DNA of 64,000 nucleotides from Chrysophaeum taylorii (taxonomy: Eukaryota > Sar > Pelagophyceae > Pelagomonadales > Pelagomonadaceae). Of this stretch, positions 1 to 64,000 are shown piece after piece (the first letter of the stretch is position 1; each line of letters begins with the position of its first letter). Below the pieces are notes generated by a model, which was not told the origin of the DNA, searched no databases, and saw only the letters and a program-made list of their open reading frames with translations. The stretch is taken from contig JAQMWT010000328.1 of NCBI GenBank assembly GCA_029834535.1, positions 1 through 64,000 of the forward strand, read 5' to 3'. The position numbers were made by a program, and so were the translations under genes.

Positions 1-65
1 TAGAGATAGAAAATTCCATTTAGGGTTAGGACCCCCCTCCTTAATCTCACACACTAAACACCCCA

Positions 66-180
66 AATCGCTGTGTCGTAACACCGTGCTGCTCTTTGTG
101 TCGTTAGAGGACAGGACGAGGAGGTGGCCTACCTGCCACCATTCTCTACCAGGGGCACAGTGATTTTTACTGTTCTCTAG
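66..180 (+). repeat. Left terminal direct repeat of the 8-kb element
   Basis: This stretch recurs with few differences at 7981-8111; both copies share the phrases gaggacaggacgag, ccaccattctctaccagggg and end in ctgttctctag. The 3' part can fold (acagt ... actgt). Paired direct repeats about 8 kb apart around a gag-like region suggest LTRs or LTR remnants of a retroelement. The repeat is short for an LTR and its outer end is not bounded by a clear TG...CA, so the class is inferred. The sequence to the left (1-65) has no recognisable feature. Confidence 0.7.
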
Positions 181-382
181 GTTTGGACCCAGTCCGGTAC
201 TGGTAGAGAAACGTCCTCCGACAGAAATCGATCTCGATCGACGTCTCGGACGACAAAGAAGAGCAATCTCCTGAAGTTCCTGAAAGTTTTAAGACCGTAG
301 TCAAGTCTCATCGCTTGCTACTGGTGAACAAGTGTGAACAAAGTGTGAAAGGCAACCAACAACGCGCAAAACGCAACCCCAA

Positions 383-2585
383 AACGATGGCGACTCACGA
401 CCCACAAGTCCCGAGTCTGGAAGTAGCGACGCAATTCGCTACACAACAAGCTCTCTCACGCAACAGCTCAAAGCTAACTTAGATCAACTCGCCGCCGATA
501 ACGCTGCCTTAAAAGCCAAAATCGCCGCTGATTACGCCGCTGATTACGCTGATCTCAGAGCCAAAATCACTGCCGCAATCGAAGCTCAAGACGAGCAACT
601 CGATCAAGACGTGCAACTCGATCAAGACGAGCAACTTGAACAAGCTCCCCAACCAGCTGTTCTTACGGCAACTCCCCTCAAGCAAAAGCAAACTTCTCAC
701 GAAGTCGCGACCCAAGACCCGATCATCTCGATGGTCACCCCCCCTCATGCCGACAACTCCACCGGATGTCAAACACCCCACGGCAAAGTCTCAGACCCCA
801 CTGCCTTCCCTCCGGACCCAGGCATAGCCAAGGTTACTCCACAACCTGGCACACCCCACATTCACGAGGACACTCCACCTTGTTCGAATATCGCACCAGC
901 AATGTTGAACACTCCACCACCACTAAACATTACTCTCTTCACTCCACCAAACCCACCGGAGCCTCCGCCTCCTTCACTGGAGCCTAACTCCCCACTATCG
1001 GCGACTCCCACTCACCATCTATTCAAGTTCCCAACATCCTCGTCAACCCCTTCGCCGCACCCATCCCCTTCCTGATGATCATGCCACCTACGGCCATGAC
1101 GGCCCCGGCACCGTCATCCCTGACCAAGCCCCCACCGCGGCTCAAGCTCCTGCCGCCCCACCGTCGGATTCTCTTGTCCGATATCCATCATCTTCCGCAA
1201 GTCACTCTCCTCAGGACTTTCCTCTCCATCCACAAGACCATGCCACCTACGGCCACGACGGCCCCGGCACTTCCATTCCTACCCCAGCTCCTTCCGCGGC
1301 TCAAGCTACTGCCGCCCAACCATCGGACCCTCCTGACAGACCTTCATCACCTTTCGAAAGTCGCTGTTCCCCCGATTTGCACCTCCACCCGCGTGACTAC
1401 GCATTCCACGACTACGACCATTCCTCCGTCTCCACCCAAGCAACACTCCACCTCCTTTCTCCAAGTTCCAATGCACCTCCGTCTGCGCTCCAACGCGAGT
1501 TGGCCACCACTAAGGCTGCATTCCGCTCCCAAACCGCTGAATTGGCCGCAACCAAGGCCACGCTCATTCGCAAGGATGACGCTTTGTCCTCCACAGCCGC
1601 CAAACTCACCATCACCGACGCCGCCCTGGCTTTCGCCACTGCCCAGCTCGCCATCCAAGCCGACGAACTGGTCTCCACCCACGCGGAACTCCATCTCACC
1701 CACACACAGTTCAAGGCACTCGAAACTGCCCACGCTGACATCCGCAACTCCCACTTTGAAACCAACGCCGTCCTCCACACCATTCTTACCTCATTGGGTG
1801 CCACCAACCCCACCAAAGATGCTGCATCGCATCTTTCACCTCCTTTCCCCATCAACAACCAACCTTCATCCCCTTCCGAACCAACCTCCAATGCCTCTCC
1901 CCCGATTCTCCCCGAGTATCATCACCACCTCCACGGATGCCCCGGACCTGGTTCTCCTGGTTCAACACCCACTCCGTCTCACAGTTCTCAACCCCCCATC
2001 AGCTCTGGCCCCTCCTCCTTTGCCAACTCACTCTTCGCCTCTCTGGCACCCCCTGAACCCCTTTGCACCCGCTCGCCTTCTCAGCCACCTGGTTCATCCC
2101 AACTCGACCACATCCCCGCGTCCGAGTTGCGAGGGCGTACATCCAACACCGGCGACCGTACCCCTACCACCAGCGACGATCACCACGTGCAAAGTCCCAC
2201 CAAGAAACAAGACCACCAACATCAAGAGTCGACAAGTTCCGAACTATCAAAAGACAGCTCTTTGCCAGATGGTCATGCTCACCATCATGCTGCCAAGACA
2301 TGCATAAGGGCTTCTTCTCTCTTCGGGCACAACGGCCCAGGAAGCAATCTTGTCGAAGAAACACCAAGCCACCTCGTTCCCACTTTCGACAAGTCAAAGA
2401 CCAAGACACCTCGAGATGTTCCCGAGTATTATGCCTACATCGACTATGGCAACCACACCCAAGAACCTAAGGCTCCGCCGTATTCTATGCCCCGGGCACA
2501 AGAGCCGCAGGCCACTGACAACATCCCTCGGATTCAGCCCCCTGGTATGATGCATACAGCGAAGAAGCAAGACCCACTTCACTAG
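383..2585 (+). CDS. Gag-like coiled-coil protein of the 8-kb element, read in two frames
   Basis: Two abutting open frames on the plus strand look like one gag-type protein. The first is open through position 1075 with no obvious ATG; it encodes a short coiled coil near 461-640 (LKANLDQLAADNAAL) and then a Pro/Thr-rich stretch. The second frame, ending at 2585, carries a tandem duplication of about 159 bp (1081 and 1240) that repeats the peptide DHATYGHDGPG. It continues with a longer Ala/Leu coiled coil at about 1495-1760, then a low-complexity Ser/Pro/His-rich tail. No CCHC zinc knuckle, protease or polymerase motif was recognised. The change of frame around 1030-1075 could be a short intron, programmed frameshift or decay. 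The gag assignment rests on position, coiled coil and flanking repeats, not on a recognised family. Confidence 0.45.
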
Positions 2586-2593
2586 TCTCGAAG

Positions 2594-5500
2594 ATGGTCT
2601 CCTCGACCATTCCAGATCAGCCGCCTGATCCAAGCACCATCAATGCCCCCGCAATGCCGTATCCACAAGGACAAGACACGCTGTCAACGGTCCCACGGTC
2701 AACATACTCGCAGGCACTCACCGCACCTGCAGGTATCAGCTCAGATTCACCAGGCACTCCCGCCTTGTTCGATATCTCGATCAGCAGCTCCCGATCACTT
2801 CGAAGCTGGTTCCGCCTCGCCGCCTTCTCTCCCCGAAGACAGGCGCGCACTGCCGCTCACCGGCGCTCGCTGCTGCACCCACCATCCACCTTCTCGGCCG
2901 GATGCACTGGATGACACTGCTCAGCAGGTTGCATGGACCCATCTGCGACCACCATATGTCTTCGCACGAGCACCAGTCGCAGCACCTGATCACCCGCTCC
3001 ACAACCTTCAGTCAGAGGACGCAATCCTTTCGGCTGCCGATCCTCATGTCTCACCGCGACCAAGCCTCTGGAAAGCTTTCCCATGGCTGCAGTAACAGAC
3101 ACAGATTTCGAGAGTTCTGAACGACCCGATCAGCCGCAAACTATGCACGATTCCATTGCGACCACTTCGGTCCTTTATGTCCCCTTGCATAGCTCTCTTC
3201 TGGACGCCACACACTTGCGCTGCCTCCGGAAAATCGACGTTGCGCTCTCAGGAAACATTCTCCGCGCACTATGCACAGACTCGCTCCAACTGAACCACTT
3301 CTGTAAGCATTTTCGCATCACTGGAATGCACGACAAACGTTCCACGCCAGCTGCCGGCTCCACCACAAACATGCACCCAAGTCACGTACGTTGCCTCCCT
3401 CAAAAGCGTCTTATCGCTCAGCACGTCACTCCTCATTTGAGGACGCATGTCACATGCCCGCACCTTCGAATGCTCACACGCCTAAGGCCAACCCTGGTCA
3501 CTACGGCTCCTGCTCTGGTCCCAGCATCTCCGCTATTGAGGATGCACCCAGCAGGACTGACCCTTTCATCGCCCTTGGTTCTACTGCACTCTCCTTCGGC
3601 GATCCCTCTTTTCGAATTCCCGCACTGGACCCCAAGCATTCCAGGCCGGATACTCTCCACCACGGGATCTCAGCTCACGCGCCCATCTGCCCTACCTTGC
3701 AGACAGGTCAGCCGCGAGCCACACCCCTTTTGCACTGACTTCGGACCACCCGCATCACGCTTTTGCTCTTGGAGCATGACACGCTTTTCGATGCTCTCCG
3801 CGTCACCGCCTCGAACACCACGACACTCGTCGTTTCCACCGACGCTCCGCCGCAACGTATCTCACGACCTTCAGATCACCAACATAAGTCGCTCGCGCCC
3901 GCACCACGCGCGCACGCCTTACGAGGGCGTATTTCAATTGGTGACCTCACAGGTCTTTCGATGCATTTTCCGACGTCCGACTTTGAACTTACGAGTTACT
4001 TTATGGCAATCCCCAATGCCAAGACGTCTGAAGCTGCGCAATCATGTCTCTGGAACTCCAAAGCCACAGAAACTGCCAGACAAGAAAGCACTCAGCTCTC
4101 CACAGCTGCTCAACAGCTACTTATAGTCTCGCACATAGCAACGAGTACTATCTCGCAGTCTCTATTGGACGACAAGACGAAAGATAAGACCACAACGGCC
4201 AGCTACACCAGCCAGCTCATTGATGTAGCAGACGAGACAACGCAAACCAACTGCACAGCACGGTTCCAGACTATGCAGACGATGCTCAGGTCCAACGCTC
4301 AATTACTCGACCACGCAAACGTTCTGTCACCTGACCTTGCACTGCTACTGGCTCCTGTCTCATTCATAGCTGATGCACCCCATCCGATGGACCAATCCTT
4401 AAGATATGTCCCGCTCGCAGAAGCACCACCACAGGACACAAGGTACATCATGAAGACACAGGTAAGCACCGATCGCGCACAAGCTCATTGCGCATTGCGC
4501 CTATCCGATCACGACGAGACGAAGCTACAGCTTTGCTTGTTCCCTTCGCCTCTGGAAGACAAAGGCCGCCTTTCAGCCTCCCAGGCACCTGACCCGTCCC
4601 TGTCGCTGCAATCCGTATTAGCACAGACGATCTCGCCTCCCTGCACGACTGCAGATCAGGCACAAGCCAATGTCAGCACTCTGCAGAGTTATGCGCACCC
4701 GCTGGAATCTTACCAGCACGGCTACCTCAGCCAGTCAGGTCACTGCACCACCTCGGTCTCCCCTGACACCAGGTCGACGTATCGCTCATTCGCGACCACC
4801 TCAAGTCATCTAATGGACGACTATGATCTCGAGCATGAACTCATCGCAACGCTTGAGTCATACCCAAGAAGGAATCCTACTTTGGAGTCACCTCAACCAC
4901 TCCCCAGGAACTTTGGCCACCAGACGCCACCCATGTGCTCGTGGTTTCTCCATTGGTTTCCTCCAAAGCTTTTGACTGCAGCAGAGACAAAATGCAACCT
5001 TCCCATGCGACTATAACCGCATTCTCGTTTGGGACACAAGCATTTACTTCATGTCATTTGTTTACGCCCATAGTACCGCGACACACGGCACCTAAGATAG
5101 AAGTGGACTGCGTTCCACCCTCATCTCTGAGCGCCACCCCAACATGCTGCTCCCGGCACTACTAGCCAGTCCCATCACGTCTGATTCAGCTCCCATCGCT
5201 TTGTATGACGTCATATGTCATATTCCGATTAAAGCCCAGACACCGCACAGGCTACAATGCACTCGCGACGGCACGCTCACCGCCCCTCTCGGTTTAGACT
5301 ACGAACATTGCGCCATACCCCTGGTACACTCACAGTCAACTGAGACGCACGCTCGCTTGTCGCACAGTACGATGCCCGAACACCTTTTGATTCATGATAC
5401 GCAGGACACTGTCGTCTCAGCCACCGCTGTAGCGCCTCCTCCGACCGCCGCCCGGCTCTGCGCTCGTTTCGCAACCATGGTCTCTCAGTCTCACCGGCAA

Positions 5501-7284
5501 TTCGAAGATTTTACCCAGTTTGAATTACGAGGGCGCATTAGTTTTCCACCGCCCACAAGATTCGTTTCGATTCGTATCGGTCATGCCTCCTATGGCTACT
5601 CTGGCTACATCGGAACTCAATTCAGAGCACGCACCGAAGTCCCTCTTTCTAAGGACCTCTGTCACACGCCAAGACCTGATGAGTATTCGTCGTTCCTCCC
5701 CGCTTCAACGCGACTCCCGACGATCAAATCTTCGACGATTTGTGATGACACTAAGTTCCGTCATCAATGCAATTCAGAGCCTCCCACGCTCTTCCGTCAA
5801 TCTCCCGCAGGTCACACCTCTCAAGTTTCAGCATCCCATCCTCGCTCGATTTTATCCTGCATGCTGCCATAAGCAAACGAAGTTCTGTCACGCCAAAGCC
5901 ACACGTCGCAGTTATCGCTAGTCTCGCGCAATAAATGCCCGCCACCAAATGATAGCCGCACGCAGAGTCCTTTGCTCACATCTTTTCACGTCCCTCCCAG
6001 CACCATGCTTGACGTTGAAGCTCTGCACCACTATGGTTCGGTTACAACACAACTTCACGCGAAATCCTCGTCCAGTTCTGATCATATCTCGCACCTGTCG
6101 ACATTACTATCAGAATCATGCTTCGGACACAGCTCAGGCTGCACTCGCGTATTACACTCCCATGACGCACTCGGTTCGCTCCTCTCCGTTCGCACTGCAG
6201 GTTCTATCTTGCAGAACTCTGAGCCCAACAGCCGCCATTGCGATTCGCACCCAGTCGACGCTTTCCGTAGCACCCGCGAGGATAACCCCCAATCTCCACA
6301 GGTTGGACACGCGCTCTGCTCTAAGCATTCCACCGAATCTCACTGCCGCACACCGCTAGCCCCACCCAGTTGTGTTTCGAATCAAGGGAAGTTAACTGCC
6401 ATGCCTATCTACTTCTTCATTCCCATACACTTGCTGCTAGCAACAGTCTCGCATGACTCATTATCGGACAGTTCTCGCATTATGGACAGGACCTCACATC
6501 ATGTTCATTCTTCGGACATCCCCCGTCCACAGATTAATCCTCTCTTGAAACATACGCTCCCTACACGTTGTATACTGTACAGCTCTCGCATATCGACAAC
6601 ACCCTCCTGTCGAATGTCTCCCCTTTCAGTCACTGCACGATTCACCAGGGATGCACCACGCTCCCTCGCGCTTGTACATCAAGGGAAGTTTGATTCTGGT
6701 GAAAACGCTTCGTTTTTGATTCTGATGAAAACGACTCCGGACATGAAATGAATACTGGATCAGTCGATCGTCACAGTTCAGGATTACTTTGTCGAATAGA
6801 ACACGAAAGATGCGACTTTGACCATACCTTCGAAGTCAACTCTTCCCCTGGCACGGACAATATCTTCAAGCAGTCCATCGCCTCCAGGCATCTTCTTCTG
6901 TTGCCCGGCTCTTCTACATTTTCGGCACTGGGCACCGACTCGTCAGCACAGGACACACGCCTGTATCCACCATCATACGCGATACACTCGCAAACCTCAG
7001 TCTCCGCCCAATCATCTTTCGATGATAGCCACTGGCGACTTATACGAGACTACAACCCCAAGTCTACAGCAAATTTAGAGTTTTCAAATTTATGGCCAAC
7101 CCCAGACAACTTTATCCCGATATCCTCATCGCACTATGATTATCCGCATATTACTTTACACGCTCATAGCCTAGCTTCAGCTGTCCCACGCTACACTCAG
7201 GACGACAGCTTCGACACGTATGTGACAGGCAATTCTGGTTCTCTCATCTTCAAGGAACAGCTCCGCCTTACTCGCTATCATTAA
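2594..7284 (+). other. Internal region of the 8-kb element with no recognisable pol
   Basis: Nearly 4.7 kb of C-rich, G-poor sequence with overlapping long open frames (3083-4126, 3763-5016, 5144-5872, 5972-6751, 6748-7284). Their products are rich in Ser, Thr, His and Pro, and I could not recognise any protease, reverse transcriptase, RNase H or integrase motif. Long frames are expected by chance here because the low G content makes stop codons rare. A short phrase, t(t/g)(a/g)cgagggcg, occurs near 2113, 3918 and 5525, each time encoding LRGR in the locally longest frame. The region either encodes unknown proteins or is cargo or filler of a non-autonomous element. Confidence 0.4.
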
Positions 7285-7980
7285 GACGATTACCTTACCA
7301 TGTCGAAACCGAATTGGTTAAATGGTCATATCTCTTCATGGGATAACGCTGGCGCTCCGTCACATCGTCAAACCTTTATTAGCCCAACATTAGCCACAAT
7401 AGAATCTCATCCCTACGGCCACTCTCACTATTCGCCTTTCGATCAACCATTGGTCTGCTGCACAATTCCCGACTGCCTGACCCATGATCCCTCCTGTTGT
7501 TACCGTTAGACCACCCGTTCTACTCCGATGATCCCCCAGCCACTTAGGATTTATCCACCGGCACGCACCGTCCCCTAACTCATCAGCCACTGAACAAGAT
7601 GATGATCTGATCTCTCGAACAGAATTCGCCATACTTCACCATTAACCTACCTCGCACTTTCCTCCACGTGTCCTCTTAGCATCTTCCTCCACTTTTCTTA
7701 TTCCTTACGATCGATGCTTTTTCTTTTCCTTGATCATCCGCCTCTTCTTGCAATATCCTTTTCCTTTTGCTTCCCCTCTCAACCTATTCCACGTTTAACT
7801 TCGCTTTCTTTCTCCTTTCTCACCCACACTCACCTGCTCTTTCGCTCTCCTCTATCTCTCTCATGCACTTCGCTCACTTTCGTTCAACGCCTTCTCACAA
7901 CTCAACGTCTATTTGTCTCTGGCCAGACATTTGTTTTGTTTGTCCCAGATTTCGCTCATCACCGAGTTCAATCTGCGAGG

Positions 7981-8111
7981 AATCGCTGTGTCGAACACCG
8001 TGCCGCTCTTTGAGTCGTAAGAGGACAGGACGAGAAGAGTGGCCTGCCCTGCCACCATTCTCTACCAGGGGCACAGTGATTTTCGCTGTTATTATTTTTA
8101 CTGTTCTCTAG
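7981..8111 (+). repeat. Right terminal direct repeat of the 8-kb element
   Basis: Matches 66-180 from aatcgctgtg to ctgttctctag, with a short extra segment (cgctgttattatt-like) just before the final ten bases. Together with the left copy it delimits the element. Confidence 0.7.
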
Positions 8112-8794
8112 TCGGCATCCCCTATAGCGCGGAGGGATCGCCCCCCCCCCCCCCCCCAGGACGACGGGCACCGCAGCACCTGAGTGGCTCTAGAATGTAG
8201 GCTACAGTTTGGCAGGGAAATTGGGTTTCGAGGGGGGTCTTTGGCGACGCTGAATGGGTCGCAAGGAATGTGGCTGCCTCACGGTAGAATGTGGCGTCTC
8301 CGAGTTCCATGAGGCAGTCGCGGAGGTTCGGTTCTCCTAGGGAGCTGGGATCTCATCCTCCTCCTCATCGAGGGCGGGCTCGTCGACGGAGTCTGGCTCG
8401 TTGACCTCGCCATGTTCGCGGGGGGCGGTTCGTTGTCGTCATCATCGTCGTCTTGAGGACAGGGCGCGTACAATATCCCGACGACAAGTTTTGCGGCTCG
8501 GAGTCGCGCGTATGGCTAAGCCACAGTGATTTATTTATTTTCCTGCAGCCGCCGCGCCTCCTCTGGTCCGATTCTTTTAACGCCTTTAATGCCCGCGAAG
8601 AGCGCGAGGCTAGCAGAGGCGCTCCCTCCCGGCCGAGTCGCCGGTACCCAGCCCGCGACCGTCCGTAGTTCTATAGCTCTGCTGACCACCTGGGCGCTCG
8701 GCAAGCATTCGAGGCCTCTACTAGAGTGCGTGCACGGTGGTCAGGTCAGACACCCCCCTAGCACGAAACTTTCGTGCTGGGAGGTCGCAGACTC
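8112..8794. other. No gene seen; contains a 17-base C run
   Basis: I see no supportable gene between the right direct repeat and the gypsy relic. A homopolymer of 17 C lies at 8141-8157. The short open frames here have no family resemblance. Confidence 0.5.
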
Positions 8795-9280
8795 TCCCCC
8801 GGGCACAAAACTTTGTCGCCAAGCCCTGCTACTCACGCGTCTGGGCAGCTAGCCAGATGGGCTATGCGACTAGCGAATTTTGACCCTGAACTTGGGTACA
8901 AGCCGGGTAAGTCGGAAGGAATGAGCATTCTTAGTTGTCTCTCTCGCAACCCTATAGATCACGTGATCGAGACAGAGGAGCTAACCGCTAAACCACGCTT
9001 ATTTGGTTTTCCAGGAGTTGCCGCCGAAGCCTACTGATGATGATGGCGGTGTACGATTTTCATCATAAGATTGTTGCACCTGCGACGCTGCGCGACCGCA
9101 TTATTCGACTGTACCACGACAACCCTGTTAGTGGTGGTCATGTGTGTCGCGAGAGCACTGTTCCGGCGAATTCAGAGCGTTTTTTTTGGTACGTGTCAAG
9201 TGAAGTTGGAGCCTTAGAGATCAATGACTGGTGTGTCGTCAGAAAGCTCGCACGCCCGAACCGAAGAAGAGGCCCCTTCG
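8795..9280 (+). pseudogene. Truncated Ty3/gypsy pol: RNase H end and integrase zinc-binding start
   Basis: In the frame ending at 9037 the peptide HKTLSPSPATHASGQLARW is followed by MRLANFDPELGYKPGKSEG and CLSRNP. This is the familiar end of Ty3/gypsy RNase H (DHK..., RLARW, YxPGK..., ALSR). The next frame (from 9037) reads LRDRIIRLYHDNPVSGGHV, which matches the H-rich start of the integrase HHCC domain, ending near VVRKLARP. There is a stop or frame change between the parts, reverse transcriptase is missing upstream, and the integrase core is missing downstream, where a CAGC repeat takes over. This is a decayed, truncated copy. Confidence 0.8.
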
Positions 9281-9281
9281 G

Positions 9282-9320
<39 letters not shown>
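9282..9320 (+). repeat. (CAGC)n microsatellite
   Basis: About ten tandem CAGC units directly after the integrase fragment, replacing the rest of that domain. Confidence 0.95.
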
Positions 9321-9325
<5 letters not shown>

Positions 9326-9337
9326 TGCTTGTTCTGT

Positions 9338-9381
9338 CTTTAAATGTCGACTGCTAAGAGGGGGGTGTGTGTGGGGAGCAT
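9338..9381 (+). repeat. Polypurine tract and LTR start of a gypsy-type element
   Basis: A purine run (aagagggggg, about 9356-9365) is followed by tgtgtgtggggagcat. The same phrase, starting ctgtctttaaatgtc, recurs at 60704-60750. A polypurine tract then TG is the expected junction at the 3' LTR, and the position just after a gypsy pol fragment agrees with this. The right end of the LTR was not found; a short echo, gcttgttctgtc, occurs at about 9327 and 9707. Confidence 0.55.
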
Positions 9382-9820
9382 GAAGGATGTGGGTGGGTTT
9401 GTGGGGTATGAGGGATGTGCCTGACGGGCGGAGATAAGTACGCGGGACATAGTCGGGGTCATCGCCGAGGCGTGGTGCAGGCGAAGAGAGGACGGGCCCC
9501 GCCCGTAGGTCGTACGCATGCTGCCGCCGGACGTATGTGCGACGAAGGGTGACGTCCTGCTTGGACCGGGCGGCCTGGGTGGGGTTCCCCGAGGCGGCGA
9601 CATGGGTGAGGGCGGTGAGGGCGCAGCGAGCCCGGCCTAATGCGTTGGCGATCCCCCACTCACGGTAGATGCGGCGAGTTTGGGCCGCCTTTGCCTCTGT
9701 GAAGTTGCTTGTTCTGTCCTTTGCATAAAATCTCTTCGGACCTATAGTGTTCCGGTCCTGAGACGTACATTTGTTCGATCCTCTATCAAGGGTAGTGTTG
9801 TTGAAGTATCGTCCACTATC

Positions 9821-10801
9821 ATGAAGGTCAAGAAGAACCAGTTGCGGGTGATCTTGGGGACGATGACGTTCGGCGGTCAGACCGGTCGACAGGAAGCTGC
9901 CAGAATGTTGGAGAACTTTTTGCCCGGAGAAGTCGACACGGCGCGCATGTACGAGCGCGGCCGGACCGAAGAATTACTTGGGGAGATGTTGCCCAAGGGG
10001 ACGCTCGTGGCGAGCAAGGCGAACCCCTTCGCGACCCACGACAAGAGCCTCGCCCCGGCATCGATCGAGGCGCAGCTCAAGGCGACCGAGGAGGCGCTCC
10101 GGGGGGCGCCGTTGAGTATATACTACCTACACGCGCCCGACCCCGAGACTCCGATTCTCGAGACGTTGGAAGCTATCAACGCCGCGCACTCCGCCGGCCG
10201 CTTCCTGGAGTTCGGGTTGTCGAACTTCCAGGCCTGGGAGGTCGCGCACATCGCGGCCCTGTGCCGCGAAAATGGTTTCGTGGTCCCGACGGTGTACCAG
10301 GGAATGTACAACGCGCTCACGCGGGAGGTCGAGCGCGAACTTTTGCCGTGTCTCCGGGCCCTCGGGATGCGGTTCTACGCGTACAACCCGCTGATGGGAG
10401 GCATGCTGACGGGGAAACACTCGCGGGAGAGTCTCGTGAAAGCGAGCGAGGGGCGGTTCGCTTTGTCGAATAAAATGTATCGCGACAGGTACCTCGCCGC
10501 GAGCCAGCTCGAGGCCGTCGAGGCCATCGTCGCCGCGTGCCGCGAGGCCAGCATCAAGCCCGGCCACGCGGCCCTCCGGTGGCTCGTCCACCACTCCCAC
10601 CTCAAGGAAAATGATGGCGTGATCATCGGTGCCTCCAAAGTCGCCCACTTCGAGGACAACCTCGGCGCTCTCCAGTCGGAGGACCCCCTCCCGACCCCCC
10701 TCCTCAAGGCCTGCGACGCCGGCTGGGCGACCATCCAGGCCCACGGCTGTTGCCCCAGCTACGAGCGCGGCCACTCCAAGTACGGCGACGACGACGAATA
10801 A
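9821..10801 (+). CDS. Aldo/keto reductase, AKR7 (aflatoxin aldehyde reductase)-like
   Basis: A 326-residue single-exon NADPH-dependent reductase with a TIM-barrel fold, expected to reduce reactive aldehydes and ketones in the cytosol. The start begins LRVILGTMTFGGQTG, typical of AKR7. The catalytic tetrad is visible: Asp39 and Tyr44 in DTARMYERG, Lys66 in VASKANPF and His104 in YYLHAPD. VPTVYQGMYN and YNPLMGGMLTGK are the family's central motifs, and VIIGASK is the cofactor-phosphate region. ATG 9821 is chosen because the barrel begins a few residues later; the frame is open upstream but without an ATG. The stop lies 9 bp from the stop of the convergent FKBP gene. The start is about 450 bp from a gypsy LTR edge, which could contribute promoter sequence (inference). 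Confidence 0.9.
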   Translation: MKVKKNQLRVILGTMTFGGQTGRQEAARMLENFLPGEVDTARMYERGRTEELLGEMLPKGTLVASKANPFATHDKSLAPASIEAQLKATEEALRGAPLSIYYLHAPDPETPILETLEAINAAHSAGRFLEFGLSNFQAWEVAHIAALCRENGFVVPTVYQGMYNALTREVERELLPCLRALGMRFYAYNPLMGGMLTGKHSRESLVKASEGRFALSNKMYRDRYLAASQLEAVEAIVAACREASIKPGHAALRWLVHHSHLKENDGVIIGASKVAHFEDNLGALQSEDPLPTPLLKACDAGWATIQAHGCCPSYERGHSKYGDDDE

Positions 10802-10810
10802 AAAATAATA

Positions 10811-11443
10811 TCATCCAACAAGGCCCTGGCTCGCCAATTTTGCCTTTTTGAGGATGAAATCCATCTGGTCGGCTGTGTATGTGCTGTCGTCGTAAAAGCC
10901 GAGGTCGGCCGCGTCTTTCCACGTCTCTAACAAGGCAACGTCAAAAACGACCGTCGCCCCTGGTTTGTCGAGGTTCTTCGCGAGCTTGCGGCGCTTGAGC
11001 GGGCCTTCGGGGAGCGGGCCGAGGCCGACGATGTTGTATCCGAGCTGCGGCGGCACTTCGACCCTTCTTACACCCCCGACGCGCATCGTGTGAATTCCTT
11101 CGTCCAAGCCTCGAATCGTCCGTCCGTTGCCGTGCCGAACGATAAACGAGTCGATCTCGTCGATCGGCTCGAGGGTTTCGCCGACGCGCACGAACTGGAC
11201 GTAGGAGATGCGGAGCATGTCGCCCCACTTTGGTTCGACGCCAGTTCCAAGGTTCGTGTCGGTGTACCGGAGTCCGTTCCGCAGCACCACCCCCCGCACC
11301 GTGTCTTTCGCCCCCGGCACCGCGACATCGATCGTCGCGCCGCACGGTGGTACCACCAGACTCGCCGCCCCCGCGACCACCACGGCCTGCCGCCGCGACA
11401 CCTCGAGCCCTTCAACAACGACTCCTATTAAGGATAACAGCAT
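10811..11443 (-). CDS. FKBP-type peptidyl-prolyl isomerase, probably thylakoid lumen
   Basis: A 210-residue protein with one FKBP domain (about residues 50-200). Visible landmarks include RYTDTNLGTGVEPKWGD at the front, then ISYVQFVR, IRGLDEGIHTMRVGG, RRVEVPPQLGYN and a final VVFDVALLETW strand. Such enzymes catalyse prolyl isomerisation in protein folding. The N terminus has SRRQAVVVAGAASLVVPP, a twin-arginine plus hydrophobic stretch that resembles the lumen-targeting signals of plant and algal FKBPs. A full bipartite heterokont plastid leader is not obvious, so targeting is inferred. The frame stays open upstream for 98 codons without a better Met, but that stretch is arginine-rich and low in complexity. 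The start codon lies only 6 bp from the start of the divergent ORF. Confidence 0.85.
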   Translation of the reverse strand: MLLSLIGVVVEGLEVSRRQAVVVAGAASLVVPPCGATIDVAVPGAKDTVRGVVLRNGLRYTDTNLGTGVEPKWGDMLRISYVQFVRVGETLEPIDEIDSFIVRHGNGRTIRGLDEGIHTMRVGGVRRVEVPPQLGYNIVGLGPLPEGPLKRRKLAKNLDKPGATVVFDVALLETWKDAADLGFYDDSTYTADQMDFILKKAKLASQGLVG

Positions 11444-11449
11444 TGTATA

Positions 11450-12025
11450 ATGTTCTACTTCAACTTGTGTCTTGCGCCTCTCGCACGGAACATCGCCGTC
11501 TCCTTCCGCGCGGCGGCGTCGTCCTGCGACGCCGGCGAGCCCGCGGCGGCGGCGGCGGCGCTCGAGGGCTTTGCGAACTCGGCGGTGGAGGTGTTTCGAG
11601 CTGGCTACGACCTCGACATCGTCCAGCTCGAGGCGGACATGGTCGACGACGCCCTCGCGCCCTCCCAGAAGCGCCAGAGGCGCCGCTGGCTGCGCGCGGT
11701 CAGGCACACGGTGCGCGCGGCGGCGGGACAACAGCAATCTTTAGAACAAGGACAAGGACAAGGACGAGGACGAGGCCCCCCCAAGCTGAAGGACCCGGAA
11801 GACGTCGAGATCGCCGCCCTTGTTGCCTTCGTCGTCGATGCGACGGCGGCGGCGACTAGCATTAATAGTAGTAATAGGAGACACGACACGCCTCGAGCTA
11901 AAAAGACGACGACGACGACGACGACGACGGATGGCGGCGTCCCTCTCTCCCGCATTATCCTCCTGGCGATGCACCGACTCTGGCAGATCGAGGCCGACGA
12001 CCTCTACCCCGGGGCAACCGGGTGA
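11450..12025 (+). CDS. Unknown 191-residue protein
   Basis: I do not recognise this protein. It begins MFYFNLCLAPLA, has Ala-rich helical segments (about residues 20-60 and 120-140), a basic patch SQKRQRRRWLRAVRHTVR, a Gln/Gly/Arg repeat and a threonine run encoded by an ACG microsatellite. The C terminus, LSRIILLAMHRLWQIEADD, looks structured. It is divergent from the FKBP gene with 6 bp between start codons, so at least one annotated start or the shared 5' leader needs care. It could be a real lineage-specific gene or a GC-rich chance frame; the ATG, GC-rich codon pattern and position favour a gene moderately. Confidence 0.5.
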   Translation: MFYFNLCLAPLARNIAVSFRAAASSCDAGEPAAAAAALEGFANSAVEVFRAGYDLDIVQLEADMVDDALAPSQKRQRRRWLRAVRHTVRAAAGQQQSLEQGQGQGRGRGPPKLKDPEDVEIAALVAFVVDATAAATSINSSNRRHDTPRAKKTTTTTTTTDGGVPLSRIILLAMHRLWQIEADDLYPGATG

Positions 12026-12062
12026 TGATGATGATGCCACGTGGTGAGAGGTCATCATCATG
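12022..12062. repeat. GAT/ATC inverted microsatellite
   Basis: tgatgatgatgatg at about 12023 is answered by tcatcatcatg at about 12052, giving a possible hairpin between the stop of the upstream ORF and the PPR gene start. It may affect the end of one transcript or the leader of the next (inference). Confidence 0.5.
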
Positions 12063-12091
12063 AGGATTCTGGATTATGCGATTATGACTCG

Positions 12092-13918
12092 ATGATGATG
12101 ATGTGGTGGTGGTGGTGGTGGTCAGCAGTTGTTCCCCTCGGAGAGATCGAGAGCGCATCGGTGCGGCCCGAGGTCGCGCGCGCGTGGAACGCGCTGGACC
12201 GGGGGTCTCTGACGTACCCCCTCGCCAAGGAGGCGCTCCGGGCGCTGCGGCCCAACGCCCGAGCGTGCGTGGATCTCATGCGGGCGATGAGCTACCAGCG
12301 GGATTTTCGCGTCGAGGAAAGCCTCGCGTCGATCGCCCTCGACGCGTGCGCGCGGCGCGGGGACATGGGCCTGGCGCGCAAAGCCCTCGACGCGTGCGAG
12401 TTCGAGCGCACGGCGCTGACGTACTGCATACTCGTCAAAGGATACGGGCGTCGCGGCGGATCTTCGCGCGCGACGCGGGAGCGGTGCGTGCGCGAGATCG
12501 AAGAGATCCTCGAGGAGATGCGGGTGCACCGGGTGGCCCCGGACCGGATCTTCGTGAACGCGCTTCTGGACGCGTACGTTCGGTGCGGGCGAGAAGACCT
12601 CGCGCGATTGGCACTCGACGAATTGCTGGAGGAGAAGTACAACAGGCCCAAGCCCGACGTGAAGTCGTTCAACGCCGTGTTGAAAGGAATCGCGCGCCGC
12701 GGGGACGCGCGGCGCGCGCTGGAGTTGGTGCGCGAGATGGAATCGATGGGCATAAAACGATCGGCAGTGACGGACGCGACTCTCGCGCACGCGCTGGCCG
12801 TCGCGGGGAGGCCACGCCTCGCCGACGCCGTTTTTCTGGGGACCGACTGGGGGAAGGACGCGGAATCTCTGAATGCCCGCACCGCCGCGTGCACGGCGGT
12901 GTTGAAGGCGTACCGCGGCGATCCGGCTCGCGCGTTCGGCTTCGTGGCTCGGATGAAGAAGCTCGGCGTCAAGCGCAACCATTTCACGTACTCCGAACTC
13001 GTCGTCGCAGTCGCAGAGGACCCGCGGCTCGTCTGCCTCGCGTGGACTCTCATGCGCAGGGACGGCGTCGAGCCCTCGACCATCACCTACAACGCGGCGA
13101 TTCAAGCGCTGCTCGCGGGCGGCGACGACAAAGCCGGTTTGAAGCTCGCGAAGGAAGCCCGCGACAACAAAAAAATGTCGACCCACACCCTCAACATCGT
13201 CCTCGAGGCGCTCCTGTTCGACTATCCCCACGAGAAGCTCGCGCTGGCCATGTTTGCGAGAAGCCAAAGAACGAACGACGATCCTCGCGCGTCGGCCGAG
13301 ACGTACTCGATAGTGTTGAAGTTTTACGGTCGTCGAGCCAATATTTCGAAAGTAAAAGAAACGTGGCGAGCTCTCGAACATAGTAAGTTTTCCTCCCCCG
13401 ATTTGATCGCAACAAACACCTACATCGACGCGCTCTGTCGGTGCAACGATTTCCGCGAAGCGCTGCGTATTCTCGACGAAGCGCGACGCCCGGACGTCGT
13501 TTCTTTCTCCACTCTAGTCCACGCGCTCTCGCGATCCTCGAACGAATTCGCTGCCGACCGCGCCCTCGCCCTCTACGCGGACGCGAGGCGCAGAGGTATC
13601 AAGCCGGACGCGGGCCTCGTCAGGAGCGCCCTCGTCGCGTGCGCCTCGCTTCGACGCAGAAAGATCCAAGCGATCCCAGCCGCTGCAGACCCCGCGGTCG
13701 CCGCTGCCAAGAAAGTCCTCGCCGACCTCCCGTGCCTGACCCCCGACCACCAAGCTGAAATCAAGGCCTTCGCCAAGGCGACCATCCTCGCGCCCGCCGC
13801 CGAAACCTGGAAGAACAACCCTAATTCCGCCGCCGCGCACCACCAGCAGCAGAACACCAGCTTCTTCGTCGCCAACAAAAAATGGAACGCCTTCGACTCG
13901 GGCTTCCGACTGCTCTAG
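12092..13918 (+). CDS. Pentatricopeptide repeat (PPR) protein
   Basis: A 608-residue helical-repeat protein, expected to bind organelle RNA and act in processing, editing or translation. Many ~35-residue PPR units are visible: TYCILVKGYGRRG, FVNALLDAYVRCGREDLA, SFNAVLKGIARRGDARRA, TYNAAIQALLAGGDDKAG, TYSIVLKFYGRRANISK and SFSTLVHALSRSSNEFAADR. No E/DYW editing domain is present. The ATG used starts MMMMWWWWWW, a tract encoded by (ATG)4(TGG)6. Upstream the frame is open without ATG to 12041. A clear transit peptide is not recognisable, so the target organelle is unknown. The C terminus is Gln/Asn-rich. The gene is single-exon and follows the unknown ORF by 66 bp on the same strand. Confidence 0.88.
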   Translation: MMMMWWWWWWSAVVPLGEIESASVRPEVARAWNALDRGSLTYPLAKEALRALRPNARACVDLMRAMSYQRDFRVEESLASIALDACARRGDMGLARKALDACEFERTALTYCILVKGYGRRGGSSRATRERCVREIEEILEEMRVHRVAPDRIFVNALLDAYVRCGREDLARLALDELLEEKYNRPKPDVKSFNAVLKGIARRGDARRALELVREMESMGIKRSAVTDATLAHALAVAGRPRLADAVFLGTDWGKDAESLNARTAACTAVLKAYRGDPARAFGFVARMKKLGVKRNHFTYSELVVAVAEDPRLVCLAWTLMRRDGVEPSTITYNAAIQALLAGGDDKAGLKLAKEARDNKKMSTHTLNIVLEALLFDYPHEKLALAMFARSQRTNDDPRASAETYSIVLKFYGRRANISKVKETWRALEHSKFSSPDLIATNTYIDALCRCNDFREALRILDEARRPDVVSFSTLVHALSRSSNEFAADRALALYADARRRGIKPDAGLVRSALVACASLRRRKIQAIPAAADPAVAAAKKVLADLPCLTPDHQAEIKAFAKATILAPAAETWKNNPNSAAAHHQQQNTSFFVANKKWNAFDSGFRLL

Positions 13919-14137
13919 TTATAATATAATTCTTCGCGGTGCCTCCTCATAAATTGTAGTACGTGTGGCGAGAGGCTCCCAAAGCACTAGAAGCAGCGGC
14001 GGCGGCGGCGGCAGTGAAGGAAGCGATAGGTCCGTCAGGCAAATTTCGAGGAGGAAGAGCCTAGGCGCGGCGCCGATAATATTTAAAGTAGGTGGTCTTT
14101 CTTTCTTTTCTTTCTTCAGACGGCGGTGGCGAGGTGA

Positions 14138-15187
14138 TTAAAAGGAGATGCCGCAGACGTGCTTCGAGAGGGTGTCGTCCTCTTCGTCGTCGTGGTCGAG
14201 CGTGTCTTGCGCCGCGACGTCGTCTTTCGAATACCCAGCTTCGACCTTGGCGATCGCGAGGCGCTCGTTGAGAGCCGCTTCCGAGGAGTCGGCCGAAAAG
14301 GTCGAAACGGCGGCCTCGTACGTCGGCAAAGCCTCGGCAAAGGTTCCGGCTATCGTTTTGTCGAGGTCGACCAGAGCTAATATCAAACCCTTGACGTCAG
14401 CCTCGCAGCCCTCGACAAGGGTCTTGAAGCTGAGCTTTCCGTAGACGTGGGTCCGTTCGTTCCAGACGCGCGCGACCTCGAGCTTATCCTCGTTCCGCTT
14501 GAGCTTCTCCTTGAGCCTGTCGAGCTTCGCGGCAGCGACGTCGTTCGAATCTTCGAAGAAGTAATGCGTCTTCTCGGGCGGCGGCAGGTTCTTCGCTTCG
14601 GCTTCTTCGCGCGCGCGCTTGTCGCGGACCGCCCTTTTCGCGAGGTCGTTCTCGGCGTTCAGGACCTGCTGCGTCAACGTCGCGACCTTCGCTTCGTAAT
14701 GCTCGAAGTCGCGTCGCGCTTTCATGGTCGCCTTGTTCGTCGCCTCGCGCGTCAGCTTGAGCTCCTTCTCGTACTTCTCGATCGCGCTCTTCAGCTTGCC
14801 CGCGAGGGCCATCGCATCGCTCGACGTCGTCGATTCTACCTTGCTACGCGCCTCCGCCCACTCCTCGAGCTTCGACCCTATCCCCGGACCAAAGCACTGG
14901 GACGCCAGCACGCGCACGCTCGACGACGCGTCCACGGCCGCGCGAAGCCGCTCGGTATAAAGGCTCAACGCAAGCTTGAACGTCTTTATCCCCTTCTCGA
15001 ACTCCTCCAATTCCGTCAGCACGCTCTTGTACTCGGGGTCCTTCGTGATGTGGGACATCCCCAGCGCCTCGGACACCTTCTCGCCGACCGACGTCCGCCG
15101 GTTTAACGCCGCGTCTTTGATCTTCGGCACGTTCGGCGCGAGGTCGATTTCCTCCTCGTTCTTCTTCTCCTCCATTGATCCCTCCAT
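14138..15187 (-). CDS. BAR-domain-like membrane-curvature protein
   Basis: A 349-residue, highly helical, charged protein whose pattern fits an amphiphysin/RVS-type BAR domain (about residues 45-290). Examples are ELEEFEKGIKTFKLALSLY near the start, ALAGKLKSAIEKYEKEL in the middle and ARRDFEHYEAKVATLTQQ followed by KLEVARVWNERTHVYGKLS. BAR dimers bind and bend membranes in endocytosis or vesicle budding. The N terminus, MEGSMEEKKNEEE, is acidic and cytosolic; the C-terminal tail is acidic and ends SKHVCGISF. No SH3 domain follows. ATG 15187 is the first Met; a second lies 12 bp downstream. Assignment is by helical pattern and a few motif positions; another coiled-coil family remains possible. 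Confidence 0.7.
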   Translation of the reverse strand: MEGSMEEKKNEEEIDLAPNVPKIKDAALNRRTSVGEKVSEALGMSHITKDPEYKSVLTELEEFEKGIKTFKLALSLYTERLRAAVDASSSVRVLASQCFGPGIGSKLEEWAEARSKVESTTSSDAMALAGKLKSAIEKYEKELKLTREATNKATMKARRDFEHYEAKVATLTQQVLNAENDLAKRAVRDKRAREEAEAKNLPPPEKTHYFFEDSNDVAAAKLDRLKEKLKRNEDKLEVARVWNERTHVYGKLSFKTLVEGCEADVKGLILALVDLDKTIAGTFAEALPTYEAAVSTFSADSSEAALNERLAIAKVEAGYSKDDVAAQDTLDHDDEEDDTLSKHVCGISF

Positions 15188-15984
15188 TATTCGCCCAATC
15201 TCTTTCTTATTTATTAACGATAATCAATACTAATAACACCACCGGAGTCTTCCTTCTTCTTCAACTTTGACATCCCTTGTCTAAATAATAATAATAAGTG
15301 AGGGTTTTGCAATCCATTTTGGTGCTGCTGCTGCTGGTCGGAGTTTAAATTAATTAAACCCTTTCGTACCTCCCCGAAAACAATAATAACAGGGAAAAGT
15401 CAAGTTTCCAACCACCATATATGTTTGGTCACCGTAAACCCTCAACAAGTTTGGTCACTTATGTTTAGTCAATCCGTATCTTGGCTGACTAAACTTGTAC
15501 TCTTAGAGAGCAAACATACTGTTCGCTGACAAAACAAGGCCCGCCGTGATCAAGCTTTCAGCGGTTCTGCACGTCGCACTGAGACTCCGGAGCGTCCTTC
15601 GACTTCGAAACACGGTATCGATGCGGGTTTAGTCGCTCAGGTCGAGCGGGAGCGTGGTGGTAACACGCCGACGTCGGTTGACCACGACGCCGAGAAAGAA
15701 AACAAGAAGTCGCGTGCCCAGACGAAGGTAAACGACTACGAGAGATCGCCGAGTACGCTGCCGAAGCTCAGAGCGCGCAAATGCGAGGCTCCACTTTACT
15801 CGATCTAACCAAGATGACAAGCTCAGCATGTGTGTTCTCGAGGCCGACTTGCAGCAGCATCTGATGTTCGACACGGGCGGCAAGTTGACGGCGCGTACAA
15901 CATCATGGTCTACAGCGCGACAGCGCTGTCGTTCAAGTGCTATATGTAAGATGCAGCTTTTATGTGCGTGCTGGTCGTTGTGAT
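15188..15984. other. No gene seen; AT-rich spacer then possible repeat sequence
   Basis: The first 300 bases are AT-rich with TAA triplets (about 15285). Copies of a gtttggtca motif lie at 15424-15500. From about 15540 the sequence becomes GC-rich without a supportable gene; it may be the 5' part of the (TTAG)-tailed repeat that follows. A perfect palindrome, gacagcgctgtc, sits near 15919. Confidence 0.4.
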
Positions 15985-16009
15985 GTGCAAGTAGACAATA
16001 CCGTCACAT

Positions 16010-16430
16010 GTGCTAAAAGGCACACCTGCTCCGAACCTTCTTGCCGACAAAGATCCAGCTATCGCGCGAAGCACACTTCTGCGAGGCCGTGTCGGTCCTC
16101 ATCAAGGGCTTTATGGAGGGCAAGTCACGCGGCTCGCTGGCCGGTTAGCACCCGGAAAGTCCGCGCTGGGATGGGGTTCGAGTTCGCTCGGTTGGGCAGA
16201 GCCCGACGGACAGGTCGATTGTTCGTGGACCAACACGTCCGCGGCCTGCGACGCTTTTGCACGACCTCGCACAAGACCGCGCGCAGTGGCGGTCCACCAT
16301 CAACAAGTCCGTCCTCGTCCCTCGCCTCTGCCCCAACTGCGTGATTTCCTCTGTGATTCCGCACTGGCTCCTGCCGGTCCGGCCTGGCTCCCATGCTCGG
16401 GAGAGGTCTGAAGTTAGTTAGTTAGTTATT
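16010..16430 (+). mobile_element. Copy 1 of a (TTAG)n-tailed dispersed repeat
   Basis: From about 16140 this is highly similar, in the opposite orientation, to 60008-60275. Its last ~70 bases match 54145-54210 and end in tctgaag followed by about four TTAG units. A shared coding-like frame ends with residues such as SWTNTSAACDAFARPRTR and LAPAGPAWLPCSGE. A microsatellite tail at a constant 3' junction is typical of non-LTR retrotransposons or their short derivatives; no reverse transcriptase was recognised, so the class is inferred. Confidence 0.6.
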
Positions 16431-16439
16431 CAGTCTGTC

Positions 16440-17590
16440 AGGCGGCTCTTCTCGGCATATGCGCTTGATAGACATCTGCAACAATGTCATCCGCTAAAGG
16501 CACGAGATGACGAACCGGGATCGTTCGCTGTAGTCTGTCATAAACATCGAACTAATAAGGCGCATCCGAATAATCTTGGGCGACGAAACAGCGTGGTATC
16601 AGCGATGTCTTACGCAGGCCTTGTTTGTGGATGTTGTTCTGTGAGTATTCGCATGTTGATGCGTGTGTATGGGCAATCTTGGTGGCATTCAATTTGGTGT
16701 GATCAAATTTCCAACAATCACATCAAACTTGTCATATTTTAGACTCGTACCGATGACTGGGTTAGAATTACAGGGGTGGTGTCGGCGATCTTCCGGAACG
16801 AGGCTGTCGACGTCTTGACATCCCTTCGCGCCCCAGCTTGTATTTGCCGACTTTCTCGTACAGTGCTCGACGGTGCAGCAGCAGCTCCCGGGGAGATCTT
16901 GCGGCAGGGCGGGGTTGTCGAGATGCGCGAGGAGGAGGAGGATAAGGAGGTGTTCTCTTACGGTCGTGCGAGTTGTTTATGCTGGCGTAACGGCACGTGC
17001 TCGCGTTGCCGTCCCATGATCAAGCTGGACAGCTAACTCCGGATCGGTTACGCGACGGTGAGGAACTCCTGAAAGTGGTCCTGTACGGTCCCGCACAAGT
17101 GTGGGACTACAATCTTTGGGTGCTCGAGGGGCGTTGCTCGCGCAGTTTCTCGAGGTCGTCGAGTTTCGCGTTCTCAACCCCGAGTCGATTATCAAAGACG
17201 CGCTCCCTCTCGAGTTTTGGGATGCAGAATGGGGTGATCCGTCTCACGCAGACCGTGTAAGTCTGGTGTCCTATGTCCGCTTGTTGTTGAAGAATGACGC
17301 ACGACAACGGCAACACCACCGTGGTGAGTCGCGGTTTGGGTGGCTTCTACGAACGATGGAAGGTACGATAATGGGCCCAGCTTAAGTACGCCAAGCCGTG
17401 GGAATCTGCTCTCGGGGCCGCGTGTCGCTGCCCGCTCTCCTTGCGTATCGCCGTGTTGTCTTAGGACGGACCTCCTTCTAAGGCGGTCATGGGGGGGTGT
17501 CCATGCCGCGCGTGTAACGCCACGGTAGATTCTGCGTAGCTGCAGCACCTAGCTCTCGTTTTTAAAGCATTTTCGCACCAAAAGCGCTCA
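16440..17590. other. No supportable gene
   Basis: Several short frames exist (for example 17101-17385 plus: LLAQFLEVVEFRVLNPES) but none has a recognisable domain, a good start context or a neighbour that supports it. Probably decayed mobile DNA. Confidence 0.4.
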
Positions 17591-17594
17591 CGCG

Positions 17595-17875
17595 CCCCCT
17601 TAAAAAGCCTCCTTAAGTTTGATTTTAAAAGCCGAAGTTTGGTCAATACTGTGGAAGTTTGAAGAGTAGTGATCAAACTTGTTGACCAAACTTACAAGGA
17701 AATTAATCAAACTTTTAGGGTTGATTGATCAAACTTAATGCAACTTCGGAGTGACCAAACTTAACTGACCTAACTTCTATGGAAAGTGACCACACATGTG
17801 AGTTTTTCCTGAATCATACATCAAAATCGAGCAAACATGAAAGAAATTCACCAAACTTTTTGACCAAGCTTGACG
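17595..17875. repeat. Array of degenerate TGACCAAACTT / AAGTTTGGTCA motifs
   Basis: About ten imperfect copies of an 11-base motif in both orientations with irregular spacing (for example at 17636, 17671, 17684, 17706, 17731, 17752 and 17845). Further copies lie at 15424-15500 and around 16710. Spacing and orientation vary, so it is not a CRISPR array or simple tandem repeat. It could be subterminal repeats of a DNA transposon or clustered protein-binding sites. Confidence 0.55.
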
Positions 17876-17881
17876 GATCCC

Positions 17882-17945
17882 TAATAATAATAATAATAAT
17901 AATAGACATAGCGGTTCTGCAAGAGGTGGAGAGAGAGAGAGAGAC
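17882..17945 (+). repeat. (TAA)n and (GA)n microsatellites
   Basis: taataataataataataat at about 17884 and gagagagagaga at about 17930. Simple-sequence DNA only. Confidence 0.85.
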
Positions 17946-20900
17946 CATGTGGGAGAGTGTGCCAACCAAAGCTGTGCGAGACACATAAGAAAGAAAGAAC
18001 CATAATATCTATCGCTCGCGAGGAGAAATGCGTTCAAGCCTAATGGGATCAGCCAGTTTAGCAATATCATTGGGACAGACTAAACGAGAGACCAGAGACG
18101 ACGAGAAGAGAGAAAATGTCACGCAGCCGAGATAAGAAACGACAGGCGGAAGGAACATCGTCGAACCGGAACATGCCAGTTTTACTTGGATCTAATAATA
18201 AGCGGCGGTACTATTATATAACAGCACGACACCGCGCCTCGCCGCAGTGTTTTCGTGGGGTGTGAAGGCCGACGGCAAGGCTATGAGGAGACGTTCTTGT
18301 CCTGAGAGGCAGCAAGCACAGGAGCAGCAAGAGCACAACGGGGGAAAAGAAAAATGAGAAAAGGAATGCGCGATAGATACACACCAAGGAGGAATTGGCT
18401 CGATGCGCGCGGCGCGGTGTGGTTGCATTTCAACAGGGTCGTCGAAACGATCGCAACGCAAGATGACTGGCGCGCGTCAGGGGAGAAAGAAAGAAAGAAC
18501 GGTGTTTTTGCACATGATCGCTAGAGAACCTACGAGCAGGTGAAGTGAAGCAGGTCTACGTACAAAACTTTGCATCGACCTCTCGTGTCGCGCTGCCTTT
18601 CTTGACGACAAACTCAGTCCCATGTCGCGATTCACGCCCTCCCGCGATGGTTCCTTAGTTCAACTGTCGTGAAGGTAGTCGATCAAAACACTGTGGATGC
18701 CAACGTTCCTAAGTTTGCAACGGCGATCTGCTCTCGCGTGACGTTCTTAGGAGCAGCAGCTCTCCATTTAAAAGACAAAAACCGGCAAAGAACAAACGAT
18801 CGTAGTTTAATCCTCCGTCGTGTGCGCGTGACACGCAGAGTTTTACCGAGCGGCGCCAGAATTATCAAGCCAGACGGTGTGGCTGACACGATAGACTACT
18901 AAGTAGCTTTACGAAGCGAGGCAATGTGGGCATATCATCCCCATCTCTCTTCCTTGCCAGCCAATGAAGCGCGAAATACCGAACGTACCGCAATGGTTTA
19001 GGCGCTCGTTGTTGCGCAGTCCGTGCCGTGGTGGAGATGCTCTTCTCCAATGTCTTCCGCATCATCCTGCGTCTATCCTTCGCGAGGCAGCACTGCCCCG
19101 GGCACTGCCCCGGGCAGCAAGCTTGGGGACGACATGCTCTGCACGAAGGGCGTTTGCGTACCCCATAAGTGCGCAAACGTCGACAGGCTTGAGAGACTCC
19201 CGCACGATTTGATCGAGTCACACTTCCAAAGACACGCACACTTTTCCGTGCAGATGTTGGGGTCGAGCACGTAATAAGAGGGTTCTTGAGCTGCTTCTAG
19301 TACAGCCTGTGATCCGATTCATCCTTAGGATCTCGCGAGACTACGGCCACGCATCCTTGACGCTGTATCCGACGGGCTGTGTTGCGAAGCCCGTCGCGCA
19401 ACTTGATGGAATCGTGCTCGCCAGCGCCCGACGGAAAGCGCCGGACATAGATTCAAACAAAGGTCCTCCTGATCTCGAACGTTGACTTGGATATTGGCCT
19501 TCCGCATCCCTTGGCGCACAATGAGATATTGCCCTCGTGTCCTCGCTAAGACGGCCTCCGTCAGGAAAAGGGAAAACAAGTGGTGACAACCGCTTCGGTG
19601 CAAAACCACCATTCCTTAGAATCGATGTCACGCTCTAGCTGATAGGGTGCAACGTTCATCTCGTGCAAATAAGTAGGGTGAGCCGCCGAAAGATTTATTC
19701 GATGCATTCTCAGCGCACTCGGATCTTCTTCATAACTGTCGTCGTCTCAACGACGCGGCCCGCTGTACATTGATCTACTCATCAAACTTGGTGCCCACGA
19801 CAGTTGACGTCAGAAAATCGAGTTTTGAGGCGCATCGATGCCTTGGTTGAGCCTTTATAACGTAATTTTAGAATTTTTTGGCTGCTGGTAGGACCCGGCT
19901 TCGGCGTGTGCAATGTTGGCGATGCACAATGACCTCGCGTCTCCGGTGTCGTACGACCGCACACCCGTTCTGACTCCGACGAACAAAATTCAACCAGCGG
20001 ACACGATTTCTCTTTCCGTCGGCATGCGCACGAAAATGTTAGTTTTTTGTTTTTTTTTCTTCGTGAGTGCGGCGAGAAATTATGGTTCCCGCGGCATATG
20101 TATGCATCGAAGAGTCCGCAGCGATCTCGCCGACCTCTGGAGGCGTTTTTCCATCTTGAGTACTTGGTGACGAGAGCGTTTATCGCCCCGAGGTGCTACT
20201 AGCTTTGAATTTGGCGACGAAGTCATTCGCGCGCGCGCAACCAGGTGCGTCGCGTTGCACCATGATCGAAGCCGAACCACTCCGCCGACGGCATCAGCAG
20301 CATCACTGGATCGCAGGCACAGACAACGCCGTAAGTGTCATAAGCATCGAGCTCTGCCGACAACACTCGGCCACCCACCTCGCAGCGTGCACCAGAGGTC
20401 ACAACATCAAAGTTCACCCACCTAGGGATTAAATTTGTGGGCGTCTTAATTGCCTCGTCGAGCTGCATTCTTGCGCACGTGGTGGATTCCAGCGCCAGCT
20501 TTGTCGCGTTCGTATTCAGGATTCTACCATTGGTCACAGTCGCTGACGGCGATTGCCGATAGCGGCGCTTCACTCTTGATCAGCACACTTCGGCCGACTT
20601 CTTCGGCACGTTCGAGTGCTTTGCCGCTTTACTCGTCGTCGACTTCAGCCACGAGCGTCCGTGGCTTGGTCCCGTCGTAAAGGCTGCCTCCAAGGACAGA
20701 CACCCAGCTGGAATGGTGTGCCCTCGCACACGGGAGTCATCTCTATTCTCAAGTTTCGCACTTGGCTTGCAGCGCCAAACCCTTCCTTGCGCGGCCGAAA
20801 CAATTACCGAAAGCAACGCCGCACACAAGTTACGATCGTCACGTCGGCATCGTCAATCATCTTCGAAACATTGAATTCTTAAACAAGAAAGCATGGAAAT

Positions 20901-21888
20901 ACCCGTTTCGTATACTCTCTTTTTGTAAGCCAGAGTTAATACTCAATGGCCCATACGAGCGCCGTCGAGACATCGCGCAAACAGCGTCACCGAGATGTCA
21001 GCCACGCAGGCAACACCGAAGATAGTAGGCCATCCTTCGCACAATAACCCCAACATACTGTTGTTGTGCTCCTCGTGAGGAACAAGTTCTCTGCCACTCT
21101 TAACCTCCCCGGAGGCGAGGCAGTTTCGACACGCGAAATGACTCGCAGAACCACCGCGTTGACACTTTCTCAAAATGACTTTTGCCCCTTTCAAGGCTAG
21201 GGTCAAGACTATGTCAAAAAAAAAATAGCACTCCCTTTTGATTCTTTTCAAACTCGGGTTGTTGGGGTTGCCCGAAACATCATCAATTGAGTCTTGAGTC
21301 TCGGTGCGACAGCACTCCGAATGCAATTAAAATGTCTCCGCGACCCTCTGGCTCCTTTGTCTTCCCTTCCACGATTTCTCATTATGGCTGGCAGATGGTT
21401 GGCTCTTTGAGCTTACCACGCGTGTCCGACGGGACCTAGAGAAGCGCAAACGGTCGCGATGACGCTGTCGATATCGTGAGCGTGGCCGGCCTACAGGGCC
21501 TAAGTGATGCCGACGTACTTTCGAGAAAGAACCTAGTTTGGGTTCAGGACCGAAAGTGAACATTGTATCCCCGGCGAGCTTTTTGACGTCGTAGAAGCGC
21601 TTGCTGCCTAGCAGGGCAAGGAGGTGGCGCCGGACAAGGATGCCCCCTTGTCTTGCCGTAGAGCTGCTAGCGGAGTCACGGCGGGAGCGATGGCTTTGCC
21701 GAAGACTTAAAAAATCTCATCGCGGGCGATGATGGAGCCTGTCATCGTGCCAGACAGTCCTAGCCAATTGACAACGAAGACGATGGAGTCGGCGCACCAC
21801 TTTATCCCTCGCAACCGCCAAATGATGAAGCGCCAGCTCGAAACGCACCTCCGTTGCCGCCCTCGATGCGACAGCCTGCAGGAGCAGC
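17946..21888. other. Gene-poor stretch, possibly decayed coding on the minus strand
   Basis: No intact gene. Minus-strand fragments such as TRGQYLIVRQGMRKANIQVN (19325-19612) loosely recall ankyrin repeats, but stops and frame changes are frequent and I would not assign a family. The rest is without recognisable signal; a short A run lies at about 21217. Confidence 0.3.
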
Positions 21889-23480
21889 TCACCTGGCATG
21901 CCATACCCTTCGATCGGCGCTAAGATTTTCATTCTCCTCGGGCGCCTCGCGAGGTTCGCACAATATATAGTCTTGGCGAGGAGCTGCAGACGCGGCCGCC
22001 AAGTTCGCCAGGACGGTGACCGCGTCAATGGTGGTGTTCGTCTCAGAGGGGAACTGCGCCAACATGGGATGTGCCCAATCCTTGATTCGGTTGCTCGCGA
22101 TCCAGTCGATGCGATATTCTTCTTTGCTTGCTAAGCTGGGCGCGCGGCTTTGGATGTTCTCGGTATATATGGTACAAAAGAAGATGTTGCAGAGCGGGTG
22201 CTGTGTCGAATCCTTGGCATTCTCGAAGGTCGTAGTATTTAGCGAGGCTGAGACGTTCGCTCGAGTTCGTTCCAGCGAGGATTTGACCTCGGATGTGTTC
22301 ACGCGCCGAGCAAATCGCGACCAGAAGATGAGATTGGCCGTCGGATTTGGCGCTCAAGAATTGGCACCGTAAAGTGACGAGGACAATATCGTCGATTGAT
22401 CAAATCGATGTTTTTGTCTGGGACGACGCGCGTTCGGATCGGCGGTCGCCTGCAAAATGCGATGGCGGCAGTTCCTTGCATCGGAGTCTTCAATGCTCGG
22501 GCAGCACTTGACGCGTCTGTGAAGCGGCCATCAAACTCGGAAAGAAGATCAGTCTTCCATCGCCGTGCGCGTCGTCGCGTCAAACAAGGTGTGCATCCCG
22601 TAGAGTCGAGCGCCGATATTGGACCCTTCGAGCGCAGCGTCGCCGCTGCACGCTATCGAAGGTGGTCAGATTGTAGTAGGGCGACGTGAAGAAGTTCAAC
22701 TCGCCCGAGATTTTCTCCGACTAGTGGCAGCACGGGCAGACAGTGGACAACACTGCGGCAGCGATCTCGTTGAGGACGGTGCGTCTCGACGACGGCCACG
22801 CCGGGCACGCGCGTCGACGAGCACGCTCGTAGCACCCCGCTGCAAAGCTCGGCGGACTGCATTGGCAGGTCCGACGGCGTCAAAACGAAACCTTCATCAT
22901 TAAGCGACGTGGATGAGAATCCATCCACCCGGGATCGAACAGTGCAAAAAATCCGCCATTGTCGTCGCCACATTAAATAGTGGCGAGACGTGCGCGGGCA
23001 AGCCTTGAGTCGCCAAAAAGCGCACGAAGAGGACCGTATCACGACATCCCGGAGAGTCTCGATCGCAGGAAGCTCTTTCAAGACCTCGAGGGCGACCGCT
23101 GCGTACTTCATCTCAACTTTCCCGTCGCAGCTCTGGCTGCTCCAAAGCCAAGAAACAACGGCTTTGACGCCGGCTTTGACGTTCAAGTTAAACAGAGGTG
23201 ATCGTTCCGTTTCGTCGTGTCGAGGCAGCGACTCCTCAAGAGGCAAGAATCGCTTGAAGAATGCGTCTCGATTTGCTGTCTCCGCGCATCTTCGTGACTT
23301 GCAACGGCGCGCGGCGGCGGCGTCGTGATGCTACGAAAGACTTGTCTGGCCGCCAAAAGCAGAAATGGCGACTTATCGTGGGCGCCATAGTGGGGCTCGA
23401 GTGCGCTCATGTCAGCGAGGGGGCTTGTGAGTAGAACCATTCCCCTGACATCGTCAGAGGCGTAGGGCTCTCTTCTCATT
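21889..23480 (-). pseudogene. Heavily decayed ankyrin-like relic (weak)
   Basis: Minus-strand frames with scattered ankyrin-like phrases: RANVSASLNTTTFENAKDST, ADMSALEPHYGAHDKSPFLL and FLLLAARQ. Reading switches between the three frames every 50-150 codons. Neighbouring relics at 24961-26560 are clearer and support the idea that a family of ankyrin genes has decayed here. Individual repeats lack the full TPLHxAA consensus, so confidence is low. Confidence 0.35.
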
Positions 23481-23574
23481 GTCTCGTCGTCGTGGTGCGC
23501 GCGAGGGAATTAACGTTTACCAACGCACGGGGGGTAGGCTAAGAATATTCCCCAAGGCCGTAGCGCGCAGGATC

Positions 23575-23765
23575 AGAATCACAGGGCGTTCAGACGAGGG
23601 GGGCAGAAAGGAGCGTCAGGGGAGAGTGGACGCCTGTCGCCATGCGACGCGGAGATCGCGATGTTACTGACAATCAACTCGTCGTTAGCTTTTCTTCTTC
23701 TGCGTCCACCATACCCCTCCAACTGCACACATTTCGGCTTCCAACCAGCCCGAACGGAAGGCAAA
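23575..23765 (-). mobile_element. Fragment related to the (TTAG)n-tailed repeat
   Basis: The minus-strand peptide NDELIVSNIAISASHGD resembles IDELLVVSHITVSSSHGD encoded at 54045-54098, which lies inside the (TTAG)-tailed copy. Only this coding-like segment is shared; no tail is present. Confidence 0.45.
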
Positions 23766-23769
23766 CAGG

Positions 23770-24960
23770 ATCCGACCTACGACGAGAGGAGGGATGCCCT
23801 CGCAAGACGCAGGTTTAGAAGGCACTGTCCTTCGTCGCAACCATGCGGTTAGCGATCGAGGGGAGGGGAATAGATTTGCGCGATGGCGCTTGCCTCCGGA
23901 GAGATGTGGAGGGCAACATAATTAATCATGAAGAGCCGTAGGGAGAGCGGCGACTGATTCGGGCGTGTTTTTGAATCCGGCCACAAAAATAAGTGCGTGC
24001 CAATAAAAGTGAATCGAAGAAGCAGCCTGCCGTAGATCGCGATCTTCTTCACAACATTGGATTGTGATTAGCGCAGAATGCGTCTCCCTCGAAGTTGTTC
24101 TTGCGAAAAAAAACGGCCCGGAAGCCTGGACCAAAGCCCGAGCTTAAACGCCAGTCGACTCGCCACGCCAGTCACTGCAGGAAAGGCCGAAAATTGAGTT
24201 TGAATACTAATGCAAAAAATTCAACGCAGCATGGCGCTTGCAATAAGTTTGACATGGTCCGCAGCTTCACGACGGCCTAGAAAAGACCAGATCGCAAAAA
24301 ATCGGGCCACATGGCTCTGCGAGTCATTCTTCCGTGGCTCTGAGCCTCAAGAGCTTAGACTGCAAGGCCTACTTGAGTGGCAAAAAAATAAATGAGCGAC
24401 TCTCGCCGCAAGGCGGCACGCGAATTCCCGCGACTGGCGCGACCGACGACCGCGCCGTCCCACGCCCATCCCCGGGAGCTTGCGCGAAGCACCACAGCAA
24501 CTAGTTGAAAAGAGACGTATCGAGCCGATAATTTTTTGCTTCTCTCCGTCGTTCTCCCTACGAGCCGCGCTCGCTGCCGCATCCTTCAATCTACGCGAGC
24601 ATTGTCGGTTGCAGCAGCATGATGTTTCGCATCTTATTTGCCATCGTCTCGTTGATCGGTCCTCGTCCTCGTTCACCCTCAAACCCAAGGCACTCCGCAC
24701 CACTGCGATCACCCAGCTCTGATCTGACCCCGTAACGGCCCCGCCCCTACCCGTTGAGTCGAGCGCTCATCTATCTGGGGCCTACGTACGGGCTTGGCTG
24801 TGGGGTCGAGACGGTGACTGGAAGAAGACGGAAGATGAGGCTAGCGCTGTGCGTGGAAACGTGCGCTGAACACAGATGCAGCGTCGTGGCCTGGCACGGT
24901 CGAGAAGCAGTAACCCATGCACCTCGATTTTCATCCAACGATCCGATGCGTGCGTGGTGG
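23770..24960. other. No gene seen
   Basis: Short frames on both strands without recognisable domains. Confidence 0.4.
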
Positions 24961-26560
24961 TCAAGACAACTCCGGGGACCATGCTTGTGTGTCTTGCTGT
25001 CGCCTGACGTGATTCGGCCGTTCGAAGACACGTCTGAGATTGAGGTCGTCGTCGTCGTCGTCGTCGTCGAGGACTCGTACAGCGGCCCGGCGTTCCGACG
25101 CCAACTCCGAAAGAATTCGCCAAAGACCTTGACGATCTGGCAACACATGCGTCGTGTCGGCAGCCACTTTCGCAAGAATTGAGAAAATGTACAAGATCAA
25201 CGTCGCGTTTGTCATCATCATCAAAACGTGCCGAACGTCACGACGATGAACGAGCAGCAAGCGAGCTGTCACAGCCAAGTCGATCTTGCAGACCCACCCA
25301 TGCGAGGGGCGTAAACCAATGTTGTTGTCCACGTGGTTTGCCGCCGCGCCGCGCTCTAGAAGAAGGCACCAAAATCATTGCGGCACTTGTGGCTCGCCGG
25401 TATTGTATTGTCTGCTGCGGACTGGTCGAGGTCAGCACCACGCTAGAGAAAAAGAAGCACGAGAAGTCGACATGGCCAGTTTGGCTCGCATCACATGGCT
25501 GTGAGACATCTTCGCTGTCAGCCTGGTTCGCACAATACTCCTCGAGCGGAAACAGGCGCTCGACGTAGAGACAACGTTTTCTGCCTTGCGTCGTGTGACG
25601 CGGAGAAAGCATGATCGGCCTGGTTGACGTTTGCGTCTTGGTCAAGCAGAAAGCACACAACATCTTAATGCGGCCTCTTCCGTTCACAATGCGAAGCGGT
25701 GAGGCATTGATAATTTGGTCGACGAACGCACAGCGTGTTTCAGGAGAACGCGTGCAACTTTGGAAAAGCTAGCCGTAGTGGTGGCTCGGACGTAAAAGGA
25801 AATTCAAGCTTCCGGTAAACTCGACACCTGCGCCAGGGTCGAGTAGAATGCGCTCGATCTCGCCTTGACAATCCTGGATCGCAATGATAAGCCGAACCGT
25901 GCCGTCGTCGTAAACGGCGTGGCGTGCGTTCATTCTCGAGCACCAAACGCGCAACGTCGAGACGTGGTCGTTTTGACGAGAAGTGGTACGCCTTCACAGT
26001 AGTTGGCATGAGCAGCATACTCGAGGAGGACCCGCGCGGCATCGAGATGGCCTCTTTTGGTCGTCGCGATAAACGAGACCGCGCAGCCGAAACAAGCCCG
26101 TATGCTCGAGCAGACGACGAAATGAACGCGGCAGTTATGGCTGCTCGCAATGAAAAGCGGAGAGCAGCGTTGCTGACCGTCGTCCTCATAAACATCCATC
26201 TGCGTCGCCCTCTAGGAGGAGACGCGCACTATTTCGTGGTCGTCGACAGGGGCACTCTCAAGGGTCTGCTCCTAGATAAAGAGCGGCGCTCGACGGCTAT
26301 GACGTCAACAGAACGCTCGGAACGCACAGTTTCGACATGGCGGTTCTATCTCAGAGCCGCGTGGCGCAATGTTGATGGTTGGCATGTGCGCCGTGATCGA
26401 CGAGCAAAAAGTGCGCGACGTCGATTTAGCCATAGCTGCTGCTGCTGCGATGTACTAAGCGGGTGGCGCTCGAGCAGAACGTGGGGGCCATTCTTGGTGG
26501 CAAATGCGGTGTAGTCGTGATATTCAGAGTCTCCTGGTAGACAGACAGCACCTCGAGGAG
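24961..26560 (-). pseudogene. Frameshifted ankyrin-repeat gene relic
   Basis: Reading the minus strand from about 26560 downward and allowing frame changes gives successive ankyrin-like pieces: EYHDYTAFATKNGPHVLLER, TTKRGHLDAARVLLEYAAHA, LDVARLVLENERT, EYCANQADSEDVSQPCDASQ followed by TGHVD, and VTARLLLVHRRDVRHV. The G-H-x-D-x-V/A-x-x-L-L core of the ankyrin helix pair recurs. At least five frame changes and several stops make this a pseudogene. The intact parent would be a cytosolic protein-interaction repeat protein. Confidence 0.55.
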
Positions 26561-27870
26561 AGCAAACGCGCGACATGACACTATCGGCGTTTGGTGTGTC
26601 ATGTCGTCGCGAGTAGGGGCGATGAAAAAAACTGTCTGGGGCGAGTGTCAGCGCATCGCGCGAGAAGACACGCGTTGATCAGTTTAGAAGGCGCGCCACT
26701 GCCACTTCATCGAGCCACGCCTCAAAATTCCCATTTCGCGAGAACTGACTGGCCCCATCGAAAACGGCCTTGGTTTCTTATTACCTTTAAATCACAATAC
26801 TATTAGGGTATTTTGACACAAACGGCGGAGCGCAGCGAGCGCCAATCGGCCCTCCATGTTCCCTCTCGCACCCCTGGAAGCCGGCGCCCCGCGAGGGGTA
26901 TAAGAGATGCTGCTAGACTTACGCGGGCACATTTCTATTTTACTCCTGGGGAAATCTACGAAGACCGCCTCAAACCGCAGACGCCGGAAATTTTGTCAAG
27001 GTGTAAGAGGAGGATTCGTTGTGGCCCTCTTGGGCCACCAAACCTTGTGCGGGCAGAGTCCGTCCGTGGCGTCTGTCGGTATTGGGGACTCGTAGCGAGG
27101 TTGGTTTTTCAAGAGCCACCCGTCGCTGCGCGGTGAGCATGGCATTGTCGACCTCGGCCTTGCAGTCGAATATACCGAGGCTGCGCGTTTTTTTCTCGGG
27201 CTTGGGCGGTGCGTTTTCGTTGGTCTCAAATAAATATTAAGCGTCGGCCGCGGCGGGAGAGGGGCTTCTGGTGGCACGCGCCGTCGATGGTTTCGTGTTT
27301 CAGGAAGTTCCGGCAGGACCATGTGTCCCACTTCTCAGGACGTCCACCGAAGCCGCCGCCGCGCTTCGTTTTAGTTGTCGAGCTGGGCAAACAACAAACC
27401 TCTGCGGCGAGGCGACTCGCTCGTTGACGAGGGCGTGCGCAATGACCAGCTGCTCGTAGGCACTTCATCTCACGACCAAGCTCGACAACGGTGCTCACCA
27501 CCTTTGAGGTGCTGTCGGCAGGCACAACGCAGGTGCTCGCCAAAGCCGAAATCCTTCGCCGTACAGCCAGCCGTGATGGTCTGTCACCTTCAGGAGCCCC
27601 CCTTTTGGGAGCGGGACCCAGTCTATCGACGCCTTTCTCAAGTACGTGGCAAGCACGGGAGGTGCCCGTGCCGACCGCCTATTCCGTGATCAATAATCGC
27701 CGTCCGACGCTCGAAGCTCTTGGAGAGACGAGTCGGCAAACGGGTCGCGTCGTTCCTCTACGGCAGGTTGTTGTTGTTGTTGTTGTTTTACGACGACGAC
27801 GACGACGAACTGCATGATAGCCATAACAAGTGCTCCGCACAAAGAAGAGGAACCGAAAGGAAAGGCGGTG
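26561..27870. other. No supportable gene
   Basis: Minus-strand frames at 26996-27543 include a Trp/Cys/His-rich stretch (KWDTWSCRNFLKHETIDGAC) that I cannot place. A (GTT)n/(GAC)n microsatellite lies at about 27767-27808, just before the bS21m-like gene. Confidence 0.4.
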
Positions 27871-28239
27871 TCAGGTAACTGATCGCTCGTTCTTGATCTT
27901 GGCGGGGAGGGGTTTGTCGATGGCGCCAGGAATCGCGTCTTCCAAGAAGAGGGGCTCGTCGTCGTAGGGTTTCAAGGGGTATTTGCGCTGGTGCGCGAGG
28001 ATCTCGCGCTCGAGCTCGACGTGGGTCATGACGTCGTATATTTTTTTGAAGGAGATCTTGTAGGCCTTCTTTTGATTCTTGGCGTATTTGATCGCGCTCG
28101 GCTTCTGATACCCTTGGCGGTGCTGTTTCCGGAGCTTGTTGAGCACGGGCCTCACCTTGCGCTGAAGCTGGTTGAAGGCGGCTTCGACGTTGGTCCTGTT
28201 GTCGGTCGCAACCGTCCAGATGCGCCGCCGGAGCATCAT
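27871..28239 (-). CDS. Mitochondrial (or plastid) small-subunit ribosomal protein bS21-like
   Basis: A 122-residue basic protein. The segment TNVEAAFNQLQRKVRPVLNK followed by LRKQHRQGYQKPSAIKYAKN matches the bS21 pattern (N-VE-AL-x-x-L-K-R-K ... R-x-x-x-Y-x-KP-S-x-x-R-x-x-K). bS21 binds 16S rRNA near the anti-Shine-Dalgarno region in the small subunit. The start (MMLRRRIWTVAT) is short and basic, as in mitochondrial forms; a plastid leader is absent, so mitochondria are preferred. The C-terminal extension (YDVMTHVELEREILAHQRKY) is longer than in bacteria. It is divergent from the SAM-like gene with 74 bp between start codons, suggesting a shared promoter. Recognition is by motif pattern only. 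Confidence 0.6.
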   Translation of the reverse strand: MMLRRRIWTVATDNRTNVEAAFNQLQRKVRPVLNKLRKQHRQGYQKPSAIKYAKNQKKAYKISFKKIYDVMTHVELEREILAHQRKYPLKPYDDEPLFLEDAIPGAIDKPLPAKIKNERSVT

Positions 28240-28313
28240 CGATCGACAGACACCAAGGGTAAGTATAAGTAAGTAATACGCGTTGCTTAAAAAGGATATA
28301 CGTATCTTATAGG
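28240..28313. promoter_or_regulatory. Compact bidirectional intergenic region
   Basis: Only 74 bp separate the start codons of the divergent bS21m-like and SAM-like genes, so both promoters and leaders must lie here or in coding sequence. It contains a short direct repeat, gtaagtataagtaagtaa. No TATA box is evident. Confidence 0.5.
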
Positions 28314-29507
28314 ATGGAGGCCTGGCTCGAGGGCGTCAAGGCCGGGTACGGTCGGTTCGGGGTGATCTTCGATGCGATGGGCATCGAGGACACGGAGGAC
28401 ATTCGGGAGATGAGCGAGGCACGAGTGGTGCAACTGCGGCTCGTGCTCAGGAAGGGCGGGGCAAAGCCTGTCCAATTGGACCGCATCAGCGACGCAATGG
28501 ATAGGCTGCGCCTTGGGAAATTGCCGGACAAAAAGAGGCCGCACTCGGCGCGACGGAGCTACATGCGACCCTCCTCGAAACCCCAACCCAAGAGACCTGC
28601 GTCAGCTCCTCCCTCGCGACCACGCCGCGAGCCGCCGGAACCGCCTCCGCCGCCACCAAAGGTGCCCGAGGCGGCGCCGTTGGTGGTCCACCGGAGCGCC
28701 TCGGGGCGCTGGGTCCCCAGAGACGACAAGCGAATGATGACGTTGTCGCGATTGGTCTCTCGGCGGCGCACGGAAGAGCAAGAACAACGACGGCAACGAT
28801 CGCCGAAGCGCGCCGAGTGGAACTGGGAGCGGCTCGACGATGACCGGCAGAAGATCTGGGACAGGCTCCTCGCGTCATCCCCGAAAGAGCCAGAACGACC
28901 GCGGCGATCGGCGCGACGACGACCATTCGTGTCTCCCGGGCCGACGCCTCGAGGGTCGCGCGAAATCGCCGCGACGACGTCGGCCCCGACGACGACGACG
29001 ACGACGCGAAAGCCGGCGGGACCCTTCGTTGTGGAGAAGCACGGCGCGACCTGGGCCTGGGCGATCGACGAGAAGCGCCGCGACGTCTGGGAGAGACTCG
29101 TCTCGCCGCAGCAGAAGACGACGACGACGGAAGCGAAATCTGGAGAATCGACGGTCCCAAAAGTCTTTGTTAGCGTTGCCGCCATCAACCGCGCCGCAAA
29201 GGAAAAGACGGGCCTCTTCAAGCCCCTCCGCGTGAACGGGGAGCATGTCTCGGCACTTCACGAGCGACACCGCCTCAACGAGGAGGCCGCGGCGACCCCT
29301 CGCCGCTTCGTCTACGTAAACCCGCCCCCTCCCCCGCGCCGCTTTCCCCTCGACATCCTCCTCAAGAGCTGGACCATCGACCAGATACACTCCAAGGTCA
29401 CCGAAGCCCACCGCAGGCTCTCCGTCGCAACAACAACAACGACACCTCGCGAGGGTGCTAACGCGAACGCTGATCTCGCCGACGAAGTAAAAGAAGAGCA
29501 CTCCTAA
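28314..29507 (+). CDS. SAM-like domain protein with three Trp/Arg-Leu repeat motifs
   Basis: A 397-residue protein. Residues 1-65 (MEAWLEGVKAGYGRFGVIFD, then GIEDTEDIREMSE) fit a SAM-type five-helix domain used for protein oligomerisation. A Pro/Arg-rich disordered linker follows. Three related motifs then appear: GRWVPRDDKRMMTLSRLVSR, EWNWERLDDDRQKIWDRLLA and TWAWAIDEKRRDVWERLVSP. They share W-x(3-6)-D-[DE]-x-R-x(3-4)-[WL]-x-RL; the first and third are also preceded by P-x-VV. The C terminus has one more conserved-looking block (FPLDILLKSWTIDQIHSKV). I do not recognise the family; a cytoskeletal or ciliary scaffold is possible but unproven. The stop lies 9 bp from that of the convergent coiled-coil gene. 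Confidence 0.75.
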   Translation: MEAWLEGVKAGYGRFGVIFDAMGIEDTEDIREMSEARVVQLRLVLRKGGAKPVQLDRISDAMDRLRLGKLPDKKRPHSARRSYMRPSSKPQPKRPASAPPSRPRREPPEPPPPPPKVPEAAPLVVHRSASGRWVPRDDKRMMTLSRLVSRRRTEEQEQRRQRSPKRAEWNWERLDDDRQKIWDRLLASSPKEPERPRRSARRRPFVSPGPTPRGSREIAATTSAPTTTTTTRKPAGPFVVEKHGATWAWAIDEKRRDVWERLVSPQQKTTTTEAKSGESTVPKVFVSVAAINRAAKEKTGLFKPLRVNGEHVSALHERHRLNEEAAATPRRFVYVNPPPPPRRFPLDILLKSWTIDQIHSKVTEAHRRLSVATTTTTPREGANANADLADEVKEEHS

Positions 29508-29516
29508 TTTAATAAT

Positions 29517-31004
29517 TTATTTAAACTCAAATGGGGGGTGGTCGTCCAACCCCAGAAGGAAGCCGGCATCGGCGCCGCTGGTGGGGGGGGGGTCTCCGGC
29601 CGAGAGCTCGAGCTCGAAGACGCGGGCGTCGAGCGTTTTTATCTTGGCTTCTGCGAGATCAAGGTCCGCTTGTGTCCTCTTGAGTTTGTCCCTCAGGTCG
29701 CGGATCTCCTCGGGCGTCGCGCCGTCGGTGCTCACGTCGTCGAAGCGGCGATTGTGCGCGGCAAACTCGGCCTCGCGCGTCGTCGCGCGCGCTTCGAGGT
29801 CGGCTATCGCGTCGAGGAGAGCGTCGCGCCGCTCTCGCGCCTCTTGGCACTCGGCTCCTCGGCGGTCGGCGATCCTTTTGATCGCCTCGACGATCGCGCC
29901 GAGAGCCTCGCTTTTGTCACCAAGTTCTTGAATATCTCGGACTCTGCGTTGGACTGTCTCGCGGAGCTCGTCGTTCTCCGCTTTGACGCGGTCGCGCGCC
30001 GTCGCGGCAATTGCCGCCACCCTCGCCCGCCTCTCGGCGAGGCGTTCCATTTTAGATGCGGCATCTCTCGCCGCCTCGAGCGCATCCTGGAGCTCGCGGT
30101 CGCTGCCGAGCTTGGCTTCCAAGCGTCTTTCGAGTTCCGCCGTCGTCTGGAGCTCGCGCCGCGCGAGGCCCGCCATCAAGTCGACCTCCATGCCGTGCTG
30201 CCGCACGGCCGCCGCCAGCGAGGCCGTCGTCGCTTCGGTTTCGCGCACCCTTCTGCCGTGGTCCTCTCGGCTCTCCTGTTCTTCGACGCGAAGCTCGAGG
30301 CCCCGCGCCTTGTCTCTCAGCTTGCCGTTTTCGGCCGTTAGCGCGGCGTTCTCCCGTCTGAGCGCCTCGCACTGCGCCACCACCTGGCGCACCGCAAAGT
30401 CCCGCACGTCCTCGGGCGCCTTCTCGCTTCGCGAGAGGTGCTCGTTGTCCACGCGCAAGCGCTCGTTCTCTGCCTTTAACGCCGCGACCGTCGCGAACAA
30501 TTCGTCCCTCGACGGTCCGCGCGGTACCTTCACGGCGAGCAGGGTCCCGAGTACCTTCTCCATCACCAAAAAGTGCTCGCGCACGCGGAGCGCGAGCCCA
30601 ACGCTCGTCGTCATCTCAGACGCGTCTCCGCTCGAGAAGATGCCCACGCGCCGGTCAAACTCGGCTTTGCCGGCCAACACCTTGGCGTAGAGCTGCGCTT
30701 GGAGCCGCTCGCGGGTCGCGAGCAGATCCAACAACCCCTCCTCCTCCTCCTCCTCCAGGGACAAGGCTGCTTCGTGCTCCCCGACGACCCCACCGAGCGC
30801 GCGAATGTCATTGCGAACGGCGAGAATCGTTCTTTGCAGCCGTTGCTTGTCCCCCTTCGACGATTCCTGACACGATCCCGGAGCCTCCTCCTCCTGCAAT
30901 GCGCGGCACGCCTTCGTTTGGGCGCCGACCATTAACTCCAGCCTCTTTGTCTCCTTCTTGAGCCGCGCGCCCGTGTCGGCAGAGGCGTTCCAATCAACAG
31001 CCAT
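29517..31004 (-). CDS. Long coiled-coil protein
   Basis: A 495-residue protein that is almost entirely coiled coil, rich in Glu, Arg, Leu and Ala with heptads throughout (for example LKAENERLRVDNEHL, AQCEALRRENAALTAENGKL, RDLRDKLKRTQADLDLAEAK). The last 30 residues are non-helical and Pro/Gly-rich, ending GLDDHPPFEFK. No motor, membrane or enzymatic domain is present, so a structural role (centrosome, flagellum or scaffold) is likely but not provable. Its neighbour is also scaffold-like. The ATG lies 30 bp from the left end of a hAT transposon, so the original upstream region now starts almost 3 kb away. Confidence 0.7.
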   Translation of the reverse strand: MAVDWNASADTGARLKKETKRLELMVGAQTKACRALQEEEAPGSCQESSKGDKQRLQRTILAVRNDIRALGGVVGEHEAALSLEEEEEEGLLDLLATRERLQAQLYAKVLAGKAEFDRRVGIFSSGDASEMTTSVGLALRVREHFLVMEKVLGTLLAVKVPRGPSRDELFATVAALKAENERLRVDNEHLSRSEKAPEDVRDFAVRQVVAQCEALRRENAALTAENGKLRDKARGLELRVEEQESREDHGRRVRETEATTASLAAAVRQHGMEVDLMAGLARRELQTTAELERRLEAKLGSDRELQDALEAARDAASKMERLAERRARVAAIAATARDRVKAENDELRETVQRRVRDIQELGDKSEALGAIVEAIKRIADRRGAECQEARERRDALLDAIADLEARATTREAEFAAHNRRFDDVSTDGATPEEIRDLRDKLKRTQADLDLAEAKIKTLDARVFELELSAGDPPPTSGADAGFLLGLDDHPPFEFK

Positions 31005-31033
31005 CGAACGACGGTAGACTTATTTTTATTAAG

Positions 31034-33959
31034 CAGCGTTGGGAATTTTCACTTCAGCAAGTGAACGTGAACCACTTCACCAGCCACCAAAATATTGGGG
31101 AAGTGATTTGAAGTGAACACGCCAGCCATCGTGAACCTTTGTGAAGTGAACGCCACCTTTTTTTTTTTTTTAACGCCAGCGCCGGTCCCTGCCGCGCCCC
31201 GTCAGTTTTTCCGTGCCCCCCATTGCCTCCTAGGTCTGGTGCTCTTAGATTCATTCGCGTTTAATTCGGGGCGAAGGAGGAGGAGTTACTACCGTGGATG
31301 GGGTTCAGTGTTTCTTACTTTAGGCGATGTGAATGACGACCTCGGTATCTTCGTCTGGTTCTTCCTCATCAACCTTCATCTCCAAAGAGTCTTCGGGGAA
31401 GGAATCATGGTGCTCTCGGCGTTTTTGAAAAAAAACTCGGTCTCGTGTCCGAGGTCCCTGTACTTAATCCGGGCCGCCACCGCAATGAAGAAATTCTTGT
31501 TGTTCATGCGCAGTATACTGGCAACTTTGTCCGTCTCGTCCGCGCCGAGAAACGTGTTTCCCTCGGTCAGGACAAGATTTCCAATGCTCAGGCAGCGCTC
31601 ACAGTAGTAGCTCTGCGCGCGCCATGTGTACCAATTGTACCCATAATGTCCGGAAGGAAGGAACCCATACTGCTCCTTGGTGAGCGGTCGATACAGCTTT
31701 CCAACGTCGAGCCAGATCTGTGAAGCTGAGATTTCATCCTTCTTTCCTCAAGCTCGGGGATAATGCTCTTTCCAGTTGAGCGATCTCGAGAGCCTGATCC
31801 ATTGAGTGAAGACCTGTTCAAACTCCTCCACATTGAAATCGGGCATCTGGTTCTCAGGCATAGCACAAGAAGGCACGTCGCCACTACTGTCGTCGTCCCA
31901 AACGCCGGGTGGTTCGAGTGCCGCCAAGAGACTGCGGGCAGGCGCAGGCTCGGAGGGCGGCGCAGACTCGGAGGAAGTCTTTGCCTTTTCGTGGTGGAAT
32001 GCAGTCCGTGTGCGTAAATCACATATTCTTCCGTGAGCAACTTCCTGGCCCGAGCTCTCTGATTGGAGGACGACAGGTGCCGGCAGTTGATAGTCCGAAA
32101 GTCAAGAAGGAAGGCAATCAGCTCGCGATCGTTGAATTCGTAGTCGAAGTGACGCACGTGTAGTTTTCATTACTCCCGCAAAACCGACGCTCACATTCGA
32201 GAATAGCCCGCTCAAGACAGATTTTGCCGGTCTCGCTGAGGTCGTCAACATCGACAGTCTTACGTGGCATGGATTTTGCAGTTATGTTCGGGAGATAATG
32301 ACTTCTAGCGTCCCAGCTCGCTAAGACTCGATCATGTTGTGCTTGATCAATGCGGCGCACGCCCAAAGGTATAAGTCTTCATGTTGCACGAAAACAACGG
32401 CGGCATTCGGTATAGCAAAAATCGCCTCGAATTCAGCCAACGCCACCCATTGCTCATCACTTGTCCAGGGGAGTCCAATGTTCGTAGCCGCGTACAGTTT
32501 GAGCACGTGGTGCATACGCAGCAAGGAACGAATAAGTTGGTATCGCGCCCGGAGCTTCGTCTTATTGAGGTCGAGCTTGAGCTTCGACGATTTATTTCCC
32601 GGGCTGTAATGGCAAAAGCGCATGCAGATCCTTCAAACGTGTGCCGTAAGAAAAGTACTTGGCTCCATCGTGGGCACTGTTCAGCAGTTCCTGGCCAGCT
32701 GGGAATGGATTGATCACCTGCTTGCCTCTGGATCGTGTCAAGTCGCCACATGCCGCTGCCGAGATTTTTGAGATATCATGCACATGTCACACGCTTCGAC
32801 CTCAACAAAAAATTCTTCGGCGACGCCAATTGCAGCCCAGTCTTGAACAATGGTTGCGGCCGCCAAATCGATATCGATTCTCGCACGCTCCGCGACCACA
32901 GAACGGAGCAGAGAAGCCGTGCCGTAATCGGTTCCGTCGTCAGCTGGAACAACGCCCACGCGGGAACACCGTCTCAACGCCACTCCAATCGGGCCAGATG
33001 AAGGATAGGCCAATGGCCTGTCGCTTGAAGTTTTCTTTGAGTGTCCCGCCGTCACGCAGCACCTGGGCGAATGGATTGCCGAAAGCCGCTTGCTTCATAA
33101 CACTCCGCAACGACGTGTATCAAGATTCGAACAAAGCAACGATATTCAGCGTCCACCCATTCAAACGGCGCCTTTCGAGTCATGAACGGGCACTTGCCTT
33201 ACCCGCCACCGCCGCGGTAATACAACGCCTCAATTAGGTTGCGATGATCGTCGTCGTCAAAGGTGCGCTTGGAAATCCGCTGCGACGTGTACACGTAGTG
33301 CCGAGCCGAGAACGCCATCAGGGAAGAGTGCTTTGCCTGGCTGGGCATGGCCATGAAGTATCTCGTAATATCCGATTTACCCTTCGAGGCTGCCACAACG
33401 CCCACGGCCGTCATAACGCCCTCCTTTTCTTGGTCTGTCTTCTGTTTCTTGGTGAGCTGTCGACGTCCCAGCTCGTCCTCCGGATGCGCAGCCTTGAAGT
33501 GGGCCGGCCCCAAGAGGGCTTGGTCGTCTGCCCTTTTCTTGAAGTCCCTCGTCACCACCTTCAGGCGCTCCCAGCATCGGATACACACATGCGTCGTCGC
33601 CTTCCCATTGGTCAACGCGGCCAGGATGATTTTCCTTCAGTCGACGCACGCAGTCCCACCACACCTTGGAAAAACCTGGTCGTTCGTCCACTTTTGTTGC
33701 CGGGTGTGTTCCACGTCACAACATCGACGTCGCAATCGGCTCGTTCTTGTGAAGAAGTTCCTCCTTCTGTTAACACCGCGTTTAAATTCCTCCTCATCAT
33801 CAACATTATCCTCCACCTCCAGGTAGCGCGGCTCGACTTGGCTCATCAGACTTGGCCGTCAGCCGCAGTGAATGAACGTGAAGTGAACATTGGACTTCGG
33901 ACGAAAACTTTCGGTGAAGTGAACCAAATTCAGCGAGCCCAGTGAATTCCCAACAGCTG
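31034..33959 (-). mobile_element. hAT-family DNA transposon with TIRs and 8-bp target duplication
   Basis: The left end starts cagcgttgggaattttcact at 31034. The reverse complement of the right end, ending at 33959, starts cagctgttgggaattcact. These terminal inverted repeats match apart from small indels. Flanking 8-mers are ttattaag (31026-31033) and ttatcaag (33960-33967), equal at 7 of 8 bases, as expected for hAT. Subterminal copies of aagtgaac lie at both ends (31060-31145, 33873-33925). The interior encodes a decayed hAT transposase on the minus strand. The element is 2,926 bp. Confidence 0.88.
31470..33700 (-). pseudogene. Decayed hAT transposase with BED finger
   Basis: From the 5' side of the minus strand: a BED-type finger (GFSKVWWDCVRRLKENHPG, then CIRCWERLK and HFKAAH, giving C-x2-C and H-x3-H). 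Next come SDITRYFMAMP and KQVINPFPAGQELLNSAHDG with YGTRLKDLHAL. An insertion-domain stretch follows (LLRMHHVLKLYAATNIG, DEQWVALAEFEAIFAI). DRELIAFLLDFRTINCRHLS is the LLDPR signature, and the C-terminal dimerisation segment reads CLSIGNLVLTEGNTFL with KVASILRMNNKNFF. Many frameshifts and stops interrupt it, so it is inactive. The family is recognised by these blocks and by the TIRs and target duplication around it. Confidence 0.82.
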
Positions 33960-34045
33960 TTATCAAGTAGTGTCTCCCCCAAGAAATAAAACAACGGAGT
34001 GAAATAAATGGTCAACGGAAGCAAGGTGTGAATCACTCTCGTGCG

Positions 34046-34996
34046 ATGGAGGAGGTGAGCGAGACCGTGAATAGGGCGACGTCCGAGATTCTGGACGGAA
34101 TGGTGGACTGGGGTATGAATCTCGAAATCTGCGACTCGGTGTCAGCGAACAAGACGGCGATCCCCATGGTCGGTGCCGTGCAGCGGCGGCTCCTTGTCCG
34201 CGACCCCAAGGTTCAGAGCCTTGCCTTGACGTTGATCGAAACGTGCGTGAAGAACTGCGGGCGGGAGGTCCACGCTGCCGTGGGGACCCGGGAATTTTTG
34301 GGAACGGTCGCCAAGGTGGCGGAGACCTCGGCGGCGCCGGCGACGCGGGAGTCGGCTCTGAGTCTGATTCAACAATGGGGCGTCGCTTTCGAAGGCCTTC
34401 AACATTCAGAATTTCCATGTTTCGCCGAGACCTACGCGGCCCTCAAGGTGAAGGGCCTGGTTTTCCCGGAATTGACCGCCGATGCCCCGGTCTTCACCCC
34501 GCCTGCCGCGGAAGACGGCCTTGCCGCCGCGCTCCAAAAAGAGGAAGAAGAAGCCGCGATGCGCAAGCTCAAAGGTGACCTCGACGCCGTCGCCGAGAAG
34601 GTTTTGCTCTGCAACGAGATGGTCCCCTTGTCGGAGGGTATCGACCACGACGATGCTCTCGCCGAGATTGTCGGATTTCTAGAAGCGTGCCGCCCGCGAA
34701 TGCTCGACCTCATCGAGGCGGGCTCGCGCGGTGCCCTCAGCGACGACATCCTCGCGATGGCCCTCAAGGTCAACGACGACCTCGCCAAGGCCCTCGAATA
34801 CGAGAAAAACCACGCCGCAAACCCCGACCTACCTCCCCCAAAAGTCGAGTCGACCCCCCGTCTCGACATCGGCGACGACGACAACCAAGACGACGAGGAC
34901 GACGATGCTCACGCCCTCAGCCGCGGCAAGCCCACCGCGCACACCACCGACCTCCTCGACCTCAACGCCCTCGACGACACCCCCCCCCCGGTCTGA
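34046..34996 (+). CDS. VHS-GAT adaptor protein, TOM1-like
   Basis: A 316-residue protein for ubiquitin-dependent sorting at endosomes or Golgi. VHS domain at about residues 5-145: VNRATSEILDGMVDWGMNLE, then RRLLVRDPKVQSLALTLIE, TCVKNCGREVHAAVG and ALSLIQQWGVAF. GAT three-helix bundle at about 180-265 (LKGDLDAVAEKVLLCNEMV, ALSDDILAMALKVNDDLAKA). The C-terminal tail is acidic and ends with LLDLNALDD, which resembles a clathrin-box or adaptor-binding motif. VHS-GAT without a GAE ear is the TOM1 arrangement, thought to be the ESCRT-0 substitute in many protists. ATG 34046 is used; an in-frame GTG lies 18 bp upstream. The start lies 78 bp from the end of the hAT insertion's target duplication. Confidence 0.9.
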   Translation: MEEVSETVNRATSEILDGMVDWGMNLEICDSVSANKTAIPMVGAVQRRLLVRDPKVQSLALTLIETCVKNCGREVHAAVGTREFLGTVAKVAETSAAPATRESALSLIQQWGVAFEGLQHSEFPCFAETYAALKVKGLVFPELTADAPVFTPPAAEDGLAAALQKEEEEAAMRKLKGDLDAVAEKVLLCNEMVPLSEGIDHDDALAEIVGFLEACRPRMLDLIEAGSRGALSDDILAMALKVNDDLAKALEYEKNHAANPDLPPPKVESTPRLDIGDDDNQDDEDDDAHALSRGKPTAHTTDLLDLNALDDTPPPV

Positions 34997-35060
34997 GAAA
35001 TTTCTGTCTGTCTTTATCTGTCTGCAAAAGGAGGTTAGGTATCATCTCTCTCACAAAGTC

Positions 35061-35807
35061 ATGCACGACAACCCGTTCCAAGACCCGAGCGTGGTGTCGT
35101 CGGGTCCCCAAAAGGAGGAGGAGCCCCTCCCGAGCTGGCTCGAGGACGTCCCTGTGGAGACACCGCTCGCGCCGGGCGATGGGTACGTCCCCCCCGGCGC
35201 CCCGGGGTTTCCGCCGCCGCCAGCCCCCGCGCCAGAGGCCCCCAAAGACAACCTTGTGATCTACATGCGACTCGTCAATGTGGGCGTGACCATCCTGATG
35301 TCGGCCATGGCCTGCATCAAGCTCTTGTCGTTTCCGGGATTCAACAGCGCCGTGATCGCGATATATATATGGTTTTTCGCTTTGCTGTTGTGCTGCTTTG
35401 AAACGCACTTAAAACAAGTTTCCAAGATCATCGCCGAAAACTTTGGCTTTTTGTACCACGTCAAGGGCCGTTGCGCCTTCCTGGTGCTCTCGGCGATGCT
35501 GTGCTTCGGGATTTCGACCTTGGGCATCGTCGCCGGCGTCGCTCTCCTGCTCGCCGCCGGCTTCAACGCGTACGTCATTTACGAGCACCCAGAGTACGAA
35601 ATGCAGCAACAAGCAGCAGACATCGAGCAACGCGGCCCCGCCACCATCACCGACGCATACTTCACCAACGACGCCTTCTTGGGGGCGGGAGTGGCCTGGG
35701 CGTCGCAAAATCCTCAAGCTGCCGCGAGCGCGGTTTCTGCCGGCGCAACCTTCGCCAGCGAAAATCCCCACATCGCAACTTCGGCCGCCGCCTACTCCCA
35801 CGCTTAG
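35061..35807 (+). CDS. Four-TM Golgi/vesicle protein: NPF tail plus COPI-associated (Tvp15-like) domain
   Basis: A 248-residue membrane protein. The N-terminal tail, HDNPFQDPSVV, looks like the NPF-containing start of SCAMPs (an EH-domain ligand), followed by a Pro-rich stretch. Residues about 75-190 contain four hydrophobic helices: LVNVGVTILMSAMACIKLL, AVIAIYIWFFALLLCCFE, GRCAFLVLSAMLCFGIST and LGIVAGVALLLAAGFNAYVI. The pattern E-T-H ... FGFLYHVKGR between helices 2 and 3 fits the COPI-associated/Tvp15 family rather than SCAMP. The C-terminal tail is Ala-rich and repeats FASENP/WASQNP. A role in Golgi-endosome traffic is inferred and fits the VHS-GAT gene 64 bp upstream on the same strand. 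ATG 35061 is the first Met giving the NPF start. Confidence 0.75.
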   Translation: MHDNPFQDPSVVSSGPQKEEEPLPSWLEDVPVETPLAPGDGYVPPGAPGFPPPPAPAPEAPKDNLVIYMRLVNVGVTILMSAMACIKLLSFPGFNSAVIAIYIWFFALLLCCFETHLKQVSKIIAENFGFLYHVKGRCAFLVLSAMLCFGISTLGIVAGVALLLAAGFNAYVIYEHPEYEMQQQAADIEQRGPATITDAYFTNDAFLGAGVAWASQNPQAAASAVSAGATFASENPHIATSAAAYSHA

Positions 35808-37139
35808 TTGTTTTTCGACCTTAGTGTATTTGGGAAAACCGCCACCATGCGGCGTGGTTGTTATATTCGCGCGCGGAGCCAAAACAAATCAACGTCGCCA
35901 ACAGTACGCTGCTGCTGCCGACTGTAGGCGTGGGTCTTTCCCCATGCCGGCGGCTGTTCTAGGTGAAGGAGGAGGAGGAGGGGCATTGGGCATGATCGAG
36001 TCTCTCGCGCTGAGGTCATGGCCAACATTGCGCAGCACTAGTCCTCTTTGGTCATCATTGGCGGTTGTGTTTTCGATGACCAGTGTCCTCTCTCTCTCTC
36101 TCACTCTCCCTCTCTCCTCGACAATCATAATGTGCGAACACTTTCGTCGGGATTTGCTTCAGCAGTTTGCGGAAATAAATTAATTAATTAATCGGGCTTG
36201 GCTCCTTGATCCGTTCCTCCCCGTCAAAATGGTATAAATTTTCCTCAAGTATACAACCGGGGTCGCGCTCCTGGCATAGTACTGCGGCGGGCTTGGCAAT
36301 CTGCCCCATACTCGATGGCGGCGACGGCGGTCGAGGCAGCACTGCCTCCGAGCCAACCCACCTTTCCCACTCGAGTTCGTCTGAACCCCACCTCAAGAAG
36401 GGTGTCCTGCTTCTCCCGTCCCCTCTCTGGTTTTGTAGAATAATAATAGTTCGTTTTGCTTATGAATTTTGGTTCGCTCTTTTTCTGCGTGCGATCCGAT
36501 CCTCCATTTTCGGGAGGGAGCTGCTTGTTTATAAAAAAAAAGTTTTATAAAAAAAAAGTTCCCGCCATTCCACAGCGTGTGGCGGCTCTCATTCCAAACG
36601 ACTTTTTTTGATGAGCTCGGGTGCCCAGTCCATCAATTCACATCTCTCCTGATCCTCATAACACACAATCTTTCTCATGAAGTGAGCGGCTAAATCGTCC
36701 TCACGACTATTATCATACGTCATCATCACGAACGATAACGTCTTGACCTAAAGCCTCGCCGGGTAACAACAAGACGTTGGACGATGAACAGCAAGCTCAG
36801 CTTCTGCACGCTCGTTTCCTTTCGGAACGATTTTATGGTATCGTTTGCGCGCTATGCTGTTGTCCCCGTCGTAATCCAAAGTTGCACGGTTTCGTGATCT
36901 TCGGTTTTTTTTCCACTAATAACACGCGACGACTGCTACCTCTCTGGGGCCTTGATTAAGCCCATCATCGCCGCCGAGCTTATGCGGGTGACGGCGGCAA
37001 CGCGCGACCTGTCAAGGTGTGAGCAGGCGCTCTCCGCATCCAGAACCCGTGAGTCCTCCTGTATGCCAAAAAATTCTTCGACGACAAAGGTGCCACGCTT
37101 CTGCTCGAGACCCGACGTGCGATCATAATAAATAATTAA
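35808..37139. other. No gene seen; short AT-rich repeats
   Basis: Holds ttaattaattaat at 36180-36192 and again at about 37133-37152, a 15-bp tandem duplication of agttttataaaaaaaa at 36528-36558, and a (CT)n tract at 36090. No frame here has recognisable domains. Confidence 0.5.
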
Positions 37140-37422
37140 TTAATTAATTAATACTCGCGGTTCTTCTTCTGCCTCTTTCCTCATAATAATAACAAACAAT
37201 ATAACTTGGCTGTAACCCTCACTTATGAGCATCTCGAAACAACGAACACCAGGATACTTCGCCAAACACAGTACAATAACCACCTCCCCAAGGCCTACAA
37301 ACCCGACGAATGAGTGGCCGCCATAGTCGGGTCTTGCGCTGATGATGACTGCGAATGGCTCTAGAGATGTCCGAGCCTCTGTCATCGGAGGTTTTCTCCA
37401 GGCTGCTGCTTTTTATCATCAT
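37140..37422 (-). pseudogene. Short ankyrin-like relic
   Basis: The minus-strand frame ISARPDYGGHSFVGFVGLGE followed by VVIVLCLAKYP reads like one ankyrin repeat (D-x-G-x-x ... H-x-A ... G-x-x-x-V-V-x-x-L). It lacks a start and a complete repeat array. It belongs with the relics at 21.9-26.6 kb. Confidence 0.35.
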
Positions 37423-37696
37423 GCGCGTTGCGGGCTGTTATGATGGACTCAGGCTCAGGCGTACAGCGTCGCAGACAGTCAAAAGGGCGGACGGAGCTTG
37501 CCGTCGACGACAACGAAGGGCGCTTGAACTCAAAGAACAGAGCTCTGTAGAATACGGCGCCAACTTGGAGGTTCCCTCAGTCGGTCGACTGCGGGGCTTG
37601 AGCTGACGCATCCTCGATGCCGCCTACCCGGGAAAATCGAAACTGGGCGGCGGCAGCGTTGGTAAAAAAAAAAAAAAGAGGCGTTGTGCACAGAAA

Positions 37697-38293
37697 TCAG
37701 ACTGGAACGGGGGGTTCCTTAGTTTCGTCTTGTTGGAGGTCCTCGATGACGACGGTTGCATTGTCCTTTTTTGGGGCGGTATGGCCTGGGGTAGGAGGGA
37801 GGACGCGCCTAAGACGTCGTCCGTACTCGGCGGCGAGCGACGCGAGCAGGAAGAGAAGAAGAATTTCGGCCGTACGCAGGTGTGGATAGTCGCAGAGACG
37901 AAGGGAGAGGTGCAGGAACAGGACGATGGCGTCGCACACGACGAAGGCCACGTAGGCCCACTGGAAGGCTCCCATGTACGTCGTCAGACCGCAGCAGCAT
38001 CGCTCATTTCTCGTCTGGATTGCTCTGACGCTCGCTCTGAACTGAATGAAGAAGAACACCGTGAGCCAGAGGGCATCTTTGAAAAACTGCCAGTCCCAGA
38101 GCACCGCGACGACGATCCAGAACCAGACCGTGGAGACCATAAAGTTGAAGGTGACGATGCGCACGAGCACAACCGACAACCGATGAATTTCCGGATCCTC
38201 GTGCTCGAAGTATCCCGAGTCGACGACAAGCCAGGACCCAATGCTCAGCCGCACGATGTTGTCGCCCCACGGGTCCGTGAGTGCGTCGGCCAT
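37697..38293 (-). CDS. Unknown four-TM membrane protein
   Basis: A 198-residue protein beginning MADALTDPWGDNIVRLSIGS. Four hydrophobic segments are clear: FNFMVSTVWFWIVVAVLW, ALWLTVFFFIQF, FQWAYVAFVVCDAIVLFLHL and AEILLLFLLASLAAEY. A Cys triplet (ERCCCGL) lies in the loop between the second and third. The C-terminal tail is hydrophilic. I do not recognise the family; size and topology resemble small vesicle or ER membrane proteins. The frame is open 16 codons further upstream from a GTG, but ATG 38293 starts the conserved-looking part. A transposon-like repeat begins about 100 bp upstream of the start. Confidence 0.7.
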   Translation of the reverse strand: MADALTDPWGDNIVRLSIGSWLVVDSGYFEHEDPEIHRLSVVLVRIVTFNFMVSTVWFWIVVAVLWDWQFFKDALWLTVFFFIQFRASVRAIQTRNERCCCGLTTYMGAFQWAYVAFVVCDAIVLFLHLSLRLCDYPHLRTAEILLLFLLASLAAEYGRRLRRVLPPTPGHTAPKKDNATVVIEDLQQDETKEPPVPV

Positions 38294-38400
38294 TTTTAGT
38301 GTGTTTTGGGAGACGTTTCTTTTTAGAAGAAACGATGACACTCAATTCCGTTCCATTTCTCTTGGAGAGGTGAGGATTTTGAAACCGGCCGGCCCCCAGA

Positions 38401-38488
38401 TAGGGTCCGAGGATGGATGACGTCATTCACAGTATCCCCAAACACTCCCCCCAAACCTCCGCCTAAATCCAACAATATATGCCGCGTT
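38401..38488. repeat. Dispersed ~88-bp repeat, inverted copy at 60391-60474
   Basis: tagggtccgaggatggatga through aacaatatatgccgc matches the reverse complement of 60391-60474 with only a few substitutions. It lies between the four-TM gene and the large transposase-like gene, and may be the end of that element or an independent short transposon. Confidence 0.75.
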
Positions 38489-38649
38489 TGGCTAATTTGA
38501 CGTTGAGCCTACAATGCTGTAAAATCCCAAATGTAGGTTTCTCGGACAATTATTAGGATTATTAGGGTCGGATAAGAAAGCTCAAAACTAGGCCCTAGCC
38601 TACATTTCGAACACCAAACGAGAAACCCTCATTCAAAAGTGGATTGTCT

Positions 38650-38674
38650 CAGGCTATGTTTCAAACATAGCCTG
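38650..38674. repeat. Perfect 12-bp inverted repeat with 1-base spacer
   Basis: caggctatgttt, c, aaacatagcctg. The 25-base palindrome lies 28 bp upstream of the ATG of the transposase-like gene. It may be a binding site for that protein, a transcription-factor site, or chance. Confidence 0.8.
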
Positions 38675-38701
38675 CAAAATCACAAAATCGGCGTTCCGCC
38701 C

Positions 38702-41700
38702 ATGGAATCGGCCGAAACGAGCAAAGAGTCGGCCCCGGGTCCTTCTGTAACCCCTGTGGACCCTTCGGTCCCGGCTGAGTTGACGAAAGTGTCGAAAAAA
38801 CCCGCTGCCAAACGTCAACGGCGAAAAAACCTCTTGAGGGGAGAGTGCGTGTGCTGCGTAGCGAGGCTCGACGCCGACGAGACGGCCAGGGGCCAGCCGT
38901 TCGACCTGGAGCGACTCCTGAATATCGAGGGCGAGCTGCCCGACAAGTTCTACGTGTGCTCGAAAATGTGCCGGGACGACTTCACCCCGAGCAAGCTACA
39001 CACGACGAAGGGCGCGAAGGCCGTTCTCGCCCGGATCTCCGCGTCGCTAACTAGGACTCTCAAGACAACCATCCGCAGCGGGGACGAGGTCCTCATCGAG
39101 CACGACTTCTCGGCGGGGCACAACATCCAGGGCGGCAACGGCGTTGTCCTGGGCCTAATCTACAACAACACTGTGTGTCGGGTCGAGTCATACGACGTGA
39201 AAACGATTCAGCAGGGAGAGATCCGCGTCCCGTTCTCCCACGTCAAGGCCAAGCCCGACAAGGAGAACGACACCCCCCCGATTCGGCGACTACCACCCGG
39301 ACGGCCAGCGCGTCCGACGCTTGGATCGAGTGGGTCATCGGTTATCTCCACACTGTCGTCGTCGTCGGACTCGAATGTGCGGATCTCGGAGCTCGAGAAG
39401 GAGGTGTCGAAACTCCGGAGCACGGTCGACAAGCTCACGGCGGCCAAGACGGCTCAGCACTCTCGCTCTGTCACCGCCGAACGCGAGACGAAAGAAGCCC
39501 ACGCCGACGCCTTCGCCGCGGAAATGGCGGCCGCCAAGGCAGACGCGGCGCGTCTCGAGGCCAAGTGGAAGTACGAGGACGAGGTCCGGGATGCCGCACG
39601 TCGGGAGGCACGGCTCCAGGTCCGCATCGAACGCCACCAGGCTCCAATGAGAAGCAGCGCGACCGCGATGCCGCGAGGCTGCAGCGAGCCATCGGCGAGC
39701 TCAACGCGACCAAGGCCCAGTCGAACGAGGCGGCGAGACAGGCTGCGGCGGCGGCCGAGTTTCGGGAGAGGAACCGACTGAAGAAATCGGACCCTCGGGC
39801 CATGCGACAACTCAAGAACAATTACGCCGCCCTCAACCAGGAAGCGAAGCAAATGGAGATAAAGCTCGCGGCTGCCGAGGACCGCGTCCAGGCCCGGGAG
39901 GAGGAGATCGAGCGGCTGCGGGAGCGGGTCGCGGTCCTCGAGAAGCAGAACGCCGAAGTGTGGGTACCGAGGAAGCCGTCCGGCAAGGGATCCGGCGAGG
40001 GCACTCCGTGGGACTCGAAGCTCAGGGTGCTGTGTATGAAACTGCTCGCCTCGCGGGTTGCGCCTGCGGAAATCCCCGAGGTCCTGGTCTCGGTCGTCGA
40101 GGCGGTCGTTGGCCCGGAGCGAGTGCGCGACATGGAGCTCCCGTCCGCACGCTTCATTCGCGACCTGCGCTCCGAGATGGGTGTCCTTCACGAGGCCGCC
40201 GTCGCCCTCGCCGTGGGATACGGTGACGTCGTCGACGCGGCGACGGACGCGTCGCCGCTCGACGGCAAGGAGATCGCGACTACCCAACTTCGCGTCACAC
40301 GCGGCGGCGTGATGGAGAACTGGACGCTGGGCGCGAGCGAGATCTCCGACCAGAGCGCGCCTGGCGAGGCCAAGGCGATCAACGATCGGTTTGGTGACCT
40401 GAATCGAGCGCTCCAGCTCGTTAATCAAGTTTACCAGGAGCTCTACGGAGCCGACGCTGCTGCGGAGGCGCTCCCGGCCGCCGGCGCCGGCGTGCAGAAT
40501 CTCGCCGGCCGGGCCATCGTTACCGACAACGCCTCCGCCGCCATCGCATCGGTCCGCGAGCTCCAGGAGCATGTCCTCGCGGCGGTGCAGAAGGAGATCG
40601 GGGAAGAGCTGTGGAATTTGATGACGCAAGACGAGCGCGACGCGAAGACTTGTGTCTTTCACGGGAACTGCCAGCGACATCTCGGTACGTCGTGCCGTCC
40701 CACCAGCAATTTGTTGAGCAGGCAACACATGGCTCGACGGCGGCGCCGCCGAGGAGGCCAAGATGCTCGACACGCTGCTGAAGGATAGCATCGAGAGCTC
40801 GGAGGCGAAGCACCTGCGCCTCACCGGCGAGTTGAACAAGGTCATTCATGCCTTGTCCAAGTGTATCGGCGAGGGCGTGGATCGCTACGGGAAGGGCTTC
40901 GGGACCCCTCTCCGGGCATTCCTCGAGGAGAAGCACCCGTCGGAGCTCTACCTCACGCTCGGCCGCACGGACAAGGGGACGCGGCAGGACCCGTGCACCA
41001 ACGCGGCCTGGGTCATCTTCCACAACCTCCCGTTTCTCGTCGAGTTCCTCGAGAACGCGAGCTACGCGCCGCAGAACATCCTCAGGAACAACCTCTTCTC
41101 GACCTTGTCCTCGCAGGAGGTCGCCGGTGCCATTCGAGCCCGAGCGATCATCGACGACAAGCTCACGGTGCCTTTCCGATTTTTCGCCGCATCGGACGCC
41201 CTCGAGGGTTGGTCGGTTCTCGACATGGCGGGCGTTCTCGAGCGAGTGCATGCCTTCTTCCAAGTCTGCCAGGATAATCCACAACTCGTTGCGACCGCCG
41301 GTTACGAGGCCTTCGACACTGAGATCGCCACCTACGCCCAGTTCCTCGAGACGCGGGCCGGGTCGGCGAAGCTGTCCGTCGACGGCCAGTCCACGATCCG
41401 CGACGTCGCGGCCGTTCGGGCGCGGCTCTACGCTCCGACTGACACCAATGATCCAGAGGCCAAGACCATGCTCGACGCGCTCCGGGCCTGGGGCCGCGGC
41501 ATGCGCCGCACGTTCGAGGGGGGCAGTCTATGCGCTACGTCGGCGACGGCGACCTCGCGGCGGTCAACCAGACGTCGGAGCTCCGGAGGGCCTTCGACGG
41601 CGCGCGGCGGAACTCGAACGAGGTCGAAGGCGAGTTTGGCGTATTGAAGTATTACAACGCCTCCTACGTCAACATGAGCGTCGTGAACTGCGTCGGGGTC

Positions 41701-42851
41701 GTCGCGTGCCAACGGGACCACATGTTCGACCGGGCCGCCACGAGTTTTACGACCAAGCGCCGGCGACGCGTCGCCGACGAGGTCGCTGGTCGAACGACGA
41801 CGAAGGCTCGAATGCGCGATCGAGTTGGTGGAGGACGTCTCGCCACGCTCGGCGACGACTTTCGAGGAGTGTTGATGGAGGCGGCTCGTCGTGGTCGGCA
41901 GAACCACAAGGAGCAGGCTGCCGCGCGCGCGGAGGCGGCGAAGGAGCACCATCGCCGTCGCGCCGCCGCGTTCGTCGAGAAGGCCCTCGAGCGCCAGGTG
42001 AACGACTACGCCAAGGCCCAGGAGGCCATGAAAGTCAAGCCTGTCGTCGACGAGCAGGCCCTCGTCGGGTCGGGAGGACCCTGCTCTCGACGGTCAAGAA
42101 GCGACTTGATGCGGCACTTAAGCAGATCTCGAGCGACGCTGCGCGGTCGAAGGTCCTCGAGGAGAACATCGACAGGTACGTCGTCGGCATGGGCATGGGC
42201 GACCTCAAACCCAAGTCCTACACCTCGGGCAAGGACCCGACGATCGGCTCGGCCGGTTCCAAGGCCAACATCGAATTCCTCACCGCGCACCTCGAGTACG
42301 TCTACGAGCAGATCAAGACCAACTCCCGCGAGTTGGTCGCCGAGGCGGTAGTCCCGGGCGAGCGCCGACGGCAGCTGCCAGTGCTCGGGACCGCGACGGC
42401 CCAGCGTCTCGAACTCGACGCGAGGCGGCACTTGAGCGTTGACGAGCTCAAGGCCAAGGTTGAGGAGTGCCGCGCCTTTCGCCATCCGAGGAAGCGGACG
42501 CGGACAACGAGTGGCCGCTCGAAGCTACCGACGATTGACGTGGCGTTGGTCGGGTCACGCGTCGAGGTTCTCTGGGAGTTGTCGGGGCACCCGGGCTGCT
42601 ACTGGATGCCCGGCACCATCGAGGCGGTATCCGACGAGAACTCCAAGGACGGTCGCAAGAAACTCGGGCTGGGTTGGATCTTCGTTTCCTATGACGACGG
42701 TTTCAGCGGGTGGCTCCTCGCGAACCGCCCCACCTTCTTCAACGGCTCCAAGCCGGCTTCCTGGCGCTTCGTGTCCGAGGACAACGAATACGACGACGAC
42801 GACGAGGAGGAGGAGGACGCGATGGACGTCGACGACGACGACTACGCATAG
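38702..42851 (+). CDS. Large DDE-transposase-like protein with zinc-finger-like start and Tudor/Agenet-like end
   Basis: About 1,300 residues spread over reading frames that join well if short introns or frameshifts are allowed. In order: a zinc-finger-like start (CVCC ... CSKMC); an SH3/Tudor-like patch (RSGDEVLIEHDFSAGHN); a long coiled coil; and a core with DDE-like acidic sites, Asp in AATDASPLDGKEIATTQ, Asp in IVTDNASAAIASV, and Glu in NEVEGEFGVLKYYN, with a CVFHGNCQRHL motif between. A final module, VGSRVEVLWELSGHPGCYWM with GWIFVSYDDGFSGWL, resembles Tudor/Agenet chromatin readers. An acidic tail ends it. A 37-base intron (40685-40721, gtacgt...gcag) restores the frame exactly; a 32- or 35-base intron from 39620 works similarly. 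Frame changes near 41520 (G run) and 42080 look like single missing bases. The superfamily is inferred from motif order; I cannot name it. Confidence 0.6.
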
Positions 42852-43290
42852 CTGCGTTCGCGGGCCCCGACGCCGGTCTCCCGAGGACGCCCGGAAAGAC
42901 GAGGACACTAGAACTGGCCCCAGCGAACAAAAGGCGCCGTCTAAACGCCCACACGACCCTCATTGGGCCTACGGACATTCCCGATGCGCCGGTTGTTGTA
43001 TTTGGAGCCGATGGCGTCGTGCAGAGTAGAGCCACCTAGGCCCCCGCCTCCACCGAGGCGCCAAAATACCTCACTCCCAAGTAGATTCGCCAAATCGGCA
43101 GCTACGGACTTCGTTCCAAGATAAAATCGGCACCATTTTGGGTCAACTTGGCGACGGACAAAAAAGCCCGCCAATCCTTGGGGATTTTCGGCCCCGGCGC
43201 GGGACCCCCGAGTTCCTTATCCGACCCTACCCCAGAGCAGCGAATTGTTGTCGGAATCTCGTATGTAGTTTTATAAAAGGACGGTGCGCA

Positions 43291-43334
43291 CCAGTCCAGT
43301 CCAGTCCAGTCCAGTCCAGTCTAGTCCAGTCTAG
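43291..43334 (+). repeat. (CCAGT)n tandem repeat
   Basis: Six perfect CCAGT units, then two degenerate ones (ctagtccagtctag). It lies in the 780-bp spacer between the convergent transposase-like and ACCase genes. A tataaaag sits just before it at about 43272. Confidence 0.9.
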
Positions 43335-43633
43335 GCATCATCATCAATGCTCGGGCGGGAACAAGAAGGACGGAAGGGAGGAAACGGGGAGTGGTGGCAC
43401 GCGAGAAGAAACGGGGAACCGCGAAAGGGGGAGCCAGCGCTCGGCGAATTTGACGACTTTGACTTTGACGACGACTTTGACGACGTCCGTTCACCTCCTG
43501 GACGTCCGTCGATCGATCGAAAGTGGCCCCGTAATCAAGTCGTGTCGCGCGCGCGCGCGGTATCTTTTCAAACTCCATTTGAAAAACAAGGAGGAAAAGA
43601 AGAAGGAGAAGGTTGGGCAAAGAAAAGAAAAGG

Positions 43634-46600
43634 TCAGGCGGAGGAGCGTTTGAGTTGGTCGACGTCCTTTTGGAGGTCCGGGTCGACGAGGAGGCTCTTG
43701 AAGGTCTCGAGTTTGGCCCGGAGGGTCGCCGCTTTGACGAAATCCGCGGCACGGTCTTTGTTGGCGTCGAAATAGTTGGCGACGGCCCGGTCGTCGTTCC
43801 AGTCGTCGCCGAGTTGGTCCTCGAATCCGGTTTCGACCTCCTTTAGGGATTTCTGGAAGGAAAATCCCGTGGCGGCTCGTATCTGCTTGGCGAGGGCGTC
43901 GACCGCGAGGCGGCGCTTGGCCCTCCAGTAGAAATAGGAGCGGGCTCGGGCCCACGGGACGACGTCGCGAACGACCCCCTTGGCGAGCATCCTGCCGGCG
44001 CGGTCGTGGAGGTCGGCGAACTCGTGGGCGACCTGGAGGGCGACGGGGGCGAGGGTCTTTTCGCGCCGGGGGTCGTCGGCGAGGGTGGGGTCGAGGCGAC
44101 GCATCAGCGAATCGCGTTCGTTTTCGCGGAACTTGACCTCGCAGACGCCGGGGGGCTCGAGGATGCCGCCGCGCGAATCGGGGTCGGCGTACATTTCCAT
44201 CATGTCGGCGTTGATGGTGGGGTCGACGACGACCCAGGCGCCCCCCCGGAGCTCGCCGTTCGGGGGAATGTAGACGAAGACGGGCCTGTCGTAGTCGGTT
44301 AATGCGTCGACGATCTTGGCGCCAAACTTGAGGACCTCGCCGAACATGTCCCGCGTTCCTCCGGAAAATCCTCGCCAGTTCGCGAGGATCATGAGGGGAA
44401 GATGTTCGCCGCGGTTGAAGTCCTCGATGGCCTGGGCCGTCTTGAAGGCGCTGTCGGGGTACCAGACTTGACCCGCCTGCGGGAGGACGGCCTCGCGCGA
44501 GTCGGGATTCGCGGGATCGGCGGGCACAACAGCCTCGACGGTGCGGGTTTCGACCGCGATGACGCCAAAGGGAATACCTCCCAACCGCGCGCGGCCAGAC
44601 ACGACCGTTTTTCCCCAGCCGGCCAGAGACTCCTGGAAAGAACCCGCGTCGAAGAGGCCGTCGACGCCGTTGTCCAGAACCTCGCGGACGTCGTAGGGCG
44701 TTTTTGTGGGGCGCGCCTTGACCTCGCGGTCGACGGGGTCGACTTGCGGCAACAGAAAGGCCGTGTCCGAGGTGGTTTTCGAACAATCCTTCGGGACGAA
44801 CGAGAGCCAGTCGACGATCGCGCGACATCCCTCGTAGTCGTCGTCGACCACGCGGTGCGTGATGCCGTTGGGGACCATGATCTGGGGACCGCCGAGCTGG
44901 TCCTGCGAGGTATAGACCTGCTTTCCCAGCAGTTTGTTGAGGGCCGAATACCCCGTTAGGATCACGGGTCCCTGGCGCATCTGGATGACCCTCTGGCCGA
45001 GGCGGACGAGGTAGGCTCCGATGCCGACCGAGCGGCCCGTGACGTACGAGAGCGTGAAGGTATCTTTGTAGGCGCGGCTCGTGACGCCCGCGATCATGCC
45101 CGAGCCCCTCAAATTCTCGACGCCGATGCCGTCGGGGACCTGGTCGCCCGCGCCGACGATGGCGTCGATTTCGTGGACGCCGGCTTCGTTCAACGGTTTC
45201 GCGACCACCGATCCTTCGGGCAGCGCCGCGAGCTGGTCGGGGGTGAGGTAGAGGTACTCCAAGCCAGAACTCGGGTTGGAGTCGTCCACCCACTTGACGC
45301 CGACCACGTCCTTCAACGCGTCGACGAGACCGATTCTCGCCCCCGAATTCGAAGACACGTAGACGCGGGGAATCCCTTTTTCGGCGGCATAATTCGAAAC
45401 TTTGGCGAAAAATTCGTCCTCGGCGACCCCAAAAGAGCCCGACTTGTAGGTGACGTCGTTGGCGATCAACACGACCTCGCGGCCTTCTGGGTATTCGGGG
45501 GTTTTGAAAGTGCACAACCACGCGACCATCCCGACGTCGTTCGTGCCGACCGACCTCGTCGCCTTCGTGGACACAACCCCATCCTCCGACGACACCAGCA
45601 GCAGCTCCTTGGCCTCGAGGATGTCGTCGACCGCCGGAACCGCCACATCAGCAGCAGCAGCAGCTCTTTCGCGCCACGCGGCGAGCGTCGCGGTCGCGAG
45701 GAGGCCGACGAAGTCGTAGGCGTAGGTCGTTCCGACGCGGCGGGCCGCCGCTCTCTTCTTGGCGACGACGTCCGCCGACGCGTAGGGATCGACCACGCAG
45801 TTCGTGCCCTCGAGGTCGCAGTAGCCCGTCACGCTGCCCGTGATTTTGTCGGACTGCTCGACGTACGACTGGAGACGGAGCCACGGTCCGTCGGCCGAGG
45901 TCGCGACCCCCCGCACCGTCGTCAGCGGCGTCTGGGGCGGAAGCGGCGAGGTCCGTATTTCCAGGGGCCCGCTTTTGCTGTCGTCGACGTAGAATTTCAC
46001 CGATATCTCGTCGACGCGCGACGCGAGGAGTCTTTTCGCTCGAGACGCGACGAGGCCGCCAACGATATCCTTGAACGCGGCGTCGAGATCGGATATTCTG
46101 CCCGAAACCGGCGGGATCACGGTCAAATACAAACTGGCGCTCGAGGTTGGCTTGACCCGAGAGTCGAGCATGGCCATCTCTAGCGCATCGAGGGCTTTGT
46201 CGAAGAGTCTCTCGGCTCCCGCGTCGGCGAGGTCGGTCGAGTGCGTGACGCGACGTACGAAGACGGTCTGCGACGCGGCGCGCGGATTTTTGGGGTTTTT
46301 TTCGTCCCCGATATACACCCGGAGGTCGCGGTTGACGGTCGCGAGGGGGGTGAGAGCAAAATGCTGGGAGATCGCGTCGAGCTCGAGGAGATGGTAGAAC
46401 GTGGGCCGCATCATCCTCCGGAGCGGATCTTCCTCGAGCGCGTTCGATTCGTTCGCGACAAACGTAAACGACCGCGGATAATACGGGGCTTCGGCCGCGA
46501 TCACGTTGATCGACCTGAGCCGGCAATCTGCGACGAGACTCTTGGTCTCGGGGGCTTCGAGCGCCTTCTCCACTTCGGCCGCGAAGCTCGCGTCCTCGGT

Positions 46601-49600
46601 CGCGTCCGTAATAGCGCCTCGCTTCAGGAGAACGTGCAACGTGTTGACGGCCGGACCGTCTTTTCCTAATTTTTTATTAGCGCAGTCCTCCTTGTAGGCC
46701 GGGAGAATGGTCTTGGGGAGCGCATCCAACGCTCCCTCCAAGTCGTCGGCCGACTCGCGAATTACCAACTTTCCGAATCGAAGCGGCGCGTTCTCGGGAT
46801 CTTCGTCGCGGAATTTGTACCACCATCTCGCTTCCCGGTCGTCGCCAACCTCGACCTCCAACATGTCGTGGGCCGAGTACATGCGACGCACATACACCTC
46901 GAGCGCGGCTTTCGAGATCTCCTCGTCCTCGTCGTCGAAGAGGTACGTCAGCATGTCCACGCCCCGCTGGAAGCTTCCGAGTTCGGGTCTCGTCGCGAAG
47001 GCCTGGAGATCGGATTCGGAATTTTTTAAGTCCTCGCGGAGCGACGCGACGCGGTCCGCGAAGGGCGGCACGGCCGACTCCAATCTCGCCATGCCGGCCG
47101 CCAGCGACACCGAAGCGTAGGACGGACCCGCGACTTCGAGCGCGGCGACGCGGTCCAGCCGGTTCTCGAGCCGCGCCTTGCGCTCGTCCGAGATATCCTC
47201 CGTACTCTCGAAGAGCGGCTCCAACGACGGCAGCGCCTTCACCAAGGCGAGCACGACACCGCACCTTCTCTGGAGCTTGGCGTGCGCGAGGAGATTGTCG
47301 GCGGCGACGCTCGGGGAGCTCGCGGCCTTGACCAACTCTCGAATCGCCGCGTCTTCGTTCTCGCGACCGACGAACTTTTCCTCGACCGCGAGGAAGTTCC
47401 CGAGGAGAGACGCGACCGTGTCGACGGCGACGCCGAGGGGGCCGTCGCTCCACGCGTCCACCACACCGCGGAGCGGCGCGAGGGCCGCCGGGTCGTCTTC
47501 GTACTCTCGAAGCAGCGCGTCGAGGTCAGACGCGGTCGCGTCTTCGGGCAGCGAGACGAGCGCGGCGTCGAGGGCCGCGGGCATCTTCTGGCCGATCGCC
47601 CCGGCCGTCTCGCGCGCCACGAGCTTCACGAGCTTGTTGGTCGCCAGGGCGTCGATCATCGCGGTCACAGCGTTCTCCGGCGATGACGACGACGACGACG
47701 ACGACGATGATTCCTCTTCGCCGCGAAACGCGTCCCAGCCGTCCAACGCCGTCGCGAGCTTCTCCGACGCCGCCTCGTAGTTCCGGAGGGGTTCGTCCTC
47801 GAGCGACGGCGCGTCGACAGCCCCCGCGACCTCGAAGGCCGCCCCCTCGAACCTCGTGATTTTCGTCGCTTTGGACGGATCGGCGAGGTCGAGGCGGGCG
47901 AGCAAATCCCCGGATTCGACGACGGTTCCGGCCCCGACGTTGTGCCGCAGCGTCCCCGTCTCGGCCGCGCGCAGCGGCATGATCATCTTCATCGCCTCGA
48001 CCTCGGCGAACGGGACGCCCGCCTTGACGTCTTCGCCGTCATCCACCAACCACCGCACGACCTTGCCCGTCACGTCCGACCTCACCTCGGACGGATCGAA
48101 GACCGTCGGCAAGAAAATCGTCGCGCCGTCCACGTTCAGCCGGAGCCCGAGCGGCTCTTCGAATCCCGTCAACTGCAACGACCTCCCCCCCAAAGACGCG
48201 AGGAGCGTGCCGTCGGGCCGCTCGCGCGCCGTAGCCTCGAAGGTCGCGTCGCCGATCGTCGTCAAAAAGCTCGCCTCGCCCGTGCGCGCGACGCGAATCT
48301 CGTACTTGACGTCGTTCAGCACGACCTCGACGTCAAACTCGTCGACCTCGAATTCCGAGGTCGCGAACTGGCCCTTCCCGATCGCTGCCTCGAACGCAAG
48401 CTTGGCGCTCTTGCACTTCTCGAAGGACCGGAACAACGCCGCGGCCGCGACGACGAGCTCGTCGTCGATCCGAGGCAAAATCGCCTTTTGCTTCAACAAC
48501 CCGTCCAACCACGACGTGTCGATGTTGTTGCTCTTGAAGTCGTCCGTTTCCAGAAGCTGCACCAAATACTCGACGGGGTTCCGGATTTCGCCCCGTACGG
48601 TCAACTCCTTGAGCGCCAACACCATCGCCTTGCGCGCCTCCTCCCTGTTGGTTCCCGACGCGAAGAGGTGACCGAACTGCGAGTCGGCGAACTCGTGGAC
48701 GCCGCCGTTCGCGCCCACGCTAAAGTATCCCCAGACCGACGGCGTGCTCTGGAAGGCAACCCGTTCGATCCTGCCCGACGTCGGCTTGAACCCCTCGTCC
48801 GGGTTTTCGGCGGTGATCCGGGCGGCCAAGACGTGCCGATTTTTCGGGAGTTCGTACGGCAGATCCAAATTCACCTCGACGCTCAGATCGTCGCGGGGCG
48901 CGCCGTACAGATTACGGATCTCCGGAACGTTCGAGAGCGGCACCCCCATCCCGACCTGGAGCTGGGTGGCAGGCATATTCACCCCCGTAATCCCCTCGGT
49001 CACGGGGTGTTCGACCTGGAGTCGCGGGTTGAGCTCGAGGAAAAAATAATCGTCGGTCTTCGCGTCGTACAAATACTCGACCGTTCCAGCCCCGACGTAC
49101 CCGATCGACTTCACGAGCTCGCGCGCTTTTTGCTCCATGTCTGCGAAAACGTCCGCGCGCGCGATACCCCCCGTCGGATCCGTCGGAGGACCTTCCTCGA
49201 AGATCTTCTGGAATCTGCGCTGCGTCGAGCAGTCGCGCCCATTCAACGCGATCGCGTTCCCGTGCTCGTCCCCGACAACCTGGACCTCGAGGTGCCGCGC
49301 CCCCGTCATCAGCTGCATCACAAATATCGGCGACCCGGGAACCTCGTTGGCGACCACTTGGTAGTTGGCCGCGAGCTCCGCCTCGTCCTCGTTCATCCGA
49401 ATTCCCTTCCCGCCTCCGCCCTCCGACGCCTTGAGCATCACGGGATATCCCACGCGCTTCGCCGCCATAACCGCCTCCTCGACCGAATGCACGCACGCCT
49501 TCTGAAACACCTTCTCCGGAATCGTCCCGTCCTCGGCGAGCCGAGCCTTCAGCGGCCCGTCGTTCTCCTCGTCGCCGAAAGAACCGCTCCAGGGAATCGA

Positions 49601-50242
49601 CGGCACGCCCGCCGTCTGCGCCAAGATGTTGGCCGCGATCTTGTCCCCCAGCACGGACATCACGGGAGCGGGCGGACCCAAAAACGCAATCCCCGCAGCC
49701 TTCAACGCCCGCGGCAGCTTCGGGTTCTCCGAAGCGTGGCCCCATCCGGGCCAGACGCCGTCGACGGCCAACCGCCTCGCGACGTCCACGATCAGCTTCA
49801 CGTTCGCGTAGTTGTTGGCGTTCGACCCCCCCGGCACATCAACATACTCGTCGGCGAGCCGGACAAACTCCGCGTTCGCATTCAGGTCTTCGGGCGTCGC
49901 CATCACCGCGAAAGAAACCGCCTTCTCGTCCCCTAACTCGAGGTACGCCCACCGCCGCATCGACATGATCGCCTTCGTCGCCGCCATGCCGTTGTTCGCG
50001 ATCAACACCTTCCGGATCGGCCTCGTCCCGCCGCGCTCCTTGACGTACTTCGACACCACGTCACCTGCCTCTTCCAACGGCGCCGCCGGCACGGGCGCGT
50101 CCTGCAGCGCCGACATCATCACCACAGGCGGGCTCACCCATCTCGTGTGGCGGCTTGCCGGCGTCGTCGTCGTCGCCGCGAAGAAGGCTGGTCCCCCGGA
50201 CAACGAAAACCCCCAGGCGCCCACCGCCAACCACAGCATCAT
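43634..50242 (-). CDS. ACC: Homomeric acetyl-CoA carboxylase, plastid-targeted
   Basis: A 2,202-residue intronless enzyme that converts acetyl-CoA, bicarbonate and ATP to malonyl-CoA, the committed step of fatty-acid synthesis. Domains in order: biotin carboxylase (about 50-560, with ATP-grasp loop ASEGGGGKGIRMN and FFLELNPRLQVEHPVTEGIT); biotin carrier with VEAMKMIMP, its Lys at about residue 750; the ACC central region (about 800-1500); and carboxyltransferase (about 1530-2130, SSNSGARIGLVDAL and LNKLLGKQVYTSQDQLGGP). The N terminus, MMLWLAVGAWGFSLSGGPAFF, is a signal peptide followed by Phe after GPA, resembling the ASAFAP signal of heterokont complex plastids; plastid location is therefore inferred. 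Family length (2,000-2,300) is matched. An acidic Ser tract coded by a GAC repeat lies between carrier and central parts. Many long antisense frames here are GC-bias shadows. Confidence 0.97.
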   Translation of the reverse strand: MMLWLAVGAWGFSLSGGPAFFAATTTTPASRHTRWVSPPVVMMSALQDAPVPAAPLEEAGDVVSKYVKERGGTRPIRKVLIANNGMAATKAIMSMRRWAYLELGDEKAVSFAVMATPEDLNANAEFVRLADEYVDVPGGSNANNYANVKLIVDVARRLAVDGVWPGWGHASENPKLPRALKAAGIAFLGPPAPVMSVLGDKIAANILAQTAGVPSIPWSGSFGDEENDGPLKARLAEDGTIPEKVFQKACVHSVEEAVMAAKRVGYPVMLKASEGGGGKGIRMNEDEAELAANYQVVANEVPGSPIFVMQLMTGARHLEVQVVGDEHGNAIALNGRDCSTQRRFQKIFEEGPPTDPTGGIARADVFADMEQKARELVKSIGYVGAGTVEYLYDAKTDDYFFLELNPRLQVEHPVTEGITGVNMPATQLQVGMGVPLSNVPEIRNLYGAPRDDLSVEVNLDLPYELPKNRHVLAARITAENPDEGFKPTSGRIERVAFQSTPSVWGYFSVGANGGVHEFADSQFGHLFASGTNREEARKAMVLALKELTVRGEIRNPVEYLVQLLETDDFKSNNIDTSWLDGLLKQKAILPRIDDELVVAAAALFRSFEKCKSAKLAFEAAIGKGQFATSEFEVDEFDVEVVLNDVKYEIRVARTGEASFLTTIGDATFEATARERPDGTLLASLGGRSLQLTGFEEPLGLRLNVDGATIFLPTVFDPSEVRSDVTGKVVRWLVDDGEDVKAGVPFAEVEAMKMIMPLRAAETGTLRHNVGAGTVVESGDLLARLDLADPSKATKITRFEGAAFEVAGAVDAPSLEDEPLRNYEAASEKLATALDGWDAFRGEEESSSSSSSSSSPENAVTAMIDALATNKLVKLVARETAGAIGQKMPAALDAALVSLPEDATASDLDALLREYEDDPAALAPLRGVVDAWSDGPLGVAVDTVASLLGNFLAVEEKFVGRENEDAAIRELVKAASSPSVAADNLLAHAKLQRRCGVVLALVKALPSLEPLFESTEDISDERKARLENRLDRVAALEVAGPSYASVSLAAGMARLESAVPPFADRVASLREDLKNSESDLQAFATRPELGSFQRGVDMLTYLFDDEDEEISKAALEVYVRRMYSAHDMLEVEVGDDREARWWYKFRDEDPENAPLRFGKLVIRESADDLEGALDALPKTILPAYKEDCANKKLGKDGPAVNTLHVLLKRGAITDATEDASFAAEVEKALEAPETKSLVADCRLRSINVIAAEAPYYPRSFTFVANESNALEEDPLRRMMRPTFYHLLELDAISQHFALTPLATVNRDLRVYIGDEKNPKNPRAASQTVFVRRVTHSTDLADAGAERLFDKALDALEMAMLDSRVKPTSSASLYLTVIPPVSGRISDLDAAFKDIVGGLVASRAKRLLASRVDEISVKFYVDDSKSGPLEIRTSPLPPQTPLTTVRGVATSADGPWLRLQSYVEQSDKITGSVTGYCDLEGTNCVVDPYASADVVAKKRAAARRVGTTYAYDFVGLLATATLAAWRERAAAAADVAVPAVDDILEAKELLLVSSEDGVVSTKATRSVGTNDVGMVAWLCTFKTPEYPEGREVVLIANDVTYKSGSFGVAEDEFFAKVSNYAAEKGIPRVYVSSNSGARIGLVDALKDVVGVKWVDDSNPSSGLEYLYLTPDQLAALPEGSVVAKPLNEAGVHEIDAIVGAGDQVPDGIGVENLRGSGMIAGVTSRAYKDTFTLSYVTGRSVGIGAYLVRLGQRVIQMRQGPVILTGYSALNKLLGKQVYTSQDQLGGPQIMVPNGITHRVVDDDYEGCRAIVDWLSFVPKDCSKTTSDTAFLLPQVDPVDREVKARPTKTPYDVREVLDNGVDGLFDAGSFQESLAGWGKTVVSGRARLGGIPFGVIAVETRTVEAVVPADPANPDSREAVLPQAGQVWYPDSAFKTAQAIEDFNRGEHLPLMILANWRGFSGGTRDMFGEVLKFGAKIVDALTDYDRPVFVYIPPNGELRGGAWVVVDPTINADMMEMYADPDSRGGILEPPGVCEVKFRENERDSLMRRLDPTLADDPRREKTLAPVALQVAHEFADLHDRAGRMLAKGVVRDVVPWARARSYFYWRAKRRLAVDALAKQIRAATGFSFQKSLKEVETGFEDQLGDDWNDDRAVANYFDANKDRAADFVKAATLRAKLETFKSLLVDPDLQKDVDQLKRSSA

Positions 50243-50860
50243 CGCCGATCTCTCCTTGTCGTCGTAGAGGATCCGAAGCGTCTCTCGGCTGACGCGCGTA
50301 CGCCCTTCAAGTCAGTCGACGATCTCTCGCTTCTGATGCCCCCCTTCCGGGGATTCGCGCGGAACCCATTGGGACACGCCTTTTCAAACAACACTATCTT
50401 CTCCTCCATACATATATCTTCTATCTATTCCTCAATTCAAAACAAAACAACGGGTTCTTATGCGACTATTTTCTCTATGTATGCACTGTTTTGTGTTCGG
50501 CCAGAAGAACAACTAACTACAAGATGCCCGCCCGCCCGCCCCAAAAAAGGAACCCCTTCCTTTTCCTCTTCCACCTGGACCTGGGGGGTTCGTTCCTTCG
50601 TTCGTTCGTTCCTTGATGGATGTGTACGAAGCAACAAAGGTTCTGGTCGACTTGTCGTCGTCGTCGTGCACCAGCGAGCGTCGTGGTAAATTGATGGCGG
50701 AAGAGCGGCGGCTTGAGGGAGGGAGGAAGGGAGGGAGGATGCACGGGAAGGTGGTTTTTTGTTTAATTAAGCGTCGGCTGATCGACGGGATGCTCTGGCA
50801 GCCGAGGCCGCCTCCTCGACATTCATTCAGACTTTCTGCGTTGCTCTTTGGCATTCTTGC
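50243..50860. other. ACCase upstream region; no gene seen
   Basis: Contains AT-rich sequence near 50400-50510, a (TTCG)n run (ttcgttcgttcgttcc, about 50596) and a GGGAGGAA-type purine repeat at about 50715. It would hold the ACCase promoter and, on the minus strand, the sequence downstream of the Fanzor relic. Confidence 0.5.
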
Positions 50861-50879
50861 GACGTAGGGGTCGATAAGT

Positions 50880-53800
50880 GTTTCCCAACGCCCTTGTTCC
50901 TATTCACGTCGTCGACGTATGATTCGTCGCCAAAAGCCGTCGCCACCAGCGCGTAGTCGGTGTCGTGGGATTGTGGTCGCTGGGTGTTCGACCAGCGTCG
51001 ACGCGTGCTGCTGTGTCTGCGAAAGGATGAGCACGTCGTCGCGTCGATGATTATCACGTGGTGGCACGACGTGCAGTAGGAAGTGCCGCGTGCCCTCCGC
51101 GACGACCCGTGGACGTCCTGCTTCACATTTCCAATCCTAACAGCAGGTCCAGTTGGTCCGGTATTCGTCGGTGAAATGCGGACGAGAGGTTGTCGCGCTT
51201 GCTTGGTGACCTCCTTGGCCACCCGACTTTTTTCGGGCGCGCTGTCAACGCCGATTTTTTTGATTGCTTGCTTCGGTCCGACGAAAAACTTCGCGTCGCC
51301 GTCTTTCCCGCATTCCCGACGGCGCGAAGCGGTTTGCCACACCCGCCCGCGACGACTGCTCGCGCTGGATCAGCGCCATGCGCTGGCGCTTGCACCTGTT
51401 GCTGTTCTCGATCATGTTGCCTCGGTCGTGGTGGTTCCCGAGGTACGTCTCGAGCGCGTCGATCACATCCTCCTTTGTCCGGGGGTTGCGGCGCCGCTCG
51501 TCGTCGAGTCCTTGAACTCCCTCTTTCCGAGATTCGTTCTCCCTTGCCCAACGGCTGTTGCGCCTCCGCCCAGCGGCTGTTGCGCCTCCGGACGTGATTC
51601 TCGATCCGAGCTTTGCTGCGCACGTCTCGCCCGCAACGTCGTCCACAACGCGCCCGCGGGTCAAGTCGGCGGAAGTGCGAGCGTACGCGTCGCGATCGAC
51701 GTCCTTCGGCTCGATCCTTTTCGTGGAGACGCGGCGCATGTTTCGTGTTGAGCTCCCAATCGGCTCGCAGGACGACACCCGCGGCCTTTTTGCCGCGATC
51801 GACCACGCGCATGCAGACGGTGTACTTGATCCCCGGATCAATCGACCCGAAGATGTCGCTGTCGTCGAGGTTCAAGCCGCCGTCGCCGTCCGCTTCCGGC
51901 GGTGGCTCTTCGGGCGGCCGGGGTCGCACGGGCGGCTGGAGCAGCGGGCGGCCGGGGTCGCACGGGCGGCTGGAGCAGCGGGCGTCCCAAAAACAGCGGG
52001 CGTTGCTCTGACAGTCGCTCCACGAGCAACTGGTGTTGCGCGAGTTTCGCGCGCATCGGCGTTCTTTCGCCCGCTCGAGGAGGAATCTCGGGCTCGCCGG
52101 CGTCGACGTGCGTGTCGTCCACAGCTTCTGCTGCCTGCTCGGGCTTTTCTTCGACGGCGACCGCCTTTTTTTCGTCGTTGACCGCGCGCCCGTCGTCGCT
52201 CTCTTGGTCGCCGCTCTCCTGCCCAACGCGACAACAACGATCCCTCCGACAACCGACGGGGATCCGGATGCCGATGCCGTCCGCGAAGAAAATCTTCTTC
52301 GTAGTCGTCGGCGCACGGTTCGGGAACTTGTGTGCCTTCCGTAGGTCGTACAGGTCGTCGACGCCAACGGTCGGAAGCGAGTCGACATCTATGCCCAACC
52401 AACTCACTATAAACCGTAATGGCGTCGGTAACGGGCATCTTTGTGCCTTCTCATGAGCGGAAACAGGGCGCCCGGGTCGTACGCCTTGGCGATGACCACC
52501 GGATCGTTGGCCGGATCGTCGCCCGCACCGCCCGCCGTCGCCTCGAGATTGCTGTCGCCTAACCTATACACTCTCGAGGGTCGCCTTAATTTTTTGCCGC
52601 AGTAACCGCTCGAGGTGTTCTTTTCGGCCTTTAACACCTTTGCCGAGTTTTTTGTTTCTCGTCGCGGCTCGCTTTTCCTCGTGGTATGTTCGATCGCGTA
52701 GAGCTTAACGACGAACTCGTAGAGCGGCGAAAGGGCAACATGCCCGTAGTCGCGCTTGTCGGGGTCCGTCCCACGAGGCATGCTCGGCAAACATTCGCGC
52801 CTGCCTGCTCGTAGCTCACGGGCTTCTTGCCAGCGAGCTTCGTTGGCACGTCGTAGGGGGTCGGCGAATCCCTCTCTCGGTTTTTTTTTGGGGATACCCA
52901 AGCGGACCTGCCTCCAGCCTTTCTCGTCGTAGTCCAATGCGTAGCTTTTGCGCCTTGCAACGAGTTCTCGTGCACCACTTGTGCCGGATAATCGATCTCC
53001 GGTTGCGTCATGAATCGAAAGTGCGCGACGCGCTCGTGGTAGTCGTGCACCACCACCGCCTGTTTTTGGTTTTGCGCCACACCGACCTCGGCGTCGATGG
53101 CCGCAAAAAAAGTCCATCTGCGCTTCCGCAGCGCACGCCATGAGCGCGTCGAAGGTCGTCGAGCTCGCGTCAACAACAGACTTGACGACTTCGACCGTGC
53201 CTTGGGATAAATAAAGACGCGTGAAGTACTCGTGCTGTTACGGTCGAACGCGGCATCGAGGGCCCAGCATGCCTCGACGTGCGCACGTGGCGTCGAATAT
53301 TTCGAATCCGCGTTGTTGTCGACATCCGCCAGCACGTCGTCGTATGCGAGGGCATGCATGGCGATGTTTCGCCGAGTGTGCGAGAGGTGGACCAACGAAT
53401 TCAGCCCAGACGCACCTGTGATTGATACCTAAGGAGGATGTTCTTCGTGTTTTTGGCCTGCATATCGGCGATGAAGTCGTTTTGTTTTTCTGCTCGAGAA
53501 TGTCTAGTCTTTCTTGGTCGCCGCCGCGCTGTTCTTCAGCTCTCTATTCCTCCTCGTCGTACTCCTCGTCGGCGAGTTCGGTCTCCGCGAACGATCCTAA
53601 GTGCTCGTCGTCGTTCTCCCCTATAGTAAAATTGGGCAATCCGCGTTGCTGGCGCAGCGCGTAGATCTTCTTCTCCCAGCGGCGAGGTGGGACCGGAACT
53701 TTCGGCAACTCGTGCTTCTTTTGCGCGTCCCGTATTGTCTGCGTGAGGTTGAGACCATCTCATAAATGACGAGCTCCGTAACGTTGGGAGCGAGTGAATC

Positions 53801-53955
53801 GATGAGCAGGGCAGCCCGCGTCCTCAGTTTTCGAAAGCATGCCGTTCTCGTGCACGTCTTACCCTGATCGCCGACTGCGGTTGCGATGGAGGACGGTGCC
53901 TCATGAATCCTGAGCCTTGCGAGGGCATCCGCCCTCCCGGCGTAGGTTGGCACCT
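50880..53955 (-). pseudogene. Fanzor (eukaryotic TnpB-like RNA-guided nuclease) relic
   Basis: Minus-strand coding signal jumps between frames, but its order matches Fanzor. N-terminal helical parts come first (ARRWEKKIYALRQQ-like region at about 53.7 kb; RRNIAMHALAYDDVLADVDN at about 53.35 kb; KGWRQVRLGIPKKK). KKIFFADGIGIRIP resembles the usual TDG strand. GSIDPGIKYTVCMR gives the RuvC-I Asp (codon 51837-51839). Then ECGKDGDAKFFVGPKQ and APEKSRVAKEVTK, followed by TDEYRTNWTCC with the RuvC-II Glu (51164-51166) in the family's DEYRTS..C block. After one more frame change YCTSCHHVIIIDATTC supplies a CxxC and the RuvC-III Asp (51043-51045). All three acidic residues survive but at least five frameshifts break the gene. 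Fanzors use an RNA guide from the element end; none was identified. Confidence 0.72.
51903..51979. repeat. Tandem duplication inside the Fanzor relic
   Basis: A ~39-base GC-rich unit (gggcggccggggtcgcacgg ... ctggagcagc) occurs twice in a row. A similar smaller duplication, cggctgttgcgcctccg, lies at 51553-51590. Both lie in linkers, one between the TDG and DPG blocks, and probably arose by slippage. Confidence 0.8.
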
Positions 53956-54209
53956 ATTCGCCTCCCGGGCGGGCCGGTTGGCAGCCGGAACGTTCGCAGT
54001 GGGACGGGGTATGGCCGGGGGGCGAACACGGAAGGTTATCGACGAGCTGTTGGTTGTCAGTCACATCACGGTCTCCTCGTCGCATGGCGACAAGCTTGAT
54101 GGTCACTCTCCGCCGACCGACCTTTCGGCGCTCCTCGTCTACAGGCCCGTGATTCCGGACTGGCTCCTGTCGGTCCGGCCTGTGGCTCCCATGCTCGGGA
54201 GAGGTCTGA

Positions 54210-54246
<37 letters not shown>
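53925..54246 (+). mobile_element. Copy 2 of the (TTAG)n-tailed dispersed repeat
   Basis: Encodes LFASRAGRLAAGTFAVGRG (compare LASRAGRLAPGKSALGWGS at the 60-kb copy) and then IDELLVVSHITVSSSHGD. The end shares the phrase ggctcccatgctcgggagag with copies 1 and 3, and finishes in about nine TTAG units (54212-54246). It abuts the start of the Fanzor relic and is followed at once by the copia relic. Confidence 0.65.
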
Positions 54247-54249
54247 TAT

Positions 54250-55878
54250 AGAGGCACGTCGCATCGTATGTGCAGCACACAATGAGGTCTCACAATATGG
54301 TTTTATGGATGACGGCAGCGTTGTTTCTACACATTTTTTACGCGAAGCTTTAGCTCGCACAAATCCCGAGCGCCCTTGATGGCTTAACGCCATCATTGCC
54401 AAAGAATATTACACTTTAGGTCGCCGTGGGATGTTGCTCGCGTTGGACCAAATATCTGCACCTTATATTAAAGTGGATCTTACGCACAAAATATGAATCA
54501 GGCCGTTTCAAATCCTACAAAGCGCGCGCCTTGTCGTTAGGGGCTGTACGCAAATTCGCGGTGTAGATTTTTTTGTGACACCTTTAGTCCCGTCGTGAAC
54601 ATTGTTAGTATACGCTTTTTCTTGACTTATGTTGCTGTTCACTATTGGGATCGGAATAAACTTGATGCGAAAACCTATGCTTTCATTCAAGCACCATTTG
54701 CAGAGGATATTTGTGTGTGTGGTCACCTGAAGGATATTCGCCTGCACAACCGGCTCGAAAATCCTGTACTAACTTAAGCGCTCCTGGTATGGTTGCAAGC
54801 AAGCTTGTCGCCGCAACTGGTGGATGCACCTAACCGAAGGATTCCTTGTTAGCGATAGTGGGTGGTACTCGAGGATCTGGCGACACGTGCCTTTGCAAGC
54901 TGACTATCAATGGCACAGATTGTCTTCCGCCTTGTTTTAGTTGTCGATGGCCTACTTGTCGCTCATCCTCGTTCTGTCTTGGCAAATATCATGCTTTTAT
55001 TGGTCGGTTCAAGGCCGTCACCGACGTATAATTCAAACCGACGTACAGATTTATGTTGGCCTACGCATCACCCGCGACCGTCCACGTCGCACTCTTGCTA
55101 TCGATCCATCCAACGCGCTTAGTGAACGATGTTTGTCCAGAATTTCACTAAGCCGAAGTCGTCTCCTGATCATAACGGCCTTAGGCTATCTGCCGCAGAC
55201 TGTCCACCAGATGGCACCCCAGATCAAGCTTGCATATTCCTTATCGTCGCATTGTTGGTTGTTTGATTTTCATCTCCGTCATGACACGCCGGGACATTAG
55301 CTCGAATGTAAATCAGATCGCAAGTATCGCTGAATGGCACCACCCAAGATTTAGAGCTCGTTCCTGGCCGAAATTTTGACATTCGTATACACTCAGACTC
55401 TAGTTGGGCCGACAACACTGATGACCGTCATTCCACTTGGTGGCTCTCTTATTGTATACTGCTCTCGCCATTAGTACACTCTGCGCTATGTGCTGCCACT
55501 GCAGAAAGAAACTTTCGAGGCTTCTGAAGCTCGAGAAACTGTCCCCATGTATGTCGATAATCAACAAAAGTCCGCCTTGAATGCATGACGCGTCGTACAC
55601 GTCACATCGACACCCGCCTTTCCAGTGCTGCTGAATATCGTAGAAATCGCATTATGGATCTCCGGCACATCAAACCGCGGGTCGAAAATAATCTTAGTGA
55701 CATTTTTACAAGAAACACACCTGTTCTTTTGGGCCGGCCTTCGCGCTCGCCTCCTTGCTCGCTGAATTCATTCATCACTCCTTATCATGACCCACACACA
55801 TACTCTGCATCTTCATCTCTTTCTCCTTCATTTCGGGGTCCGTTTGACATGACACTTACGCCTGTTCCTACGCATTAA
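54250..55878 (+). pseudogene. Decayed Ty1/copia pol (reverse transcriptase and RNase H)
   Basis: With many frame changes the plus strand reads as copia pol. RT start: LREALARTNPERP, then KSYKARLVVRGCTQIRGVDF across a frame change. NIVSIRFFLTYVAVHYWDRN and KLDAKTYAFIQAPFAEDI are the central RT strands. The YGLKQ block is WYGCKQACRRNWWMHL and the active-site strand is VVDGLLVAHPRSVLANIMLL. KAVTD ... YVGLRITRDRPRRTLAIDPSN follows. RNase H: HSDSSWADNTDDRHSTWW, then TRRTRHIDTRL and IMDLRHIKPRVENNLSDIFT. Gag, protease and integrase are missing, and no LTR was found, so this is a truncated relic. Confidence 0.85.
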
Positions 55879-56132
55879 GACCAAGAAGGTAAAAAAAAAG
55901 AGAAAACAGGCATAATAATTCTCTGGAACCGGCAGGAACCCGGTTTCTTCTCGAGAATGATGCTCACACGAACGTCGTATTCCCCCTTCCCAAAGCTAGC
56001 ACCCCATGGTGGTTTGATGATGTCCCCCAGGCTCTTTAAAAAAAAATCGGATAAGGAGCAGGATAAAAAGGGTGCGGTGTGATAACTTGTGCTTGGTTTG
56101 AATCAAGATAAAGGTGGTTGAGGAGAAAATTC

Positions 56133-56648
56133 CTAGGCCCAGTCGTCCCCGCCAGAATCGTCGTCGCCCCAGCCCGAGTCCGAGCCCCCCCACTGGTACT
56201 GGTCCTCTTGCGGCTGCTGCTGCTGCTGGTAGGAGTCGACGGGCGGCGCGACGGGGACCTCCGGCTCGGAGGAGCCGCCGCCCCAGCCGCCGAAGAGCGA
56301 TCCGACGGCCATTCTGGCGATCGAGGACCCGGCGCCGAACGCCATACCCTCGGCCATCGTCGCCATGAGCCCCCCACCTTGCTGCGGGGGCTGCGCGGGC
56401 TGCTGCTGCTGCGGCGGGGGCGCAACAGCCGAAGGTCCGTTGGGCTTGGGCGCTCCGAGTATTGTCGTCTCATTGGTTGTCGTATTCCACCAGTAACTCT
56501 GGCCCGACTGCGGGTCTTTCACCTCTTGCCAGGGGTCGGGGGCGGGCGCTACCGCCGAGGCCGGTGGGCCGCGCTGCCGGAGGCCGCGAACGACGGGTGC
56601 GCCGCGAACTACACGTCCGCGAAGGAGGAGAACGCTGCTGCGGTACAT
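56133..56648 (-). CDS. Mitochondrial WW-domain protein with CHCHD-like hydrophobic segment
   Basis: A 171-residue protein. The N terminus, MYRSSVLLLRGRVVRGAPVV, is Arg-rich without acidic residues, like a mitochondrial presequence. Residues about 37-68 form a WW domain (DPWQEVKDPQSGQSYWWN, then TTTNETTILGAP), which binds Pro-rich ligands. A Pro/Gln linker leads to GGLMATMAEGMAFGAGSSIA, resembling the conserved hydrophobic helix of CHCHD2/CHCHD10 proteins, but no CX9C motifs follow. The C terminus is Gln/Gly/Asp-rich with repeats of GW/DW. The mitochondrial role is inferred. ATG 56648 is the first Met and gives the leader. Confidence 0.75.
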   Translation of the reverse strand: MYRSSVLLLRGRVVRGAPVVRGLRQRGPPASAVAPAPDPWQEVKDPQSGQSYWWNTTTNETTILGAPKPNGPSAVAPPPQQQQPAQPPQQGGGLMATMAEGMAFGAGSSIARMAVGSLFGGWGGGSSEPEVPVAPPVDSYQQQQQPQEDQYQWGGSDSGWGDDDSGGDDWA

Positions 56649-56782
56649 TCTTCCCTTCGACGAGAAAGAGCCGTTAAGGCATACGTTGAGAAAGAATGAA
56701 GCGGCAGGGATCTGAACTTCGTACCGTACCTAAAATAATATGGTATCAAAGGTCAGGGTTTAGTTTTAGTATTTTAGTACAT

Positions 56783-56833
56783 GTTTTAAACCGGTTTTAA
56801 ACCGGATTTAACTCGGATTTTACCGGTTTAAAC
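56783..56833. repeat. AT-rich inverted repeat around AAACCGG
   Basis: gttttaaaccgg is repeated directly and answered by ccggtttaaac 30 bases on, giving a foldable cluster between the WW gene and the hAT fragment. Confidence 0.7.
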
Positions 56834-56999
56834 ATCTTCTCGCAAACGCTCAGAAAAAAAATCGTTGCAGGACGTCCGTTCGTGGTCAGGGAGCATTTTC
56901 TCTTCCAGTTCTCTTCTTATGTGCCACGCGCTCGCTGCCTCCTGTCGAAGTTGCACACCACGCTGGTGACCGTTATGGTGACCATGTTCAAGGGGGGAC

Positions 57000-57633
57000 G
57001 GCCCAGGGTTCGGTGAGCGACTACGTGATCACAACGCCTAAGGGCGACGGCACGTTCGAATGGAGATGATGTGCGGGCACGCGGCTGCACGCACGCACGC
57101 ACGCACGGGCAAAAAGTTCAAGCCAACTCAATCGGTTGAGCACATCGTCCTGGACTGCAATCACACACCCGATGGCGTTAAGTGCACGCTCGCGAGCAAG
57201 TCGTCTGATAAGAATATCTCGGGGTCTGTATGCCCACGAATAAAAAAGCGGCCCGCCGCTGTCCACGACCTTCGCGCCTCGACAGCGACATCGTCCGCGC
57301 GCCTTCGTTGTTGCCGGAGACTGGGACGGCTCCGTCGCAAGTCGTGTCGAAGCAAGCTAGAGTCAAGGAAGTCACACCCTTTTCTTCATCGATATGATCA
57401 AGGCGCTCAACGCGGCCTACGTCAAGCACTTGCCCAAGTCCGAGGCCTTTCGGCGCACGTGGGCGCCACGAGTTTTTGAAGAGACTGTACAGAACATCAA
57501 CAAGATGTGGTTCGCCACCGGCAACTTCGCTCGAACCATTGGGTTCGACGGCTTCAAGACCGAGGCCGGTGCTCAACTCGTCGTCAGCACGAAGAGTGTA
57601 CACAGTGAGCTGACGTGGCGGTTCGAAACCTAA
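57000..57633 (+). pseudogene. N-terminal fragment of a second hAT-type transposase
   Basis: The frame at 57060 reads SVEHIVLDCNHTPDGVKCTL, resembling the H...C part of a BED finger and the linker after it. In another frame from 57381, FFIDMIKALNAAYVKHLPKS followed by TIGFDGFKTEAGAQLVV matches the DUF659-type start of hAT transposases (F-x-x-x-I-x-x-L-N-x-x-Y-x-P-S ... DGW). The catalytic and dimerisation parts are missing. An ATG at 57394 opens an 79-codon frame but it is not an independent gene. Confidence 0.5.
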
Positions 57634-57879
57634 ACCCCCCAAATTAGTGTGTCGGTTTTTTACCAAAAAAAAAACCAAAAAAAACCTGGTTAAAACTACA
57701 ACTTGTACCCCCGTAAAAAACCGAGAGGTGCGGTAGACCAGAAGGTTGAAATTCAACTAGGTAGCCAAAGAGTTGATTGCGAGACCGCGAGAAGGTTGAA
57801 ATTAAACGAGAAGAAAAAGGCGGTGAAACACAAAGGACCTCGTCTCCAAAGGCCGAGATCAGAAGAACTACTAGCCAAG

Positions 57880-58953
57880 ATGATCCTGCTGCTGGTTCCT
57901 GCCCTCGTTCAGCCCACCATCGCAATTTTTCTACGCAAGGAGATACGATCGCTGTCAACCGATGAGTTTTACGAGTGGAGCACAGCGCTTCACAAATTTC
58001 GTGACGACAAGATTCCTGATTTTACGTTCCCGAATATCCAGACGATTACGGCCTTTCACGCGGCTGCGACTTTGAACGAGACCTACGATCAAGCGCACCA
58101 GGGTGCAAACTTTATTCCGCTGCACGCGTTATTGATCCGAGCGTTCGAGATGGGGCTGCAGTACTGGTATCCAAACGCGAGCAGCATTTACTGGGACTGG
58201 TCCAACGATCCGAGCGCTATCTTCACGCCCGAGTTGATGGGCGAGTACGACGAGTCGGCGGGAGTGATTCTCAATGGCCCCCTCGCCAACTATCCGGTGG
58301 GATACGTCGCGGAAGTGGCGAACGAAGACTTTCTAGGGTGGGTGCCCGAGAACCAGACTGTGCTTCGCCACGAGTCGCTCCCGCTGAACAAGGAGATCGT
58401 GGGCCGCGTCGCGAATCAGACTATGTATTACGATCCACCGGCGACTGCCGAGATGGTCGAAGCGTGCGGAAACACGACCTCGTTCCGCGATTTTTGGTGC
58501 TGCGTCTTTTATGTTGAAGATGCGCGGGATTCCTGCAACTCTACCAACGACTCTAGCGAAAGCCGCATTCACGGTCTCGTGCACGGGTGGTATTCTGGCT
58601 ACGCGACCGTCGGAGATTCGCTAGTGAGATTCGACGGCGCCGACCTCGCCACTTCCCCAAATGACCCTATCTTTTTCCTTCACCACACCAACATCGAGCG
58701 CTTCTGGCAGGCCTGGGCCGTTAAGACGGGCCGGTTTATGGCAACCATCGCGGATCCTTGCGGCGGATATGATGAGGAAACACCCGCAGGCCATGGCATC
58801 CGCGAGCCATTTTACCCCAAAATCGACATGGTTGACGCCGCGACCAACGAAATTCTTCCCGACGGGGCCGACGGTATACCCGACACGCCATATGTCGTCT
58901 GTGGAGCTCTCTACGCCAACCCTCCCTATGAGTACGATACCTACCCCTTCTAG
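57880..58953 (+). CDS. Secreted tyrosinase (type-3 copper oxidase)
   Basis: A 357-residue single-exon enzyme, likely oxidising phenols to quinones with a binuclear copper centre. The start MILLLVPALVQPTIAI is a probable signal peptide. CuA ligands: His60 (TAFHAAATL), His73 (YDQAHQGANF) and His82 (FIPLHALLIRAFE), followed by YWDWSND, a family hallmark. CuB ligands: the two His in RIHGLVHGWYSG and the HH of SPNDPIFFLHHTNIERFWQ. Cys pairs (FWCCVFYVEDARDSC) and N-glycosylation sequons (NQT, NTT, NDSS) suit a secreted protein. ATG 57880 is chosen for the signal peptide; the frame is open 59 codons upstream in a Lys/Arg-rich stretch. It could act in pigment, wall or defence chemistry. It lies alone between transposon remnants and AT-rich DNA. 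Confidence 0.9.
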   Translation: MILLLVPALVQPTIAIFLRKEIRSLSTDEFYEWSTALHKFRDDKIPDFTFPNIQTITAFHAAATLNETYDQAHQGANFIPLHALLIRAFEMGLQYWYPNASSIYWDWSNDPSAIFTPELMGEYDESAGVILNGPLANYPVGYVAEVANEDFLGWVPENQTVLRHESLPLNKEIVGRVANQTMYYDPPATAEMVEACGNTTSFRDFWCCVFYVEDARDSCNSTNDSSESRIHGLVHGWYSGYATVGDSLVRFDGADLATSPNDPIFFLHHTNIERFWQAWAVKTGRFMATIADPCGGYDEETPAGHGIREPFYPKIDMVDAATNEILPDGADGIPDTPYVVCGALYANPPYEYDTYPF

Positions 58954-59330
58954 TTCGCGTCGTCGAAACCCAGACCATCCCCGAGCATTTCCTGCTGATG
59001 ATCATTTCCTGCTTCTCCATTCGCTCTCCGCTCCTAGCTCACTTTTTCTGGGTGTTCCGCTCACTTTTTCTAGGTGTTCCGATACTAAGGCCCGTTCTGT
59101 GCTGAGCAAAAGTGGGCCAAAAAAACAAAGTTGTCCAAAAGGTTATCAATCCTTTGGTTGAAAAACTAGCCCTCTCTTAGAGATCTTCGGGTGATAATGC
59201 GGGTGATTAATGGTCAGTCTCCCGTATTTTCTTTTTTTAGTTCAAACAGAAAGAAAGAAGATAAAGAAAAAAAATAAGCCGTAAGTAACTTGCTTCAAAG
59301 AGAAATTACCTATAGGACGCAAGACTCCTC
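58954..59330. other. No gene seen
   Basis: Contains a 22-base tandem duplication (ctcactttttctgggtgttc, about 59037-59080) and A/T-rich sequence that may end the tyrosinase transcript. Confidence 0.5.
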
Positions 59331-59490
59331 ATGACGTCTTCCGGTTTTTCTCGCGATGAACCGCGTCGTGGCTCGCCCCTTCGTGGAGAGCGACGGCGGA
59401 CCGCCGCGCGGCCCGGGATGACGAGACAAACCGTCCGGCGCCCGGCGAGGCGAGAGATCGCGCGGGAAAACGAAAGAGGCGCAAGTTCCT

Positions 59491-59995
59491 TTGAAAAGGA
59501 ACTGGTACTCGAGTGTCCTCGCCCAGGAGTGGAATGGCGAAGAGGAAGTGTACAAGCGCGCTGTTGATGCGTTGAAGCGCTTCTGGCCTCTTCGAGACGA
59601 TGGCTTTCTCGAGCGCGAACGTGCTGTTCGTCGCAACAAGATGGGGCGCTTGCGGGCCGCTCGTCGTGAAGCTGTTGCCGCCGGCGACAAGGATGCGGCG
59701 ATGCTGCTTGAGCGTCAACGCGAGGCCAAGCGTATTGCAATTGCACAGCGGCGTGATGATCGTCTAGAAGAAGCGCACGCCGGCGACGAGGACGCGATGC
59801 GCGCGCTCGAGGACGAAGGCGAGAGTGATCGTCTGCGCCACGCCGTATACGGCAATCGTCGTAGTCACCACCAGCGCTCCTCGCCCCCTTCCCCCCTTTC
59901 TAACTTTCATTTTTTTTCCCCCAACCGAAGCCCTGCCGCGTCGGCCCTAACGATTGTCCACGGAACCTACATTTGGGATTTTACGGCATTGCGGC
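59491..59995 (+). CDS. Unknown basic helical protein fragment
   Basis: The frame reads WNGEEEVYKRAVDALKRFWP, then a charged helical stretch (NKMGRLRAARREAVAAGDKD, LLERQREAKRIAIAQRRDD). It has no ATG before 59641 and runs into the (TTAG)-tailed repeat at its 3' end. It may be the remains of a mobile-element protein or of an exon. I do not recognise a family. Confidence 0.3.
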
Positions 59996-60345
59996 ATGTA
60001 ACTAACTTCAGACCTCTCCCGAGCATGGGAGCCAGGCCGGACCGGCAGGAGCCGGTACGGAATCACAGAGGAAAATTCACGCAGTTGGGGCAGAGGCGAG
60101 GGACGAGGACGGACTTGTTGATGGTGGACCGTCACTGCGCGCGGTCTTGTGCGAGGTCGTGCAAAAGCGTCGCAGGCCGCGGACGTGTTGGTCCACGAAC
60201 AATCGACCTGTCCGTCGCGTTCTGCCCAACCGAGCGAACCCCATCCCAGCGCGGACTTTCCGGGTGCTAACCGGCCAGCCCGGGAGGCGAGCAGGCACCG
60301 TCTCACTCCGGGACGGCCGGGGCCGCCGCAGGGAGCAAGCGTGTT
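59996..60345 (-). mobile_element. Copy 3 of the (TTAG)n-tailed dispersed repeat, inverted
   Basis: On the minus strand it runs from about 60345 to 59996 and ends ggtctgaagttagttac. Over about 270 bases (60008-60275) it is nearly identical to 16140-16410 in the other orientation, with a few small deletions (such as gagttcgctc). Only two TTAG units remain in the tail. Confidence 0.7.
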
Positions 60346-60390
60346 AGGCGCCGTCCTCCATCGCAACCAACGGTTAGCGATCGTAGGGTG

Positions 60391-60474
60391 GCGGCATGTA
60401 TTGTTAGATTTAGACGCAGGTTTGGGGGGAGTGTTAGGGGATACTGTGAATAACGTCATCCATCCTTGGACCCT
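60391..60474. repeat. Second copy of the dispersed ~88-bp repeat
   Basis: Reverse complement of 38401-38488 with scattered substitutions. Confidence 0.75.
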
Positions 60475-60805
60475 GTGGTGCGGTTGACACGGTGTCACAA
60501 GCGGCGCAGAGCCCCCCAACCTCGGAGTCAGTGAGGAGACGCGCAGCGCGAATGATATGGAAGAGAGACGCGTAGGCGCGCTAGAGGGGATTGACGCGTT
60601 AGATGACGTCCTCCATCTCTTCCTTAGCCTTCAGAGAACAGTAATCACAACTGTGTTACCCTTCAGCAGAGCGTGAGAACAGGGGTATTCTGTCCTCGAA
60701 TCTGTCTTTAAATGTCAACTGCTAAGAGGGGTGTGTGTGTGGGGAGCATCGAATCTGTCTCTTAATCGAGGACAGCCGGTGTGAATAACGCAGCGTTTTC
60801 TTAAT
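60475..60805. other. No gene; gypsy LTR-edge fragment
   Basis: At 60704-60750 the phrase tctgtctttaaatgtcaact, the purine run aagagggg and tgtgtgtgtggggagcat repeat the junction seen at 9338-9381. The related phrase gaatctgtct occurs again at about 60752. No gene is visible. Confidence 0.6.
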
Positions 60806-60829
60806 CCTAACTACTAATCGACAGATGTT

Positions 60830-60860
<31 letters not shown>

Positions 60861-61866
60861 TTGTCCCTCGATTTAGGGTAAGGATCAGATAGGCGCGAGA
60901 GTAAGCATCAGGTAGGCGCGAGAGCCAGAAAGTGATCCTCCAAGCCGTCTACGGCGACCTCGCAGACTATTTCCACGATCCGCGGCGGCTCTTTCAGCGC
61001 GCCATTCTCACGCCCCGTCGAAACGATGTTGTCGATGCGGACAACGCGCGCATGACCGCGGCCTTTTTTTCCCGGAGACGAGGCGTCGGAGTTCTTTTCG
61101 GCTGACTAGGCTGGGTCGGAAGACGACGCCTCGCTCTTTACAGTAGAGTTTTCAACTCCCTGACAACCAACGGCATGCTGACTTTGATCGCGAGCTTTAT
61201 GTCTTCTCAACCTCGACCCGTCGCACGGCCACTGCAACGGTACCAGATACATGATCGATCGTGTCGTTGTCACCGAGGCTCCTCCAACCTGTATCCCTTA
61301 AGGCCCGCCGACGCCAAACGATCACCAAGAGCCAGGGCCAGACGCCCCGCGAGGTCGGCGTCCTCTTTCCCAAGCCCGTCTTCTGCCACGTCCAGCTCTA
61401 CGTGGCTCTCTGTCGATCGGCAACCCCGAGGATATAATCATCTGGGTCGACGACTCCACCCTACCCCACACGTGCTGCGCAATACCTATAAGCCCCTCCC
61501 GGCGTCTACACGCGCACTGTAGTTGAACTTACTGGGACCAGGTGAACTTACTGGGGTTTGAGATTGGGACTAGGTGAACTAAGTGACCAGGTGAACTTAC
61601 TGGGACCAAGTGAACTTACTGGGGTTTTTAGAGTGAACGCAAGGGCTAGCGGCGTGTACGGATCAAAGCAGCTTAGATTGGCGGAGGTGAGAGCGACGAG
61701 CTCGAAGGAGAGTGGGGTGAGTGGATGTGAGCACGAGTGGGCTTACGCCGAACTTACTGGGGTTAGAGATTGGGACTAGGTGAACTTACTGGGACCAGGT
61801 GAACTTACTGGGGTTAGAGATTGGGACCAGGTGAACTTACTGGCGAACTTACTGGCCTGCACTTGT
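60806..61866 (+). repeat. Tandem unit 1 (1,061 bp) with Helitron helicase end
   Basis: Begins cctaactactaatcgacaga, continues through a (TTTGTCTG)n microsatellite and two gtaggcgcgagag copies, then the helicase remnant, then an array of aggtgaacttactgggacc sub-repeats. Units 2 and 3 repeat the order. Confidence 0.9.
60950..61540 (+). pseudogene. Helitron Rep/helicase C-terminal relic, copy 1
   Basis: Frame-jumping match to the end of Helitron (Pif1-like) helicases: VYGDLADYFHDPRRLFQRAI then LTPRRNDVVDADNARM; FNSLTTNGM; GTRYMIDRVVVTEAP-like text across a frame change; and ITKSQGQTPREVGVL with FCHVQLYVALCRSATP, corresponding to helicase motifs V and VI. Stops interrupt every part, so it is inactive. 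The Rep domain is not in the window. Confidence 0.75.
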
Positions 61867-62898
61867 CCTAACTACTAATCGACAGATGTTTGTCTGTCTG
61901 TTTGTCTGTTTGTCCCTCGATTTAGGGTAAGGATCAGGTAGGCGCGAGAGTAAGGATCAGGTAGGCGCGAGAGCCAGACAGTGATCCTCCAAGCCGTCTA
62001 CGGCGACCTCGCAGACTATTTCCACGATCCGCGGCGGCTCTTTCAGCGCGCCATTCTCACGCCCCGTCGAAACGATGTTGTCGATGCGGACAACGCGCGC
62101 ATGACCGCGGCCTTTTTTTCCCGGAGACGAGGCGTCGGAGTTCTTTTCGGCTGACTAGGCTGGGTCGGAAGACGACGCCTCGCTCTTTACAGTAGAGTTT
62201 TCAACTCCCTGACAACCAACGGCATGCTGACTTTGATCGCGAGCTTTATGTCTTCTCAACCTCGACCCGTCGCACGGCCACTGCAACGGTACCAGATACA
62301 TGATCGATCGTGTCGTTGTCACCGAGGCTCCTCCAACCTGTATCCCGTAAGGCCCGCCGACGCCAAACGATCACCAAGAGCCAGGGCCAGACGCCCCGCG
62401 AGGTCGGCGTCCTCTTGGCGAAGCCCGTCTTCTGCCACGTCCAGCTCTACGTGGCTCTCTGTCGATCGGCAACCCCGAGGATATCCTCTTCTGAGTCGAC
62501 GACTCCACCCTACCCCACACGTGCTGCGCAATACCGATAAGCCCCCTCCCGGCGTCTACACGCGCACTGTAGGTGAACTTACTGGGACCAGGTGAACTTA
62601 CTGGGGTTTGAGATTGGGACTAGGTGAACTTAGTGACCAGGTGAACTTACTGGGACCAAGTGAACTTACTGGGGTTTTTAGAGTAACGCAAAGGCTAGCG
62701 GCGTGTACGGATCAAAGCAGCTTAGATTGGCGGAGGTGAGAGCGACGAGCTCGAAGGAGAGTGGGGTGAGTGGGTGTGAGCACGAGTGGGCTTACGCCGA
62801 ACTTACTGGGGTTAGAGATTGGGACTAGGTGAACTTAACGGGGTGAACTTACTGGGGTTAGAGATTGGGACTAGGTGAACTTACTGGCCTGCACTTGT
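61867..62898 (+). repeat. Tandem unit 2 (1,032 bp) with Helitron helicase end
   Basis: Same order as unit 1, a few percent diverged. The sub-repeat array is shorter. Confidence 0.9.
61975..62575 (+). pseudogene. Helitron Rep/helicase C-terminal relic, copy 2
   Basis: Carries the same blocks as copy 1, with the clearer segment ITKSQGQTPREVGVLLAKPV and FCHVQLYVALCRSATPR. It shares the same stop after gttcttttcggctgactagg, which shows that the unit was multiplied after it had decayed. Confidence 0.75.
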
Positions 62899-63750
62899 CC
62901 TAACTACTAATCGACAGATGTTTGTCTGTCTGTTTGTCTGTTTGTCCCTCGATTTAGGGTAAGGATCAGGTAGGCGCGAGAGTAAGGATCAGGTAGGCGC
63001 GAGAGCCAGACAGTGATCCTCCAAGCCGTCTACGGCGACCTCGCAGACTATTTCCACGACCCGCGGCGGCTCTTTCAGCGCGCCATTCTCACGCCCCGTC
63101 GAAACGATGTTGTCGATGCGGACAACGCGCGCATGACCGCGGCCTTTTTTTCCCGGAGACGAGGCGTCGGAGTTCTTTTCGGCTGACTAGGCTGGGTCGG
63201 AAGACGACGCCTCGCTCTTTACAGTAGAGTTTTCAACTCCCTGACAACCAACGGGATGCTGACTTTGAGCGCGAGCTTAAGGTCTTCGAAACCTCGACCC
63301 GTCGCACGGCCACTGCGACGGTACCAGATACATGATCGATCGTGTCGTTGTCACCGAGGCTCCTCCAACCTGTATCCCGTAAGGCCCGCCGACGCCAAAC
63401 GATCACCAAGAGCCAGGGCCAGACGCCCCGCGAGGTCGGCGTCCTCTTGGCGAAGCCCGTCTTCTGCCACGTCCAGCTCTACGTGGCTCTCTGTCGATCG
63501 GCAACCCCGAGGAGATGTACTCATCTGGGTCGACGACTCCACCCTACCCCACACGTGCTGCGCAATACCGATAAGCCCCCTCACGGCGTCTACACGCGCA
63601 CTGTAGGTGAACTTACTGGGACCAGGTGAACTTACTGGGGTTGGAGATTGGGACTAGGTGAGCTGAGTGACCAAGTGAAACTGGGACCAGACCAGGTGAA
63701 CTTACTAGGGTTAGAGATTGGGACTAGGTGAACTTACTGGCCTGCACTTG
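62899..63750 (+). repeat. Tandem unit 3 (truncated) with Helitron helicase end
   Basis: Same order; ends in a shortened aggtgaacttactggg array, after which similarity stops at gcctgcacttgt. Confidence 0.88.
63005..63605 (+). pseudogene. Helitron Rep/helicase C-terminal relic, copy 3
   Basis: Same motif blocks and same disabling stops as copies 1 and 2, with local differences at 63255-63290. Confidence 0.75.
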
Positions 63751-64000
63751 TTAGACTTAAATCAAAAGTGGCAAAGTTAAGTGAACTAACCCTAGAACAG
63801 AGGGTACTAACCCTAGTTCAGATTTTCTACCTCTAGTAGGCTCTACGCCCTCACAGATTGAACGTGGGGAGCGAAATCTGGATCAAACTAAGCGGGAAGC
63901 GTCGTACCATCGACAAGAATGTAGAGAGTGTTCTGGACAGAGTCGTACGGTGGAAGAGTAGCCGAAAGAGCAACTTGATGTGATGAAGTGGAGTGAACGC
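63751..64000. other. No gene seen at the right edge
   Basis: Unique-looking sequence with aaccctag phrases; no frame of interest before the window ends. Confidence 0.5.

Follow-up and report, generated by a model that had tools for sequence, protein, structure and literature searches.

On the minus strand of contig JAQMWT010000328.1 of the pelagophyte Chrysophaeum taylorii, within the window, that is, the whole stretch of 64,000 nucleotides analysed here, lies what is in all likelihood (probability roughly 0.87) a Fanzor1 gene copy, dead and truncated, that derives from a large mobile element of at least 11.8 kb. Fanzor1 proteins are eukaryotic relatives of the CRISPR nucleases. The window copy is a relic that is broken by frameshifts, lacks its start and carries no trace of codon constraint.

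Several landmarks are available for comparison from excerpts of published work. In SpuFz1, the residues E541, D383, N385, and D606 coordinate two magnesium ions (excerpt of PMC10432273). A DPG motif and a Glu located six residues before the first CxxC are described as common to Fanzors and closely related TnpB proteins, and TDG in the WED domain as characteristic of Fanzor1 (excerpts of PMC10711439). Additional conserved Fanzor1 residues, Gly500 and Glu536, were given by Bao and Jurka (excerpt of PMC3627910), and Gly500 would mark the canonical Glu site. According to the same excerpt, Fanzor1 was already listed in the stramenopile algae Nannochloropsis and Ectocarpus.

Extent and Decay of the Window Copy

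In a DNA search of the species' own genome, minus-strand homology to other copies spans window positions 53857-50643. The range 50880..53955, proposed in an earlier sequence-only reading, holds most of the feature, which starts slightly inside it at 53857 and runs beyond it to 50643. The following parts were distinguished, with L034 (on contig C546) denoting a better-preserved copy:

53408..53857, minus strand: ORF1 remnant (C-terminal part of the upstream ORF); matches other copies (query 99-548) and L034 (sense 2968-3445)
50770..53407, minus strand: broken Fanzor1 gene with its start missing, from frameshift-aware alignment
50643..50769, minus strand: 3' noncoding part of the element; homology stops at 50643, short of the common 3' end of the other copies
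51911..51984, minus strand: 34-bp tandem duplication in the linker before DPG, an insertion relative to L034
51546..51590, minus strand: 22-bp tandem duplication, an insertion relative to L034

At the junction 53408/53407, the window lacks about 400 bp that other copies possess, the start of the Fanzor gene included. Frameshift-aware alignment of the natural frames of L034 with the window gave 466 identical residues among 590 aligned in the core, with 18 frameshifts and one stop; the N-terminal part (135/179 identical) contains four frameshifts, and the tail (50/75 identical) two frameshifts and one stop. Given this identity, the order of the motifs described below is not a product of chance. 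Between the core and the N-terminal part, copies differ in the length of a poly-A/poly-C stretch.

The dN/dS ratio between the window and L034 is 1.05 over 362 codons, with 42, 27, and 32 changes at the three codon positions, whereas L034 and a copy on contig C36 (L044), both broken, give 0.54 over 359 codons, a value compatible with selection acting on their ancestors; the range over 12 comparisons is 0.51 to 1.11. The notion that the window copy still yields a protein through splicing or frameshifting, for which the three catalytic residues still encoded might speak, has next to no probability in view of the 18 frameshifts and the stop in the core, the missing start, the loss of the second Cys of the first CxxC, and changes spread over all codon positions at a ratio near unity. 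Most likely, the window copy does nothing as a protein, and its first description as a broken Fanzor relic was essentially right.

Several other features were observed in the window. A repeat of about 98 bp at 53857-53955, found in at least 21 other places at 98-100% identity, abuts the relic, and a multidomain acetyl-CoA carboxylase, whose single open frame of 2202 aa occupies 43634-50242 of the minus strand, adjoins it. The plus strand encodes proteins with a tyrosinase domain (57703-58953), a PPR domain (12041-13918), and a VHS domain with a weak GAT match (34028-34996). Three similar ORFs (MLTL.ASF.SS.PRPVARPL) at 61175-63606, spaced by about 1.03-1.05 kb, form a tandem repeat array, and positions 1-8000 show a strongly negative GC skew (-0.27 to -0.39) across 8 kb, along with numerous open frames on the plus strand.

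Motifs Retained in the Window Copy

The sequence-only reading had listed five strings in order on the minus strand and had remarked that no single frame is long; all five were found in that order, from 52290 down to 51031, and in different frames. Together with two further motifs, they are as follows:

52261..52290, minus strand: WED-domain TDG motif, here ADG (FFADGIGIRI), from a profile block and alignment
51819..51848, minus strand: RuvC-I, GSIDPGIKYT, first catalytic Asp retained, from frame-aware alignment
51283..51300, minus strand: GDAKFF, whose Gly aligns with the Fanzor1 Gly at the canonical RuvC-II Glu site
51140..51172, minus strand: TDEYRTNWTCC, alternative catalytic Glu six residues before the zinc ribbon, from alignment
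51061..51078, minus strand: YCTSCH, second CxxC of the zinc ribbon, from alignment
51031..51078, minus strand: YCTSCHHVIIIDATTC, the fifth string, found as first given
51029..51049, minus strand: RuvC-III, HRRDDVL, third catalytic Asp, in the frame kept by other copies, from alignment

The FADG string is the TDG motif in which the Thr has changed, and the first CxxC of the zinc ribbon, just after TDEYRTNWTCC, lacks its second Cys. Codons for Asp, Glu, and Asp had been reported as preserved, and all three residues are indeed encoded, but the RuvC-III Asp was put on the wrong codon. The string IIIDATTC belongs to another frame; the frame of the other copies reads HRRDVLA, to which HRRDDVL corresponds in the window, with two adjacent Asp codons located 5 and 8 nt past the Asp first chosen. 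The Glu of TDEYRTN, proposed as catalytic, stands at the alternative position specific to Fanzor and not at the canonical RuvC-II Glu site, so that this residue had been chosen correctly. Calculated from coordinates, 224 codons separate the first Asp from this Glu, as had been claimed, and 42 or 43 separate the Glu from the last Asp, compared with the claimed 40 or so. The Glu of IIENS was also considered as a catalytic residue and was dropped, SpuFz1 using E541 (excerpt of PMC10432273).

Copies Elsewhere in the Genome

The genome searched comprises 70.8 Mb in 697 contigs. DNA copies at 77-79% identity occur on C55, C245, C398, C546, C563, C54, C267, C538, C443, C110, C317, and C393, with further matches at 72% on C481, two at 67% on C36, and shorter ones, counts to be taken as minima, 40 of 1,224 candidates having been scored. 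At the protein level, a search with the 681-aa frame of L034 returned 71 matches, some of which belong to a second family (family B, as distinct from family A, to which the window copy belongs). Intact relatives had been suggested as possible elsewhere in the genome; relatives are present, and none of those read is fully intact. L034, the sole copy open across the whole 681-aa query, changes frame upstream of it and near the end. The two copies on C36 (L044 and L045), which lie in opposite orientation about 27 kb apart and are 99.7% identical over 9.5 kb, represent either an inverted duplication of recent date or an artefact of assembly.

In an alignment of 12 sequences (the window and 11 loci) to L034 as reference, the landmark residues are largely retained. 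The RuvC-I Asp is found in 10 of the 11 sequences with a letter at this position, the window included (Asn in L042; none in L046), and the whole DPG in 7 of 11 aligned sequences as well as in the reference. The canonical RuvC-II Glu site is occupied by Gly in 11/12, the alternative Glu is present in all nine sequences with a letter (L042 has a gap; L044 and L045 do not cover it), and the RuvC-III Asp in all eight (gaps in L042 and L046; L044 and L045 again not covering it). One or more Cys residues of the zinc ribbon are missing from the window copy, L038, L032, and L042. A DG-containing pattern, which matched 11 of 19 sequences scanned, read TDG in 10 and ADG in the window, and frame-aware alignment placed Asn at the Asp of TDG in L044 and L045.

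The signature E-x6-CxxC-x19-CxxC-x6-D occurs in the natural frames of seven family loci, two of which (L034 and L039) have the whole form preceded by DPG-x(216-219)-E. Elsewhere in 451,258 six-frame residues, the short form gave one unrelated match (in L032), and the signature appeared in none of 200,000 shuffles of the 681-aa ORF. The stricter published expression, DPGx(120-160)Ex6CxxCx(12-18)CxxCx(4-8)D (excerpt of PMC10711439), does not match these sequences, in which the corresponding spacings are 216-219 and 19; because, according to that excerpt, it served to find prokaryotic relatives of TnpB, it was not taken as defining Fanzor1. The D-X(125,275) spacing of Bao and Jurka (excerpt of PMC3627910) agrees with that found here, where their [TS]-[TS] is represented by S-N or T-N.

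The Carrier Element

The copies share a sharp common 3' end at about L034 sense 6642-6645, and sequence from the last 156 bp is present at 26 places, including the window. Similarity extends further upstream on eight contigs (C538, C317, C46, C398, C546, C460, C55, and C481); on C546 the matches cover, with gaps, positions 167554 to 179419, giving an element of at least about 11.8-11.9 kb with its 5' end lying beyond. Along this element, a long upstream ORF (ORF1) is followed by the Fanzor gene, which is the 3'-most gene. ORF1 is open over 1192 aa in L031 (sense 3-3578; L031:6423-9998:-), has no Pfam match above the cut-off (best E 0.035) and no PDB match at E <= 1, and conveys an impression, and only that, of resembling ubiquitin proteases.

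Over the part of the element compared, at least 11.8 kb, no transposase was recognised, and the element could be placed in no class. Neither KDZ nor tyrosine-recombinase domains gave a match, a negative of little weight for KDZ, which registered in no control either. As regards terminal inverted repeats, no contig contained an opposite-strand match to the last 156 bp, a search that would miss short repeats. Helitron-like Rep (PF14214) matched 41 times in the genome, and several of these matches sit within long open frames; none lies on the eight contigs with long copies, where the 5' end of the element is beyond the sequence read, and on C268 and C6 a 3'-end piece and a Rep match are both present, about 135 kb apart. 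Among the matches listed in the literature on Fanzor in stramenopiles, pelagophytes, haptophytes, Guillardia theta, and algae, no report names the element.

Two further arrangements were observed. At C177:20806-22869, two 3' ends of the element lie in the same orientation 1.9 kb apart, and at C154:70324-70620 a 3'-end piece directly adjoins a far-upstream piece, resembling a derivative with an internal deletion.

A Second Family in the Same Genome

Family B was found in two ways, by a PF07282 search and by the protein search with L034, at C314:785341-786060, C409:29664-30368, C40, C29, C350, C586, C671, and C242. It was read as 240 aa, a portion outside the TDG and DPG parts, represented by L049, which is part of C314. 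The sequences on C409, C40, C29, and C350 are 91-94% identical to L049, and the main matched piece is stop-free in C314, C409, and C350, which makes family B better suited to studies of guide RNA and cleavage. The idea that family B is younger than family A was dropped, the copies of family A being about as alike among themselves.

Against PF07282, L049 scored E 2.2e-4 (21.8 bits, below the curated cut-off of 26.3), and with a Fanzor1 HMM it was the best of 2,221 ORFs (E 5e-5); its match to GtFz1 (E 0.09) ranked behind two cytochromes c and a dehydrogenase subunit. The two families match each other at E 1.6e-6, and at 7.5e-11 in the opposite direction. At the RuvC-III Asp position, L049 has Glu (GRERTATLNI), as seen in the one copy read.

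Relationship to Fanzor1 and TnpB

The Fanzor1 reference set consisted of SpuFz1, PpFz1, and GtFz1 (Bao and Jurka 2013; Saito et al. 2023), to which L186, a protein from a pattern scan of viral contigs, was added to make a profile of four proteins; its PDB matches to PpFz1 (4.4e-35), SpuFz1 (2.8e-34), and GtFz1 (4.9e-23) identify L186 as a Fanzor1. Two collinear profile blocks were obtained against these four proteins, at E 1.5e-5 and 0.0054. The scores were 50.6 for the block comprising the alternative Glu, the ribbon, and RD, 31.8 for the TDG block, and 17.5 for a weak third block, also collinear; in 100 column shuffles, the best match reached at most 22.4 and the second at most 16.6, and the profile in reverse scored 15.1. 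Because L049 is one of the rows aligned, family B contributed to the Glu-ribbon-RD block; the TDG block comes from family A alone, as L049 stops short of TDG. The N-terminal third had no match to Fanzor1 (E 0.7).

When families A and B were compared jointly with Fanzor1, the score was 47.0 (probability 84.5; E 6.9e-6 for one comparison; 60 shuffles <=12.5), with the Gly and the alternative Glu in register. The same alignment scored 49.8, slightly higher, against 40 canonical TnpB proteins, and family A alone 34.3 against TnpB (shuffles <=14.3) compared with 22.1 against Fanzor1 (60 shuffles <=14.7). Therefore, membership in the TnpB superfamily is the safer statement, and placement in Fanzor1 rests on the landmarks. 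These scores would favour a protein of the wider TnpB/Fanzor2 group rather than Fanzor1 proper, a reading considered unlikely: the TnpB profile is deeper, which raises its score, the TDG motif that is characteristic of Fanzor1 (excerpt of PMC10711439) aligns with Fanzor1 at 31.8, and, by an expression of our own, the alternative Glu occurs in only 1/95 TnpB-like ORFs examined, which is also the only one with DPG.

Direct searches gave weak matches or none. Family A alone, against the four-sequence Fanzor1 HMM, reached a best E of 1.6, below three unrelated ORFs (0.077 to 1.2); L034 had no significant match to PF07282 in Pfam (E 3); and PDB searches with L034 or A2 returned no Fanzor. The L034 core, searched against a protein database, yielded 2,900 candidates, none at E <= 1, and viral Fanzor1 as a query found nothing in this genome. 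No match came from scans of viral contigs with A2, L049, the pro-Fanzor-like L107, or a piece of GtFz1, L186 found only itself, L049 had no match in phages, and three proteins searched against NCBIfam had no TnpB match. With the L79 piece, 56 viral loci were retrieved together with the 80 best among 346 from prokaryotes, most of them canonical TnpB.

In a PDB profile search with A5, the mitoribosomal zinc-finger protein mS66 (E 0.003) ranked above TnpB (E 0.6), and the modelled C-terminus resembles generic zinc ribbons. Both observations could be taken to indicate an unrelated zinc-ribbon protein of a mobile element in which the RuvC motifs are coincidental, but the mS66 match is restricted to the surroundings of a single CxxC; RD, TDG, DPG, and a Glu at constant spacing follow the order seen in Fanzor; and shuffles reproduced neither the signature nor the scores of the two best profile blocks, so this explanation appears very improbable. 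Fanzor1 identity is thus supported, at the level of sequence comparison, by collinear profile matches, by the TDG/DPG/alternative-Glu arrangement, and by the second family, direct single-sequence searches not being significant.

The 3' End, Structure Models, and Possible Activity

A conserved RNA at the 3' ends, suggested in the sequence-only reading, was looked for and found no support: the last 138 bp of one copy fold little better than shuffles (z -0.70), the 3' noncoding part of nine aligned copies is not more conserved than the coding part, with the last 60 bp the most variable, and Rfam had no match in window 50000-64000, results compatible with the presence as well as with the absence of an omega-RNA. 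The structure models were poor (mean pLDDT 34.2 and 55.4) because the alignment depth was too low, and fold searches with the second model listed no RuvC nuclease and, for the C-terminus, mostly generic zinc ribbons.

In all likelihood, the gene once travelled as the 3'-most gene of the large mobile element. By analogy with characterised Fanzor1 proteins, the protein of its living ancestor presumably bound an omega-RNA and cleaved double-stranded DNA through a RuvC triad made up of Asp (IDPG), Glu (DEYR), and Asp (RRD), an activity that probably served to keep or copy the element at its site.

Comparison with Known Systems

Families A and B are in all likelihood additional members of Fanzor1, a kind already known. 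They extend it to sequences that ordinary single-sequence searches miss, and the family may therefore be under-counted in such genomes. A bolder reading, possible yet on balance doubtful, is that both families make up a distinct and strongly diverged branch of Fanzor1, carried by large elements of a class not yet described whose giant ORF has no recognised fold, and that family B, with Glu at RuvC-III in the one copy read, may be a still living variant of the catalytic triad.

In comparison with TnpB and the Cas12f1-like TNB domain (PF07282), the zinc ribbon is likewise followed by the RuvC-III Asp, whereas Gly replaces the canonical RuvC-II Glu, and DPG stands where D(L/V/F)G is usual in the TnpB proteins fetched. 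The carrier recalls MCi-2 and CMe-1A (excerpt of PMC3627910), in which Fanzor1 likewise resides in an element without an assignable class or recognisable terminal inverted repeats, and differs from them, as far as that excerpt describes them, in its length of at least 11.8 kb, its long upstream ORF without detected relatives, and its host. Unlike GtFz1, which has Asn at RuvC-III, or proteins with the usual Asp, family B has Glu in L049. In contrast to known Fanzor1 proteins, these sequences are too diverged for single-sequence matches and have a longer, low-complexity linker between TDG and DPG. As in Fanzor1, family A is carried by a mobile element and combines TDG, DPG, Gly at the canonical Glu site, an alternative Glu before the C4 ribbon, and RD.
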